Origin: Curtobacterium sp. HSID17257
GTDB lineage: Bacteria > Actinomycetota > Actinomycetes > Actinomycetales > Microbacteriaceae
DNA: 38,399 bases
Reading direction: 5' to 3'
Assembly: GCF_003989515.1 (NCBI RefSeq)
Contig: NZ_RBLU01000023.1
Span: 1 to 38,399 of the forward strand
The position numbers were made by a program, and so were the translations under genes. The notes beneath the pieces are model-generated. The model made no database searches. It was not told the DNA's origin and saw only the letters and a list, made by a program, of their open reading frames with translations. This document shows, one piece after another, positions 1-38,399 of this stretch (position 1 is the stretch's first letter; each line of letters starts with the position of its first letter).

Positions 1-321
1 TCGCTCGGCACCGCCGGCCACCTCGGCGACGTCGCGCCCGGCGGGTCCACGCTGGTCGCCGCCGGCGACCACGTCGTGGCGGTGGACAGCGCGGTGCTGA
101 CCTTCGCCGAGGACGTGTCCGCCGACGAGATCGACGCCTACGTGGCGACGGGCGAGCCGCTCGAGGTCGCCGGGGCCTTCACGATCGACGGGCGGGCCGC
201 CGCCTACATCACCCGGATCGACGGCGCGCCGTCGGCCGTGGTCGGGCTGTCGCTCCCGGTGCTGCGGTCGATGCTGCTCCGCGGCTTCGGTGTCGCCTGG
301 CACGACCTGTGGGAACTGTAG
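1..321 (+). CDS. maf: Maf family nucleoside triphosphate pyrophosphatase (C-terminal part)
   Basis: The gene is cut by the left edge of the window; the reading frame is open from base 1 and ends at TAG 319-321, so only about the last 106 residues are present. Maf/YhdE proteins hydrolyse non-canonical or modified nucleoside triphosphates to the monophosphate in the cytoplasm. The visible part has the family's C-terminal signature: the block DEIDAYVATGEPLEVAGAF, then the acidic/glycine stretch ending in VVGLSLPVLRSML, and a closing W..LW. These are known Maf landmarks; the N-terminal catalytic SxSPRR region is outside the window. The gene lies 79 bp upstream of the carboxylase gene, a neighbourhood (maf next to acyl-CoA carboxylase genes) that is common in actinomycetes. 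Confident as to family. Confidence 0.88.
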   Translation, partial: SLGTAGHLGDVAPGGSTLVAAGDHVVAVDSAVLTFAEDVSADEIDAYVATGEPLEVAGAFTIDGRAAAYITRIDGAPSAVVGLSLPVLRSMLLRGFGVAWHDLWEL

Positions 322-386
322 ACATCCACACTGCTCGGCGCGGTTTCTTTGTACGTGCCGGTCAAAACCGGCCGCCGCTGCACGAA

Positions 387-392
387 TACGCT
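387..392 (+). promoter_or_regulatory. Candidate -10 hexamer TACGCT for a leaderless transcript
   Basis: TACGCT ends 8 bases before the ATG at 401, and no Shine-Dalgarno sequence lies between them. This fits an actinobacterial -10 with transcription starting at or next to the start codon. No convincing -35 is visible. The same arrangement recurs before three other genes in the window. Confidence 0.4.
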
Positions 393-400
393 GACGTACC

Positions 401-2179
401 ATGCCCCGTATCAGCAAGGTCCTCATCGCGAACCGCGGCGAGATCGCCGTCCGCATCATCCGCGCGGCCCGCGACGCTGGCAAGGCCTCGGTCGCGGTGT
501 ACGCCGACCAGGACCGCGACGCCCTCCACGCCCGCCTCGCTGACGAGGCCTACGCGCTGAACGGCACCACGAGCGCCGACACCTACCTCGTGATCGACAA
601 GATCATCTCGGTGGCCCGTCGCTCCGGCGCGGACGCCGTGCACCCCGGCTACGGGTTCCTCGCCGAGAACGCCGACTTCGCCCGTGCCGTCATCGACGCC
701 GGGCTCACCTGGATCGGCCCCTCGCCGGAGTCGATCGAGCAGCTCGGGGACAAGGTCTCGGCGCGGCACGTGGCCGAGAAGGTCGGCGCGCCGCTCGCGC
801 CGGGCACCATCGAGCCCGTCGCGGACGCTGCCGAGGTCATCGCGTTCGCGGACGAGGTCGGTCTGCCGGTCGCAATCAAGGCAGCCTTCGGCGGCGGCGG
901 CCGTGGCCTGAAGGTCGCACGCACGCGCGACGAGGTCGCCTCGCAGTTCGAGTCGGCGACGCGCGAGGCGATCGCCGCGTTCGGTCGCGGTGAGTGCTTC
1001 GTCGAGAAGTACCTCGACAAGCCGCGCCACGTCGAGACCCAGTGCCTGGCCGACGAGCACGGCAACGTCGTCATCGTCTCCACCCGCGACTGCTCGCTGC
1101 AGCGTCGCCACCAGAAGCTCGTCGAGGAGGCCCCGGCGCCGTACCTGACGCCCGAGCAGCAGACGCGCCTGTACGAGTCGTCGAAGGCGATCCTCCGCGA
1201 GGTCGGCTACGTCGGCGCTGGCACGTGCGAGTTCCTCATCGGCGCGGACGGCACGGTCTCGTTCCTCGAGGTGAACACCCGCCTGCAGGTCGAGCACTGC
1301 GTCTCGGAAGAGGTGACGGGCATCGACCTCGTCCGCGAGCAGTTCCGGATCGCCGAGGGCGGCACGCTCGACTACGAGGACCCCACCCCGCGCGGCCACT
1401 CGTTCGAGTTCCGCATCAACGGCGAGGACCCGGGCCGCAACTTCTTCCCGGCGCCCGGTCCGGTCCACGCCTTCACCGCTCCCTCCGGCCCCGGCGTCCG
1501 CGTGGACTCCGGTGTCGTGTCCGGCGACGTCGTCTCCGGCTCGTTCGACTCGATGCTCGCCAAGCTCATCGTCACCGGTGCCACGCGAGAAGAGGCGCTC
1601 GAGCGTTCTCGTCGTGCCCTCGCCGAGTTCGAGGTCACCGGTCTGCCGACCGTGCTGCCCTTCCACCGCGCGGTCGTGTCGGACCCCGCGTTCGCGACGG
1701 ACGACGAGACGCCGTTCAGCGTGTACACGCAGTGGATCGAGACCGACTTCCAGAACGACATCCCCGCCTGGAGCGGCTCTCCCGAGGAGCTCCCCGCACC
1801 GGCGGCGCGCGACAGCGTCGTCGTCGAGGTCCAGGGCAAGCGCATCGAGGTCACCATGCCCTCGATCGTCGGCGGTGGCGCCGCGGGTGCCGCGGGTCGT
1901 CGTCCGGCCGGCCCGTCCGCTCCCCCGAAGCGTCGTTCGTCGGGCGTCCGCGGTGGCCTGGCCTCGTCCGGCTCGGTGACCTCGCCGATGCAGGCCACGG
2001 TCGTGAAGCTCGCGGTCGCCGAGGGTGACACCGTGGTGAAGGGCGACCTGCTCGTCGTCCTCGAGGCCATGAAGATGGAGCAGCCCGTGCAGGCCCCGCG
2101 CGACGGTGTCGTGACCGGCCTGAACGCCCCCGTCGGCCAGACGATCTCGTCCGGCCACGTGCTGCTCGAGCTCGCGTAG
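401..2179 (+). CDS. accA3: Acetyl/propionyl-CoA carboxylase alpha subunit (biotin carboxylase + BCCP)
   Basis: A 592-residue cytoplasmic protein that carboxylates biotin using ATP and bicarbonate and carries the carboxybiotin to a beta subunit, making malonyl- or methylmalonyl-CoA for fatty acid synthesis. The N-terminal biotin carboxylase domain starts with [19 protein letters not shown]. It has the ATP-grasp glycine loop ([13 protein letters not shown], near residue 165) and the catalytic-region motif [14 protein letters not shown] (near 290-305). The C-terminal biotinyl domain carries EAMKMEQPV, with the biotinylated lysine at about residue 558. Length and domain order match AccA3/AccBC-type alpha chains of actinomycetes. 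No beta subunit gene lies in this window. The ATG is preceded by a -10-like element and no ribosome binding site. A strong hairpin follows the stop. Confidence 0.95.
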
Positions 2180-2215
2180 CGCGGGGCCGCGCGGCGCGCA
2201 CGACCGCGCCCCCTC

Positions 2216-2255
2216 ACGAACATCGCACCCCGGTCCTCCGGGGTGCGATGTTCGT
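2216..2255. terminator. Bidirectional terminator hairpin (perfect 18-bp stem)
   Basis: Bases 2216-2233 pair perfectly with 2238-2255 around the loop TCCT. The hairpin sits between the convergent carboxylase gene and the minus-strand gene ending at 2255, and the stop codon of the latter begins at the last stem base. There is no long T run, as is common in actinomycetes. The left arm begins ACGAACATCGCACCC, which nearly recurs in the hairpin at 3256-3323. Confidence 0.85.
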
Positions 2256-3187
2256 CAGAGGGCGCGTCGCGCAGCCAGCCGCCATGCGCTCGCCCAGTTC
2301 CACCCGAGCGGCAGACCCGCCTCGGAGAGCAGTCGAGGCAGCTGGCCGGCGGGCAGCGCATCCGTCCAGGTGACTCGAGCGAAGCCTTGGACCTCGTCGA
2401 GCCGACGGATCCGATCCTCGCGCCGCTTCTCGTCCCAGAGGGTCTCGCGTCCCGTCATGGTGTACTTCTGGCGACCGTCGAACTCGACCACGACACCGTG
2501 CTCCGGGTACCAGAGGTCGACGCGGTCACGGAGCACTCCCTGGTGACGGAACTCGTGCTGCAGGACGGGCGACGGTGCACCGAGTACGATGCCGCCCCAC
2601 CGCGTGATGCTCTCACCCGGCGACTCGGCACTGCCGTCGGCCGCCTCGACGAGGGTCCTTGCCCGGCAGTGGTTCCTGGCCGACCGCGCGTCGAGGGCCG
2701 CACGCAGGTCGGCCTTCGAACAACCTCGTCGGAGGACGGCGTCGAGCACGACCACGGCGCGCCACGGATGTTCCGACAGCGCGACGTCGACCCCGGTCTC
2801 GGCGAGCGTCCCGACGAGCACACCATCGATCCGGACAGCATCGGGTCGCCGGCCGGCCCCACCCACCCGTTGGATCCGCGGCTTCACCTGCCCGCGGTCG
2901 CGGTCCGGATCGGTCACGACGACCCGGTCCCCGAAGGATCCCACCCACGGTAACCCGTGCATCGCGACCGCGGACCGGTGGCTCACGATCACCGCCGGTG
3001 CGTGCACCTCGACGAAACTCCTGACCAGGATGCGGTGCTGCTCTTGCGCGGAGGCCTCCGTCCAAGCAGCCCGCGGGACGTACGAGCCGCGGTGCAACCG
3101 TACGAGCTCGCCGTCCTCGGCAGCCCGTCGGACACCCGCTGCGACGCTGTCGGGGAGACCGGAAGTGTGGATCGGCTCGATGGTCAT
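2255..3187 (-). CDS. AbiEi-like / DUF559-type hypothetical protein
   Basis: A 310-residue protein of a type that is frequent in Microbacteriaceae and often annotated as 'type IV toxin-antitoxin AbiEi family' or DUF559. The N-terminal half resembles an AbiEi-like winged-helix region (GELVRLHRGSYVP near residue 30, then VSHRSAVAMHGLP). The C-terminal part has the look of a Vsr/DUF559 endonuclease fold: RVDLWYPEHGVVVEFDG with acidic residues, followed by a basic ...WDEKRREDRIR stretch. No partner toxin or antitoxin gene is adjacent, so its role is unknown. I chose the ATG at 3187 (MTIEPIHTSG); the frame is open a little further upstream, but that part looks non-coding. The gene is enclosed by two hairpins with a shared 15-base core (2216-2255 and 3256-3323). 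Confidence 0.7.
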   Translation of the reverse strand: MTIEPIHTSGLPDSVAAGVRRAAEDGELVRLHRGSYVPRAAWTEASAQEQHRILVRSFVEVHAPAVIVSHRSAVAMHGLPWVGSFGDRVVVTDPDRDRGQVKPRIQRVGGAGRRPDAVRIDGVLVGTLAETGVDVALSEHPWRAVVVLDAVLRRGCSKADLRAALDARSARNHCRARTLVEAADGSAESPGESITRWGGIVLGAPSPVLQHEFRHQGVLRDRVDLWYPEHGVVVEFDGRQKYTMTGRETLWDEKRREDRIRRLDEVQGFARVTWTDALPAGQLPRLLSEAGLPLGWNWASAWRLAARRAL

Positions 3188-3255
3188 GCCGGCAGCGTGC
3201 ACGACACGAGGTACCGGGAGCGCTCGGAACCCGCTCCCTGTGGAGAGCGCCATGC

Positions 3256-3323
3256 GATCGCGCCCCCGTACGAACGTCGCACCCGTGTGCTCAGGGATGC
3301 AACGTCTGTACGGGGGCGCGATC
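3256..3323. terminator. Long imperfect hairpin after the phospho-sugar mutase gene
   Basis: Bases 3256-3271 pair perfectly with 3308-3323 (16 bp). Inside this, an imperfect extension pairs the sequence around 3272-3284 with 3292-3307, using G-U pairs. The hairpin lies 42 bp beyond the stop of the minus-strand mutase gene and probably ends that operon. Its inner left arm, 3270-3284, matches 14 of 15 bases of the start of the hairpin at 2216. Confidence 0.7.
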
Positions 3324-3364
3324 CCCGACCGGCGGCACGGCCACGGGCCGCCGCAGCCGCGCCG

Positions 3365-5113
3365 CTACGACACGAGGGGGCGCACGTCGGCGGCGAGGGC
3401 CTCGACGAGCGCCTGCGCCTCGGCAGGGGTGTCGGCCACGGTGTCGATGTAGACCTTCACCTTGGGCTCGGTGCCGCTCGGGCGGACGATGACCCGTGCG
3501 CCGCCGTCGAGGTCGTAGCGCAGGATGTCGGACGGCGGGAAGCCCGAGGCTCCGTCCGAGTAGTCCGTCACCGAGACCACGGCACGACCACCGAGCGACG
3601 AGGGCGCCGACGACCGCAGGGACGCCATGACCTCCCCGATGCGCGACAGGTCGTCCACGCGGGTCGACACCTGCCCGGAGGCGAACGCCCCGAACTCGGC
3701 AGCGAACGCGTCGAGCTGGTCAGCGACCGTCTTCCCGGAAGCGGCCAGCGAGACGGCGAGGTCGAGCAGTGCGAGCGCGGCCGAGATGCCGTCCTTGTCC
3801 CGGACGACCGTCGGGTCGACCAGGTAGCCGAGCGCCTCCTCGTAGCCGAACACCAGGTCGGGCACGCGGGAGACCCACTTGAAGCCGGTCAGCGTGTCCC
3901 GGTACTCGAGCCCGTACCGCTCGGCGACCCGGGCGAGCGCGGGCGAGGACACGATCGACGCCGCCAGCGCACCCGTCACGCCAGCACTCTGCGCGCGAGC
4001 AGCTGCCCGCCAACCGAGCAGCCAGCCGACCTCGTTACCGGAGAGACGGCGGAACGACCCGGCGCCGTCGGGGATCGCGAGCGCGAGGCGGTCCGCGTCG
4101 GGGTCGTTGGCGATCACCAGGTCGGCGCCGACGGCGACACCGCGCGCGACCGACAGGTCCATCGCGCCCGGCTCCTCCGGGTTCGGGAAGGACACGGTGG
4201 GGAAGGCACCGTCCGGCTCGATCTGCTCGGGCACCACGGCGGGCTCCGCGAACCCCGCGGCGGCGAACACGGCGCGAGCGGTCTCCCACCCGACCCCGTG
4301 CATGGCCGTGTAGACGACCTTCGGCTGGGCGTCGACCGGGAGGGCCGGGGCCGGCACCGTCGCGGCCGTCGCCTCGACGTACGCCCGCGTCAGCTCCGGG
4401 CCCGCCACCGTGTAGTCCGTCGCGCGGACGAGGTCGCGCACGTCGCCCGCGGCGACCGCGTCGATCGCCGAGGCGATCTCGCCGTCGACCGGCGGGACGA
4501 TCTGGGAGCCGTCGTCCTCGCCCCCGAGGTACACCTTGTAGCCGTTGTCCCGCGGCGGGTTGTGGCTCGCGGTCACCATCACGCCCGCCCCGACACCGAG
4601 GTGGCGCACCGCGAACGCGAGCACCGGCGTGGGCAGCGCCGACGGCAGCAAGGTGACCTCGAGCCCGAGGCCGCGCATGACCTCGGCCGAGTCGCGGGCG
4701 AAGACGTCCGAGTTGACCCGGCCGTCGTACCCGATCACGACGCTGCGGTCGCGTCCGGTGTCGATCAGGAAGCGCGCGAGACCGGCGGCGGCCTGTGTCA
4801 CGACGACGCGGTTCATGCGCTGCGGGCCGGCGCCGAGCTCGGCGCGCAGCCCTGCCGTGCCGAAGGCGAGGCGTCCGGAGAAGCGTTCGCGCAGCGAGTC
4901 CGCCGCGGCGGCGTCCCCGGACGATGCGGACGCGACGAGCGCGTCCAGCTCGGCACGGGTCTCGTCGTCCGGGTCCTGCTCCGACCAGGACCTGGCGGCG
5001 GTGAGCACGGCCTCCAGACCGTCAGCAGCAGCGCGGTCCCGGACGGGCTCGGTCCCCTCGCCCAGGTCGCCGTCCACGATCGCGCCGTCCGAGGCGCCGT
5101 CGTGCCGGGTCAC
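3365..5113 (-). CDS. Phospho-sugar mutase (phosphomannomutase/phosphoglucomutase, PGM2/PgcA type)
   Basis: A 582-residue alpha-D-phosphohexomutase-superfamily enzyme that moves a phosphate between C1 and C6 (or C5 in pentoses). All four domain signatures are present in order: the phosphoserine loop VTASHNPPRDNGYKVY, the metal loop NDPDADRLA, the sugar-binding GFKWV and EEALGYLV, and the phosphate-binding VRPSGTEPKVKVY near the end. The length fits the PgcA/PGM2 branch better than the ~450-residue ManB type. Translation starts at GTG 5113, overlapping the TGA of the phosphorylase gene (GTGA), so the two are translationally coupled. This suggests, as inference, that the enzyme processes ribose-1-phosphate or deoxyribose-1-phosphate released by the phosphorylase; human PGM2 is known to be a phosphopentomutase. 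Confidence 0.9.
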   Translation of the reverse strand: MTRHDGASDGAIVDGDLGEGTEPVRDRAAADGLEAVLTAARSWSEQDPDDETRAELDALVASASSGDAAAADSLRERFSGRLAFGTAGLRAELGAGPQRMNRVVVTQAAAGLARFLIDTGRDRSVVIGYDGRVNSDVFARDSAEVMRGLGLEVTLLPSALPTPVLAFAVRHLGVGAGVMVTASHNPPRDNGYKVYLGGEDDGSQIVPPVDGEIASAIDAVAAGDVRDLVRATDYTVAGPELTRAYVEATAATVPAPALPVDAQPKVVYTAMHGVGWETARAVFAAAGFAEPAVVPEQIEPDGAFPTVSFPNPEEPGAMDLSVARGVAVGADLVIANDPDADRLALAIPDGAGSFRRLSGNEVGWLLGWRAAARAQSAGVTGALAASIVSSPALARVAERYGLEYRDTLTGFKWVSRVPDLVFGYEEALGYLVDPTVVRDKDGISAALALLDLAVSLAASGKTVADQLDAFAAEFGAFASGQVSTRVDDLSRIGEVMASLRSSAPSSLGGRAVVSVTDYSDGASGFPPSDILRYDLDGGARVIVRPSGTEPKVKVYIDTVADTPAEAQALVEALAADVRPLVS

Positions 5114-5937
5114 AGCGCCGCCACCACGCGGGCGAGGAGGTCGGCGATGACCGGCTCGGCCTCGCGCCCGGCCTCGAGGACCTCCGCGTGCGAGAGCGGG
5201 GTCTTCTGGATGCCGGCGGCGAGGTTCGTGATGAGCGAGAAGCCGAGGACCTCCATGCCCGCCTGACGGGCGGCGATCGCCTCGAGCGCGGTCGACATGC
5301 CGACGATGTGACCGCCGATGGTCTTCGCCATCTGCACCTCGGCCGGGGTCTCGTAGTGCGGGCCGCGGAACTGCGTGTAGACGCCCTCGTCGAGGGTCGG
5401 GTCGATCGACTTCGCGACCTCGCGCAGCCGCGACGAGTACAGGTCGGTCAGGTCGACGAACGTGGCGCCCTCGAGCGGGCTGTCCGCCGTCAGGTTGATG
5501 TGGTCGCTGATCAGGACCGGCGTGCCCGGCTTCCAGTGCTCCTTGATGCCACCGGCACCGTTCGTGAGCACCATGACCGTCGCACCCGTGGCCGCAGCGG
5601 TGCGGACGCTGTGCACCACGCGACGGACGCCGTGGTTCTCGTAGTAGTGCGTCCGCGCACCGATGACGAGTGCGTGCCGACCGTCCTGCAGGCGGATCGA
5701 CCGAACCGTGCCGGAGTGGCCGGGCACCGCCGAGGCACTGAAGCCGGGGACCTCGGCCGCGGAAATCTCGGACACCGTCTCGCCGATGATGTCGGCTGCC
5801 CTGCCCCAGCCCGAGCCCAGGGTCAGGGCGATGTCGTGCCGCTCGATGCCGGACCGGTCGGCGATGACGGCGGCGGCGGCGCGGGCGACCTCGAACGGGT
5901 CGGCGGCGGGGTCGTTCAGCGGGTTCTCCGTGCTCAT
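5110..5937 (-). CDS. punA: Purine nucleoside phosphorylase
   Basis: A 275-residue enzyme that splits purine nucleosides with phosphate into the free base and (deoxy)ribose-1-phosphate in the cytoplasm. Sequence marks of the trimeric PNP/MTAP family include LTLGSGWG near residue 40, PGHSGTVRSIRL, RTHYYENHG near 95, the MVLTNGAGGIKEHW stretch near 120, RGPHYETPAE near 190, and VGMSTALEAIAARQAGMEVLGFSLITNLAAG, where I split the last part as GMEVLGFSLITNLAAG for reading. It overlaps the downstream mutase gene by 4 bp. A -10-like TAGAGT lies 6 bp before the ATG with no ribosome binding site, so the mRNA may be leaderless. Upstream, on the same strand, lie adenosine deaminase and PTS genes read toward it. 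Confidence 0.95.
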   Translation of the reverse strand: MSTENPLNDPAADPFEVARAAAAVIADRSGIERHDIALTLGSGWGRAADIIGETVSEISAAEVPGFSASAVPGHSGTVRSIRLQDGRHALVIGARTHYYENHGVRRVVHSVRTAAATGATVMVLTNGAGGIKEHWKPGTPVLISDHINLTADSPLEGATFVDLTDLYSSRLREVAKSIDPTLDEGVYTQFRGPHYETPAEVQMAKTIGGHIVGMSTALEAIAARQAGMEVLGFSLITNLAAGIQKTPLSHAEVLEAGREAEPVIADLLARVVAAL

Positions 5938-5943
5938 GCCCCA

Positions 5944-5949
5944 ACTCTA
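5944..5949 (-). promoter_or_regulatory. Candidate -10 TAGAGT for the phosphorylase/mutase pair
   Basis: On the minus strand TAGAGT ends 6 bases before the ATG at 5937, and the intervening bases hold no good Shine-Dalgarno sequence. This suggests that a leaderless transcript begins at the start codon. It lies in the 32-bp gap after the PTS IIB gene, so the pair could also be reached by read-through from upstream. Confidence 0.4.
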
Positions 5950-5969
5950 GAGGCAGCGTCGGGAGCCGC

Positions 5970-6248
5970 TCAGTGCTCCCCGAGCGCCCGGTCGACCGCG
6001 GCGGTGATCTCGCCCTGGTCGAAGTGGTTGCGGATCACGATGACCTCGGCGTAGGTGTCCCCGATCGCCTCGACGAACTCCTGGCTCGTCAGGATCACGT
6101 TGGCGTCCTCGGCCACCGCGCGCACGGAGGCGACGTCCGCGGCCACGACCGACGCGGACAGCCCGAGCGTGCCGAGGGCCTTCTCGGCGTTCACCTTGAG
6201 GATGCCGCTGGAGCCGATCCCCGCACCGCAGATCGTCACGATCTTCAC
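5970..6248 (-). CDS. PTS IIB component, ascorbate (Ula/Sga) type
   Basis: A 92-residue cytosolic phosphotransfer protein. The start KIVTICGAGIGSSGILK has the IIB phosphocysteine loop, with the cysteine at residue 7. The spacing CG.G.GSS...K resembles UlaB/SgaB-type IIB proteins (PF02302). Translation begins at GTG 6248, overlapping the TGA of the IIA gene (GTGA). In a normal PTS, IIB takes phosphate from IIA and hands it to a sugar bound by the membrane component IIC. No IIC gene lies here or elsewhere in the window, so this pair is either split from its permease or acts as a phosphorelay in regulation (inference). The neighbours are all nucleoside-salvage genes. Confidence 0.85.
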   Translation of the reverse strand: MKIVTICGAGIGSSGILKVNAEKALGTLGLSASVVAADVASVRAVAEDANVILTSQEFVEAIGDTYAEVIVIRNHFDQGEITAAVDRALGEH

Positions 6249-6691
6249 GCCGACACCCCCATGATCGCCCGGACCTCGTCGGCCGACGTCGCCGCCGCGA
6301 GCCGGGCGGTCACGGTGTCGTCGTTGAACGTGTTCGCGATGTCGCCGATCGACTCGAGGTGCGTGCCGACCTCGGCGACGGCGAGCCCGAGCACGACCGA
6401 CACCGGATCGTTGTGCGGGTGGCCGAACGACACGGGTTCGCGCAGCGTCACGACGGCCAGTCCGTCCCGCAGCACCGCGGGCCCCGGCCGGGCGTGCGCG
6501 AACGCGAGCCCTGGCGAGATGACGATGTACGGCCCGTGCTCGTCGACCAGGTCGATCATGGCGTCGGTGTACGGCGGCGTCGCGGCGCCCGAGTCGACGA
6601 GCGCACCACCGGCGATCCGGAGCGCGTCGCGCCACGAGGACGCGGTCGCCCCGAGCACGACGGCGCCGTCCGGCAGCGGCGGGAGGGACAT
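6245..6691 (-). CDS. PTS IIA component, ascorbate/mannitol-fructose type
   Basis: A 148-residue cytosolic protein of the PF00359 IIA family. The block GPYIVISPGLAFAHARPG carries the phosphorylated histidine at about residue 66, and VSFGHPHNDPVSVVLGLA is the second family signature. The closest known type by eye is UlaC/SgaA. The ATG at 6691 lies 2 bp after the adenosine deaminase stop, and its own stop overlaps the IIB start, so add, IIA and IIB form one tightly coupled unit. IIA normally receives phosphate from HPr. The absence of a IIC gene and the placement in a nucleoside-salvage operon are unusual. Confidence 0.85.
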   Translation of the reverse strand: MSLPPLPDGAVVLGATASSWRDALRIAGGALVDSGAATPPYTDAMIDLVDEHGPYIVISPGLAFAHARPGPAVLRDGLAVVTLREPVSFGHPHNDPVSVVLGLAVAEVGTHLESIGDIANTFNDDTVTARLAAATSADEVRAIMGVSA

Positions 6692-6693
6692 CG

Positions 6694-7806
6694 CTAGGCC
6701 TCCTGGTGTCCGGCCGTGATGGTCGCGATGATCTCCTCGCGGTCCTCGAGCGGCAGGAACGAGCCGAGGGCGGCGTTGATCTGGAACGCGGCGAGGTCGT
6801 CGAGGTCGTACCCGAAGGTGCCCGCCAGGAGCGCGAGTTCCTTCGACAGCGACGTGTCGCTCATCAGGCGGTTGTCGGTGTTCACCGTCACGCGGAAGCC
6901 GAGCTGGTACAGCACGTCGAAGGGGTGGTCGGCGAGGTCGTCGCCCCACGCGGCGATCGCGCCGGTCTGCAGGTTCGACTGCGGCGCGACCTCGAGCGGG
7001 ATCTCGCGGTCGCGGACCCACGACGCGACCTCGCCGAGCGACGCGAGCGTCGAGCCGTCACCGGCGTCCGACAGCGTGATGTCCTCGAAGATCCGGACGC
7101 CGTGCCCGAGGCGCAGCGCACGGCCGTCCACGAGCGCCGAGCGGATCGACGCGAGCCCGTCGGCCTCGCCCGCGTGCACGGTCACCGGGAACAGCTCCGA
7201 CGCCAGGTACTCGAACGCCGCACGGTGGTTCGCCGGCGGGAACCCGGCCTCGGCCCCGGCGATGTCGAAGCCGACGACACCGCGGTCACGGTGCCGGACC
7301 GCCAGCTCGGCGATCTCGAGGGACCGGTCGGCGTGGCGCATCGCGGTGACGAGCTGACCGATCCGGATCGCACCGCCGGCGGCGTCGACGGCCTCCTCGA
7401 TGCCGGCCTGCACCGCCTCGACGGTCTGGTCGAGCGTCAGCCCGCCCCGCAGGTGCTGCTCCGGCGCCCAGCGGATCTCGCCGTAGACCACGCCGTCGGC
7501 CACGAGGTCCTCGACGAACTCCTTCGCGACGCGGTGCAGCTGCGGTGCGGTCTGCATGACCGAGGTCGTGACGTCGAAGGTCTTCAGGTACTCGACGAGC
7601 GAGCCGCTGTTCGACTGCTCGGCGAACCACGCCCCCAGGGCCGCGGGGTCCGTCACCGGCAGCTCGATGCCCGCCTGGTCCGCCAGGTCCACGATCGTCG
7701 CCGGGCGCAGTCCGCCGTCGAGGTGGTCGTGCAGCGAGACCTTGGGCAGGTCGTCGATGACCGCTCCGGCGTCGGGCAGGCGGTAGGTGGGGGCGTCGGC
7801 GCTCAT
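6694..7806 (-). CDS. add: Adenosine deaminase
   Basis: A 370-residue zinc enzyme that converts (deoxy)adenosine to (deoxy)inosine, the substrate of the phosphorylase downstream. Zinc-binding HDHLDGG is at residues 26-32. The substrate/zinc motifs GEIRWAPEQH, VTVHAGE, LGHGVRI and VNTDNRLMSDTSL follow in the usual order. The length is typical for bacterial Add proteins. It is first in the add-IIA-IIB-punA-mutase gene string on the minus strand. A -10-like TAGCCT ends 6 bp before its ATG. A strong hairpin (7871-7910) separates it from the thymidine phosphorylase gene upstream, so it is probably transcribed on its own. Confidence 0.95.
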   Translation of the reverse strand: MSADAPTYRLPDAGAVIDDLPKVSLHDHLDGGLRPATIVDLADQAGIELPVTDPAALGAWFAEQSNSGSLVEYLKTFDVTTSVMQTAPQLHRVAKEFVEDLVADGVVYGEIRWAPEQHLRGGLTLDQTVEAVQAGIEEAVDAAGGAIRIGQLVTAMRHADRSLEIAELAVRHRDRGVVGFDIAGAEAGFPPANHRAAFEYLASELFPVTVHAGEADGLASIRSALVDGRALRLGHGVRIFEDITLSDAGDGSTLASLGEVASWVRDREIPLEVAPQSNLQTGAIAAWGDDLADHPFDVLYQLGFRVTVNTDNRLMSDTSLSKELALLAGTFGYDLDDLAAFQINAALGSFLPLEDREEIIATITAGHQEA

Positions 7807-7812
7807 GACTCC

Positions 7813-7818
7813 AGGCTA
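7813..7818 (-). promoter_or_regulatory. Candidate -10 TAGCCT for add (leaderless)
   Basis: TAGCCT on the minus strand ends 6 bases before the add ATG at 7806. A GGAG sequence sits in those 6 bases but is too close to the start to be a normal ribosome binding site. No clear -35 is seen. Confidence 0.35.
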
Positions 7819-7870
7819 TCGGTGGTCGCCGACGCCACGTCCGTCCCTGTGCACAACGGACGGCCGGACG

Positions 7871-7910
7871 GACTGGAGGCTCCCCACAGCCGTGTGGGGA
7901 GCCTCCGGTC
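7871..7910. terminator. Terminator of the nucleoside uptake operon
   Basis: Bases 7875-7888 pair perfectly with 7893-7906 around the loop GCCG. The stem extends outward to 7871/7910 with one G-T pair. It lies 30 bp after the stop of the thymidine phosphorylase gene on the minus strand and upstream of add. Confidence 0.85.
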
Positions 7911-7940
7911 GTCGGCGTGGCCGGGTCGCGGCCGTGGCGC

Positions 7941-9230
7941 TCAGCCCGTGATGCGCTCGCGCACGATCGGTCCGCGCTCGGGCGCGGAGGTCCCGACGGA
8001 CCACGCACCCTCGAGCGACTCCAGCGCCCGGTCGAACCGCGCCGGCTCGTCGGTGTGGAGCGTCCAGAGCGGCTGCCCGGCCGTGACGGTGTCGCCCGGC
8101 TTCACGTGCAGCTCGATGCCGGCGCCCGCTTGCACGGGGTCCTGGGCACGCGCACGCCCGGCACCGAGACGCCACGCGGCGATGCCGAACGGCAGGGCGT
8201 CCTGCTGGACGAGCACGCCGGACCCGCTCGCCGTGACCACGTGCTGCTCGCGGGCGACCGGCAGGTCGGCGGCGGGGTCGCCGCCCTGGGCCGCGATCAT
8301 CCGTCGCCAGGTGTCCATGGCCCGGCCGTCGGCCAGCGCCGCCGCCGGGTCGGCGTCCGGCAGACCGGCGAGCCGGAGCATCTCCTCGGCGAGCGACACG
8401 GTCAGCGACACGACGTCGGCCGGTCCACCACCGGCGAGGACCTCCACCGACTCGCGGACCTCGAGCGCGTTGCCGATCGTCAGCCCGAGCGGGACCTCCA
8501 TGTCGGTGAGCAGCGCCGACGTGGCGACGCCGGCGTCGTTCCCGAGGTCGACCATCGTCTGCGCGAGCTCCTTCGACGCCTCGTAGGTCGGCATGAAGGC
8601 GCCGGACCCGAACTTCACGTCGAGCACGAGCGCACCCGTGCCCTCGGCGATCTTCTTCGACATGATGCTCGACGCGATGAGCGGGATGCACTCGACGGTG
8701 CCGGTGATGTCACGGAGCGCGTAGAGCTTCTTGTCCGCCGGGGCCAGGCCGGAGCCGGCTGCGCAGATGACCGCGCCGACATCGGACAGCACCTGCATCA
8801 TGCGGTCGTTCGAGATCGACGCCTGCCAGCCGGCGATCGACTCGAGCTTGTCGAGCGTGCCGCCGGTGTGCCCGAGCCCGCGCCCGGACAGCTGCGGGAC
8901 CGCCACGCCGAACGACGCCACGAGCGGCGCGAGCGGCAGCGTGATCTTGTCCCCGACGCCACCGGTCGAGTGCTTGTCCACGGTGGTCTTGCCGAGGGCG
9001 TCGAAGGACATCCGCTCCCCCGACGCGATCATCGCGAGCGTCAGGTCCTTGATCTCCCGACGCTCCATGCCGTTCAGGAAGATCGCCATGGCCAGCGCCG
9101 CCATCTGCGGGTCCTCGACGTACCCGCGGGTGTAGGCGTCGACCAGCCAGTCGATCTCGGCGGTGGCCAGGGCGTCGCCCGAGCGCTTGGTACGGATGAG
9201 GTCGACGGTGTCGAAGGGCTCGACGGCCAT
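7941..9230 (-). CDS. deoA: Thymidine (pyrimidine-nucleoside) phosphorylase
   Basis: A 429-residue cytoplasmic enzyme that cleaves thymidine, deoxyuridine or uridine with phosphate. It shows the whole family pattern: VDLIRTKRSGDALATAEI at the start, the phosphate/nucleoside-binding DKHSTGGVGDKI near residue 85, QLSGRGLGHTGGTLDKLE, ISNDRMMQVLSDVGAVI, and DVKFGSGAFM near residue 200. The C-terminal domain resembles the PYNP barrel-sandwich fold (HVKPGDTVTAGQPLWTLH). It starts 4 bp after the cytidine deaminase stop and is the last gene of the BmpA-ABC operon, followed by a strong terminator. Cytidine deaminase supplies its uridine or deoxyuridine substrate. Confidence 0.95.
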   Translation of the reverse strand: MAVEPFDTVDLIRTKRSGDALATAEIDWLVDAYTRGYVEDPQMAALAMAIFLNGMERREIKDLTLAMIASGERMSFDALGKTTVDKHSTGGVGDKITLPLAPLVASFGVAVPQLSGRGLGHTGGTLDKLESIAGWQASISNDRMMQVLSDVGAVICAAGSGLAPADKKLYALRDITGTVECIPLIASSIMSKKIAEGTGALVLDVKFGSGAFMPTYEASKELAQTMVDLGNDAGVATSALLTDMEVPLGLTIGNALEVRESVEVLAGGGPADVVSLTVSLAEEMLRLAGLPDADPAAALADGRAMDTWRRMIAAQGGDPAADLPVAREQHVVTASGSGVLVQQDALPFGIAAWRLGAGRARAQDPVQAGAGIELHVKPGDTVTAGQPLWTLHTDEPARFDRALESLEGAWSVGTSAPERGPIVRERITG

Positions 9231-9234
9231 GTGA

Positions 9235-9762
9235 TCAGTGCTCCTGCTGGTAGGTGGCGAGGGTCCGCGGCCCGAACGCGTCCGGGAGGACCTCGTCGAT
9301 GGTGCGGATCCCGGAGACGGTCTCGAGGAGCATGCCCTCGGTCGAGTGCTCGAACAGCAGCTGCCGGCAGCGGCCGCACGGCATGAGCGTCGCGCCGTCG
9401 CCGTCCACGCAGGTGAACGCGACGAGCTTGCCGCCGCCGGTCATGTGCAGCTGCGACACGAGCGAGCACTCGGCGCACAGGGTCACCCCGTACGACGCGT
9501 TCTCGACGTTGCAGCCGGAGACGATCCGTCCGTCGTCGGTGAGCGCCGCGGCACCCACCGGGAACGACGAGTACGGGGCGTACGCCCGTCGCATCGCGGC
9601 GGTCGCAGCGTCCCGCAGGGCGCTCCAGTCGACGTCGACGCTCGCGTCGACGTCGGACCCGGAGCCGGCCTGGAGGCTCGTGGCCGGGTCGGTCCAGGAC
9701 GGCTCGCCGGTCGCGGGGTCGGTGGCGACCGCGTCGCCGTCCGCAGGGTTCGTGTGGGTCAT
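9235..9762 (-). CDS. cdd: Cytidine deaminase with a long acidic N-terminal extension
   Basis: A 175-residue zinc enzyme that converts (deoxy)cytidine to (deoxy)uridine. The catalytic CAE is at residues 96-98 and the zinc ligands PCGRC at 128-132; APYSSFPVGAA and GCNVENASYGVT are the substrate-binding blocks. The usual Cdd core begins near residue 46 (DWSALRDAA). The first ~45 residues form an acidic, low-complexity leader not found in typical ~130-residue Cdd proteins. I chose ATG 9762 because GGAGG lies 8 bp before it; a GTG at 9771 would touch that sequence. It sits between the permease and deoA in the uptake operon. A 26-bp palindrome lies within the leader's coding sequence (9630-9655). 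Confidence 0.9.
   Translation of the reverse strand: MTHTNPADGDAVATDPATGEPSWTDPATSLQAGSGSDVDASVDVDWSALRDAATAAMRRAYAPYSSFPVGAAALTDDGRIVSGCNVENASYGVTLCAECSLVSQLHMTGGGKLVAFTCVDGDGATLMPCGRCRQLLFEHSTEGMLLETVSGIRTIDEVLPDAFGPRTLATYQQEH
9630..9655. repeat. 26-bp palindrome inside the cdd leader
   Basis: Bases 9630-9641 and 9644-9655 are perfect inverted copies built from GTCGAC units, separated by 2 bases. They encode alternating Asp/Val in the extra N-terminal segment of cytidine deaminase. This may simply be low-complexity expansion. Confidence 0.6.
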
Positions 9763-9781
9763 GTGCCGCACCTCCAGGCCG

Positions 9782-11068
9782 TCAGCTCTTGGTGTACGGC
9801 TTGCCGGCGGCCGCCGGTCCGCGCGACTGCCCGACCAGGCCGGCGACCGCGAAGATCGTGACCACGTAGGGCAGCATGAGCAGGAACTCGCTCGGCACCG
9901 GCGAGTCGATCGCGCCGAGGATGTTCTGCAGGTTCGACGCGAAGCCGAACAGCAGCGCCGCGAGCGTCGCCCGGATCGGGTCCCAGCGTCCGAAGATGAC
10001 GGCGGCCAGGGCGATGTAGCCCGCGCCGGCGGTCATGTCCTTCGTGAACGGGCCGACCGCGTCGAGCGTGAAGTACGCACCGCCCAGACCGGCGATCGCA
10101 CCCGCGAGCGACACGTTCCAGAAGCGCGTCCGCGCGACGTTGATGCCGACGGTGTCCGCGGCCTGCGGGTGCTCCCCGACCGCGCGGAGGCGCAGGCCCC
10201 AGCGGGTCTTGAACAGCGCGAAGGTGACCACCGCGACCGCGACGTAGGCGAGGTAGACGACGACCGTCTGCTCGAAGAACACCGGGCCGATGACCGGGAT
10301 CTGGTGCAGGACCGGGATCTCGAGCTTCGGGAAGCGCACGCCGACGTTGAGCGTCTGCTCGTTCGGCGAGAGCACCTGCGAGTAGAGGAAGCCCGTCAGG
10401 CCGGAGATGAACGCGTTGATGACGACACCGACGATGACCTGGTCGACGAGGTACTTGATGCTGAACGCCGCGAGGACGAACGACACCAGCACGCCGGCGA
10501 TCAGTGCGCCGACCAGGCCGACCCATGCCGAGCCGGTGAGCGAGGCGATCATCGCCGAGGTGAACGCGCCGGCGAGGAACTGGCCCTCGATCGCGATGTT
10601 CACGACACCGACGCGCTCGGAGATCACACCGCCGAGGGCACCGAACACGAGCGGGACGCTCAGGCCGAGGGCACCGACGAGCAGGCCGGGGACGGGGATC
10701 GTGTCGCCCGCGGCCGACCACGTGAGGAAGCCGACGACGAAGACGACCGCGAACACCGCGGTGAGCCAGAGCGGGATCCGGCGGGACGCGCGGACCTCGA
10801 CGACGGCGTACACGGTGGCCAGGGCCAGCAGGACGATGACGACGATGCCGGTGCCGGTCGCGGGGAGCGGGACGTTCGGCAGCGCGAAGAAGTCGCCGCC
10901 GTTCGCCAGCCGGAACGTGGTGTCGCCGGCACGGTGCAGCACACCGAAGAACAGCAGCGCGAGCAGGGTGAACACACCGAACCCGATCGGGGCCTTCCAG
11001 CTCCGGGTCGTCTCGATCGGGCGGTCGGACAGCGCCGGCGCGGGCGCCGCGGTGGTGGTGGTGCTCAT
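9782..11068 (-). CDS. Nucleoside ABC transporter permease (NupQ/YufQ type)
   Basis: A 428-residue integral membrane protein of the branched-chain-amino-acid/ribose-like permease family that accompanies BmpA-type binding proteins. About ten hydrophobic segments are visible, among them FGVFTLLALLFFGVL, GIVVIVLLALATVYAVV and PLWLTAVFAVVFVVGFLTW. The family-typical stretches NIAIEGQFLAGAF (conserved EG loop) and VGEHPQAADTVGINV (cytoplasmic loop contacting the ATPase) are clear. It starts at ATG 11068, overlapping the TGA of the other permease (ATGA), so the two are coupled, as expected for subunits made in equal amounts. With the other permease it should form the membrane channel of the importer. 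Confidence 0.92.
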   Translation of the reverse strand: MSTTTTAAPAPALSDRPIETTRSWKAPIGFGVFTLLALLFFGVLHRAGDTTFRLANGGDFFALPNVPLPATGTGIVVIVLLALATVYAVVEVRASRRIPLWLTAVFAVVFVVGFLTWSAAGDTIPVPGLLVGALGLSVPLVFGALGGVISERVGVVNIAIEGQFLAGAFTSAMIASLTGSAWVGLVGALIAGVLVSFVLAAFSIKYLVDQVIVGVVINAFISGLTGFLYSQVLSPNEQTLNVGVRFPKLEIPVLHQIPVIGPVFFEQTVVVYLAYVAVAVVTFALFKTRWGLRLRAVGEHPQAADTVGINVARTRFWNVSLAGAIAGLGGAYFTLDAVGPFTKDMTAGAGYIALAAVIFGRWDPIRATLAALLFGFASNLQNILGAIDSPVPSEFLLMLPYVVTIFAVAGLVGQSRGPAAAGKPYTKS

Positions 11069-12438
11069 GCGGCGACCGCCTTCCGGGAGTTCTTCGCGGC
11101 ACGACCGCGACGACGCGCACCCGGCTGCGGGATGCGGAAGATCGCACGGACGAGCGGCGGTGCGGCGATGAACAGGACGATGAGCGCCTGGATCACGCCG
11201 ACGATGTCGATCGGGATGTCGTTCGCGGCCTGCATGGCGTAGCCGCCGTTCTTCAGCACGCCGAACAGGATCGCGGCCCAGAAGACGCCCCACGGCTTCG
11301 AGCGACCGAGGAGGGCGACCGTGATCGCGTCGAAGCCGATGCCGGCGTCGATGCCCGAGGTGAAGCCCGACGTCACGGCGCCCTGTACCTGGTAGGCGCC
11401 GGCGATGCCGACGAGCGCACCCGAGATGACCATCACCCAGATGGTGAGCGCGGGGACGCTCATGCCGGCGACGCGGGCGGCGCGGGGGTTCTCACCGATC
11501 GTGCGGAAGCGGAAGCCGAGCGACGACTTGTTGACGAGCCACCACACCACGACCACGGCGACGAGCGCGACGACGAAGCCGAGGTCGATGCCGTACCGGG
11601 GACCGAACAGCGCGGGGAAGACCGCGCTCTCCTTCGTGGCGGGCGAGATCGGGTTCGAGCTGCCCGGCGCCTGCAGCAGCCCCGGCGTGCGGAGCAGGTA
11701 GCTGACGAGGTACAGCGCGACGTAGTTGAGCATGATCGTCAGGACGACCTCGTTGGCGCCGGTGCGGGCCTTGAGGAGCCCGACCAGGCCGCCCCAGAGC
11801 GCACCGCCGACGATGCCGGCGACGACCGTGAGCGGGATGTGGATCGCGGCGGGGCCGTCGAACGAGAAACCGACCCACCCCGCGGCCGCGGCGCCGATGA
11901 GGATCTGGCCCTGGCCGCCGATGTTGAACAGGCCGGCGCGGAAGGACAGGGCGATGCCGAGGCCGGCGGCGATCAGCGGCACGGCGTAGTCGACCGAGCG
12001 GGTGATCGGGGCGATGGCCTGCGCGAACGAGCTCGCGCCGAAGTTCACGACGGAACCCTGGAAGAGCGACTTGTAGGCGCCCCCGACCGCGGTCCCGACG
12101 GCCTGGAAGGTGTCGGTGGGGCGGGCGAAGAAGTAGCCCGCTGCTGCGCGCACGTTCTCGTCGGTGACGGCGATCAGGATGCCGCAGGCGACGAGGGCGA
12201 GGACGACGGCGAGGACCGTGACGAGCACGGAGCCGTTGACGATACTCTGCAGCGCGGTGCTCCAGCGGTCACCGCCGGCGGCCCGGCGCTCGGTGTCGTC
12301 CGCCGAGTCCGTCATCAGGTGCGGGGTGCCCTCGACGTCCTGCAGGCGGTCGTCGGTGGGTGCCTCGGTCGGGGTCGCCGACGTGCGGTCGTGCTCGGCC
12401 GGGGTGGCCGGCTGCGTGTTGTCTGGCGTGTTGCTCAC
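11065..12438 (-). CDS. Nucleoside ABC transporter permease (NupP/YufP type)
   Basis: A 457-residue membrane protein and partner of the previous permease. The first ~65 residues are hydrophilic and rich in T, D, P and E. Transmembrane segments follow, starting with SVLVTVLAVVLALVACGILI. The family motif FNIGGQGQILIGAAAAGWVG and the ATPase-contact loop TIGENPRAARVAGMSV are present. The C-terminal end is basic (RRRGRAAKNSRKAVAA), consistent with a cytoplasmic tail. It is encoded 49 bp after the ATPase gene and overlaps the second permease gene. The long hydrophilic N-terminus is more extended than in Bacillus YufP, and an internal start is possible. Confidence 0.92.
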   Translation of the reverse strand: MSNTPDNTQPATPAEHDRTSATPTEAPTDDRLQDVEGTPHLMTDSADDTERRAAGGDRWSTALQSIVNGSVLVTVLAVVLALVACGILIAVTDENVRAAAGYFFARPTDTFQAVGTAVGGAYKSLFQGSVVNFGASSFAQAIAPITRSVDYAVPLIAAGLGIALSFRAGLFNIGGQGQILIGAAAAGWVGFSFDGPAAIHIPLTVVAGIVGGALWGGLVGLLKARTGANEVVLTIMLNYVALYLVSYLLRTPGLLQAPGSSNPISPATKESAVFPALFGPRYGIDLGFVVALVAVVVVWWLVNKSSLGFRFRTIGENPRAARVAGMSVPALTIWVMVISGALVGIAGAYQVQGAVTSGFTSGIDAGIGFDAITVALLGRSKPWGVFWAAILFGVLKNGGYAMQAANDIPIDIVGVIQALIVLFIAAPPLVRAIFRIPQPGARRRGRAAKNSRKAVAA

Positions 12439-12487
12439 GCTGCCAGCTCCGTTCCTGCTGCGTTGGTGCTGTGGAGTTCCCCGGTCA

Positions 12488-14008
12488 TCATGCGACCTGT
12501 TCCGTTCCTTCGGGGAGTTCCCCCGCCATCATGAGGCCGAGGACGTCGCGCGGGGTGTCCGCGGGGACGATGCCGACGATGCCGCCGCGGTACATGACCG
12601 CGATCCGGTCGGCGAGCGCCACGACCTCGTCGAGCTCCGTGGAGACGACGATGACCGGGACACCGGTGTCGCGGGTCGCGACGATGCGCTTGTGCACGAA
12701 CTCGATCGAGCCGACGTCGATGCCGCGCGTGGGCTGCGCGGCGACGAACAGCCGCAGCTCGCGGCTCAGCTCGCGGGCGAGGACGATCTTCTGCTGATTG
12801 CCGCCCGACAGCCGACCGGCCGCGGTGGTGCGCGACGGCGTGCGGATGTCGAACTCGGCGATCTTCTCGTCGGCGAACGCGTCGCGCTCGGCGGAGCGGA
12901 TCGTGCCGGCCCGCACGAACTCGTCGTGGTCGGCACGGTCGAGCATGAGGTTCTCGGCGATCGTGAACTCGCCGACCAGGCCGTCCTCCTTGCGGTCCTC
13001 GGGCACGAAGCCCACACCCGCGTCGAGGACCTGTTTCACCGTGCGGCCGGTGAGCTCCTTGCCGTCGAGCTTGATCCGGCCCGCGTGCACGGGCTCGAGG
13101 CCGATGATCGCCTCGGTCAGCTCGGTCTGTCCGTTGCCCTGCACGCCGGCGATCGCGAGGACCTCGCCCCGGCGGACGGTGAACGAGACGTCGTCGACGA
13201 GCACGACGCCCGACGGGTCGGTGACGGTGACGCCCTCGACGACGAGGGCGTCCTCGCCGCCGGACGCGGGCGTCTTGTCGACGACGAGCGAGACGGCGCG
13301 GCCGACCATGAGGGCGGCCAGCTCGTTGTTCGTCGCGGTCGGCGAGGCCTCGCCGACGACCTTGCCGAGGCGGATGACCGTGATCCGGTCGGCGACCTCG
13401 CGCACCTCGCGCAGCTTGTGCGTGATGAAGACGATCGCGGTGCCGGCCTCGCGGAGCTGGCGCATGATGCCCATCAGCTCGTCGGTCTCCTGCGGCGTCA
13501 GGACGGCGGTCGGCTCGTCGAACACGAGCACCTTCGCGTCCCGGGACAGCGCCTTGATGATCTCGACGCGCTGCTGCACGCCGACGGGCAGGTCCTCGAT
13601 GCGGGCGTCCGGGTCGACGTCGAACCCGAAGCGGTCGCTGATCTCGCGGACGCGCTTGCGGGCGCCGGCCAGGTCGAGTCGTCCGCCGAAGGTCGTCTGC
13701 TCCTGACCGAGCATGACGTTCTCGGCGACGGTGAACACCGGCACGAGCATGAAGTGCTGGTGCACCATGCCGATGCCGGAGCGCATCGCGTCGCCGGGGC
13801 CGTCGAAGTCCTGGACGACGTCGTCCAGGAGGATCTCGCCCTCGTCGGCCTGGTACAGGCCGTAGAGCACGTTCATCAGGGTGGACTTGCCCGCACCGTT
13901 CTCGCCCAGGAGGCAGTGCACCTCACCGGGTTCGACCGTGAGGGAGATGTGGTCGTTCGCGACCAGGGGGCCGAACCGCTTCGTGATCCCGCGGAGCTCG
14001 AGCTTCAT
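12488..14008 (-). CDS. Nucleoside ABC transporter ATP-binding protein (NupO/YufO type, tandem ABC)
   Basis: A 506-residue protein with two fused ABC domains, like RbsA and YufO. The first half has Walker A GENGAGKST near residue 35, the Q-loop area MVHQHFMLVP, a divergent signature LPVGVQQR and Walker B LVFDEPTAVL. The second half has a degenerate Walker A (VQGNGQTEL), a good signature LSGGNQQK and a Walker B with Gln in place of the catalytic acidic residue (LFVAAQPTRG). This asymmetry is normal for the family, where one ATP site is inactive. I prefer ATG 14008 (MKLELRGITKRFG) by family similarity, though the frame extends to a GTG at 14038. The neighbouring binding protein and permeases indicate nucleoside import. 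Confidence 0.93.
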   Translation of the reverse strand: MKLELRGITKRFGPLVANDHISLTVEPGEVHCLLGENGAGKSTLMNVLYGLYQADEGEILLDDVVQDFDGPGDAMRSGIGMVHQHFMLVPVFTVAENVMLGQEQTTFGGRLDLAGARKRVREISDRFGFDVDPDARIEDLPVGVQQRVEIIKALSRDAKVLVFDEPTAVLTPQETDELMGIMRQLREAGTAIVFITHKLREVREVADRITVIRLGKVVGEASPTATNNELAALMVGRAVSLVVDKTPASGGEDALVVEGVTVTDPSGVVLVDDVSFTVRRGEVLAIAGVQGNGQTELTEAIIGLEPVHAGRIKLDGKELTGRTVKQVLDAGVGFVPEDRKEDGLVGEFTIAENLMLDRADHDEFVRAGTIRSAERDAFADEKIAEFDIRTPSRTTAAGRLSGGNQQKIVLARELSRELRLFVAAQPTRGIDVGSIEFVHKRIVATRDTGVPVIVVSTELDEVVALADRIAVMYRGGIVGIVPADTPRDVLGLMMAGELPEGTEQVA

Positions 14009-14062
14009 GTTGTCTACTGCGTTCCTGTTGGTCAGCACGCCACCCGTCGGTGGACGCGCGGA

Positions 14063-14096
14063 AACGCGGGCGGAGGATCGATCCCCCGCCCGCGTT
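14063..14096 (-). promoter_or_regulatory. Intercistronic hairpin between the binding-protein and ATPase genes
   Basis: Bases 14063-14073 pair with 14086-14096 (11 bp), and an inner GG/CC extends the stem around an ATCGAT loop. It begins 7 bp after the BmpA stop. No T tract follows on the minus strand, so it may be a partial terminator or an RNA-stabilising structure rather than a full stop. Confidence 0.6.
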
Positions 14097-14103
14097 CACC
14101 CGA

Positions 14104-15174
14104 CTACTTGTCCGACTGCGTCTCGACCTTGATCGAGCCGTCGATGATGCCCGACTTGATCTTGTCGAGCTCGCCCTGCAGACCCGAGTCGATCTTCGAC
14201 TCGTAATCGTGGAACGGCGCGATGCCGACGCCGTCGTTCTTCAGGGTGCCGACGTACGGCTCCTTCGAGAACTTGTCGTCAGCCGCCTGCTCGACGACGT
14301 CCTTGACCGCCGGGCGCATGCCCTTCATCACCGAGGTGAAGGCGATGTCCTTGTAGCGGGGGTCGGCCTCGTACAGGTCGCTGTCCGCACCGATCAGGAC
14401 GGAGCCGTTGTTCGCGTCCTTGATCGCCTCGGCCGCCGACTGGTAGATCGGGCCACCGACGGGCAGGATCACGTCGGCGTCCTGGTCGAGCAGGGTCTGC
14501 GCGACCGACTTGGCCTGCGTGCCCGCCTCGAAGCCGCCGGTGAAGGAGCCCTTGCCGGTCTCGACGTTCCAGCCGACGACCTTGACGTCCTTCTTCTTCT
14601 GCTCGTTGTAGTACTTCACGCCGTCCGCGAAGCCGTCCATGAAGATGGTGACGGTCGGGATCTGCATGCCACCGAAGGTGCCGACGACGCCGGTCTTCGA
14701 GTACGACGCTGCCGCGTAGCCGGCCAGGAAGGCAGCCTGCGAGGTGTCGAACGTGATCGGCTTGACGTTCTTCGCGTCGATCGAGTTGTCGTCGATGATC
14801 GCGAACTCGGTGTCGGGGTTCGCAGCGGCCTGCTTCTTGGTGGCGTCTGCCAGGTTGAAGCCGACCGTGATGATCATGTTGCAGTTCTGGTTGACGAGCT
14901 GCTCGATGTTCGAGTCGTAGACCGTGGCGTCCTTGGACTCGGCCTTGTTCGTGTCGGCGCCGAGGTCCTTCGCCGCGTCGAGCATGCCCTCGTAGCCGAG
15001 CTGGTTGAACGACTTGTCGTCGAAGCCACCGGCGTCGGAGACCATGCAGGGGCGGAAGTCGGTCTTCTTCGCCGAGGCGCTGTCGGACGGGGCGGCCGAG
15101 CAGCCGGCCAGGACGGCCATGGTGCCGACGAGCGCGAGGCCGCTGAGCACGACCTGACGGGTACGAGATGTCAC
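14104..15174 (-). CDS. bmpA: BmpA family nucleoside-binding lipoprotein
   Basis: A 356-residue solute-binding lipoprotein (BMP/Med/PnrA-like, NupN type) that captures purine nucleosides outside the membrane. The signal peptide ends in the lipobox LAGC with the lipidated cysteine at residue 25. Family blocks are DAGGFDDKSFNQLGYEGM near residue 48, ITVGFNLADA, FAIIDDN, QAAFLAGYAAASYSKTG, VGTFGGMQIPTVTIFMDGF and GTQAKSVAQTLLDQDADVI. The GTG start at 15174 has GGAGGA 8 bp upstream. It is the first gene of the uptake operon and is followed by a stable hairpin, which would favour more binding protein than transporter. The genes behind it make nucleosides the likely substrate. Confidence 0.93.
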   Translation of the reverse strand: MTSRTRQVVLSGLALVGTMAVLAGCSAAPSDSASAKKTDFRPCMVSDAGGFDDKSFNQLGYEGMLDAAKDLGADTNKAESKDATVYDSNIEQLVNQNCNMIITVGFNLADATKKQAAANPDTEFAIIDDNSIDAKNVKPITFDTSQAAFLAGYAAASYSKTGVVGTFGGMQIPTVTIFMDGFADGVKYYNEQKKKDVKVVGWNVETGKGSFTGGFEAGTQAKSVAQTLLDQDADVILPVGGPIYQSAAEAIKDANNGSVLIGADSDLYEADPRYKDIAFTSVMKGMRPAVKDVVEQAADDKFSKEPYVGTLKNDGVGIAPFHDYESKIDSGLQGELDKIKSGIIDGSIKVETQSDK

Positions 15175-15232
15175 GGGTTGGTTCCTCCGGAGGGCGGTGC
15201 CCGGACCACGTGCGTTCCGGGCGATCGTGGCG

Positions 15233-15262
15233 ACAGTACACGACCGTCGGGTCGGTACAGAA
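15233..15262 (-). promoter_or_regulatory. Candidate promoter of the nucleoside uptake operon
   Basis: On the minus strand TTCTGT (15257-15262) and TACTGT (15233-15238) are separated by 18 bp, about 60 bp before the bmpA start. The rest of the 269-bp gap 15175-15443 shows the bmpA ribosome binding site and a weak hairpin at 15331-15360, and nothing else I can name. Confidence 0.3.
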
Positions 15263-15330
15263 CGCCCCTGAGGGACTCCTGGGATCAGTTACCCGATCGC
15301 GACCCCGACGAAACGCGCCCGTAACGCCGA

Positions 15331-15360
15331 CGTCCCCCGTCGCCGCCCGTCCGGGGGACG
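15331..15360. terminator. Possible weak terminator after the lipoprotein array
   Basis: A 9-bp stem, 15331-15339 with 15352-15360 (CGTCCCCCG and its complement), encloses a 12-base loop. It lies about 84 bp beyond the last lipoprotein stop on the minus strand. Both size and position make this a modest call. Confidence 0.35.
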
Positions 15361-15443
15361 ATCCGGGGATTTCGTGGTGGAGCGCTACAGCGGGCGACAC
15401 CTGCCGTCGATCGTGCACGGAAGCACCAGTCGACGGTCGCGCA

Positions 15444-15983
15444 TCACTCGTCGGCCTGCTGCTCCGCGATGCGGTCGGCGTCGCCGGGGAAGCACAGCGA
15501 GACAGCCTGGACCGTGTAGTTGCCGGAGACCGCGGAGAAGCTGCTGGACGCGATGTCCCCGCCTTTCCCGCCGAAGACCACCGGACCGGTGCTCGTGTCG
15601 CGCGCGGTCACGCGCATGCCCCGCGCACGCCAGTGGTCGGTCAGCGCCGTGCCGTCTCCCGCCGGCCGTCCCTCGATCGCGCTCCCCGTCAGGTACCGCC
15701 AGTGCGCTCCGCGTTCCCCGTCGGGCAGCCTGCACCGCTCCGCTGCATCCGGTCCGGTCCGCGCTGTCCACTCTCCACCGAGGAGCCCGGTGGCGTCGTC
15801 CATAGCAGCGATCATCTGTTGCTTCGCGGTTCCGGCGTCAGCAGCGGGATCTGTCGGTCGGTCCGTGTCCGTGTCGACCGCGTGGGACGCGCAACCGGTG
15901 AGCAGTGCCGTCAGCGGGACGATGACGCCCGAGCGCGCGACCTTCCGCCCCGTGATCTGCCGTGGGGAGAACATGACGGTCAT
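15444..15983 (-). CDS. Lipoprotein 3 of a tandem array (putative immunity protein)
   Basis: A 179-residue exported lipoprotein of unknown function. The N-terminus has basic residues, a hydrophobic stretch and a lipobox LLTGC, with the cysteine at about residue 31. The mature part shares a clear pattern with the two upstream genes: TA..QM..........LGGEW, a C near ERCRLPDGERGAHW, and the ending VSLCFPGDADRIAEQQAD. The two conserved cysteines could form a disulfide outside the membrane. ATG 15983 overlaps the previous stop (ATGA). The array lies directly downstream of a T7SS-like alpha/beta hydrolase, so an immunity role at the envelope is suggested by context only. This copy is the most diverged in its first block (PDAAERC instead of PDYVxSC). 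Confidence 0.75.
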   Translation of the reverse strand: MTVMFSPRQITGRKVARSGVIVPLTALLTGCASHAVDTDTDRPTDPAADAGTAKQQMIAAMDDATGLLGGEWTARTGPDAAERCRLPDGERGAHWRYLTGSAIEGRPAGDGTALTDHWRARGMRVTARDTSTGPVVFGGKGGDIASSSFSAVSGNYTVQAVSLCFPGDADRIAEQQADE

Positions 15984-16516
15984 CCGTCGGCCTGCTGCTC
16001 CTCGATCTCGTCTGCGTCGCCAGCGATGCACAACGAGAGCGCCTGGATGCTGTCGTTGCCGGGAAAGGCGAAGAAACGGATCGTGTCGACGCGATCGCCG
16101 CCGCGAGCGACCATCGCTGGCCCCTTGGCGTCAACAAGTCGGTCGACCCTCATGCCGTCGGACCTCCAGATGCCGGAGGCAGCAACAGCATCGGCCTCCG
16201 CGTCACCCGACTCTGATCGCGCAACTCGGTACACCCACCGGGCTCCTTCTCCGTTGCTCGACAGCTGACAGCTCTCGACGTAGTCGGGAGACGTCCGCGT
16301 TTCCCATTCGCCGCCGAGCGCAGCGGTCGCCTGATCGACGACGTCGATCATGGTGCGCTGAGCCGTGTCCGCGTCCACAGGCGTGGTCCTCTCGGTCGAT
16401 GGGACTGCACCGCGCTGACCGGCACAGCCGACGGTCGTGACCGCAGACAGCAGCAGCATCGCCGTGACCGTGGTGATGCGACAGGCAGGACGTCTCGCGG
16501 GCATGTGCCTCAGCAT
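15980..16516 (-). CDS. Lipoprotein 2 of a tandem array (putative immunity protein)
   Basis: A 178-residue lipoprotein paralogous to its neighbours. The signal peptide ends in TTVGC, with the cysteine at about residue 31 when started at ATG 16516; a second in-frame ATG at 16504 (with GAGG 4 bp before it) is an alternative start. The mature region has DTAQRTMIDVVDQATAALGG, EWETRTSPDYVESCQL, a middle segment of variable sequence, and ALSLCIAGDADEIEEQQAD. The middle third, between the two cysteine blocks, is the least conserved among the three copies, as would be expected if each copy recognises a different partner. It overlaps the next gene by 4 bp and follows the first copy by 13 bp. Confidence 0.75.
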   Translation of the reverse strand: MLRHMPARRPACRITTVTAMLLLSAVTTVGCAGQRGAVPSTERTTPVDADTAQRTMIDVVDQATAALGGEWETRTSPDYVESCQLSSNGEGARWVYRVARSESGDAEADAVAASGIWRSDGMRVDRLVDAKGPAMVARGGDRVDTIRFFAFPGNDSIQALSLCIAGDADEIEEQQADG

Positions 16517-16529
16517 CCGTCGGGCCAGC

Positions 16530-17069
16530 TCAAGACCCGCTGCCCTGCTCCTCTTCGATCTCATCGGCACTCCCCGGGAAGCAGAGCGATTCGGCCTCCA
16601 AGGTGTACTTGCCGGGGAACGCGTACAGATCGATCAACGCGGTCGACGCTCCACCTCGTCCGACGACGACCGGGCCGTCAGGATCCGCGACTCGTTCGAC
16701 GGTCATGCCCGCGGACTGCCAGGTACTCGTGACCGTCGCAGCGTCGCCGTCCGGACTGCCACCTGCGTCCGTCCTGGTGATCAGGTAGACCCAGTTGGCT
16801 CCTTCTCCACCGTCGGGGAGCGTGCAGCTGTCGACGTAATCCGGACCCTGCGTGGTGACCCACTCGCCCCCGAGCTGCGACGCGGTCCTGTCGACGAGCT
16901 CGGTCATCTTCCGCTGAGCAGTCTCGGGGTCCATCTGGGCCGTCCTTCCCTCTTCGGATGGCGTCTCGCCTACCGAAGGGTGTCGAGTGCAACCGCTGAT
17001 GAAGATCAGCAGTGCAAGGGGTGTGAGGGCAACGCTCGTCAGGCGCCGCACGGTCAGCTGGGCAGACAT
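16530..17069 (-). CDS. Lipoprotein 1 of a tandem array (putative immunity protein)
   Basis: A 179-residue lipoprotein, first of three tandem paralogues. ATG 17069 has a good ribosome binding site (GAGGAG, about 5 bp upstream). The signal peptide LTSVALTPLALLIFISGC gives the lipidated cysteine at residue 27. The shared motifs are LGGEWVTTQGPDYVDSCTL and EAESLCFPGSADEIEEEQ. It starts 28 bp after the stop of the hydrolase gene, so the two are almost certainly co-transcribed. Function is unknown from sequence alone. The arrangement is like the S. aureus T7SS lipase TslA and its TilA lipoprotein immunity proteins, but I see no sequence similarity to those and claim only an architectural parallel. 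Confidence 0.78.
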   Translation of the reverse strand: MSAQLTVRRLTSVALTPLALLIFISGCTRHPSVGETPSEEGRTAQMDPETAQRKMTELVDRTASQLGGEWVTTQGPDYVDSCTLPDGGEGANWVYLITRTDAGGSPDGDAATVTSTWQSAGMTVERVADPDGPVVVGRGGASTALIDLYAFPGKYTLEAESLCFPGSADEIEEEQGSGS

Positions 17070-17097
17070 TCGTCTCCTCTCGAGGCTCTCCGGCCTC

Positions 17098-19026
17098 TCA
17101 TCCTGATGACGCCGGTGTGAGCTCGGCATCGCGGCCCGTGGTCGCGAGTCCCACGTTGCGCAGGCTCTCGGTACCACGGTCGAGGTACCCCCGAAGGTCA
17201 CTCCTCAAGGGATCGTGATGGAGAACCGGTTCGAGGTCCGTCCCGTCCGCAGCCGTCGCGCCGTCCACTCCGAACACGTTCACGCCGAAGATGTCGCGTG
17301 TCGGGTCCACGTGGTGCGCGTAACTCTGTTCACGGCCGAACTCGGCCCATTCGTCCCCCAGACCTTCCTTGCCGGTCGGCGCGTCCTTCGCCCGTGCTGC
17401 GTACACGTGGTCCGCGTGGATGTCGGTGATCGAGCGCATGTGATCCGGAAGCCCGGCCGAGCCCAGAGCGACGAAGCGATCGACGTGGACACCCTGCTCT
17501 GCGAGGGCGACGGCCGCGGTCGTCGTACCGTACGAGTGCGCCACGACGTTCGTCTCAGGCATCTGACCCGCACGGACCGCGTCGAGTCCCCGGAGCGCGT
17601 CAGCCAACTGTCCGCCGCCCTTCTTCGCCTTGCCCATGAACAGCACGTCCTTCTCGTCGGGGGTCTCGTAGCCGATCCACGCGACGACCGCGTGCGACGG
17701 AGATCCCGGGCGACGGGCTTGCTCCTGGTAGATGTTCTGAGCGCCTCTCGACCACATCGTCATGTCCGCGGACGTCGTGTTCATGCCCGGGACAGCCCAG
17801 GTCACCGAATCCGCACGATCGAGATCGCCGATCGAGACAGCAGCGAGCGGCGGTCGATCGTCGGTGAGTGCGATGAGGAAGCGCTTGCCGTCGGAACCCT
17901 TCTTCGTCAACGCAGCATTGACGTTCCGGAGGGCCTTGCGGTCCGCGTACAGCGCCGTGAGTTCCCGCGCCAACACCCGTGAGCCGTCACCCGCCGATGC
18001 GACCGTCCGCTCCAGCTGCTGGATCTGGCGCTCCACGTCGACCAGTCGCTGGTTCAGCACGAGGGCGTTCGCCGTACTCCGCGCCCAGTACGGGACACCC
18101 TCGAGGTTCCCGAGTCGCGCGAGCACGTCCGTCGGGAAACCGTCGAACACGCTGGCGTCGGCCGTCGTCAGCCCGAGCGCAGCCCAGCGCTCCGCGACCT
18201 CCGTCGGCGTCAGGTGCTCCGCGAACAGCCGTTGGAGGGCAGGCGCCGCCTGTCCGGTCGCCGCGATGTCGAGAGCCGCGTTCGACAGCGACCCACTGCC
18301 GCCGGCGGCCTCGAAGGCGTCGGCGATCCTGCCGATCCAGCTCCGGTCCTCGTCGTTCTCGCGCACGTAACGCGCGAAGCCCGCCGGCATGCTCGCGCGG
18401 TCGACCGTGACCCAGGCGCAGGAGGCCCGGAAGGAGGACCACGCCGATCGCACGCGCTCGGATTCGGCCGACGCGGTCGTGTCCAGTCCCGAGGTCGTCG
18501 TGACGAACGCCCGGAGCGCGCTCGGATCGGCAGAACTCCTGCCACGGCTCGCCCCGTCGCCGTAGCGCGCACGCTCCCGACCGCGGAACTCGGCGTCGAC
18601 CTCCGGCCTCGGCTCGGGTTCGGTCGCCGGCTCGGGATCGGTGAAGCGCTCCAGTGCGTCGACGACCGATCGTCCTGCGGATCCGGCGAAGGCCTCGGCC
18701 ACGGACGCCGCCCGCTTCCGGTCGGCGTCACGTGCCTTCCACTCGGCGTGGTCACGCTGGCGCTTCCGTTCGCGCTCCGCAGCAGCGACCGCGGCGTCGA
18801 TCTGGTCGGCGAGGTCGACCAGCACGCCCGCCAGCCGCGCACGGTCCTCGGCCTCGACCACGGCCGCCTCACGGAACCGCTCAGCGTACGAGCCAGCAGC
18901 GTCGTCGAGCGCGGATGCGACGACGTCCGCCCGCTGACCGGCCTGCCCCCGCAACGTCTCAGCTGTTCGTCGCGCGACGCGTGCGAGCGCACGTGCATCA
19001 GCAGCGTCGAACTGGATGTCCCCCAT
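17098..19026 (-). CDS. T7SS-type protein: helical N-terminus plus DUF1023 alpha/beta hydrolase
   Basis: A 642-residue protein. Residues ~1-115 are predicted helical and coiled-coil-like, rich in Ala, Arg and Glu (FDAADARALARVARRTAETL and ARLAGVLVDLADQIDAAVAA), resembling a WXG100/LXG-type targeting region. A charged linker follows (PEPATEPEPRPE near residue 130). The C-terminal third looks like the DUF1023 alpha/beta-hydrolase family: GMNTTSADMTMWSRGAQN, VVAWIGYETP, then the nucleophile elbow VVAHSYGTTTAA with the serine at about residue 498, and a likely catalytic histidine in LHHDPLRSD near 603. No signal peptide is seen, as expected for a T7SS substrate. ATG 19026 has GGGGAG 5 bp upstream. 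Three lipoprotein genes follow at once. A lipase or esterase effector is inferred; the enzymatic substrate is unknown. Confidence 0.82.
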   Translation of the reverse strand: MGDIQFDAADARALARVARRTAETLRGQAGQRADVVASALDDAAGSYAERFREAAVVEAEDRARLAGVLVDLADQIDAAVAAAERERKRQRDHAEWKARDADRKRAASVAEAFAGSAGRSVVDALERFTDPEPATEPEPRPEVDAEFRGRERARYGDGASRGRSSADPSALRAFVTTTSGLDTTASAESERVRSAWSSFRASCAWVTVDRASMPAGFARYVRENDEDRSWIGRIADAFEAAGGSGSLSNAALDIAATGQAAPALQRLFAEHLTPTEVAERWAALGLTTADASVFDGFPTDVLARLGNLEGVPYWARSTANALVLNQRLVDVERQIQQLERTVASAGDGSRVLARELTALYADRKALRNVNAALTKKGSDGKRFLIALTDDRPPLAAVSIGDLDRADSVTWAVPGMNTTSADMTMWSRGAQNIYQEQARRPGSPSHAVVAWIGYETPDEKDVLFMGKAKKGGGQLADALRGLDAVRAGQMPETNVVAHSYGTTTAAVALAEQGVHVDRFVALGSAGLPDHMRSITDIHADHVYAARAKDAPTGKEGLGDEWAEFGREQSYAHHVDPTRDIFGVNVFGVDGATAADGTDLEPVLHHDPLRSDLRGYLDRGTESLRNVGLATTGRDAELTPASSG

Positions 19027-19093
19027 CAGCACTCCCCCGAGTCAGCCCGGTCCCCGCGACCGGAACATCACCGTACACCAGGGCGGCAGGACC

Positions 19094-20209
19094 TCAGAGC
19101 ACGTCCCCGCGCCCGCTGACCTTGAGCGCGTCCACCACGCCCTTGACCCGTTGCGCGTTCGCGCTCGTGGTGACGAGCAGGGCGTCCGGGGTGTCGACGA
19201 CGACGATGTCCTCGACCCCGATGAGCGAGATGAGCCGCTGACTGTGCGCCACGACGATGCCGCTCGACGAGTCGGCGAGGATGCGCGCCCCGTCGCCGAG
19301 CACCGCGAGGTTGTTCGCCCGCCCGCCGGACTGCAGCTTCGCGAGCGAGGCAAAGTCGCCCACGTCGTCCCAGTCGAAGTCACCGGGAACGACGGCCATC
19401 CGACCGGCGGCGGCGGCGGGCTCGGCGACGGTGTAGTCGATCGCGATCTTCTCGAGCCCGGGCCACACGGCGTCCACGACGGCGCCGCGCGACGAGGTGT
19501 CCCACGCCGCGGCGAGCTCCTCGATGCCGGCGAGCAGCTCGGGCTTGGTCCGGCCGATCTCGGCGAGCAGCACGTCGGCCCGGGCGATGAACATGCCGGC
19601 GTTCCAGAGGTACGAACCGTCCTCCAGGTAGCCCCGCGCGGTGTCCAGGTCGGGCTTCTCGACGAAGGACTTCACCGCGTGCACGGTCGAGGCGCCCTCG
19701 ACGTCGAGCGCCGCGGCGTCGGCGTGGATGTACCCGAAGCCGATCGCCGGCTCGGTCGGGGTGATGCCGATGGTCGTCACGTAGCCCGCGCGGGCGGCGG
19801 CGACGGCCTCCCGCACCGAGCGGCGGAACCCGCGCGCGTCACCGATGACGTGGTCGGCGGCGAACGAGCCGATCACCACGTCGGGTTCGCGACGACGGAG
19901 GATCGCCGCGGCGAGGCCGATCGCGGCCGTGGAGTCCTTCGGCTCGCTCTCGAGCACGACGTTGTGGTCGGCGACGCCGGGCAGCTGCGACTCGACGGCG
20001 GCCCGGTGCGCGCGACCCGTCACGACCATGATCCGCTGGTCCCCGGCGAGCGGTGCGAGCCGGTCCCACGTCTGCCGCAGGAGCGAGGCGCCGGAACCGG
20101 TCAGGTCGTGCAGGAACTTGGGCGCGTCGGCGCGCGAGAGCGGCCAGAGCCGGGAGCCGATGCCGCCGGCCGGGATGATCGCGTAGAAGTCCTCGAGTGC
20201 GTCTGCCAC
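19094..20209 (-). CDS. manC: Mannose-1-phosphate guanylyltransferase
   Basis: A 371-residue nucleotidyltransferase that makes GDP-mannose from mannose-1-phosphate and GTP for mannosylated envelope glycans. The pyrophosphorylase signature IIPAGGIGSRLWPLSRADAP lies near residue 10, followed by FAADHVIGD, GFGYIHAD, KSFVEKPD, SYLWNAGMFIARADVL and GDFDWDDVGDF in the family order. The length matches actinobacterial ManB/ManC proteins lacking the isomerase domain. I chose GTG 20209, which places the signature at the usual distance; there is only a weak ribosome binding site. It is divergent from a GDP-mannose-type glycosyltransferase that probably uses its product. A 67-bp gap with a 6-bp hairpin (19047-19063) separates it from the hydrolase gene. 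Confidence 0.93.
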   Translation of the reverse strand: MADALEDFYAIIPAGGIGSRLWPLSRADAPKFLHDLTGSGASLLRQTWDRLAPLAGDQRIMVVTGRAHRAAVESQLPGVADHNVVLESEPKDSTAAIGLAAAILRRREPDVVIGSFAADHVIGDARGFRRSVREAVAAARAGYVTTIGITPTEPAIGFGYIHADAAALDVEGASTVHAVKSFVEKPDLDTARGYLEDGSYLWNAGMFIARADVLLAEIGRTKPELLAGIEELAAAWDTSSRGAVVDAVWPGLEKIAIDYTVAEPAAAAGRMAVVPGDFDWDDVGDFASLAKLQSGGRANNLAVLGDGARILADSSSGIVVAHSQRLISLIGVEDIVVVDTPDALLVTTSANAQRVKGVVDALKVSGRGDVL

Positions 20210-20358
20210 CCGCTCACCGTACCGGTGCGCCCGCAGGTGACCTGGACGCCACCCGCACGGTCCCCGCACGCGACCTGCCGGGGCCGGCGGACGCTCCGGC
20301 GCGCTCCGTGGCGGACCGCACGCGACCGCGGGGGCCGCACCGTGCCTCCCGGCCGCCT

Positions 20359-20391
20359 GTTCACCGCCTGCGCGCCGCCCGTTCACCCGGA
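20359..20391 (+). promoter_or_regulatory. Candidate PHO box (PhoP direct-repeat units)
   Basis: GTTCACC occurs at 20359-20365 and again at 20381-20387, exactly 22 bp apart, with a degenerate 11-bp unit between. Three 11-bp units, the outer two carrying GTTCACC, is the layout of PhoP-binding PHO boxes known from Streptomyces. It lies 32 bp before the glycosyltransferase start, in the 213-bp gap shared with manC. I see no other clear element in that gap. Confidence 0.45.
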
Positions 20392-20422
20392 GCGCCCCGA
20401 GCGGTCACGACCCGCGCGGAGC

Positions 20423-21673
20423 ATGGGACGCACCATGAGCGCACGCAGCGTGGAGCGCGGCACGTCCCAGCGGACCGTCGCCGTCGTGACCGAGAGCTTC
20501 CTGCCCACCCTGAACGGCGTGACCACCAGCGTCCTGGCGGTCCTCGACCACCTGGAGCGTCGTGGCCACCGCGCGGTCGTCATCGCGCCGGACACCCCGG
20601 GGCTCGCGCAGTTCCGCTCGAGGACGCAGGTCGAGCGGTACCGGTCCTTCGACGTGCACCGGGTGCCCGCGGTGGCGTACCGCCGGTTCCCGGTCGCGCT
20701 CCCCCACCCGGTGCTCGACACGATCCTGGCCGCCTCCGGCGCCGACGTCCTGCACGCGGCGAGCCCGTTCCTGCTCGGCGGGCGCGCGATCACCGCGGCC
20801 GGGAGGCTCGGCATCCCCTCCGTCGCCGTCTTCCAGACCGACGTGGCCGGGTTCGCCCGCCGCAACGGCCTGGCCGCGACCGTCCCGCTGGTGCGGAGGA
20901 TCCTCGGGCGCATCCACGCGGGGGCGTCGCTGACGCTCGCCCCGTCGTCCGCGACCGCCGCGATGCTCGCCGAGGAGGGCGTGCCCCGGGTGGTCCGGTG
21001 GGGTCGTGGCGTCGACACCGCGCTCTTCCACCCGGACCGCCGGCGCTCCGCACACGTCCGCGCGGCCCGCCGCCGGATCGCACCGGGTGGCGAGACGATC
21101 GTCGGCTACGTCGGACGGCTGGCGCCCGAGAAGGAGGTCGAGCGGCTCGCCGAGCTCGGCGGCGTGCCGGGGATCCGGGTGGTCGTCGCCGGCGGCGGTC
21201 CGTCGCGGGCGGTGCTCGAGCGCCGGCTGCGGCACCTCCACGTCACCTTCACCGGTCCCCTGCGCGGCGATGCCCTGGCCGACGCCTACGCGATGCTCGA
21301 CGTCTTCGTGCACACGGGACCCGCGGAGACCTTCGGGCAGACGCTGCAGGAGGCCCACGCGAGCGGCCTGCCGGTGGTCGCCCCGGCATCCGGTGGTCCG
21401 ATCGACCTGGTCGCGCCCGGCCTGGACGGCGAGCTGTACGACCCGGACGCCCCGCAGGCACTCCGTCGCGCCGTCCTCGGCCTGGTGACCGACCCCGCCG
21501 CTGCCGCTCGCATGGGGTCGGCCGGCCGGCTCCGCGTCGAGGGCACCACGTGGGAGGCCGTCGGCGACCAGCTCCTCGCGCACCACGACACGGCCCGGAC
21601 GATCGGCGCACCGCCGGCCTCGTCGCGCGCGCTGCGTGTCGGGTGGGACGAGAGTGTCAGCGCACGCGCATAG
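20423..21673 (+). CDS. GDP-mannose-type alpha-mannosyltransferase (GT4 family)
   Basis: A 416-residue cytoplasmic-face glycosyltransferase of the GT4/GT-B fold, similar in layout to MgtA/PimB-type enzymes that mannosylate lipid acceptors. The N-terminal domain starts VAVVTESFLPTLNGVTTSV, the classical acceptor-side motif. HAASPFLLGGRA and VAVFQTDVAGFARR follow. The donor domain has VGYVGRLAPEKEVERLAEL near residue 230 and the EX7E-type block GPAETFGQTLQEAHASGLPV near residue 300. Donor GDP-mannose is inferred from family and from the divergent manC gene; the acceptor is unknown. The start may be ATG 20423 or ATG 20435 (with GGGA just before it). A PHO-box-like repeat lies upstream. Confidence 0.88.
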   Translation: MGRTMSARSVERGTSQRTVAVVTESFLPTLNGVTTSVLAVLDHLERRGHRAVVIAPDTPGLAQFRSRTQVERYRSFDVHRVPAVAYRRFPVALPHPVLDTILAASGADVLHAASPFLLGGRAITAAGRLGIPSVAVFQTDVAGFARRNGLAATVPLVRRILGRIHAGASLTLAPSSATAAMLAEEGVPRVVRWGRGVDTALFHPDRRRSAHVRAARRRIAPGGETIVGYVGRLAPEKEVERLAELGGVPGIRVVVAGGGPSRAVLERRLRHLHVTFTGPLRGDALADAYAMLDVFVHTGPAETFGQTLQEAHASGLPVVAPASGGPIDLVAPGLDGELYDPDAPQALRRAVLGLVTDPAAAARMGSAGRLRVEGTTWEAVGDQLLAHHDTARTIGAPPASSRALRVGWDESVSARA

Positions 21674-21676
21674 GAT
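21671..21676 (+). promoter_or_regulatory. Candidate -10 TAGGAT of the sdh operon
   Basis: TAGGAT overlaps the stop codon of the glycosyltransferase gene and lies 76 bp before sdhC. No matching -35 is visible. If used, it would put the dyad at 21680-21700 over the transcription start and the hairpins at 21708-21745 in the leader. Confidence 0.3.
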
Positions 21677-21679
21677 GGG

Positions 21680-21700
21680 TCGTGTTCCACACGAACACGA
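21680..21700. promoter_or_regulatory. 8-5-8 inverted repeat before sdhC, candidate operator
   Basis: TCGTGTTC and GAACACGA form a perfect 8-bp dyad around CACAC. Its symmetry and place just downstream of a -10-like hexamer suggest a repressor site. It does not fit the LexA box, which has GAAC to the left and GTTC to the right. Confidence 0.45.
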
Positions 21701-21707
21701 ACGGCAA

Positions 21708-21730
21708 GGGCTCGCCGATCGGGCGAGCCC
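21708..21730 (+). terminator. Hairpin in the sdhC upstream region (terminator or attenuator)
   Basis: Bases 21708-21716 pair perfectly with 21722-21730 (9 bp) around GATCG. It either ends the glycosyltransferase transcript or lies in the sdh leader. A second small hairpin, 21731-21735 with 21741-21745, follows directly and includes most of the sdhC Shine-Dalgarno sequence GGGAGGA. Confidence 0.55.
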
Positions 21731-21751
21731 GTCCTACGGGAGGACTCGCTC

Positions 21752-22201
21752 ATGGCCGAGCAGACCGCAGGCGGGACGACAGTGGTCGAACCGCGCGCGA
21801 CGATCGATGCGCCGCGCACATCGCGCAGGCTCGAGGGGACGCTGTACCGCGGCTCCACGGGCATGTGGTCGTGGGTGCTGCACCGCATCACCGGTGTCGC
21901 GATCTACTTCTTCCTGCTCGTGCACATCCTCGACACCGCGCTCGTCCGGCTGTCGCCCGAGGCGTACAACGCCGTGATCGGCACGTACAAGACACCGATC
22001 ATGAACATCGGTGAGATCGCGCTCGTGATGGCGATCGTCTTCCACGCACTCAACGGGCTGCGCATCATCCTGGTCGACTTCTGGTCCAAGGGCCCGAAGT
22101 ACCAGCGCGCCATGTTCTGGGTCGTCCTGGTCGTGTGGGCCGTCCTGATCGCGGGCTTCCTGCCCCGGCAGCTCATGAACCTCGTCGCGGACTTCCAGTA
22201 G
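21752..22201 (+). CDS. sdhC: Succinate dehydrogenase cytochrome b556 subunit
   Basis: A 149-residue membrane anchor of complex II. Three transmembrane helices are visible, beginning with TGVAIYFFLLVHILDTALV near residue 50, then IALVMAIVFHALNGLRIIL near 90, and MFWVVLVVWAVLIAGFL near 120. The SdhC signature HRITGV (near residue 47) and the FHALNGLR histidine, probably a heme ligand, are present. GGGAGGA lies 8 bp before ATG 21752. It is first of sdhCDAB. Quinone reduction and membrane attachment are shared with SdhD. Confidence 0.95.
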   Translation: MAEQTAGGTTVVEPRATIDAPRTSRRLEGTLYRGSTGMWSWVLHRITGVAIYFFLLVHILDTALVRLSPEAYNAVIGTYKTPIMNIGEIALVMAIVFHALNGLRIILVDFWSKGPKYQRAMFWVVLVVWAVLIAGFLPRQLMNLVADFQ

Positions 22202-22219
22202 GCGAAGGGACCCACGGAC

Positions 22220-22666
22220 ATGACCACGCAGATCGTCGAACCGCCTCGTTCGGCCGCAGCCGCCCGCCGCACCACCAACTGGGAGAAGTGGGGGTGGATC
22301 TACATGCGCGCCTCGGGCGTCCTGCTCGTCGTGCTGATCTTCGGCCACCTCTTCGTCAACATGGTCGCCGGGGAGGGCGTGAAGCAGATCGACTTCGCCT
22401 TCGTCGCCGGCAAGTGGGCCAACCCCTTCTGGCAGGTCTGGGACTCCCTGATGCTCGTCCTCGCCCTCGTGCACGGCTCGAACGGCATGCGGACGATCAT
22501 CAACGACTACGTCGCGAAGCCCGGCGTCCGGAAGACCCTGCTGCTCGCGGTGCTCATCGCCTGCGTCGCGCTGATCGTGCTCGGTCTGCTCGTCTGCTGG
22601 ACGTTCGACCCGTGCCCGGCCGGCGCCGCCGCAGCCGACCTGCCGTCGTTCTGCCCCGCGCAGTAG
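22220..22666 (+). CDS. sdhD: Succinate dehydrogenase membrane anchor subunit
   Basis: A 148-residue protein with three transmembrane helices (ASGVLLVVLIFGHLFVNMV, SLMLVLALVHGSNGMRTII and LLLAVLIACVALIVLGLLV). The LVHGSNGMRTIINDY block resembles the heme/quinone-binding region of SdhD, with a candidate axial histidine. It follows sdhC by 18 bp and has a ribosome binding site (AGGGA) before ATG 22220. The C-terminal tail is Cys- and Pro-containing (CWTFDPCPAG and PSFCPAQ), which is somewhat longer than usual. A 99-bp gap with no named element lies before sdhA. Confidence 0.93.
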   Translation: MTTQIVEPPRSAAAARRTTNWEKWGWIYMRASGVLLVVLIFGHLFVNMVAGEGVKQIDFAFVAGKWANPFWQVWDSLMLVLALVHGSNGMRTIINDYVAKPGVRKTLLLAVLIACVALIVLGLLVCWTFDPCPAGAAAADLPSFCPAQ

Positions 22667-22765
22667 CAGCCGGCACGGCCCGGGCGCCACGAGCCCCGCG
22701 CATCGAGACCCACGCGCACGCCGCGACCACCCCGTCGGCGCGCTGACCCACCCTGAAAGGCCCCA

Positions 22766-24559
22766 GTGAGCGAGACCACCGTCCACCACCACCAGCACGA
22801 CATCGTCATCATCGGCGCAGGCGGTGCCGGCATGCGTGCCGCCATCGAAGCCGGCCCGAAGGCGAAGACGGCCGTCATCTCGAAGCTCTACCCGACGCGC
22901 TCCCACACCGGTGCGGCCCAGGGCGGCATGGCCGCCGCCCTGGCGAACGTCGAGGAGGACTCGTGGGAGTGGCACACCTTCGACACGATCAAGGGCGGTG
23001 ACTACCTGGTCGACCAGGACGCCGCCGAGATCCTGGCGAAGGAGGCGATCGACGCCGTCATCGACCTCGAGAACATGGGGCTGCCGTTCAACCGCACGCC
23101 CGAGGGCAAGATCGACCAGCGCCGCTTCGGTGGGCACACGCGCGACCACGGCAAGGCGCCCGTCCGCCGGGCCTGCTACGCGGCGGACCGCACGGGCCAC
23201 ATGATCCTGCAGACGCTGTTCCAGAACTGCGTGAAGCTCGGCGTCGAGTTCCACAACGAGTTCTACGCACTCGACCTCGTCATGGTGGACGTCGTCGGCG
23301 ACGACGGCGTCACCCGCCAGCAGCCCGCCGGTGTCGTCGCCTTCGAGCTCGCGACCGGTGAGCTGCACGTCTTCCACGCGAAGGCCGTGATCTTCGCGAC
23401 CGGCGGCTTCGGCAAGATGTACAAGACGACGTCGAACGCCCACACCCTGACCGGTGACGGTGTCGGCATCGTGTGGCGCCAGGGCCTGCCGCTCGAGGAC
23501 ATGGAGTTCTTCCAGTTCCACCCGACCGGTCTCGCGGGCCTCGGCATCCTGCTCACCGAGGGTGCCCGCGGCGAGGGCGCGATCCTCCGCAACGCCTCGG
23601 GCGAGCGCTTCATGGAGCGCTACGCGCCGACCATCAAGGACCTCGCGCCGCGCGACATCGTCGCCCGCTGCATGGTGCAGGAAGTGGCCGAGGGCCGTGG
23701 TGCCGGTCCGAACAAGGACTACGTGCTCCTCGACTGCACGCACCTCGGTGCCGAGGTCCTCGAGACGAAGCTCCCGGACATCACCGAGTTCGCCCGCACC
23801 TACCTCGGTGTCGACCCGGTCGTCGAGCCGGTGCCCGTGATGCCGACCGCGCACTACGCGATGGGCGGCATCCCGACCAACACCAACGCCGAGGTCCTGT
23901 ACGACAACACCACGGTGGTGCCCGGCCTGTACGCCGCCGGCGAGTGCGCCTGCGTCTCCGTGCACGGCTCGAACCGCCTCGGCACGAACTCGCTGCTCGA
24001 CATCAACGTCTTCGGCAAGCGCTCCGGCAACAACGCCGCCGAGTGGGTGCAGACCGCCGAGTTCCTCCCCCTGCCCGAGGACCCGGCCGCCGGGGTCCGC
24101 GGCATGCTCGAGCAGCTCCGGGCCTCGACCGGCACCGAGCGCATCGCCGTCCTGCGCAAGGAGCTGCAGGACGAGATGGACAAGAACGCGCAGGTGTTCC
24201 GCACCGACGAGTCGCTCGCGAAGATGACCGAGACCATCCACCAGCTGCGCGAGCGGTACCTGAACATCGCCGTGCAGGACAAGGGCAAGCGCTTCAACAC
24301 CGACCTGCTCGAGGCCGTCGAGCTCGGGTTCCTCCTCGACCTGGCCGAGGTGGTCGTGTTCTCCGCCCGGAACCGCAAGGAGAGCCGCGGCGGCCACATG
24401 CGCGACGACTACCCGAAGCGCGACGACGAGAACTACATGCAGCACACCATGGCGTACCTGACGGGCGATCCGCACTCGTCACTCGCCGACGACCACATCA
24501 CGCTCGACTGGAAGCCCGTCGTCGTGACGCGGTACGAGCCGATGGAGAGGAAGTACTGA
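22766..24559 (+). CDS. sdhA: Succinate dehydrogenase flavoprotein subunit
   Basis: A 597-residue FAD protein that oxidises succinate to fumarate at the inner face of the membrane. It has the FAD-binding [15 protein letters not shown] near residue 17, and the flavinylation motif [15 protein letters not shown] near residue 45 whose histidine carries covalent FAD. Substrate-binding blocks are [20 protein letters not shown] and [12 protein letters not shown], and the C-terminal part has [20 protein letters not shown]. The start is GTG 22766, preceded by GAAAGG. Its TGA overlaps the sdhB ATG (TGATG), coupling the catalytic subunits. The length is normal for the family. Confidence 0.97.
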
Positions 24560-25332
24560 TGACCGACACCCTGGTCTCCGACAGCCCGCGCACCGACACC
24601 GTGCAGAGCGCTCCTCCCGGATCGTTCCCCGTCACGATCATCGTCCGCCGGTTCGACCCGGACGTCGATGACGAGCCGCGCTGGCAGGACTTCGACGTGA
24701 TGATGCTCCCGACCGACCGCATCCTCGACGCCCTGCACCAGATCAAGTGGGAGCAGGACGGCTCGCTGACGTTCCGCCGCTCCTGCGCGCACGGCGTCTG
24801 CGGCTCGGACGCGATGCGCATCAACGGCCGCAACCGGCTCGCCTGCAAGACCCTGATCAAGGACCTCGACGTGTCGAAGCCGATCTACGTCGAGGCGATC
24901 AAGGGTCTGCCGCTCGAGAAGGACCTGGTCGTGGACATGGAGCCGTTCTTCCAGTCCTACCGCGAGGTCCAGCCGTTCCTGCAGGCGTCGAGCAAGCCGG
25001 AGAAGGGCAAGGAGCGCGTGCAGTCCGTCGCCGACCGCGCCCGCTTCGACGACACCACCAAGTGCATCCTGTGCGCCGCGTGCACCTCGTCGTGCCCGGT
25101 GTTCTGGACGGACGGGCAGTACTTCGGCCCGGCGGCGATCGTCAACGCGCACCGCTTCATCTTCGACTCGCGCGACGACTCCGCGAACGTGCGCCTCGAC
25201 ATCCTCAACGACAAGGAGGGCGTGTGGCGCTGCCGCACCACCTTCAACTGCACCGACGCCTGCCCGCGCGGCATCCAGGTGACGAAGGCGATCTCCGAGG
25301 TCAAGCAGGCGATCATGCGCGGCGGCGTGTGA
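24559..25332 (+). CDS. sdhB: Succinate dehydrogenase iron-sulfur subunit
   Basis: A 257-residue electron-transfer subunit linking FAD to the membrane quinone site. The 2Fe-2S ligands are C76, C81, D84 and C96 (block CAHGVCGSD, with Asp as third ligand as in E. coli). The 4Fe-4S and 3Fe-4S clusters use CILCAACTSSCP near residue 172 and CRTTFNCTDACPRGI near 230. The first ~20 residues form a flexible leader. ATG 24559 overlaps the sdhA stop. No terminator is evident in the 70 bp before the next gene, so read-through into the TNT-domain gene is possible. Confidence 0.97.
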   Translation: MTDTLVSDSPRTDTVQSAPPGSFPVTIIVRRFDPDVDDEPRWQDFDVMMLPTDRILDALHQIKWEQDGSLTFRRSCAHGVCGSDAMRINGRNRLACKTLIKDLDVSKPIYVEAIKGLPLEKDLVVDMEPFFQSYREVQPFLQASSKPEKGKERVQSVADRARFDDTTKCILCAACTSSCPVFWTDGQYFGPAAIVNAHRFIFDSRDDSANVRLDILNDKEGVWRCRTTFNCTDACPRGIQVTKAISEVKQAIMRGGV

Positions 25333-25389
25333 CGCATCGTCGCTCCGGTGGCACGGCGGTGTCTCGGCGAACGGCATGCATGCGGCCGG

Positions 25390-25395
25390 TAGGCT
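25390..25395 (+). promoter_or_regulatory. Candidate -10 TAGGCT for the TNT-domain gene (leaderless)
   Basis: TAGGCT ends 7 bases before ATG 25403, with only GC-rich sequence between and no Shine-Dalgarno. This is the same arrangement as before genes at 401, 5937 and 7806. Confidence 0.4.
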
Positions 25396-25402
25396 CGCGC
25401 GC

Positions 25403-26047
25403 ATGACGTTCGCGGAGACCCGCCCCATCCTCGACCAGCTCGGCTACACGATCCGGTACGTGCAGCTCCCCGGAGAGTCGCTCACCGAGCCCCCTGTCGA
25501 GGGCGCACTGCGTGTCGTCCCGACCGAGACGCACGACGACTTCGCGCTCGAGGTCGTCGACTACGGCACCGCGCGCCGACTCGCCACCGCCCGTGGCGAG
25601 CAGGACGCGGTCGAGATGCTGCGCCGCTTCCTGAACCGCGCCTTCCCCGCGCCGCGGGACATCCCCCGCCACGAGCTCGACGGGCTCCGCGACCGCGCGG
25701 CGTCGACGTACCCCCAGCTCGCCCAGCAGGTCCGCCAGGCCGGCCCGCAGGGGCTCACCATCCAGGTGCCGGCCGGCGTCCCCGTGGACCGCGTCGGCGG
25801 CCCCGACGGCTACCTGCTCCACCCGCTCGACACACCGCTCCCCCAGCGGTCGCTGCCGCCGCACGTCGCGGCGGCCCCCGAGGTGCACCGCTACGTCGTC
25901 GACCGGCCCTTCATGGTGACGGTCACGTTCGTGCAGCCCTGGTTCGACCAGCCGGGAGGCGCGCTCCGGTTCGCGACGGCCGACCCGTCGGTCACGGTGC
26001 GCGACCTCGTCGTGAACGGTTCGCTGGTCCGCCTCCGGGTGGTCTGA
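25403..26047 (+). CDS. TNT-domain protein (NAD-glycohydrolase-fold) with an unknown N-terminal domain
   Basis: A 214-residue protein without signal peptide or membrane segments. Residues ~115-214 match the TNT (tuberculosis necrotizing toxin, DUF4237) pattern: VDRVGGPDGYLLHPLDTP, QRSLPPH, EVHRYVV, and PWFDQPGGALRF, with the glutamine of QPGG at residue 183 in the position of a known catalytic glutamine. The final VRDLVVNGSLVRL also fits the family's end. Residues 1-110 form a separate domain I do not recognise. TNT domains are normally toxins exported by T7SS, with immunity partners. Here there is no exporter-type N-terminus and no obvious immunity gene next to it, so it may be an intracellular enzyme. 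I chose ATG 25403 because a -10-like element precedes it. Confidence 0.75.
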   Translation: MTFAETRPILDQLGYTIRYVQLPGESLTEPPVEGALRVVPTETHDDFALEVVDYGTARRLATARGEQDAVEMLRRFLNRAFPAPRDIPRHELDGLRDRAASTYPQLAQQVRQAGPQGLTIQVPAGVPVDRVGGPDGYLLHPLDTPLPQRSLPPHVAAAPEVHRYVVDRPFMVTVTFVQPWFDQPGGALRFATADPSVTVRDLVVNGSLVRLRVV

Positions 26048-26068
26048 GCCTCCGCCCGGTCCTCCGGG

Positions 26069-26112
26069 ACGACGAAGCGGCCCACCCCTGACGGGGCGGG
26101 CCGCTTCGTCGT
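26069..26112. terminator. Bidirectional terminator hairpin
   Basis: Bases 26069-26083 pair perfectly with 26098-26112 (15 bp). After one A/C mismatch, CCCC 26085-26088 pairs with GGGG 26093-26096 around TGAC. It lies between the convergent TNT-domain gene (+) and DUF805 gene (-). Confidence 0.85.
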
Positions 26113-26123
26113 GACGGGGCCGA

Positions 26124-26801
26124 TCAGGCCTGCGGGCGGGGTGCGTCCGGCTGGTCGTACTGCGCGCCGTTGGGGTTCGACTCCAGGCACCCGAAGACGA
26201 TCCCGGCGACCCCTGCCGCGAAGGAGATCAGCCAGAAGGGACCGGCGAGCCCGGCGTCGTGTACACGACGCCACCCGAGTGCGAGCGACGGGATGAACGT
26301 CGCGAGTCCCCAGAGGCCGAGCAGGCCGACGAACAGGAGCGCGCCCCCGGGGAAGCCGCCGGTCGTGGTCGTCGTGCCGTACTCGTCCGTCGTGGTCGCT
26401 CCGGCGGCCCAGACGAGGATCGCGGCGATGTAGCCGCCGAACAGGATCGTCACGACGATCGCGTTCGCCAGGTACCACCACCAGAACTCGCTGCGGCTCG
26501 CGCGGCCGTCGAAGCGGGCGTACTTCTTCCAGAACCGGACGAAGGCGTCGAGGAACCCGGCGCCGTACCAGGGCGCCCAGAGCGGCGGGGCGCCACTGGC
26601 GTCCGTCGGGATCGGCGCCTGCTGCCGGTACTGCGGGTACGGCTGGCCGTACGGCTGCTGCGGCTGCTGGCCGTACGGCTGCTGCCCGTACGGCTGCTGC
26701 TGGCCGTACGGCTGCTGAGGCTGCTGTCCGTACGGCTGCTGCTGGCCGTACGGCTGCCGCGGCTGCTGCGGCTGCTGCCCGTGCTGCTGGTCGTCGCTCA
26801 T
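26124..26801 (-). CDS. DUF805 membrane protein with a QQPYG-repeat N-terminus
   Basis: A 225-residue membrane protein. Residues 1-60 are a Gln/Pro/Tyr/Gly-rich low-complexity region made of repeated QQPYGQ units. The DUF805 domain follows: FLDAFVRFWKKYARFDGRAS, RSEFWWWYLANAIVV, hydrophobic segments, and ALGWRRVHDAGLAGPFW. Four hydrophobic helices are plausible. It ends with SNPNGAQYDQP. Its ATG 26801 overlaps the stop of the upstream paralogue (ATGA). Function is unknown; DUF805 proteins are small inner membrane proteins. The repeat region is probably exposed to the cytoplasm and may mediate self-association (inference). Confidence 0.85.
   Translation of the reverse strand: MSDDQQHGQQPQQPRQPYGQQQPYGQQPQQPYGQQQPYGQQPYGQQPQQPYGQPYPQYRQQAPIPTDASGAPPLWAPWYGAGFLDAFVRFWKKYARFDGRASRSEFWWWYLANAIVVTILFGGYIAAILVWAAGATTTDEYGTTTTTGGFPGGALLFVGLLGLWGLATFIPSLALGWRRVHDAGLAGPFWLISFAAGVAGIVFGCLESNPNGAQYDQPDAPRPQA
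26639..26756. repeat. Short tandem repeat CCGTACGGCTG in the DUF805 gene
   Basis: CCGTACGGCTG occurs six times with spacings of about 15 to 24 bp and CTG-rich filler. It encodes the QQPYGQ repeats on the minus strand. Copy number could vary by slippage. Confidence 0.75.
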
Positions 26802-27331
26802 CGAGTGCCCTCCGGTCGGTCGTAGCGTGCGCCCTGCGGGTTCGACGGCAGGAGCCCGAAGACGATGCCGGCGATGCCGACGAACACCGCGATGATCCAC
26901 AGCGCCCCGGGCAGGTTCGCGTCGTGCAGCCGGCGCCACCCGAGCGCCAGCGACGGGACGATCGTCGCGAGCCACCAGATCGCCGGCAGCACCAGCAGCG
27001 CCCAGAACAGCGGCGACGGCGGGTTCGTCACCCGGTACTCGACGCCGCTCAGGTCGACGGTCGTGTACTCGATCGTGGCGAAGCGGTACACGAAGGGGAT
27101 GGTGGCGAGCACCAGTCCCACGACGGTGACGACGAGGTAGGCCCACCAGAACTCACTGCGGCTCGCCCGCCCGGAGAAGGTCGCGTACTTCGCGAAGAAG
27201 CGGCCGAGCGCCTGCCCGAAGGAGGCGCCGTAGCGCGGGGCCCACCGCGGCGGTTCTCCGCCCGCTGTCGGGTACGGCTGCTGCGGCGGCGCGCTCGGGT
27301 ACGGCTGGTCGGACGTCATGTGGTCGCTCAC
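26798..27331 (-). CDS. DUF805 membrane protein (paralogue of the downstream gene)
   Basis: A 177-residue membrane protein. A short PYPSAPPQQPYP-type leader precedes the DUF805 domain with GQALGRFFAKYATFSGRAS, RSEFWWAYLVV, three to four hydrophobic segments and SLALGWRRLHDANLPGALW. The ending SNPQGARYDRP matches that of the next gene, SNPNGAQYDQP, so the pair is a tandem duplication. GTG 27331 has AGGGGG about 6 bp upstream; an ATG at 27319 is the alternative start. The 60-bp gap before it (27332-27391) has only a weak 7-bp stem with a 20-base loop. Function is unknown. Confidence 0.85.
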   Translation of the reverse strand: MSDHMTSDQPYPSAPPQQPYPTAGGEPPRWAPRYGASFGQALGRFFAKYATFSGRASRSEFWWAYLVVTVVGLVLATIPFVYRFATIEYTTVDLSGVEYRVTNPPSPLFWALLVLPAIWWLATIVPSLALGWRRLHDANLPGALWIIAVFVGIAGIVFGLLPSNPQGARYDRPEGTR

Positions 27332-27391
27332 GTGTTCCCCCTCGTGGTGTCGGTCGTGCGACGTACCCCACGAGTCAACCAGAAGTGGCCG

Positions 27392-28324
27392 TCACGGCAC
27401 GAGCGCGAGCTTCCCACCGGGGTGCTGCGACTCGAGCAGCTCCGCCGCGGCCTTCGCCTCGGCCAGGGGGAACGTCCGGGCCACCGGCACCTCGAGCTCG
27501 CCCGCCGCGGCGAGGTCGACCAGCCGCTGCCGGACGGAGTCGCGGAACGCCTGACTCTCGGGCTGGCTGCCACCGACGGCGGGGAACCCGTCCTGCTGCG
27601 CGCGGCCGAAGGCCGCGATGGTCACGATGCGCGACCGGTCGGCCACGAGCGCCAGCGAGACGTCGACCGCCTCGTCCGTCCCGACGCAGTCCAGTGCCAC
27701 GTCGATGCCGGAGGGTGCGAGGTCACGGATGCGCGCCTCCAGGCCGTCGCCGTACGCGACCCACTCGCCACCGAAGCGGCGGACGGTGTCGGCGTTCCGC
27801 TCGGAGGCGGTGCCGATCACGCGGGTGCCGAGCGGGCGGAGCAGCTGCAGGACCGCCACGCCTACCGCGCCGGACGCACCGTGCACCAGCACGGTGTCGC
27901 GTCCCTCGGCGCGGGTGACGCGGATCATGTCGGCCGCGGTCGTCCCGGCCAGCAGCAGGTTCGCCGCCTGGGGGTGGTCGAGGGACGCGGGCTTCGCGAA
28001 GACGTCGGCGGCGGGGACGGTGATGCGTTCTGCCCAGCCGCCCGCCACGCGGAAGGCGAGGACCTCGTCGCCGACCGCTCCCCCACCGGAGGCGATCTCG
28101 GTGTCGGGGCCGATCGCGCTGATGACGCCGGAAACCTCGTAGCCGACCGGGATCGGCAGGTCGGACGGGTCCCCCTGCCGGGTGTGCTTCGTGTCGGCGG
28201 GGTTCATGCCGGCCGCGCGGACGTCGATGGTGACCTCGCCGGTGCCGGGGGCGGCCACCTCGGTGTCGACGTACTCGAGGACCTCGCTGCCGCCGAACTC
28301 GGGGGCGACCCAGTGCTTCGTCAT
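27392..28324 (-). CDS. NADP-dependent quinone-oxidoreductase-like protein (MDR superfamily)
   Basis: A 310-residue cytosolic medium-chain reductase of the zinc-free quinone oxidoreductase branch. The catalytic-domain start APGTGEVTIDVRAAGMNPAD is followed by PVGYEVSGVISAIGPDTE. The nucleotide-binding fold shows VLVHGASGAVGVAVLQLL near residue 150 and then GTRVIGTASERN. AGELEVPVARTFPLAEAKAA and HPGGKLAL are typical of the family end. It lacks the zinc-binding Cys cluster of alcohol dehydrogenases. It lies 19 bp downstream of the immunity array on the same strand but has no obvious functional link to it. The substrate is not predictable. Confidence 0.9.
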   Translation of the reverse strand: MTKHWVAPEFGGSEVLEYVDTEVAAPGTGEVTIDVRAAGMNPADTKHTRQGDPSDLPIPVGYEVSGVISAIGPDTEIASGGGAVGDEVLAFRVAGGWAERITVPAADVFAKPASLDHPQAANLLLAGTTAADMIRVTRAEGRDTVLVHGASGAVGVAVLQLLRPLGTRVIGTASERNADTVRRFGGEWVAYGDGLEARIRDLAPSGIDVALDCVGTDEAVDVSLALVADRSRIVTIAAFGRAQQDGFPAVGGSQPESQAFRDSVRQRLVDLAAAGELEVPVARTFPLAEAKAAAELLESQHPGGKLALVP

Positions 28325-28343
28325 GGGGTGGACGGTACGCCGC

Positions 28344-29816
28344 TCAGTCGAGGTCGCTCCAGGAGTGCACGCCGGCGAACCGGACGGCCTCGCTGCGGGT
28401 CATCGGGTGGCCGAACTCGGCGCCCGGGCGGACGCTCCAGCCAGCTCCGTTCCACACCTCCGTCACCGTGTCGTTCTCCACGGGGAAGCGGCGGGCGACG
28501 CGAGGGCCTGCGGGCACCACGGTCAGGCCGTACTCGACCGCGGCCAGGGCGACCTCGACGTCGACGGAGGCGACCGTCTCGTCGGACAGTCTCGGAGCCG
28601 GCCCTTCGAAGAGCGGCCAGAGGGCCTCGTACCGGTCGTCGACGCGCAGTCCGGACGACCAGCTGTCCATGTGCGTCCCGTGCACGGCCTCCCGGACCGG
28701 CTCCCAGCACGCCTCGGGCAGGTCGCCTTGCCGGACCAGTCGACGGAACTCGGAGCAGACGACCGCGCTCTGGGCGTCGTCCCGGAAGCCTCCGCGGCCG
28801 CGAGAGAAGGCGCGGATCAACGCCGTCGTGCCCAGCGTCACGCCGACCGGACCTCCGACGGCGAACGCTCCGTCGCGCCCGCGAAGCGTGTCGGCGAGGA
28901 CGTTCACCGGGACGTCACGCAACCAGGTGAGTCGGACGAGGGAGGAGAAGTCGGAAGATCGACCTGGTGCGCGAGCGACAGAACGGACGGAGTGAGAGGC
29001 TCCGTCCACATCGGACTGCCACTCGAGCTCGGTGGCGAGACCTCGAGAGCGATCCAGTACGCCTCGTGGCAGGGGGACGGCGGACAGCTGGTGCGGCCCG
29101 GGGATCCTGATGCCGGACGAGCGCTCGAGGACGACGACGAGCCGCTCCGCATCCTCGACGTGCGACGTGGAAGCGATCAGGTGCTCGGAGGCGCGTTGAC
29201 GGCAGATGACATCAAACGAGTCGCCCCGCTGGACGATCCGGCTGGCGTTCTCGTGGTCGCCGTACTCGAACAGTGTTCCGTGAGCCCTGCGGATGCCGTC
29301 GAGGGTGGCCGGCGCATCGGGCCGGTTGCCGACGAGCCGCCCGAGCGCGACGGCGTGCGGCACATCGTCCTCCGCGGATCCGACATCCCCGGCAGCCAGG
29401 TCGAGCGCTTGCACAGGGTCTGGCTGCAGTGCACACCAGGGGATGGCGTCGAGTTCGACTCGTGCCACCCTCGCGAAGGCGAGGGAGCGCCGAGCGCCAT
29501 CGACTCGAGGGAGACCTGCCTGGGAGCGGACCTCGAACGCGAGCTGCAGGGCCACCGAGCGCGCCGCGTCCTCCGGATCGTCGAAGGTAATGCCGGTGAA
29601 GCTGACCTCACCTCGAGAGAACCGTCGTTCGCTGACTCCCTGCGGCGAGACGTCGTACCGGAAGCGGATCTCGAGGTCCCCGTACTCGAAGCGGTCGGAT
29701 CGTGCTGTCGTGTCGGAGTACCCAGCGCGTTCAGCAAGGCGTCGAAGGACGACGAGGCTGCGCTGATCGAAACCGGGGCGGGGGCAGATGCCGTTCTCGG
29801 ACACCGGGGTGTTCAC
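28344..29816 (-). CDS. Two-domain Imm61-like protein, last gene of the immunity array
   Basis: A 490-residue soluble protein of unknown function. Residues ~15-110 contain FEYGDLEIRFRYDVSP and GITFDDPEDAARSVALQLAF. Residues ~160-330 repeat the theme: VGNRPDAPATLDGIRRAHG, LFEYGDHENASRIV, HVEDAERLVVVLE and LVRLTWLRDVPVNVLADTL. This second unit is clearly related to the whole protein encoded at 30854-31435. A further ~150-residue C-terminal part with W and acidic residues has no counterpart there. The pattern resembles Imm61-type immunity proteins, but the family name is tentative. ATG 29816 overlaps the stop of the Imm52-like gene (ATGA). An immunity role is inferred from its place behind a toxin gene. 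Confidence 0.65.
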   Translation of the reverse strand: MNTPVSENGICPRPGFDQRSLVVLRRLAERAGYSDTTARSDRFEYGDLEIRFRYDVSPQGVSERRFSRGEVSFTGITFDDPEDAARSVALQLAFEVRSQAGLPRVDGARRSLAFARVARVELDAIPWCALQPDPVQALDLAAGDVGSAEDDVPHAVALGRLVGNRPDAPATLDGIRRAHGTLFEYGDHENASRIVQRGDSFDVICRQRASEHLIASTSHVEDAERLVVVLERSSGIRIPGPHQLSAVPLPRGVLDRSRGLATELEWQSDVDGASHSVRSVARAPGRSSDFSSLVRLTWLRDVPVNVLADTLRGRDGAFAVGGPVGVTLGTTALIRAFSRGRGGFRDDAQSAVVCSEFRRLVRQGDLPEACWEPVREAVHGTHMDSWSSGLRVDDRYEALWPLFEGPAPRLSDETVASVDVEVALAAVEYGLTVVPAGPRVARRFPVENDTVTEVWNGAGWSVRPGAEFGHPMTRSEAVRFAGVHSWSDLD

Positions 29817-30544
29817 GCTGTTCGACCCTCGCTCGGCAGATCGGGGACGCTGACTCCTGCGAGGACCGCCCGAACCTCGGCCACTGCGGTCGGGGCATCG
29901 AGCGCGTCATCCGCCGCGAGCAACGTGCCACGATGCAGCGACGACCTGGTCACTCCCGAGTTCGTCGCGGGCACGACTCCGAGCCGCTCCGAGACCCAGG
30001 TCCGCTGCCCGAGCACGGCACCGAACCGGCCCGCGTCCTCCACCGCCCGTGCAGCAGCTCGATCGAAGGCTCCAGCGGAGTCCGGGTCCCACGCACGCAC
30101 GATCGTCGCCAGCACCTCCTCGACGAGTTCGACGTCCGGCGCTCTCCGCTCGCCCCCCGCGACGGGCCCGACGACGCTCACCGACACGGCGTTCACCGGT
30201 CGGCGACGCCGCGGGACGGATGCTCCGACCTTCAGGCGCAGCGAGACGAAGCCGCGCTCCGCTCGGCGGTTCATGATCACGTTGTAACCGTGGTCCGGCC
30301 ACGCGGTTCCGTCGTCCCCGCGTTCGACACCCTGCTCGAGCAGTTCCTGCACGACGGCCGGGTCGTACTCGCGGATCGTGCCGACGCCGTCCACCTCCCA
30401 GGGCTCCCCAGCGCCGAGGACAGCGTCGACTCCCCGCAGCTGGGCCAGCAGCGAGTTGCTCAGATCGTCCGAGGATGAGGGTCGGCCGTCCCACTCTGCG
30501 CGGAGCAGTACGCGCTCTCCACAGACCCACTTCGGATACCGCAT
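29813..30544 (-). CDS. Imm52-like protein, second copy
   Basis: A 243-residue soluble protein, paralogous to that encoded at 31564-32289. Matching segments include the N-terminus (MRYPKWV versus MPFPTWL, then AEWDGR versus AAWDAR), RAWDPDSA, the long conserved GQRTWVSERLGVV, and LLAADDALDAP. ATG 30544 is chosen because it aligns with the start of the paralogue; the frame runs further upstream. In the intact copy the effector gene ends 8 bp upstream. Here the corresponding upstream DNA is a decayed toxin-tail sequence. Imm52 proteins are known partners of Tox-REase-5 toxins; assignment to that family is by eye. Its own target may be gone from this locus. Confidence 0.65.
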   Translation of the reverse strand: MRYPKWVCGERVLLRAEWDGRPSSSDDLSNSLLAQLRGVDAVLGAGEPWEVDGVGTIREYDPAVVQELLEQGVERGDDGTAWPDHGYNVIMNRRAERGFVSLRLKVGASVPRRRRPVNAVSVSVVGPVAGGERRAPDVELVEEVLATIVRAWDPDSAGAFDRAAARAVEDAGRFGAVLGQRTWVSERLGVVPATNSGVTRSSLHRGTLLAADDALDAPTAVAEVRAVLAGVSVPDLPSEGRTA

Positions 30545-30559
30545 CGACTCGACCCCACT

Positions 30560-30830
30560 CCGGTGCTCTCCAGTACACAACTCGGAGGATCACGACGTTG
30601 CACACTCGGACAGCAGCATCGCACAGGTGTTCGCGCAGCGGGGGTGGCGGCGACACGCGTCCGTTGGGTGTGCGGATCCCCACACCCCTGGACCGTCCCG
30701 TTCCCGGCCCGATGGAGATGGCTCAGCCCGAGGTGGACGCGATCCGATCCGGGCTCGCTCCGTACTGCCCGGAACTGGCTGAAGCTGACCGCCATCGCCG
30801 ATCCCCCGGGCACACGCCGAAGGCATCTCG
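30560..30830 (-). pseudogene. Frameshifted relic of a Tox-REase-5 toxin tail
   Basis: This 309-bp gene-free stretch (30545-30853) holds broken similarity to the end of the intact effector. Reading 30727 to 30647 on the minus strand gives 27 residues, AEPSPSGRE... to ...DACRR, that align with effector residues ~669-697 (AEDQLAALP... to ...DAVRR). Shared positions are AE, DG, W, P, DA and RR, with a two-codon deletion. Just upstream, TACGGAGC replaces TACTGGAGC (effector YWS), a 1-base loss that shifts the frame, and GCCTTC....GGGATCG recalls the DNA for KAFSRGIA. It is located immediately before the second Imm52-like gene, as the intact tail is before the first. The call rests on alignment by eye. 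Confidence 0.5.
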
Positions 30831-30853
30831 GGTTGCACGAACGCCGAACCGGT

Positions 30854-31435
30854 TCAGCTCGCCTCTCCCCGAACGGAGTCGAGCCACGCACTGCTCACCC
30901 GCCGTCCCGGATCGACGGAGTCGACCACCGCCAGGACTTCAGGCAGGGAACGACTCCGCACCCATGCAAGCTGACAGACGAGCGTTGAGCTCTCGTCGGA
31001 GAGCGCCCGGGCAACGTGATCTTCGCCCCCGGCGTCCCAGCGCAGCACCTTCCCGGGGTGGTCCTCGAGGACGACCACCCCATCGGGAACAGTCGGCAGA
31101 CCGCCGGACCACGGGGCGGGATCACGCCGTGCCCCTTCCCACAGCAGTACGAATCGCTCCGCATCGTCGAGCCGACTGAACTCGGCAAGCGCCCAGGAGC
31201 TGCCCTTGTCGCGGGTTTCGAAGGCAAATCCCGAACCGGTGACTGCAATACGAAAGGTCGTCTCCAGCGTGCCGTACTCGAAGAGGATGGAGTTCCCTCG
31301 TCTCACACCCGGAGCGGAGGACAAGTCGGGCGGTTCGTTGCCCACGAACCCGCCGAGGAGGTCGGCATCCTCTTGGGCAAGGTCGTCGTGATCAGTCAAG
31401 AGTGATCGCCGCTCTCTGCACCTTCGGCAAGACAC
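30854..31435 (-). CDS. Imm61-like protein, single-domain copy
   Basis: A 193-residue soluble protein homologous to the second domain of the 490-residue protein at 28344. Shared pattern: FVGNEPPDL, GVRRGNSILFEYGTLE, RLDDAERFVLLWE, LVCQLAWVRSRSLPEVLAVV. The ending differs. The start is uncertain: GTG 31435 gives MSCRRCRER, without a good ribosome binding site; TTG 31399 (LTDHDDLAQEDADLL) is an alternative that gives a more natural N-terminus. A 128-bp spacer lies between it and the Imm52-like gene upstream, whereas the second copy is joined by an ATGA overlap. Function is inferred as immunity from context; which toxin it would counter is not known. Confidence 0.6.
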   Translation of the reverse strand: MSCRRCRERRSLLTDHDDLAQEDADLLGGFVGNEPPDLSSAPGVRRGNSILFEYGTLETTFRIAVTGSGFAFETRDKGSSWALAEFSRLDDAERFVLLWEGARRDPAPWSGGLPTVPDGVVVLEDHPGKVLRWDAGGEDHVARALSDESSTLVCQLAWVRSRSLPEVLAVVDSVDPGRRVSSAWLDSVRGEAS

Positions 31436-31563
31436 CGGCCCGATGGTTGCCCATGAGCCTCGAGTCGGCCCCGAGCCCGGTGATCAGAGCCATCGCGCGC
31501 TCGTCACACGGTCGGGGATCACTCCGAACCGTACCGGCAAGGGTTCCGAACGAGTGTGTCCGA

Positions 31564-32289
31564 TCACGCAGCGCGGACGATCTCGGTGACCTCGTTGGCC
31601 TGGAGAGTCGCCCACACCTCACGCACAGCTGACTCGGAGTCCAGGGCGTCGTCCGCTGTCAGGTAGCTGCCTCCGTCCGCCCGCTCGACGTGCACTCCAG
31701 ACGTGGACGTCTCGACCACACCGAGCCGATCCGAGACCCAGGTGCGCTGCCCGATCACCGGTGCGAACTTGCCTCGTCCTTCGGCGGCGATCGCTCCAGC
31801 ATCGTCGTACACCGCTGCGGAGTCGGGGTTCCAAGCTCGAACGAGTCCACGGAGGACACCCTCGGCCAGATCAGCGTCGATCGACAGGCGGTTCGCTTCT
31901 CTCAGCGGCCCAGCGATGGTGACCTGGACCCCGTTCGCCGGCATGCGACGGACGATCTTCGCGGCCCCGACCCGGAAGCGGATCGAGATGAACCCCGCGC
32001 TCCCTTCTCGCGCGAGACCGAGCACGTAGCCGCGCGGTGGGAACTCGATTCCCTCGGCGTCCCGGAAGACGTGCGCGGACACGATGGGCGTGAGTGCCGA
32101 AGGGTCGGTGGACACGACGCGGTCGTCTTCCTCGACGAGCGCCCACTGGGCACCCGCTCCGAGCAGTTCGTCGTAGGCAGCGAGCTGGACAGCGATGCGC
32201 TCTGCCAGCGCTTCGGGCTCCTCTCCACGCGCATCCCACGCGGCTCGAGCCGTCACCTGCGTCGTCCGTAACCAAGTCGGGAAGGGCAT
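31564..32289 (-). CDS. Imm52-like immunity protein, adjacent to the effector
   Basis: A 241-residue soluble protein encoded 8 bp after the effector stop, the classical place for a cognate immunity gene. The first 45 residues, with TARAAWDARGEEPEALAERI, fit the W..R.E....LA.R pattern of Imm52; GLVRAWNPDSA, VIGQRTWVSDRLGVV and YLTADDALDSESA follow. There is no signal peptide, as needed to block a nuclease in the cytoplasm. Imm52 is the family usually paired with Tox-REase-5 toxins, and the effector's C-terminus resembles that toxin family, so the two assignments support each other. A second copy lies at 29813. Confidence 0.72.
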   Translation of the reverse strand: MPFPTWLRTTQVTARAAWDARGEEPEALAERIAVQLAAYDELLGAGAQWALVEEDDRVVSTDPSALTPIVSAHVFRDAEGIEFPPRGYVLGLAREGSAGFISIRFRVGAAKIVRRMPANGVQVTIAGPLREANRLSIDADLAEGVLRGLVRAWNPDSAAVYDDAGAIAAEGRGKFAPVIGQRTWVSDRLGVVETSTSGVHVERADGGSYLTADDALDSESAVREVWATLQANEVTEIVRAA

Positions 32290-32296
32290 GGACCGG

Positions 32297-34456
32297 CTAC
32301 TCCGTTCTCATCGGCGTGAAGATGACCGTCAGATCATCCCCGTCGATTCCGCCTCCGCGAAGCAGGCGACGGACTGCGTCCGCGGCGTACGGATCAGACA
32401 CGTGCCATTCTAGACGAGCACCGTCCGGAAGCGCAGCGAGCTGGTCTTCAGCCTGCTCGATCATCTTCGGGATGCGCTTGCTCCAGTAGGGACCGGCCGG
32501 GTCCGCGAACGCGATCCCTCGGCTGAAGGCCTTGGCATCGAGGAAGACCTCCTGCGGCGGGTGACCTCGCTCGGTCATGCCGTCGAAGTCCACCGTCGTG
32601 CCGTCTTCGGCGAACAGACGGTACTCCGGCAGTTTGCCGTCCACCGTCCGCTCGACGCCCGCGATCTGCGCCTGGTAGTCGGCCCAGGGACGGTCCGCTC
32701 GCCCGAAGTACTTCCATCCGGATTGGTGCGTCGCTTGGTCGTACGTCTCGCGCGGGACGTGAGGGGTCGGTTCACCGGGCCGCAGCGGATCGCCCGAGGC
32801 GTACTGGTCACCTCGGGTCGGATCGAAGGTGTCCGGCCGTGGAACCGGTCGGGTCTCGGGCGGAGGATTGTCACCGCCGCCGGCAGGCGGAGCGGGTCGG
32901 TCGCCTCCGTGAGAACCGTCGTGCTGCCCCTCGCTCCCGGCGCCACCGGTCGTCGGACCGTCTCCACCGCGGTGCCCCGGGTCGCCTTCCACACCGGCGC
33001 CGTGCCCGGAGCCACCGCTCGACCCCGCGTCGGAGCCACCCCCGTGCACCGTGGCGCTCTCCCCGTGCCCGCCACCGACCAACGCCGGCTCACGCTCGGG
33101 CGTCGGCACGTTCGACTCCGCGCCCTCCGAGTGCGCGTGGGCGTTGGTGTTCGCCTGCGCGTGCGCGTCGGCCGCTGCGTCCGCCGCCCCCTCGCTCCGC
33201 GCCGCCGGCCCGTCGACCGCACCGTCCGCATCGGCGTGCGTCCCGTGCCGCCACTCGTCGAGGTCGACCCTGAACTCGGCGATCCTCGTCCTGAAGCCGT
33301 CGGGCACGTGCTCGAAGCCGTCCGTCAGCACGCCCTTGAGGTCGCCGAGCTTCGGCAGGACCTTGGTCAGCCCCCTCGACGCCCAGGCTCCGGCGTCCAC
33401 GAGGTCCAGGACCTTCCCCGCCTTGCTGATCGCCGACGCGACCTCGCCGGCCCGTCCGACGGTACTGACCTTGCTCGCGACGCCGACGACCGGGATGACG
33501 AGCGACGCGATGTTCCAGGCGCTCTCACCGAGCGCCGTCCCGGGGTCGTCGGCCCACTTGTCCCATGCCACGGTGCCCTTGAGCAGCCCGCCCCACCCGG
33601 CCTTGGCGGCGTCTCCGTCGAACCACTCGTTCGATTCCTTGTCGTACCCGATCAAGGAGCCGAGACTCTTCCAGGTGTCGACGAAGTTGTCGCCGCTCCA
33701 CTTCCAGTCGCGGAAGCCGAGCAGTTCACCGAGGCCGCCGATGGTCCCGACGATCGCACCGTCCCAGACGACGCCCTTCACCAGGCGCGGCACGAACCAC
33801 GTCGTCTTCTCCGCGCAGGACTCGTTGCGCGACTCCGCAGTGCCCCACGGCAGCTTGGTCCCCATCGGGAGTTCGTCGTACCCGTACCCGAGCGCGTCGT
33901 CGCCGGACCCGGTGATGGCGTGCAGCGCCGGCAGGCCGCTCAGGGAACGGATCGCGTTCGCGCACTTCCGTTCGGCGGCCTGGTACTCGACGACGCGGTT
34001 CGCGACGCCGTTGATGATGTCGTTGTTCTCGCCGTTGAGCGTCTCGTCCTGGTCCCAGCTCTCGGTCTGCGTGACCGGGCCGTCCATCGTCTGGATGGTC
34101 TGCGGCTGGAACGCGGCGACGTCCCGCTGCAGCTGCTCGGCCCGCGTGACGTAGGCCTTGAGCGCAGCGACGATCGGGGTGGCTTCCTCGACGAAGGCGT
34201 CGAGTGCCTTCGCGGCGGAGTCGAGGTCGTCGCCGAACGTCGTGCCCTGCGGCCCGATCGGCGTCATGACGTCGAAGAGCTCTTGGTCGCTCGGCCCCTC
34301 GTAGGAGCCGGAGATCGCGCTCCACGCGGTGACGATGTCGGCGGTGCCGTCCCGGACCGCGGACGCGACCGACCGCAGCGAGGTCGCACCGGCGGTGATG
34401 CCCTCGAGCTGCACGTCGGTGTACGGGATCTCCCCGCTCTCGACGACGGCGTTCAC
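32297..34456 (-). CDS. Polymorphic T7SS effector with Tox-REase-5-like nuclease C-terminus
   Basis: A 719-residue protein. Residues 1-140 are predicted helical without a signal peptide (DVQLEGITAGATSLRSVASA, AKALDAFVEEATPIV), like LXG/WXG-type T7SS targeting regions. Residues ~210-380 are a conserved-looking middle domain with hydrophobic helices (WDGAIVGTIGGLGELLGF, NIASLVIPVVGVASKV). Residues ~410-570 are a long Gly/His/Ala/Pro-rich low-complexity linker. The C-terminal ~100 residues look like a PD-(D/E)xK nuclease of the Tox-REase-5 group: FDG with D625, VFLDAK with D640 and K642, then YWSKRIPKMIEQAEDQL and LEWHVSDP. GTG 34456 overlaps the upstream stop (GTGA). Imm52-like gene follows 8 bp downstream. 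Confidence 0.8.
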   Translation of the reverse strand: MNAVVESGEIPYTDVQLEGITAGATSLRSVASAVRDGTADIVTAWSAISGSYEGPSDQELFDVMTPIGPQGTTFGDDLDSAAKALDAFVEEATPIVAALKAYVTRAEQLQRDVAAFQPQTIQTMDGPVTQTESWDQDETLNGENNDIINGVANRVVEYQAAERKCANAIRSLSGLPALHAITGSGDDALGYGYDELPMGTKLPWGTAESRNESCAEKTTWFVPRLVKGVVWDGAIVGTIGGLGELLGFRDWKWSGDNFVDTWKSLGSLIGYDKESNEWFDGDAAKAGWGGLLKGTVAWDKWADDPGTALGESAWNIASLVIPVVGVASKVSTVGRAGEVASAISKAGKVLDLVDAGAWASRGLTKVLPKLGDLKGVLTDGFEHVPDGFRTRIAEFRVDLDEWRHGTHADADGAVDGPAARSEGAADAAADAHAQANTNAHAHSEGAESNVPTPEREPALVGGGHGESATVHGGGSDAGSSGGSGHGAGVEGDPGHRGGDGPTTGGAGSEGQHDGSHGGDRPAPPAGGGDNPPPETRPVPRPDTFDPTRGDQYASGDPLRPGEPTPHVPRETYDQATHQSGWKYFGRADRPWADYQAQIAGVERTVDGKLPEYRLFAEDGTTVDFDGMTERGHPPQEVFLDAKAFSRGIAFADPAGPYWSKRIPKMIEQAEDQLAALPDGARLEWHVSDPYAADAVRRLLRGGGIDGDDLTVIFTPMRTE

Positions 34457-34836
34457 CGGTCGAACATCCCGTCGAACGCGGCGAAGTTCCCGTCCTTCGA
34501 CGCGGCGATCGCATTCGCTTGAGCGGTCGAAGCCCCCATCTCGTCATCCCCCTCGACGATGGCGCGGGTCGCGCCCGCGGCGCCGTACAGCGACGCCTGG
34601 ATCCGGTCCTGGATCCCCGTCAGCATGTCCTGCCGGTGCTCGAAGAACCCGGCGAGCGCCTCACCGATGACCTGGGACTGCGCAGCGGTCGCCGCGTCCT
34701 CCACGACGGTGGCGATGCCCTGGACGGACCCGTCCTCGGATCCGCCCAGGGCGTCGTTCATCGTCGTGGTCCTGGACGCGACGTCCTGCAGCACGGCCTC
34801 GACCCCCGCGGGATCGACCCGCCAGCCGTCGACCAC
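34453..34836 (-). CDS. Small helical T7SS-associated protein (Lap/DUF6507-like)
   Basis: A 127-residue helical protein that starts GWRVDPAGVEAVLQDVASRT, a pattern seen in small actinobacterial T7SS-associated proteins (DUF6507-like, tentative), and contains GEALAGFFEHRQDMLTGIQD near residue 60. It has no WxG motif and no signal peptide. GTG 34836 lies just 1 bp after the stop of the ESAT-6-like gene, and its own stop overlaps the effector start. Small helical proteins encoded right before LXG effectors act as partners (Lap proteins) that dock the effector to the secretion machine; that role is inferred here. Confidence 0.65.
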   Translation of the reverse strand: MVDGWRVDPAGVEAVLQDVASRTTTMNDALGGSEDGSVQGIATVVEDAATAAQSQVIGEALAGFFEHRQDMLTGIQDRIQASLYGAAGATRAIVEGDDEMGASTAQANAIAASKDGNFAAFDGMFDR

Positions 34837-34837
34837 G

Positions 34838-35155
34838 TCAGCCGATGTTGCCGACGGCCGACTTCGCCTTGCTGATCGCTGCCTGTGCCGACTCGTCGTT
34901 CGACTGCAGCGAGGAGCGCAGCGTGGCGATGATCTGCTTGACCTCGCCCGCGACGGTGTTCCACCGCTGCTCCTTGGCGTGGTACTCGTCCGAGACGCCG
35001 TCGGCCTGGTAGTCGGCCATCGCTGCCTTGACGTCGGAGTCGCGCTGCGCGATGAGCGCCTCGAGCTGCGCCGCAACGGCGTTGAAGTTGTCCTGCGCGT
35101 TCTGCGATGCCGCGACGTCGTAGTCGCGACGGTCTGCCTGGTTGCCACCGCTCAT
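34838..35155 (-). CDS. ESAT-6-like small helical protein
   Basis: A 105-residue Ala- and Gln-rich helical-hairpin protein, of the type annotated as 'pore-forming ESAT-6 family' in actinomycetes. Helix 1 contains QNAQDNFNAVAAQLEALIAQ; a turn region holds YQADGVSDEYHAKEQRWNTV, where a classic WxG is replaced; helix 2 contains IIATLRSSLQSNDESAQAAI. There is no signal peptide. GGAG lies upstream of ATG 35155. It is encoded between a WXG100-type protein and the Lap-like protein in the effector operon. Probable secretion partner or co-substrate of the T7SS. Confidence 0.78.
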   Translation of the reverse strand: MSGGNQADRRDYDVAASQNAQDNFNAVAAQLEALIAQRDSDVKAAMADYQADGVSDEYHAKEQRWNTVAGEVKQIIATLRSSLQSNDESAQAAISKAKSAVGNIG

Positions 35156-35184
35156 GGTGTGTGCTCCCTCTCCCCGGAGTTCCG

Positions 35185-35520
35185 TCAGGCGCGGCCGCTG
35201 AAGCGGGCCGCGTCGAAGTTCGAGCTGCCCTCGAGCGAGCTCGTGGACTGCGCCATGTCCTGGTCGCCCTCCTGGAACGAGCGGTCCATGCCCGAGATGC
35301 CCTGGAGCACGCTGGCGAGCGCACCGTTCAGCTCGTTGGCGATGGTGTCCGTCTCGGACTTGAAGCGGTCGAACGCGGCACGTCCGGCACCGTTGAACCG
35401 TCCCTGGAGCGGCTCGGCCGAGTCGGCCAGCTTGCGGACCAGGGTCCCCAGGTCACCGGAAGCGCCGGACGTCTGCTTGGTCAGGTTGGTGAGGACCTGT
35501 GCCCCCATTGCGAACTTCAT
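35185..35520 (-). CDS. WXG100-family protein
   Basis: A 111-residue helical-hairpin protein of the WXG100/ESAT-6 superfamily. The first helix spans VLTNLTKQTSGASGDLGTLV; the turn FNGAGRAAFDRFK replaces the canonical WxG; the second helix includes ETDTIANELNGALASVLQGI. The C-terminal tail is disordered (SSLEGSSNFDAARFSGRA). It is the first gene of the minus-strand effector operon, divergent from the FHA gene. GAGGA lies upstream of ATG 35520. Most likely secreted with, or needed for secretion of, the effector. Confidence 0.8.
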   Translation of the reverse strand: MKFAMGAQVLTNLTKQTSGASGDLGTLVRKLADSAEPLQGRFNGAGRAAFDRFKSETDTIANELNGALASVLQGISGMDRSFQEGDQDMAQSTSSLEGSSNFDAARFSGRA

Positions 35521-35576
35521 CGCTCATCCTCTCTGTCCTTCCCCCCACCCCTGTACGGGTGACAGCGAACGAGTGC

Positions 35577-35606
35577 AGCCTAGACCACCGCGCGCGACCC
35601 GTCACG
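35577..35606 (-). promoter_or_regulatory. Candidate promoter of the effector/immunity operon
   Basis: On the minus strand TAGGCT lies at 35577-35582 with a GTGACG-like -35 at about 35600-35605, 17 bp apart. It is 57 bp before the WXG100-type gene. The 129-bp divergent gap also holds GGGAGGTGAGG before the FHA gene on the plus strand. Confidence 0.4.
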
Positions 35607-35649
35607 TCCCCCGTCTGACATGATCGGTGGTGCCGACGGGAGGTGAGGC

Positions 35650-36747
35650 ATGTCGTCGATCGTGGTCGAGACCGTGGTCCCCGTGATGACCTGTGGTCGC
35701 TGCGGGGCGCCGTCGACGCAGGGGCAGCGGTTCTGCACGGACTGCGGCACGCTGCTCGGCCGTACCGTCGCCGCGTCGGAGTACGACGCCCTGCGTGACG
35801 TCGCCGTCGCCCGTGCGGGCACCGTCGCGGTCGCACGTCTGGTCGACGTCGTCGTCTGCCTGCTCGGTGCCGCCGTGGGCGCCGCCCTCCTCTTCCTCGC
35901 CCACAGGGCGGTCCCGTCGTCCGACCCGGTCGGCACCACGATCGCCGGAGCGCTGCTCGGCGTCGTCGTGACGGCCGCGATCGTGGTGGTCCGCGCCTCC
36001 AGGACGGGTCGTGGTCCCGGCGGCGTCCTCCTCGCCACCCGCGTCGTCGACGTGGACGACGCGCTGCCCGCCGGGCCGTTCCGCCAGCTGACCCGCATCG
36101 GTCGCGGCGCACGCCGCGCGTCCGGCTCCGGCCCCTGGGCCGCCGCGACAGGCACGCTCACCGCCGCCCTTCGGCTCGGCCGCGAGCCGCTCTCCCCGGC
36201 ACTGCCGCCCCTCGGGACGGCCTTCGGTCCGGCAGCGTCCGCGGGCGTGCGTCCGGGTTCCGCACCGGCGCGCGACCAGCCTGGAGGCCCGGTGCCGGTC
36301 GACCTCGACGCCACCCGACGGTCGGTGGGCGCGTCCACCGCCCTCGCCGGCTTCGACGCGGTGCCCGCACCGGCTGCACCGGCCGCGCTGCCCCTCGACG
36401 AGTCGATCCCGGCGGACGCCGTCGTGCTCCGCTCCGAGCAGGGCGCCGTCCACTGGTTCCACGGGACCTGCGTCGTCGGCCGCAACCCCGAGGCGGAACC
36501 CGGCGTCGCGACCGTCGCGGTACCCGACCTGTCCCGGACGCTGTCGAAGACCCACGTCGCGCTCGTGCAGGCCGGCGGCGCGGTCGTGCTCCGCGACCTC
36601 GGTTCGACGAACGGCACCACCGTGGTGCGTCCCGACGGCTCGTTCGAGGTCCTCGTCGCCGGCGTGGACGTCGTGGTGGACGGCGGCTCGACCGTCCGCA
36701 TCGGCGACCACGCCTTCTCGGTCGTCCGCACCGGAGCGGCGTCGTGA
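35650..36747 (+). CDS. Zinc-ribbon, membrane and FHA-domain protein of a T7SS locus
   Basis: A 365-residue protein with three parts. A zinc ribbon uses C15, C18, C29 and C32 (CGRCG and CTDCG). Two hydrophobic helices follow near residues 58-115, RDD-like (LVDVVVCLLGAAVGAALLFL and GVVVTAAIVVV). After a Pro/Ala-rich linker comes a C-terminal FHA domain with CVVGRNP near residue 275, SRTLSKTH and LGSTNGT, the three phosphothreonine-binding loops. FHA domains bind phosphorylated threonines, so the gene may link the secretion system to Ser/Thr kinase signalling. GGGAGG lies 6 bp before ATG 35650. Its TGA overlaps the start of the next gene. Confidence 0.85.
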   Translation: MSSIVVETVVPVMTCGRCGAPSTQGQRFCTDCGTLLGRTVAASEYDALRDVAVARAGTVAVARLVDVVVCLLGAAVGAALLFLAHRAVPSSDPVGTTIAGALLGVVVTAAIVVVRASRTGRGPGGVLLATRVVDVDDALPAGPFRQLTRIGRGARRASGSGPWAAATGTLTAALRLGREPLSPALPPLGTAFGPAASAGVRPGSAPARDQPGGPVPVDLDATRRSVGASTALAGFDAVPAPAAPAALPLDESIPADAVVLRSEQGAVHWFHGTCVVGRNPEAEPGVATVAVPDLSRTLSKTHVALVQAGGAVVLRDLGSTNGTTVVRPDGSFEVLVAGVDVVVDGGSTVRIGDHAFSVVRTGAAS

Positions 36748-37862
36748 GCCCGTTCGGTGCGGGCCGGCGGACGGACCAGACGGATGACCGCCCGCCGGCA
36801 CGGCACCCGCTCCTCGACTCCGTCGGTGACGGCAGCGTGCGCATCGAGAGCCGGGCCGCCGTCGTGCGGCTCGGGCGGGCGCAGGCCGACCTGCTCGGAC
36901 GCGCCGCGGACGTCGGAGCGCGGCCGATCCTCGTGACCGACGGCCTGTCCGTCGTGACCGAGGCCTTCCGGCAGGCGCTGCTCGACGCGGGCGGCGCGTG
37001 GGTCGTCCGCGGTGACGACGGCCTGCGGAACGGGCTCGACGGCCGTCGACTCGACGCGTTCCCGGACGCCGTGCGGACCGGGCCACCGCGATCGGTCGAC
37101 GAGGTCGCGGTCAGCTTCCTCCGCCCGGTCGCGCCGACCGCCGACCAGCTCGTGGTCTCGGTGTCGGTGCGGCACCGTGCCGCCGCCGAGACCGTGCTCG
37201 GCACGACGTCCGAGCTGCTCGCGACCGAGCTCGCCGGCGCCGCGCCCACGGGCTGGGGCACGCACGAACCCGCCGGACGCCCGTGGGACCGTCGCACGCT
37301 GACCGAGGCCGCGCGGGACCGCATGCCGGACCCGACCCGGTTCGTCGTCGTGGGATCGGCGGCGGCTCCCGTCGCGTTCACCGTGACCGCCCAGCGCACC
37401 GACCAGGGGGTCGAGGAACTCACCACGGGTCTGCTCTCGGCGGGCGCGCCGGGGGACGCGGCCGCCACCGCCCGGGTCGAGGCCGTCCCGCAGGTGCTCG
37501 GACGGCTCGCCGCCACCCAGCTCCCGCTCTTCGCGCTCGTCCTGCGTCGCCCGGGTCGCGCCGACCTCGCGCAGGCGCCGCGCATGCCGTTCCCGCCGGT
37601 CCCGGTGGCCGTGCTCCTCGGGGCGCCCGCCGTCCGGCAGCTCGGGCTGGACCCCGCGGTGATGCGCGACCGCTTCGGCGCCGTCGTCGCGGGGAAGCCA
37701 CGGATCCCGGCGCTCGTGCTGCCGTTCGGTCGACACCGCGACCGCAGCCCGGTCGAGGAGCTCCGCGACCTGGTCGAGCACGTCGGGCAGGACCGGGTGG
37801 CGGAAGCGGCGGGCATGGACGAGTCGACGAGGGAACAGGTGCGACGTGCCACGGAACAGTGA
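36744..37862 (+). CDS. DUF6177-family protein of a T7SS locus
   Basis: A 372-residue soluble protein that I match by eye to DUF6177, a family seen next to T7SS genes in actinomycetes. Visible marks are the LLDSVGDGSVRIESRAAVVR stretch near residue 24, FVVVGSAAAPVAFTVTAQRT near residue 215, and FPPVPVAVLLGAPAVRQLG near residue 290. There is no signal peptide or membrane helix. The start is GTG 36744, overlapping the previous stop by 4 bp. Its 3' end overlaps the next gene by 17 bp. Role in secretion unknown. Confidence 0.72.
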   Translation: MSPFGAGRRTDQTDDRPPARHPLLDSVGDGSVRIESRAAVVRLGRAQADLLGRAADVGARPILVTDGLSVVTEAFRQALLDAGGAWVVRGDDGLRNGLDGRRLDAFPDAVRTGPPRSVDEVAVSFLRPVAPTADQLVVSVSVRHRAAAETVLGTTSELLATELAGAAPTGWGTHEPAGRPWDRRTLTEAARDRMPDPTRFVVVGSAAAPVAFTVTAQRTDQGVEELTTGLLSAGAPGDAAATARVEAVPQVLGRLAATQLPLFALVLRRPGRADLAQAPRMPFPPVPVAVLLGAPAVRQLGLDPAVMRDRFGAVVAGKPRIPALVLPFGRHRDRSPVEELRDLVEHVGQDRVAEAAGMDESTREQVRRATEQ

Positions 37863-38088
37863 CTCGGTCCTGCTCGAGAGCGTCGCGACGCACCGTCGAC
37901 GGCTCCGACAGGCGTTCGTCCTCGGGCGCCTGGCCGACCGGCGGCTCGTGAACGACAACGTCAAGCGCCTCATCGGCAGCGTCGTGCTCGCGGCGGTCGT
38001 CGGGGTGGGCTGCCTCGGGTACTCGTTCGTCACGAACGCCCTCGCCCAGCAGGCCGCGCAGCAACAGCAGCAACAGGAGACGAAGTGA
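37846..38088 (+). CDS. Small single-pass membrane protein in the T7SS operon
   Basis: An 80-residue protein with one transmembrane helix (LIGSVVLAAVVGVGCLGYSF, residues ~42-61), a basic N-terminal part with HRRRLRQAF and a Gln-rich tail at the C-terminus (QQQQQQETK region). The GTG start at 37846 lies inside the end of the DUF6177 gene. Its stop overlaps the next start (GTGA). It matches no named T7SS component that I can recognise. Position between DUF6177 and the ubiquitin-like protein makes it a probable structural or accessory membrane part. Confidence 0.65.
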   Translation: MPRNSDSVLLESVATHRRRLRQAFVLGRLADRRLVNDNVKRLIGSVVLAAVVGVGCLGYSFVTNALAQQAAQQQQQQETK

Positions 38089-38399
38089 CCGACTTCACCC
38101 GTGTGACGGTGGTCGGCGCTGGCCGTCGCGCCGACGTCGTCGTGGCGTCCGACGAGCCGTTCGCCGGGCTCCTCCCCCGGTTCGTCGACATCCTCGACGA
38201 GCCGATCGCCGACTCCGCGCACCCGATCGCCCTCGTGCGGGTCACCGGAGAAGCGGTCTCGCTGGCGGACGACGCAGCGACGCAGGAGATCGGCGACGGC
38301 GAGGTCCTGCACCTCGTCCGACGCGCGGACGCTCCGCCGCCGCCCGAGGTCTCCGACGTGACCGACGCCGTGGCCGACACCCTCGGCAGGCGGCACGAC
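38085..38399 (+). CDS. EccD/YukD-type ubiquitin-like protein, N-terminal part
   Basis: The gene runs off the right edge; 105 codons are visible from GTG 38085, which overlaps the previous stop. The visible part has a beta-grasp pattern: FTRVTVVGAGRRADVVVASD, a helix region FAGLLPRFVDILDE, then IALVRVTGEAVSL and IGDGEVLHLVRRAD, as in the N-terminal domain of EccD and in YukD/EsaB. The following Pro-rich stretch (DAPPPPEVSDVTD) would link to transmembrane helices in EccD. The full protein cannot be judged from this window. It marks the core secretion machinery continuing to the right. Confidence 0.75.
   Translation, partial: MTDFTRVTVVGAGRRADVVVASDEPFAGLLPRFVDILDEPIADSAHPIALVRVTGEAVSLADDAATQEIGDGEVLHLVRRADAPPPPEVSDVTDAVADTLGRRHD

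Follow-up and report, generated by a model that had tools for sequence, protein, structure and literature searches.

A probable deletion scar within a displaced TNT cassette at a Curtobacterium effector locus

Results

Organization of the locus

The window, by which we mean the whole 38,399-nucleotide stretch analysed here, lies on a 38-kb contig of a draft genome (253 contigs, 3.35 Mb) whose nearest named relatives point to Curtobacterium. A WXG100-type pair of small genes stands upstream of a long effector with a C-terminal toxin, an EsxEF–CpnT-type layout in which one of the small proteins scores below the profile cut-offs (Table 1). These gene neighbours suggest that the effector may be exported by type VII secretion. 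Imm52-1 begins 7 bp past the effector stop codon and is followed by X1, by Imm52-2 (40% identical to Imm52-1) and by X2, so that genes of two kinds alternate downstream of the effector. The reading frames of X1 and Imm52-2 are both intact, and between them, from the X1 stop (30854) to the Imm52-2 ATG (30541), lies a gap of 312 bp that is the subject of this work.

Table 1 Features of the effector locus in the window
Feature	Position	Strand	Basis
WXG100-like protein	35185..35520	-	PF06013 26.6 bits (cut-off 27.3); TIGR03930 30.2 bits (cut-off 44.85)
Pore-forming ESAT-6-family protein	34838..35155	-	NF035935 127 bits (cut-off 100)
Effector, 719 aa, intact Tox-REase-5 tail	32297..34456	-	PF15648 30.1 bits, E 7.2e-7, residues 591-688
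Imm52-1, presumed immunity gene for the live Tox-REase-5 tail	31564..32289	-	PF15579 21.1 bits, under cut-off 25
Putative fossil of a displaced TNT toxin tail (final 27 codons or so)	31395..31481	-	Likeness to G040 tail end
X1, intact immunity gene, IFT-like by predicted fold	30854..31399	-	Fold match to IFT; synteny with G040
Stretch between pseudo-TNT remnant and X1 downstream sequence, 50 bp	30777..30826		Without match
Pseudo-TNT gene remnant, middle only	30687..30776	+	92% to G040 gene
Deletion joint	30687..30688		In the window, 2 bp (CC) common to both aligned pieces
Leader of Imm52-2, kept	30542..30688	-	147 bp, 92% identical to G040
Imm52-2, orphan Imm52-like immunity gene	29813..30541	-	PF15579 17.0 bits, under cut-off 25
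X2, 490 aa, probable orphan TNT immunity	28344..29816	-	X1-like unit at about residues 154-301
'Core' paralogue of the lost gene, intact	25403..26047	+	PF14021 E 3.9e-22

The gap contains the middle of an opposite-strand gene

When the gap DNA is compared with 198 genomes, it has matches in 10, the window's own included; five of the 10 lie outside the genus and have only short matches (25–66 bp). In G040, a relative of the same genus, the gap corresponds to two separate pieces, one 92% identical over 147 bp and the other 92% identical over 90 bp, with 261 bp between them. In G040 and G023, the 90-bp piece falls in the middle of an intact plus-strand gene, which encodes a standalone TNT-domain protein of about 219 residues (PF14021 E 1.5e-19 in G040), and which we call pseudo-TNT for its dead-looking active site. 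Searched against 66 genomes of the genus, the G040 protein finds the window at 30676-30780 on the plus strand (E 6.8e-11, 74% identity). A family HMM built from intact copies scores the gap at 25.9 bits, again on the plus strand, and still gives 19.4 bits when G040 and G023 are left out of it; 0 of 300 shuffles do as well in either case. The remnant spans approximately residues 76-105 of 219, with both ends lost, and the PF14021 domain, which begins near residue 119, past the fragment, is absent. What is left is thus a remnant and not a gene.

The position of the remnant matches that in relatives that keep the gene, as the G040 gene lies between Imm52-1 and Imm52-2. In G040, the counterpart of the 147-bp piece belongs to the intergenic sequence that separates Imm52-2 from the pseudo-TNT gene, the two being divergent. 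The leader may hold the Imm52-2 promoter, although a promoter/terminator scan of the leader gave no promoter-like sites, no sigma-70-like site among them, and no terminator-like sites. One could regard the whole gap as a plain regulatory spacer whose match to a TNT-domain gene is due to chance, and the 92% conservation of the leader with G040 is what a spacer might show. The other piece, however, is 92% identical over 90 bp at the matching place and has a family HMM score that 0 of 300 shuffles equal, and it recurs whole or in part in G023 (89% identity) and in G018 and G029 (83% over 48 bp). We give the spacer reading practically no credence.

Once aligned, the two pieces share 2 bp, an overlap of the sort that a simple deletion can produce. 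A joint of this kind could also arise if a misassembly had fused two pieces of a genome that is, after all, in 253 contigs. But here the deletion is clean and collinear, its 2-bp overlap falls within a 38-kb contig, and fragments of the same family occur in G018, G029, G005 and G032 too, which makes an assembly artefact very unlikely. The exact gap is known from one strain, in a draft assembly. The 50 bp at 30777-30826 have no match in 21 related loci or in the rest of the window.

Could the fragment live on in a new gene? A plus-strand chimeric frame of 234 codons (30475-31179), antisense to part of X1 and to the start of Imm52-2, is open without a stop. Long open frames are common here, though, with 81 ORFs that reach 70 aa or more over 24000-38399 and a GC content of 65-79%, and the product would have neither the TNT domain nor the N-terminal domain. 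We consider a living chimera, like misassembly, to be very improbable.

The gap does not resemble a Tox-REase-5 tail more than shuffled sequence does

A sequence-only reading had taken the gap to be a decayed second Tox-REase-5 tail on the effector strand, once the toxin tail that went with Imm52-2. In principle, Imm52-2 could well have had such a partner, since in G038 the gene closest to Imm52-2 (57% identity) has a real Tox-REase-5 remnant in front of it, ending about 70 bp upstream. The letters on which the reading relied are also present. On the minus strand, 30727-30647 reads AEPSPSGRERDGPGVWGSAHPTDACRR, which had been set beside the effector from residue 669 on, AEDQLAALPDGARLEWHVSDPYAADAVRR, and TACGGAGC is found at 30764-30757. 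Of 1000 random 81-bp stretches of the window, 42 score at least as well as the block taken alone, which puts it in the top 42 before any correction for its selection.

In the tests made, the gap as a whole gives no signal clearly above that of shuffled sequence. Nucleotide alignment to the tail on the strand proposed is matched by 188, 43 and 89 of 500 dinucleotide shuffles under three scorings, and a lenient-gap alignment on that strand by 376 of 500. In six-frame protein comparisons, 222 of 300 shuffles do as well against the tail and 88 of 300 against the whole effector, where the best match is on the plus strand and falls in the linker. An HMM of 23 Tox-REase-5 tails reaches at best -1.7 bits in the gap, with 272 of 300 shuffles as good, and finds nothing in the leader (30542-30688) or in its G040 counterpart (best -1.2 and -0.9 bits). 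Because the same HMM scores the G038 remnant at 34.4 bits and another, in G040, at 68.0 bits, it would have picked up any gap remnant of useful size; because it gives only 5.9 bits for a 16-residue remnant in G023, a very short trace could go unseen.

The comparison with G040 accounts for the appearance of the block. It straddles the deletion joint: its AE and DG (30727-30692) fall in the piece that belongs to the plus-strand gene in relatives, and its W, P, DA and RR (30682-30647) fall in the Imm52-2 leader. As these halves sit 261 bp apart in G040, the register with effector residues ~669-697 is an accident of the deletion, and a fossil in one piece on the effector strand cannot be made of a block half of which belongs to a gene on the other strand. 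Nor need TACGGAGC be a one-base loss from TACTGGAGC, as had been supposed, since it is shared with the intact plus-strand gene of G040 and G023. Two outcomes had been named beforehand as evidence against the reading, a score no higher than that of shuffled sequence and a related strain with an unrelated gene at this place, and both were observed; in G040 a different gene, on the other strand, occupies the gap position, and the gap is no tail partner of Imm52-2. With shuffles as good and the block spanning the joint, we reject the Tox-REase-5 identity of the gap and regard it as extremely unlikely that a lost partner of Imm52-2 lies there.

The putative end of a TNT tail precedes X1

A trace of a displaced toxin does occur one gene earlier. 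Just before and into the start of X1, 31481-31395 matches the end of the G040 effector tail at 85% over 87 bp (E 8e-25 in a small search), and tblastn aligns residues 201-227 of 227 (E 7e-5). A profile of 11 TNT tails missed this segment (-1.6 bits, 183 of 299 shuffles as good), so to speak of a TNT-tail fossil is to draw on DNA likeness to G040 and one tblastn match, and we treat the assignment as putative. As in orphan CT–I modules, a truncated tail in the same orientation stands directly before an intact immunity gene, here X1 by likeness to G040, and the matching TNT tail is live on the effector in G040. There, X1 directly follows the effector, its start overlapping the end of the TNT-tailed frame. 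The window X1 start, a TTG placed by likeness to G040 and P0024, likewise overlaps the old tail end; the open frame reaches further up, to a GTG at 31435.

An AlphaFold2 model of X1 (12 sequences, pLDDT 79.3, pTM 0.81) has only two PDB matches below E 0.001, 4qlp_A (E 2.6e-4) and 4o6g (E 4.4e-4), both of which are the M. tuberculosis TNT immunity factor IFT/Rv3902c. The match has a probability of 1.00, with a TM-score of only 0.52 and an rmsd of 5.9-6.9, and by sequence X1 has no PDB or Pfam match. We file X1 as IFT-like only, because the fold matches but the sequence does not. Since a TNT-tail end precedes X1 and its model matches IFT, X1 is, on its predicted fold, an IFT-like orphan immunity gene behind the putative fossil.

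A search of the genome with X1 finds 28914-29354 inside X2 (E 1.8e-13). By eye, X2 has a second X1-like unit before the first, plus a C-terminal part. X2 has no Pfam match at E 1, and genes like its first part directly follow TNT tails in other genomes. It is a probable orphan TNT immunity gene and possibly encodes a double immunity protein.

Tails, remnants and immunity genes in relatives

G040 is a mirror image of the window, with a live TNT tail (PF14021 E 2e-15) and X1 followed by a broken Tox-REase-5 remnant and Imm52-1. Such remnants stand before Imm52-1 in G040 and G023 and before the closest Imm52-2 relative in G038, and another is found in G008. The Imm52-2 frame of G040 (L025, 3104-3870) is broken, the window copy being intact, and G038 (L041) has a row of four Imm52-like genes. 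The G008 locus (L067, G008:C3:58000-72000) is without an effector match, and its remnant lies, like several X1-like matches, no more than about 7 kb from a standalone TNT gene; the locus is perhaps an orphan immunity array without a weapon. The effector tails of G022 and G018 (L033, L043) have no Pfam match at E 0.01 and are nearly identical over their last 60 residues, which suggests a toxin tail that has yet to be named.

Tox-REase-5 tails 97% identical to that of the window ride on N-termini that are 61% (P0002) or 94% (P0003) identical to it, and the tail therefore moves between backbones. Among the matches listed, M. abscessus proteins have Tox-REase-5 tails 53-54% identical to the window's. 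The sequence-only reading had explained the alternating immunity array by a fossil toxin-tail/immunity cassette. The idea that displaced cassettes are recorded at the locus stands, but the record is one gene earlier than proposed, as a TNT tail before X1, and displaced cassettes together with moving tails explain the array without a Tox-REase-5 fossil in the gap.

We built a tree of effector N-termini from 17 of 18 loci (all but G026, which has a broken frame). In it, the window is nested in a clade with G037, G040 and G023, all three of which have TNT tails and intact pseudo-TNT genes, a position that supports loss in the window lineage. That the change was a loss here, as opposed to a gain elsewhere, is what this small tree, with room for only a few independent changes, would suggest.

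Pseudo-TNT genes often accompany TNT-tailed effectors

The locus was annotated in 18 genomes, comprising 17 relatives and the window, and 12 of these have an intact opposite-strand TNT gene within it. Of the effector tails of 16 relatives that were scanned (G026, with its broken frame, was left out), 14 match PF14021, and those of G018 and G022 do not. Full-length type-1 TNT tails occur in 11 loci, each of which has an intact pseudo-TNT gene, as does one of the seven others (G032); the hypergeometric probability is 3.8e-4, a value that ignores relatedness and concerns a class defined after looking. With PF14021-positive tails as the class, the counts are 12 of 14 against 0 of 4, the exceptions being G034 and G038. 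The window and G018, whose effectors both lack PF14021, have only fragments of the gene; in G029, G005 and G032, further fragments lie beside intact copies. For five of six pairs of intact copies, dN/dS is 0.10-0.28, and the sixth (G053, G056) differs by four non-synonymous and no synonymous changes.

The family is wider than the locus. All 66 genomes of the genus have a match at some genomic place, including 43 without an effector match, and a 'core' standalone copy lies further downstream in 17 of the 18 annotated loci, the contig of G023 ending before that place. In the window, the core gene is downstream of succinate dehydrogenase genes, and its product has Arg for the catalytic Gln.

In the fungal enzyme AfNADase, activity is reported to be abolished when R129, F137 or Q194 is mutated, with Q194A and Q194K among the changes tested (PMC7955114). 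In a phmmer alignment to the AfNADase chain, the G040 standalone protein keeps R129 and R148, with Leu in place of F137 and Arg in place of Q194. Of 197 matches to the family profile, the 120 listed were examined at these places: Arg is found at that of R129 in 120 of 120, Phe or Tyr at that of F137 in none, and Arg at that of Q194 in 119. The 14 PF14021 tails of the genus, by comparison, all retain Phe/Tyr and Gln. A model of the standalone protein has low confidence at residues 130-133, part of the active-site region.

Of 199 family genomes sampled, 24 have a PF14021 match, 20 of them outside the genus. Among these 20, five picked by eye from the table of matches have a TNT-bearing long ORF with a convergent standalone copy 2-8 kb away, and no such pair was seen in the same table for the other 15. 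The standalone copies, which may be orthologues of either the core gene or the locus gene, have Arg for Gln in five of five, and that of G222 retains a Tyr where F137 would be; four of the five long ORFs, all but that of G276, were read as having Gln. These residues suggest that the family of the lost gene is probably a pseudo-NADase, often convergent to TNT-tailed effectors. We found neither a pseudo-TNT partner nor a Curtobacterium type VII secretion toxin in the open-access literature.

Discussion

The gap between X1 and Imm52-2 is very probably a deletion scar inside a displaced TNT cassette, and the fragment in it is best interpreted as one more gene of this cassette. In the ancestor, a TNT (NAD glycohydrolase-type) tail would have closed the effector, with the IFT-like X1 next in line, and further down, on the opposite strand and divergent from Imm52-2, there would have been a standalone pseudo-TNT gene. 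In the window lineage, an incoming Tox-REase-5 tail with Imm52-1 could then have taken the effector 3' end, replacing the TNT tail, which would have been trimmed to its last codons (31481-31395) with X1 left whole. The pseudo-TNT gene could have been cut to the 90 bp at 30687-30776, losing one end to a deletion that stopped short of the Imm52-2 leader. Its erosion would fit a gene that is no longer needed where the locus makes no TNT-tailed effector, and the fragment would be inert today. X1 and Imm52-2 may have been retained as orphan genes that guard against relatives still armed with TNT or another Imm52-type tail. Several points count against this scheme: 50 bp of the gap are without a match, the TNT-tail profile misses the segment before X1, X1 matches IFT by fold and not by sequence, and the G040 pseudo-TNT gene comes after Imm52-1 and not directly after X1.

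The displaced-cassette part of this account is a new instance, in Curtobacterium, and not a new pattern, because CDI, Serratia Rhs, Listeria and mycobacterial cases have been described. First, in the account of orphan cdiA-CT/cdiI modules (PMC4927057), displaced 3' toxin ends and immunity genes lie downstream of a live effector with the immunity kept, as in the window; the possibility is raised there that these ends are a 'fossil' record of earlier exchange, and transposases and integrases are said to be common at such modules. The window differs from what is set out there in that its effector is actinobacterial and WXG100-linked, its tail is cut to the last codons and a convergent pseudo-TNT gene belongs to the cassette. 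Second, the Serratia Rhs1 NADase effectors (PMC10539506) are described as having exchangeable NADase-type and other tails on one backbone and orphan immunity without toxin, as here, but that is a T6SS/Rhs system, and the pseudo-NADase partner appears as a feature of the window-type cassette. Third, the variable regions of Listeria T7SSb loci (PMC10327511) also hold orphan immunity genes and truncated toxins, the latter proposed as a store of variety; the toxins in that description are LXG/Rhs and the hosts Bacillota, whereas the standalone TNT partner is a feature of the present locus.

Two mycobacterial systems are closer in their parts. As described in PMC7810871, the M. tuberculosis esxF-esxE-cpnT-ift operon shares with the window WXG100-type proteins, a long effector with a C-terminal toxin and an immunity protein that X1 resembles in predicted fold. 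The tails of the present locus, by contrast, vary between genomes, with Tox-REase-5 in the window, and no action on a host is implied. The prophage PEST cassettes of mycobacteria (PMC10654092) are similarly reported to combine WXG100, a polymorphic toxin and immunity with recombining tails, but the window locus is chromosomal and lies near the same downstream genes in relatives.

More broadly, TNT-tailed effectors of Curtobacterium and other Microbacteriaceae could be three-part cassettes, composed of an active TNT tail, an IFT-like immunity protein and a convergent dead TNT protein. The dead copy might assist a producing strain in coping with its own toxin; capping of the toxin, or of the immunity protein, ahead of export would be one example. 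It would be useless where resistance alone is needed, and would thus decay after a tail swap while the immunity gene stays, the gap being such a decayed copy. We put this model forward tentatively and think it more probably wrong than right in its full form; because the events are few, the producer-only role is one that we infer.

What the locus offers is a correction and a pattern. A tempting but chance resemblance to a Tox-REase-5 tail gives way to a scar that probably shows the direction of toxin exchange, with an incoming tail, a displaced tail and a lost helper gene at one locus. In many of the loci seen, a probably inactive TNT-domain protein stands opposite an active TNT toxin, and in the window lineage, whose TNT tail was replaced, it was eroded. 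This pattern is testable, and suggests a producer-only role in a toxin family named for its tuberculosis member.
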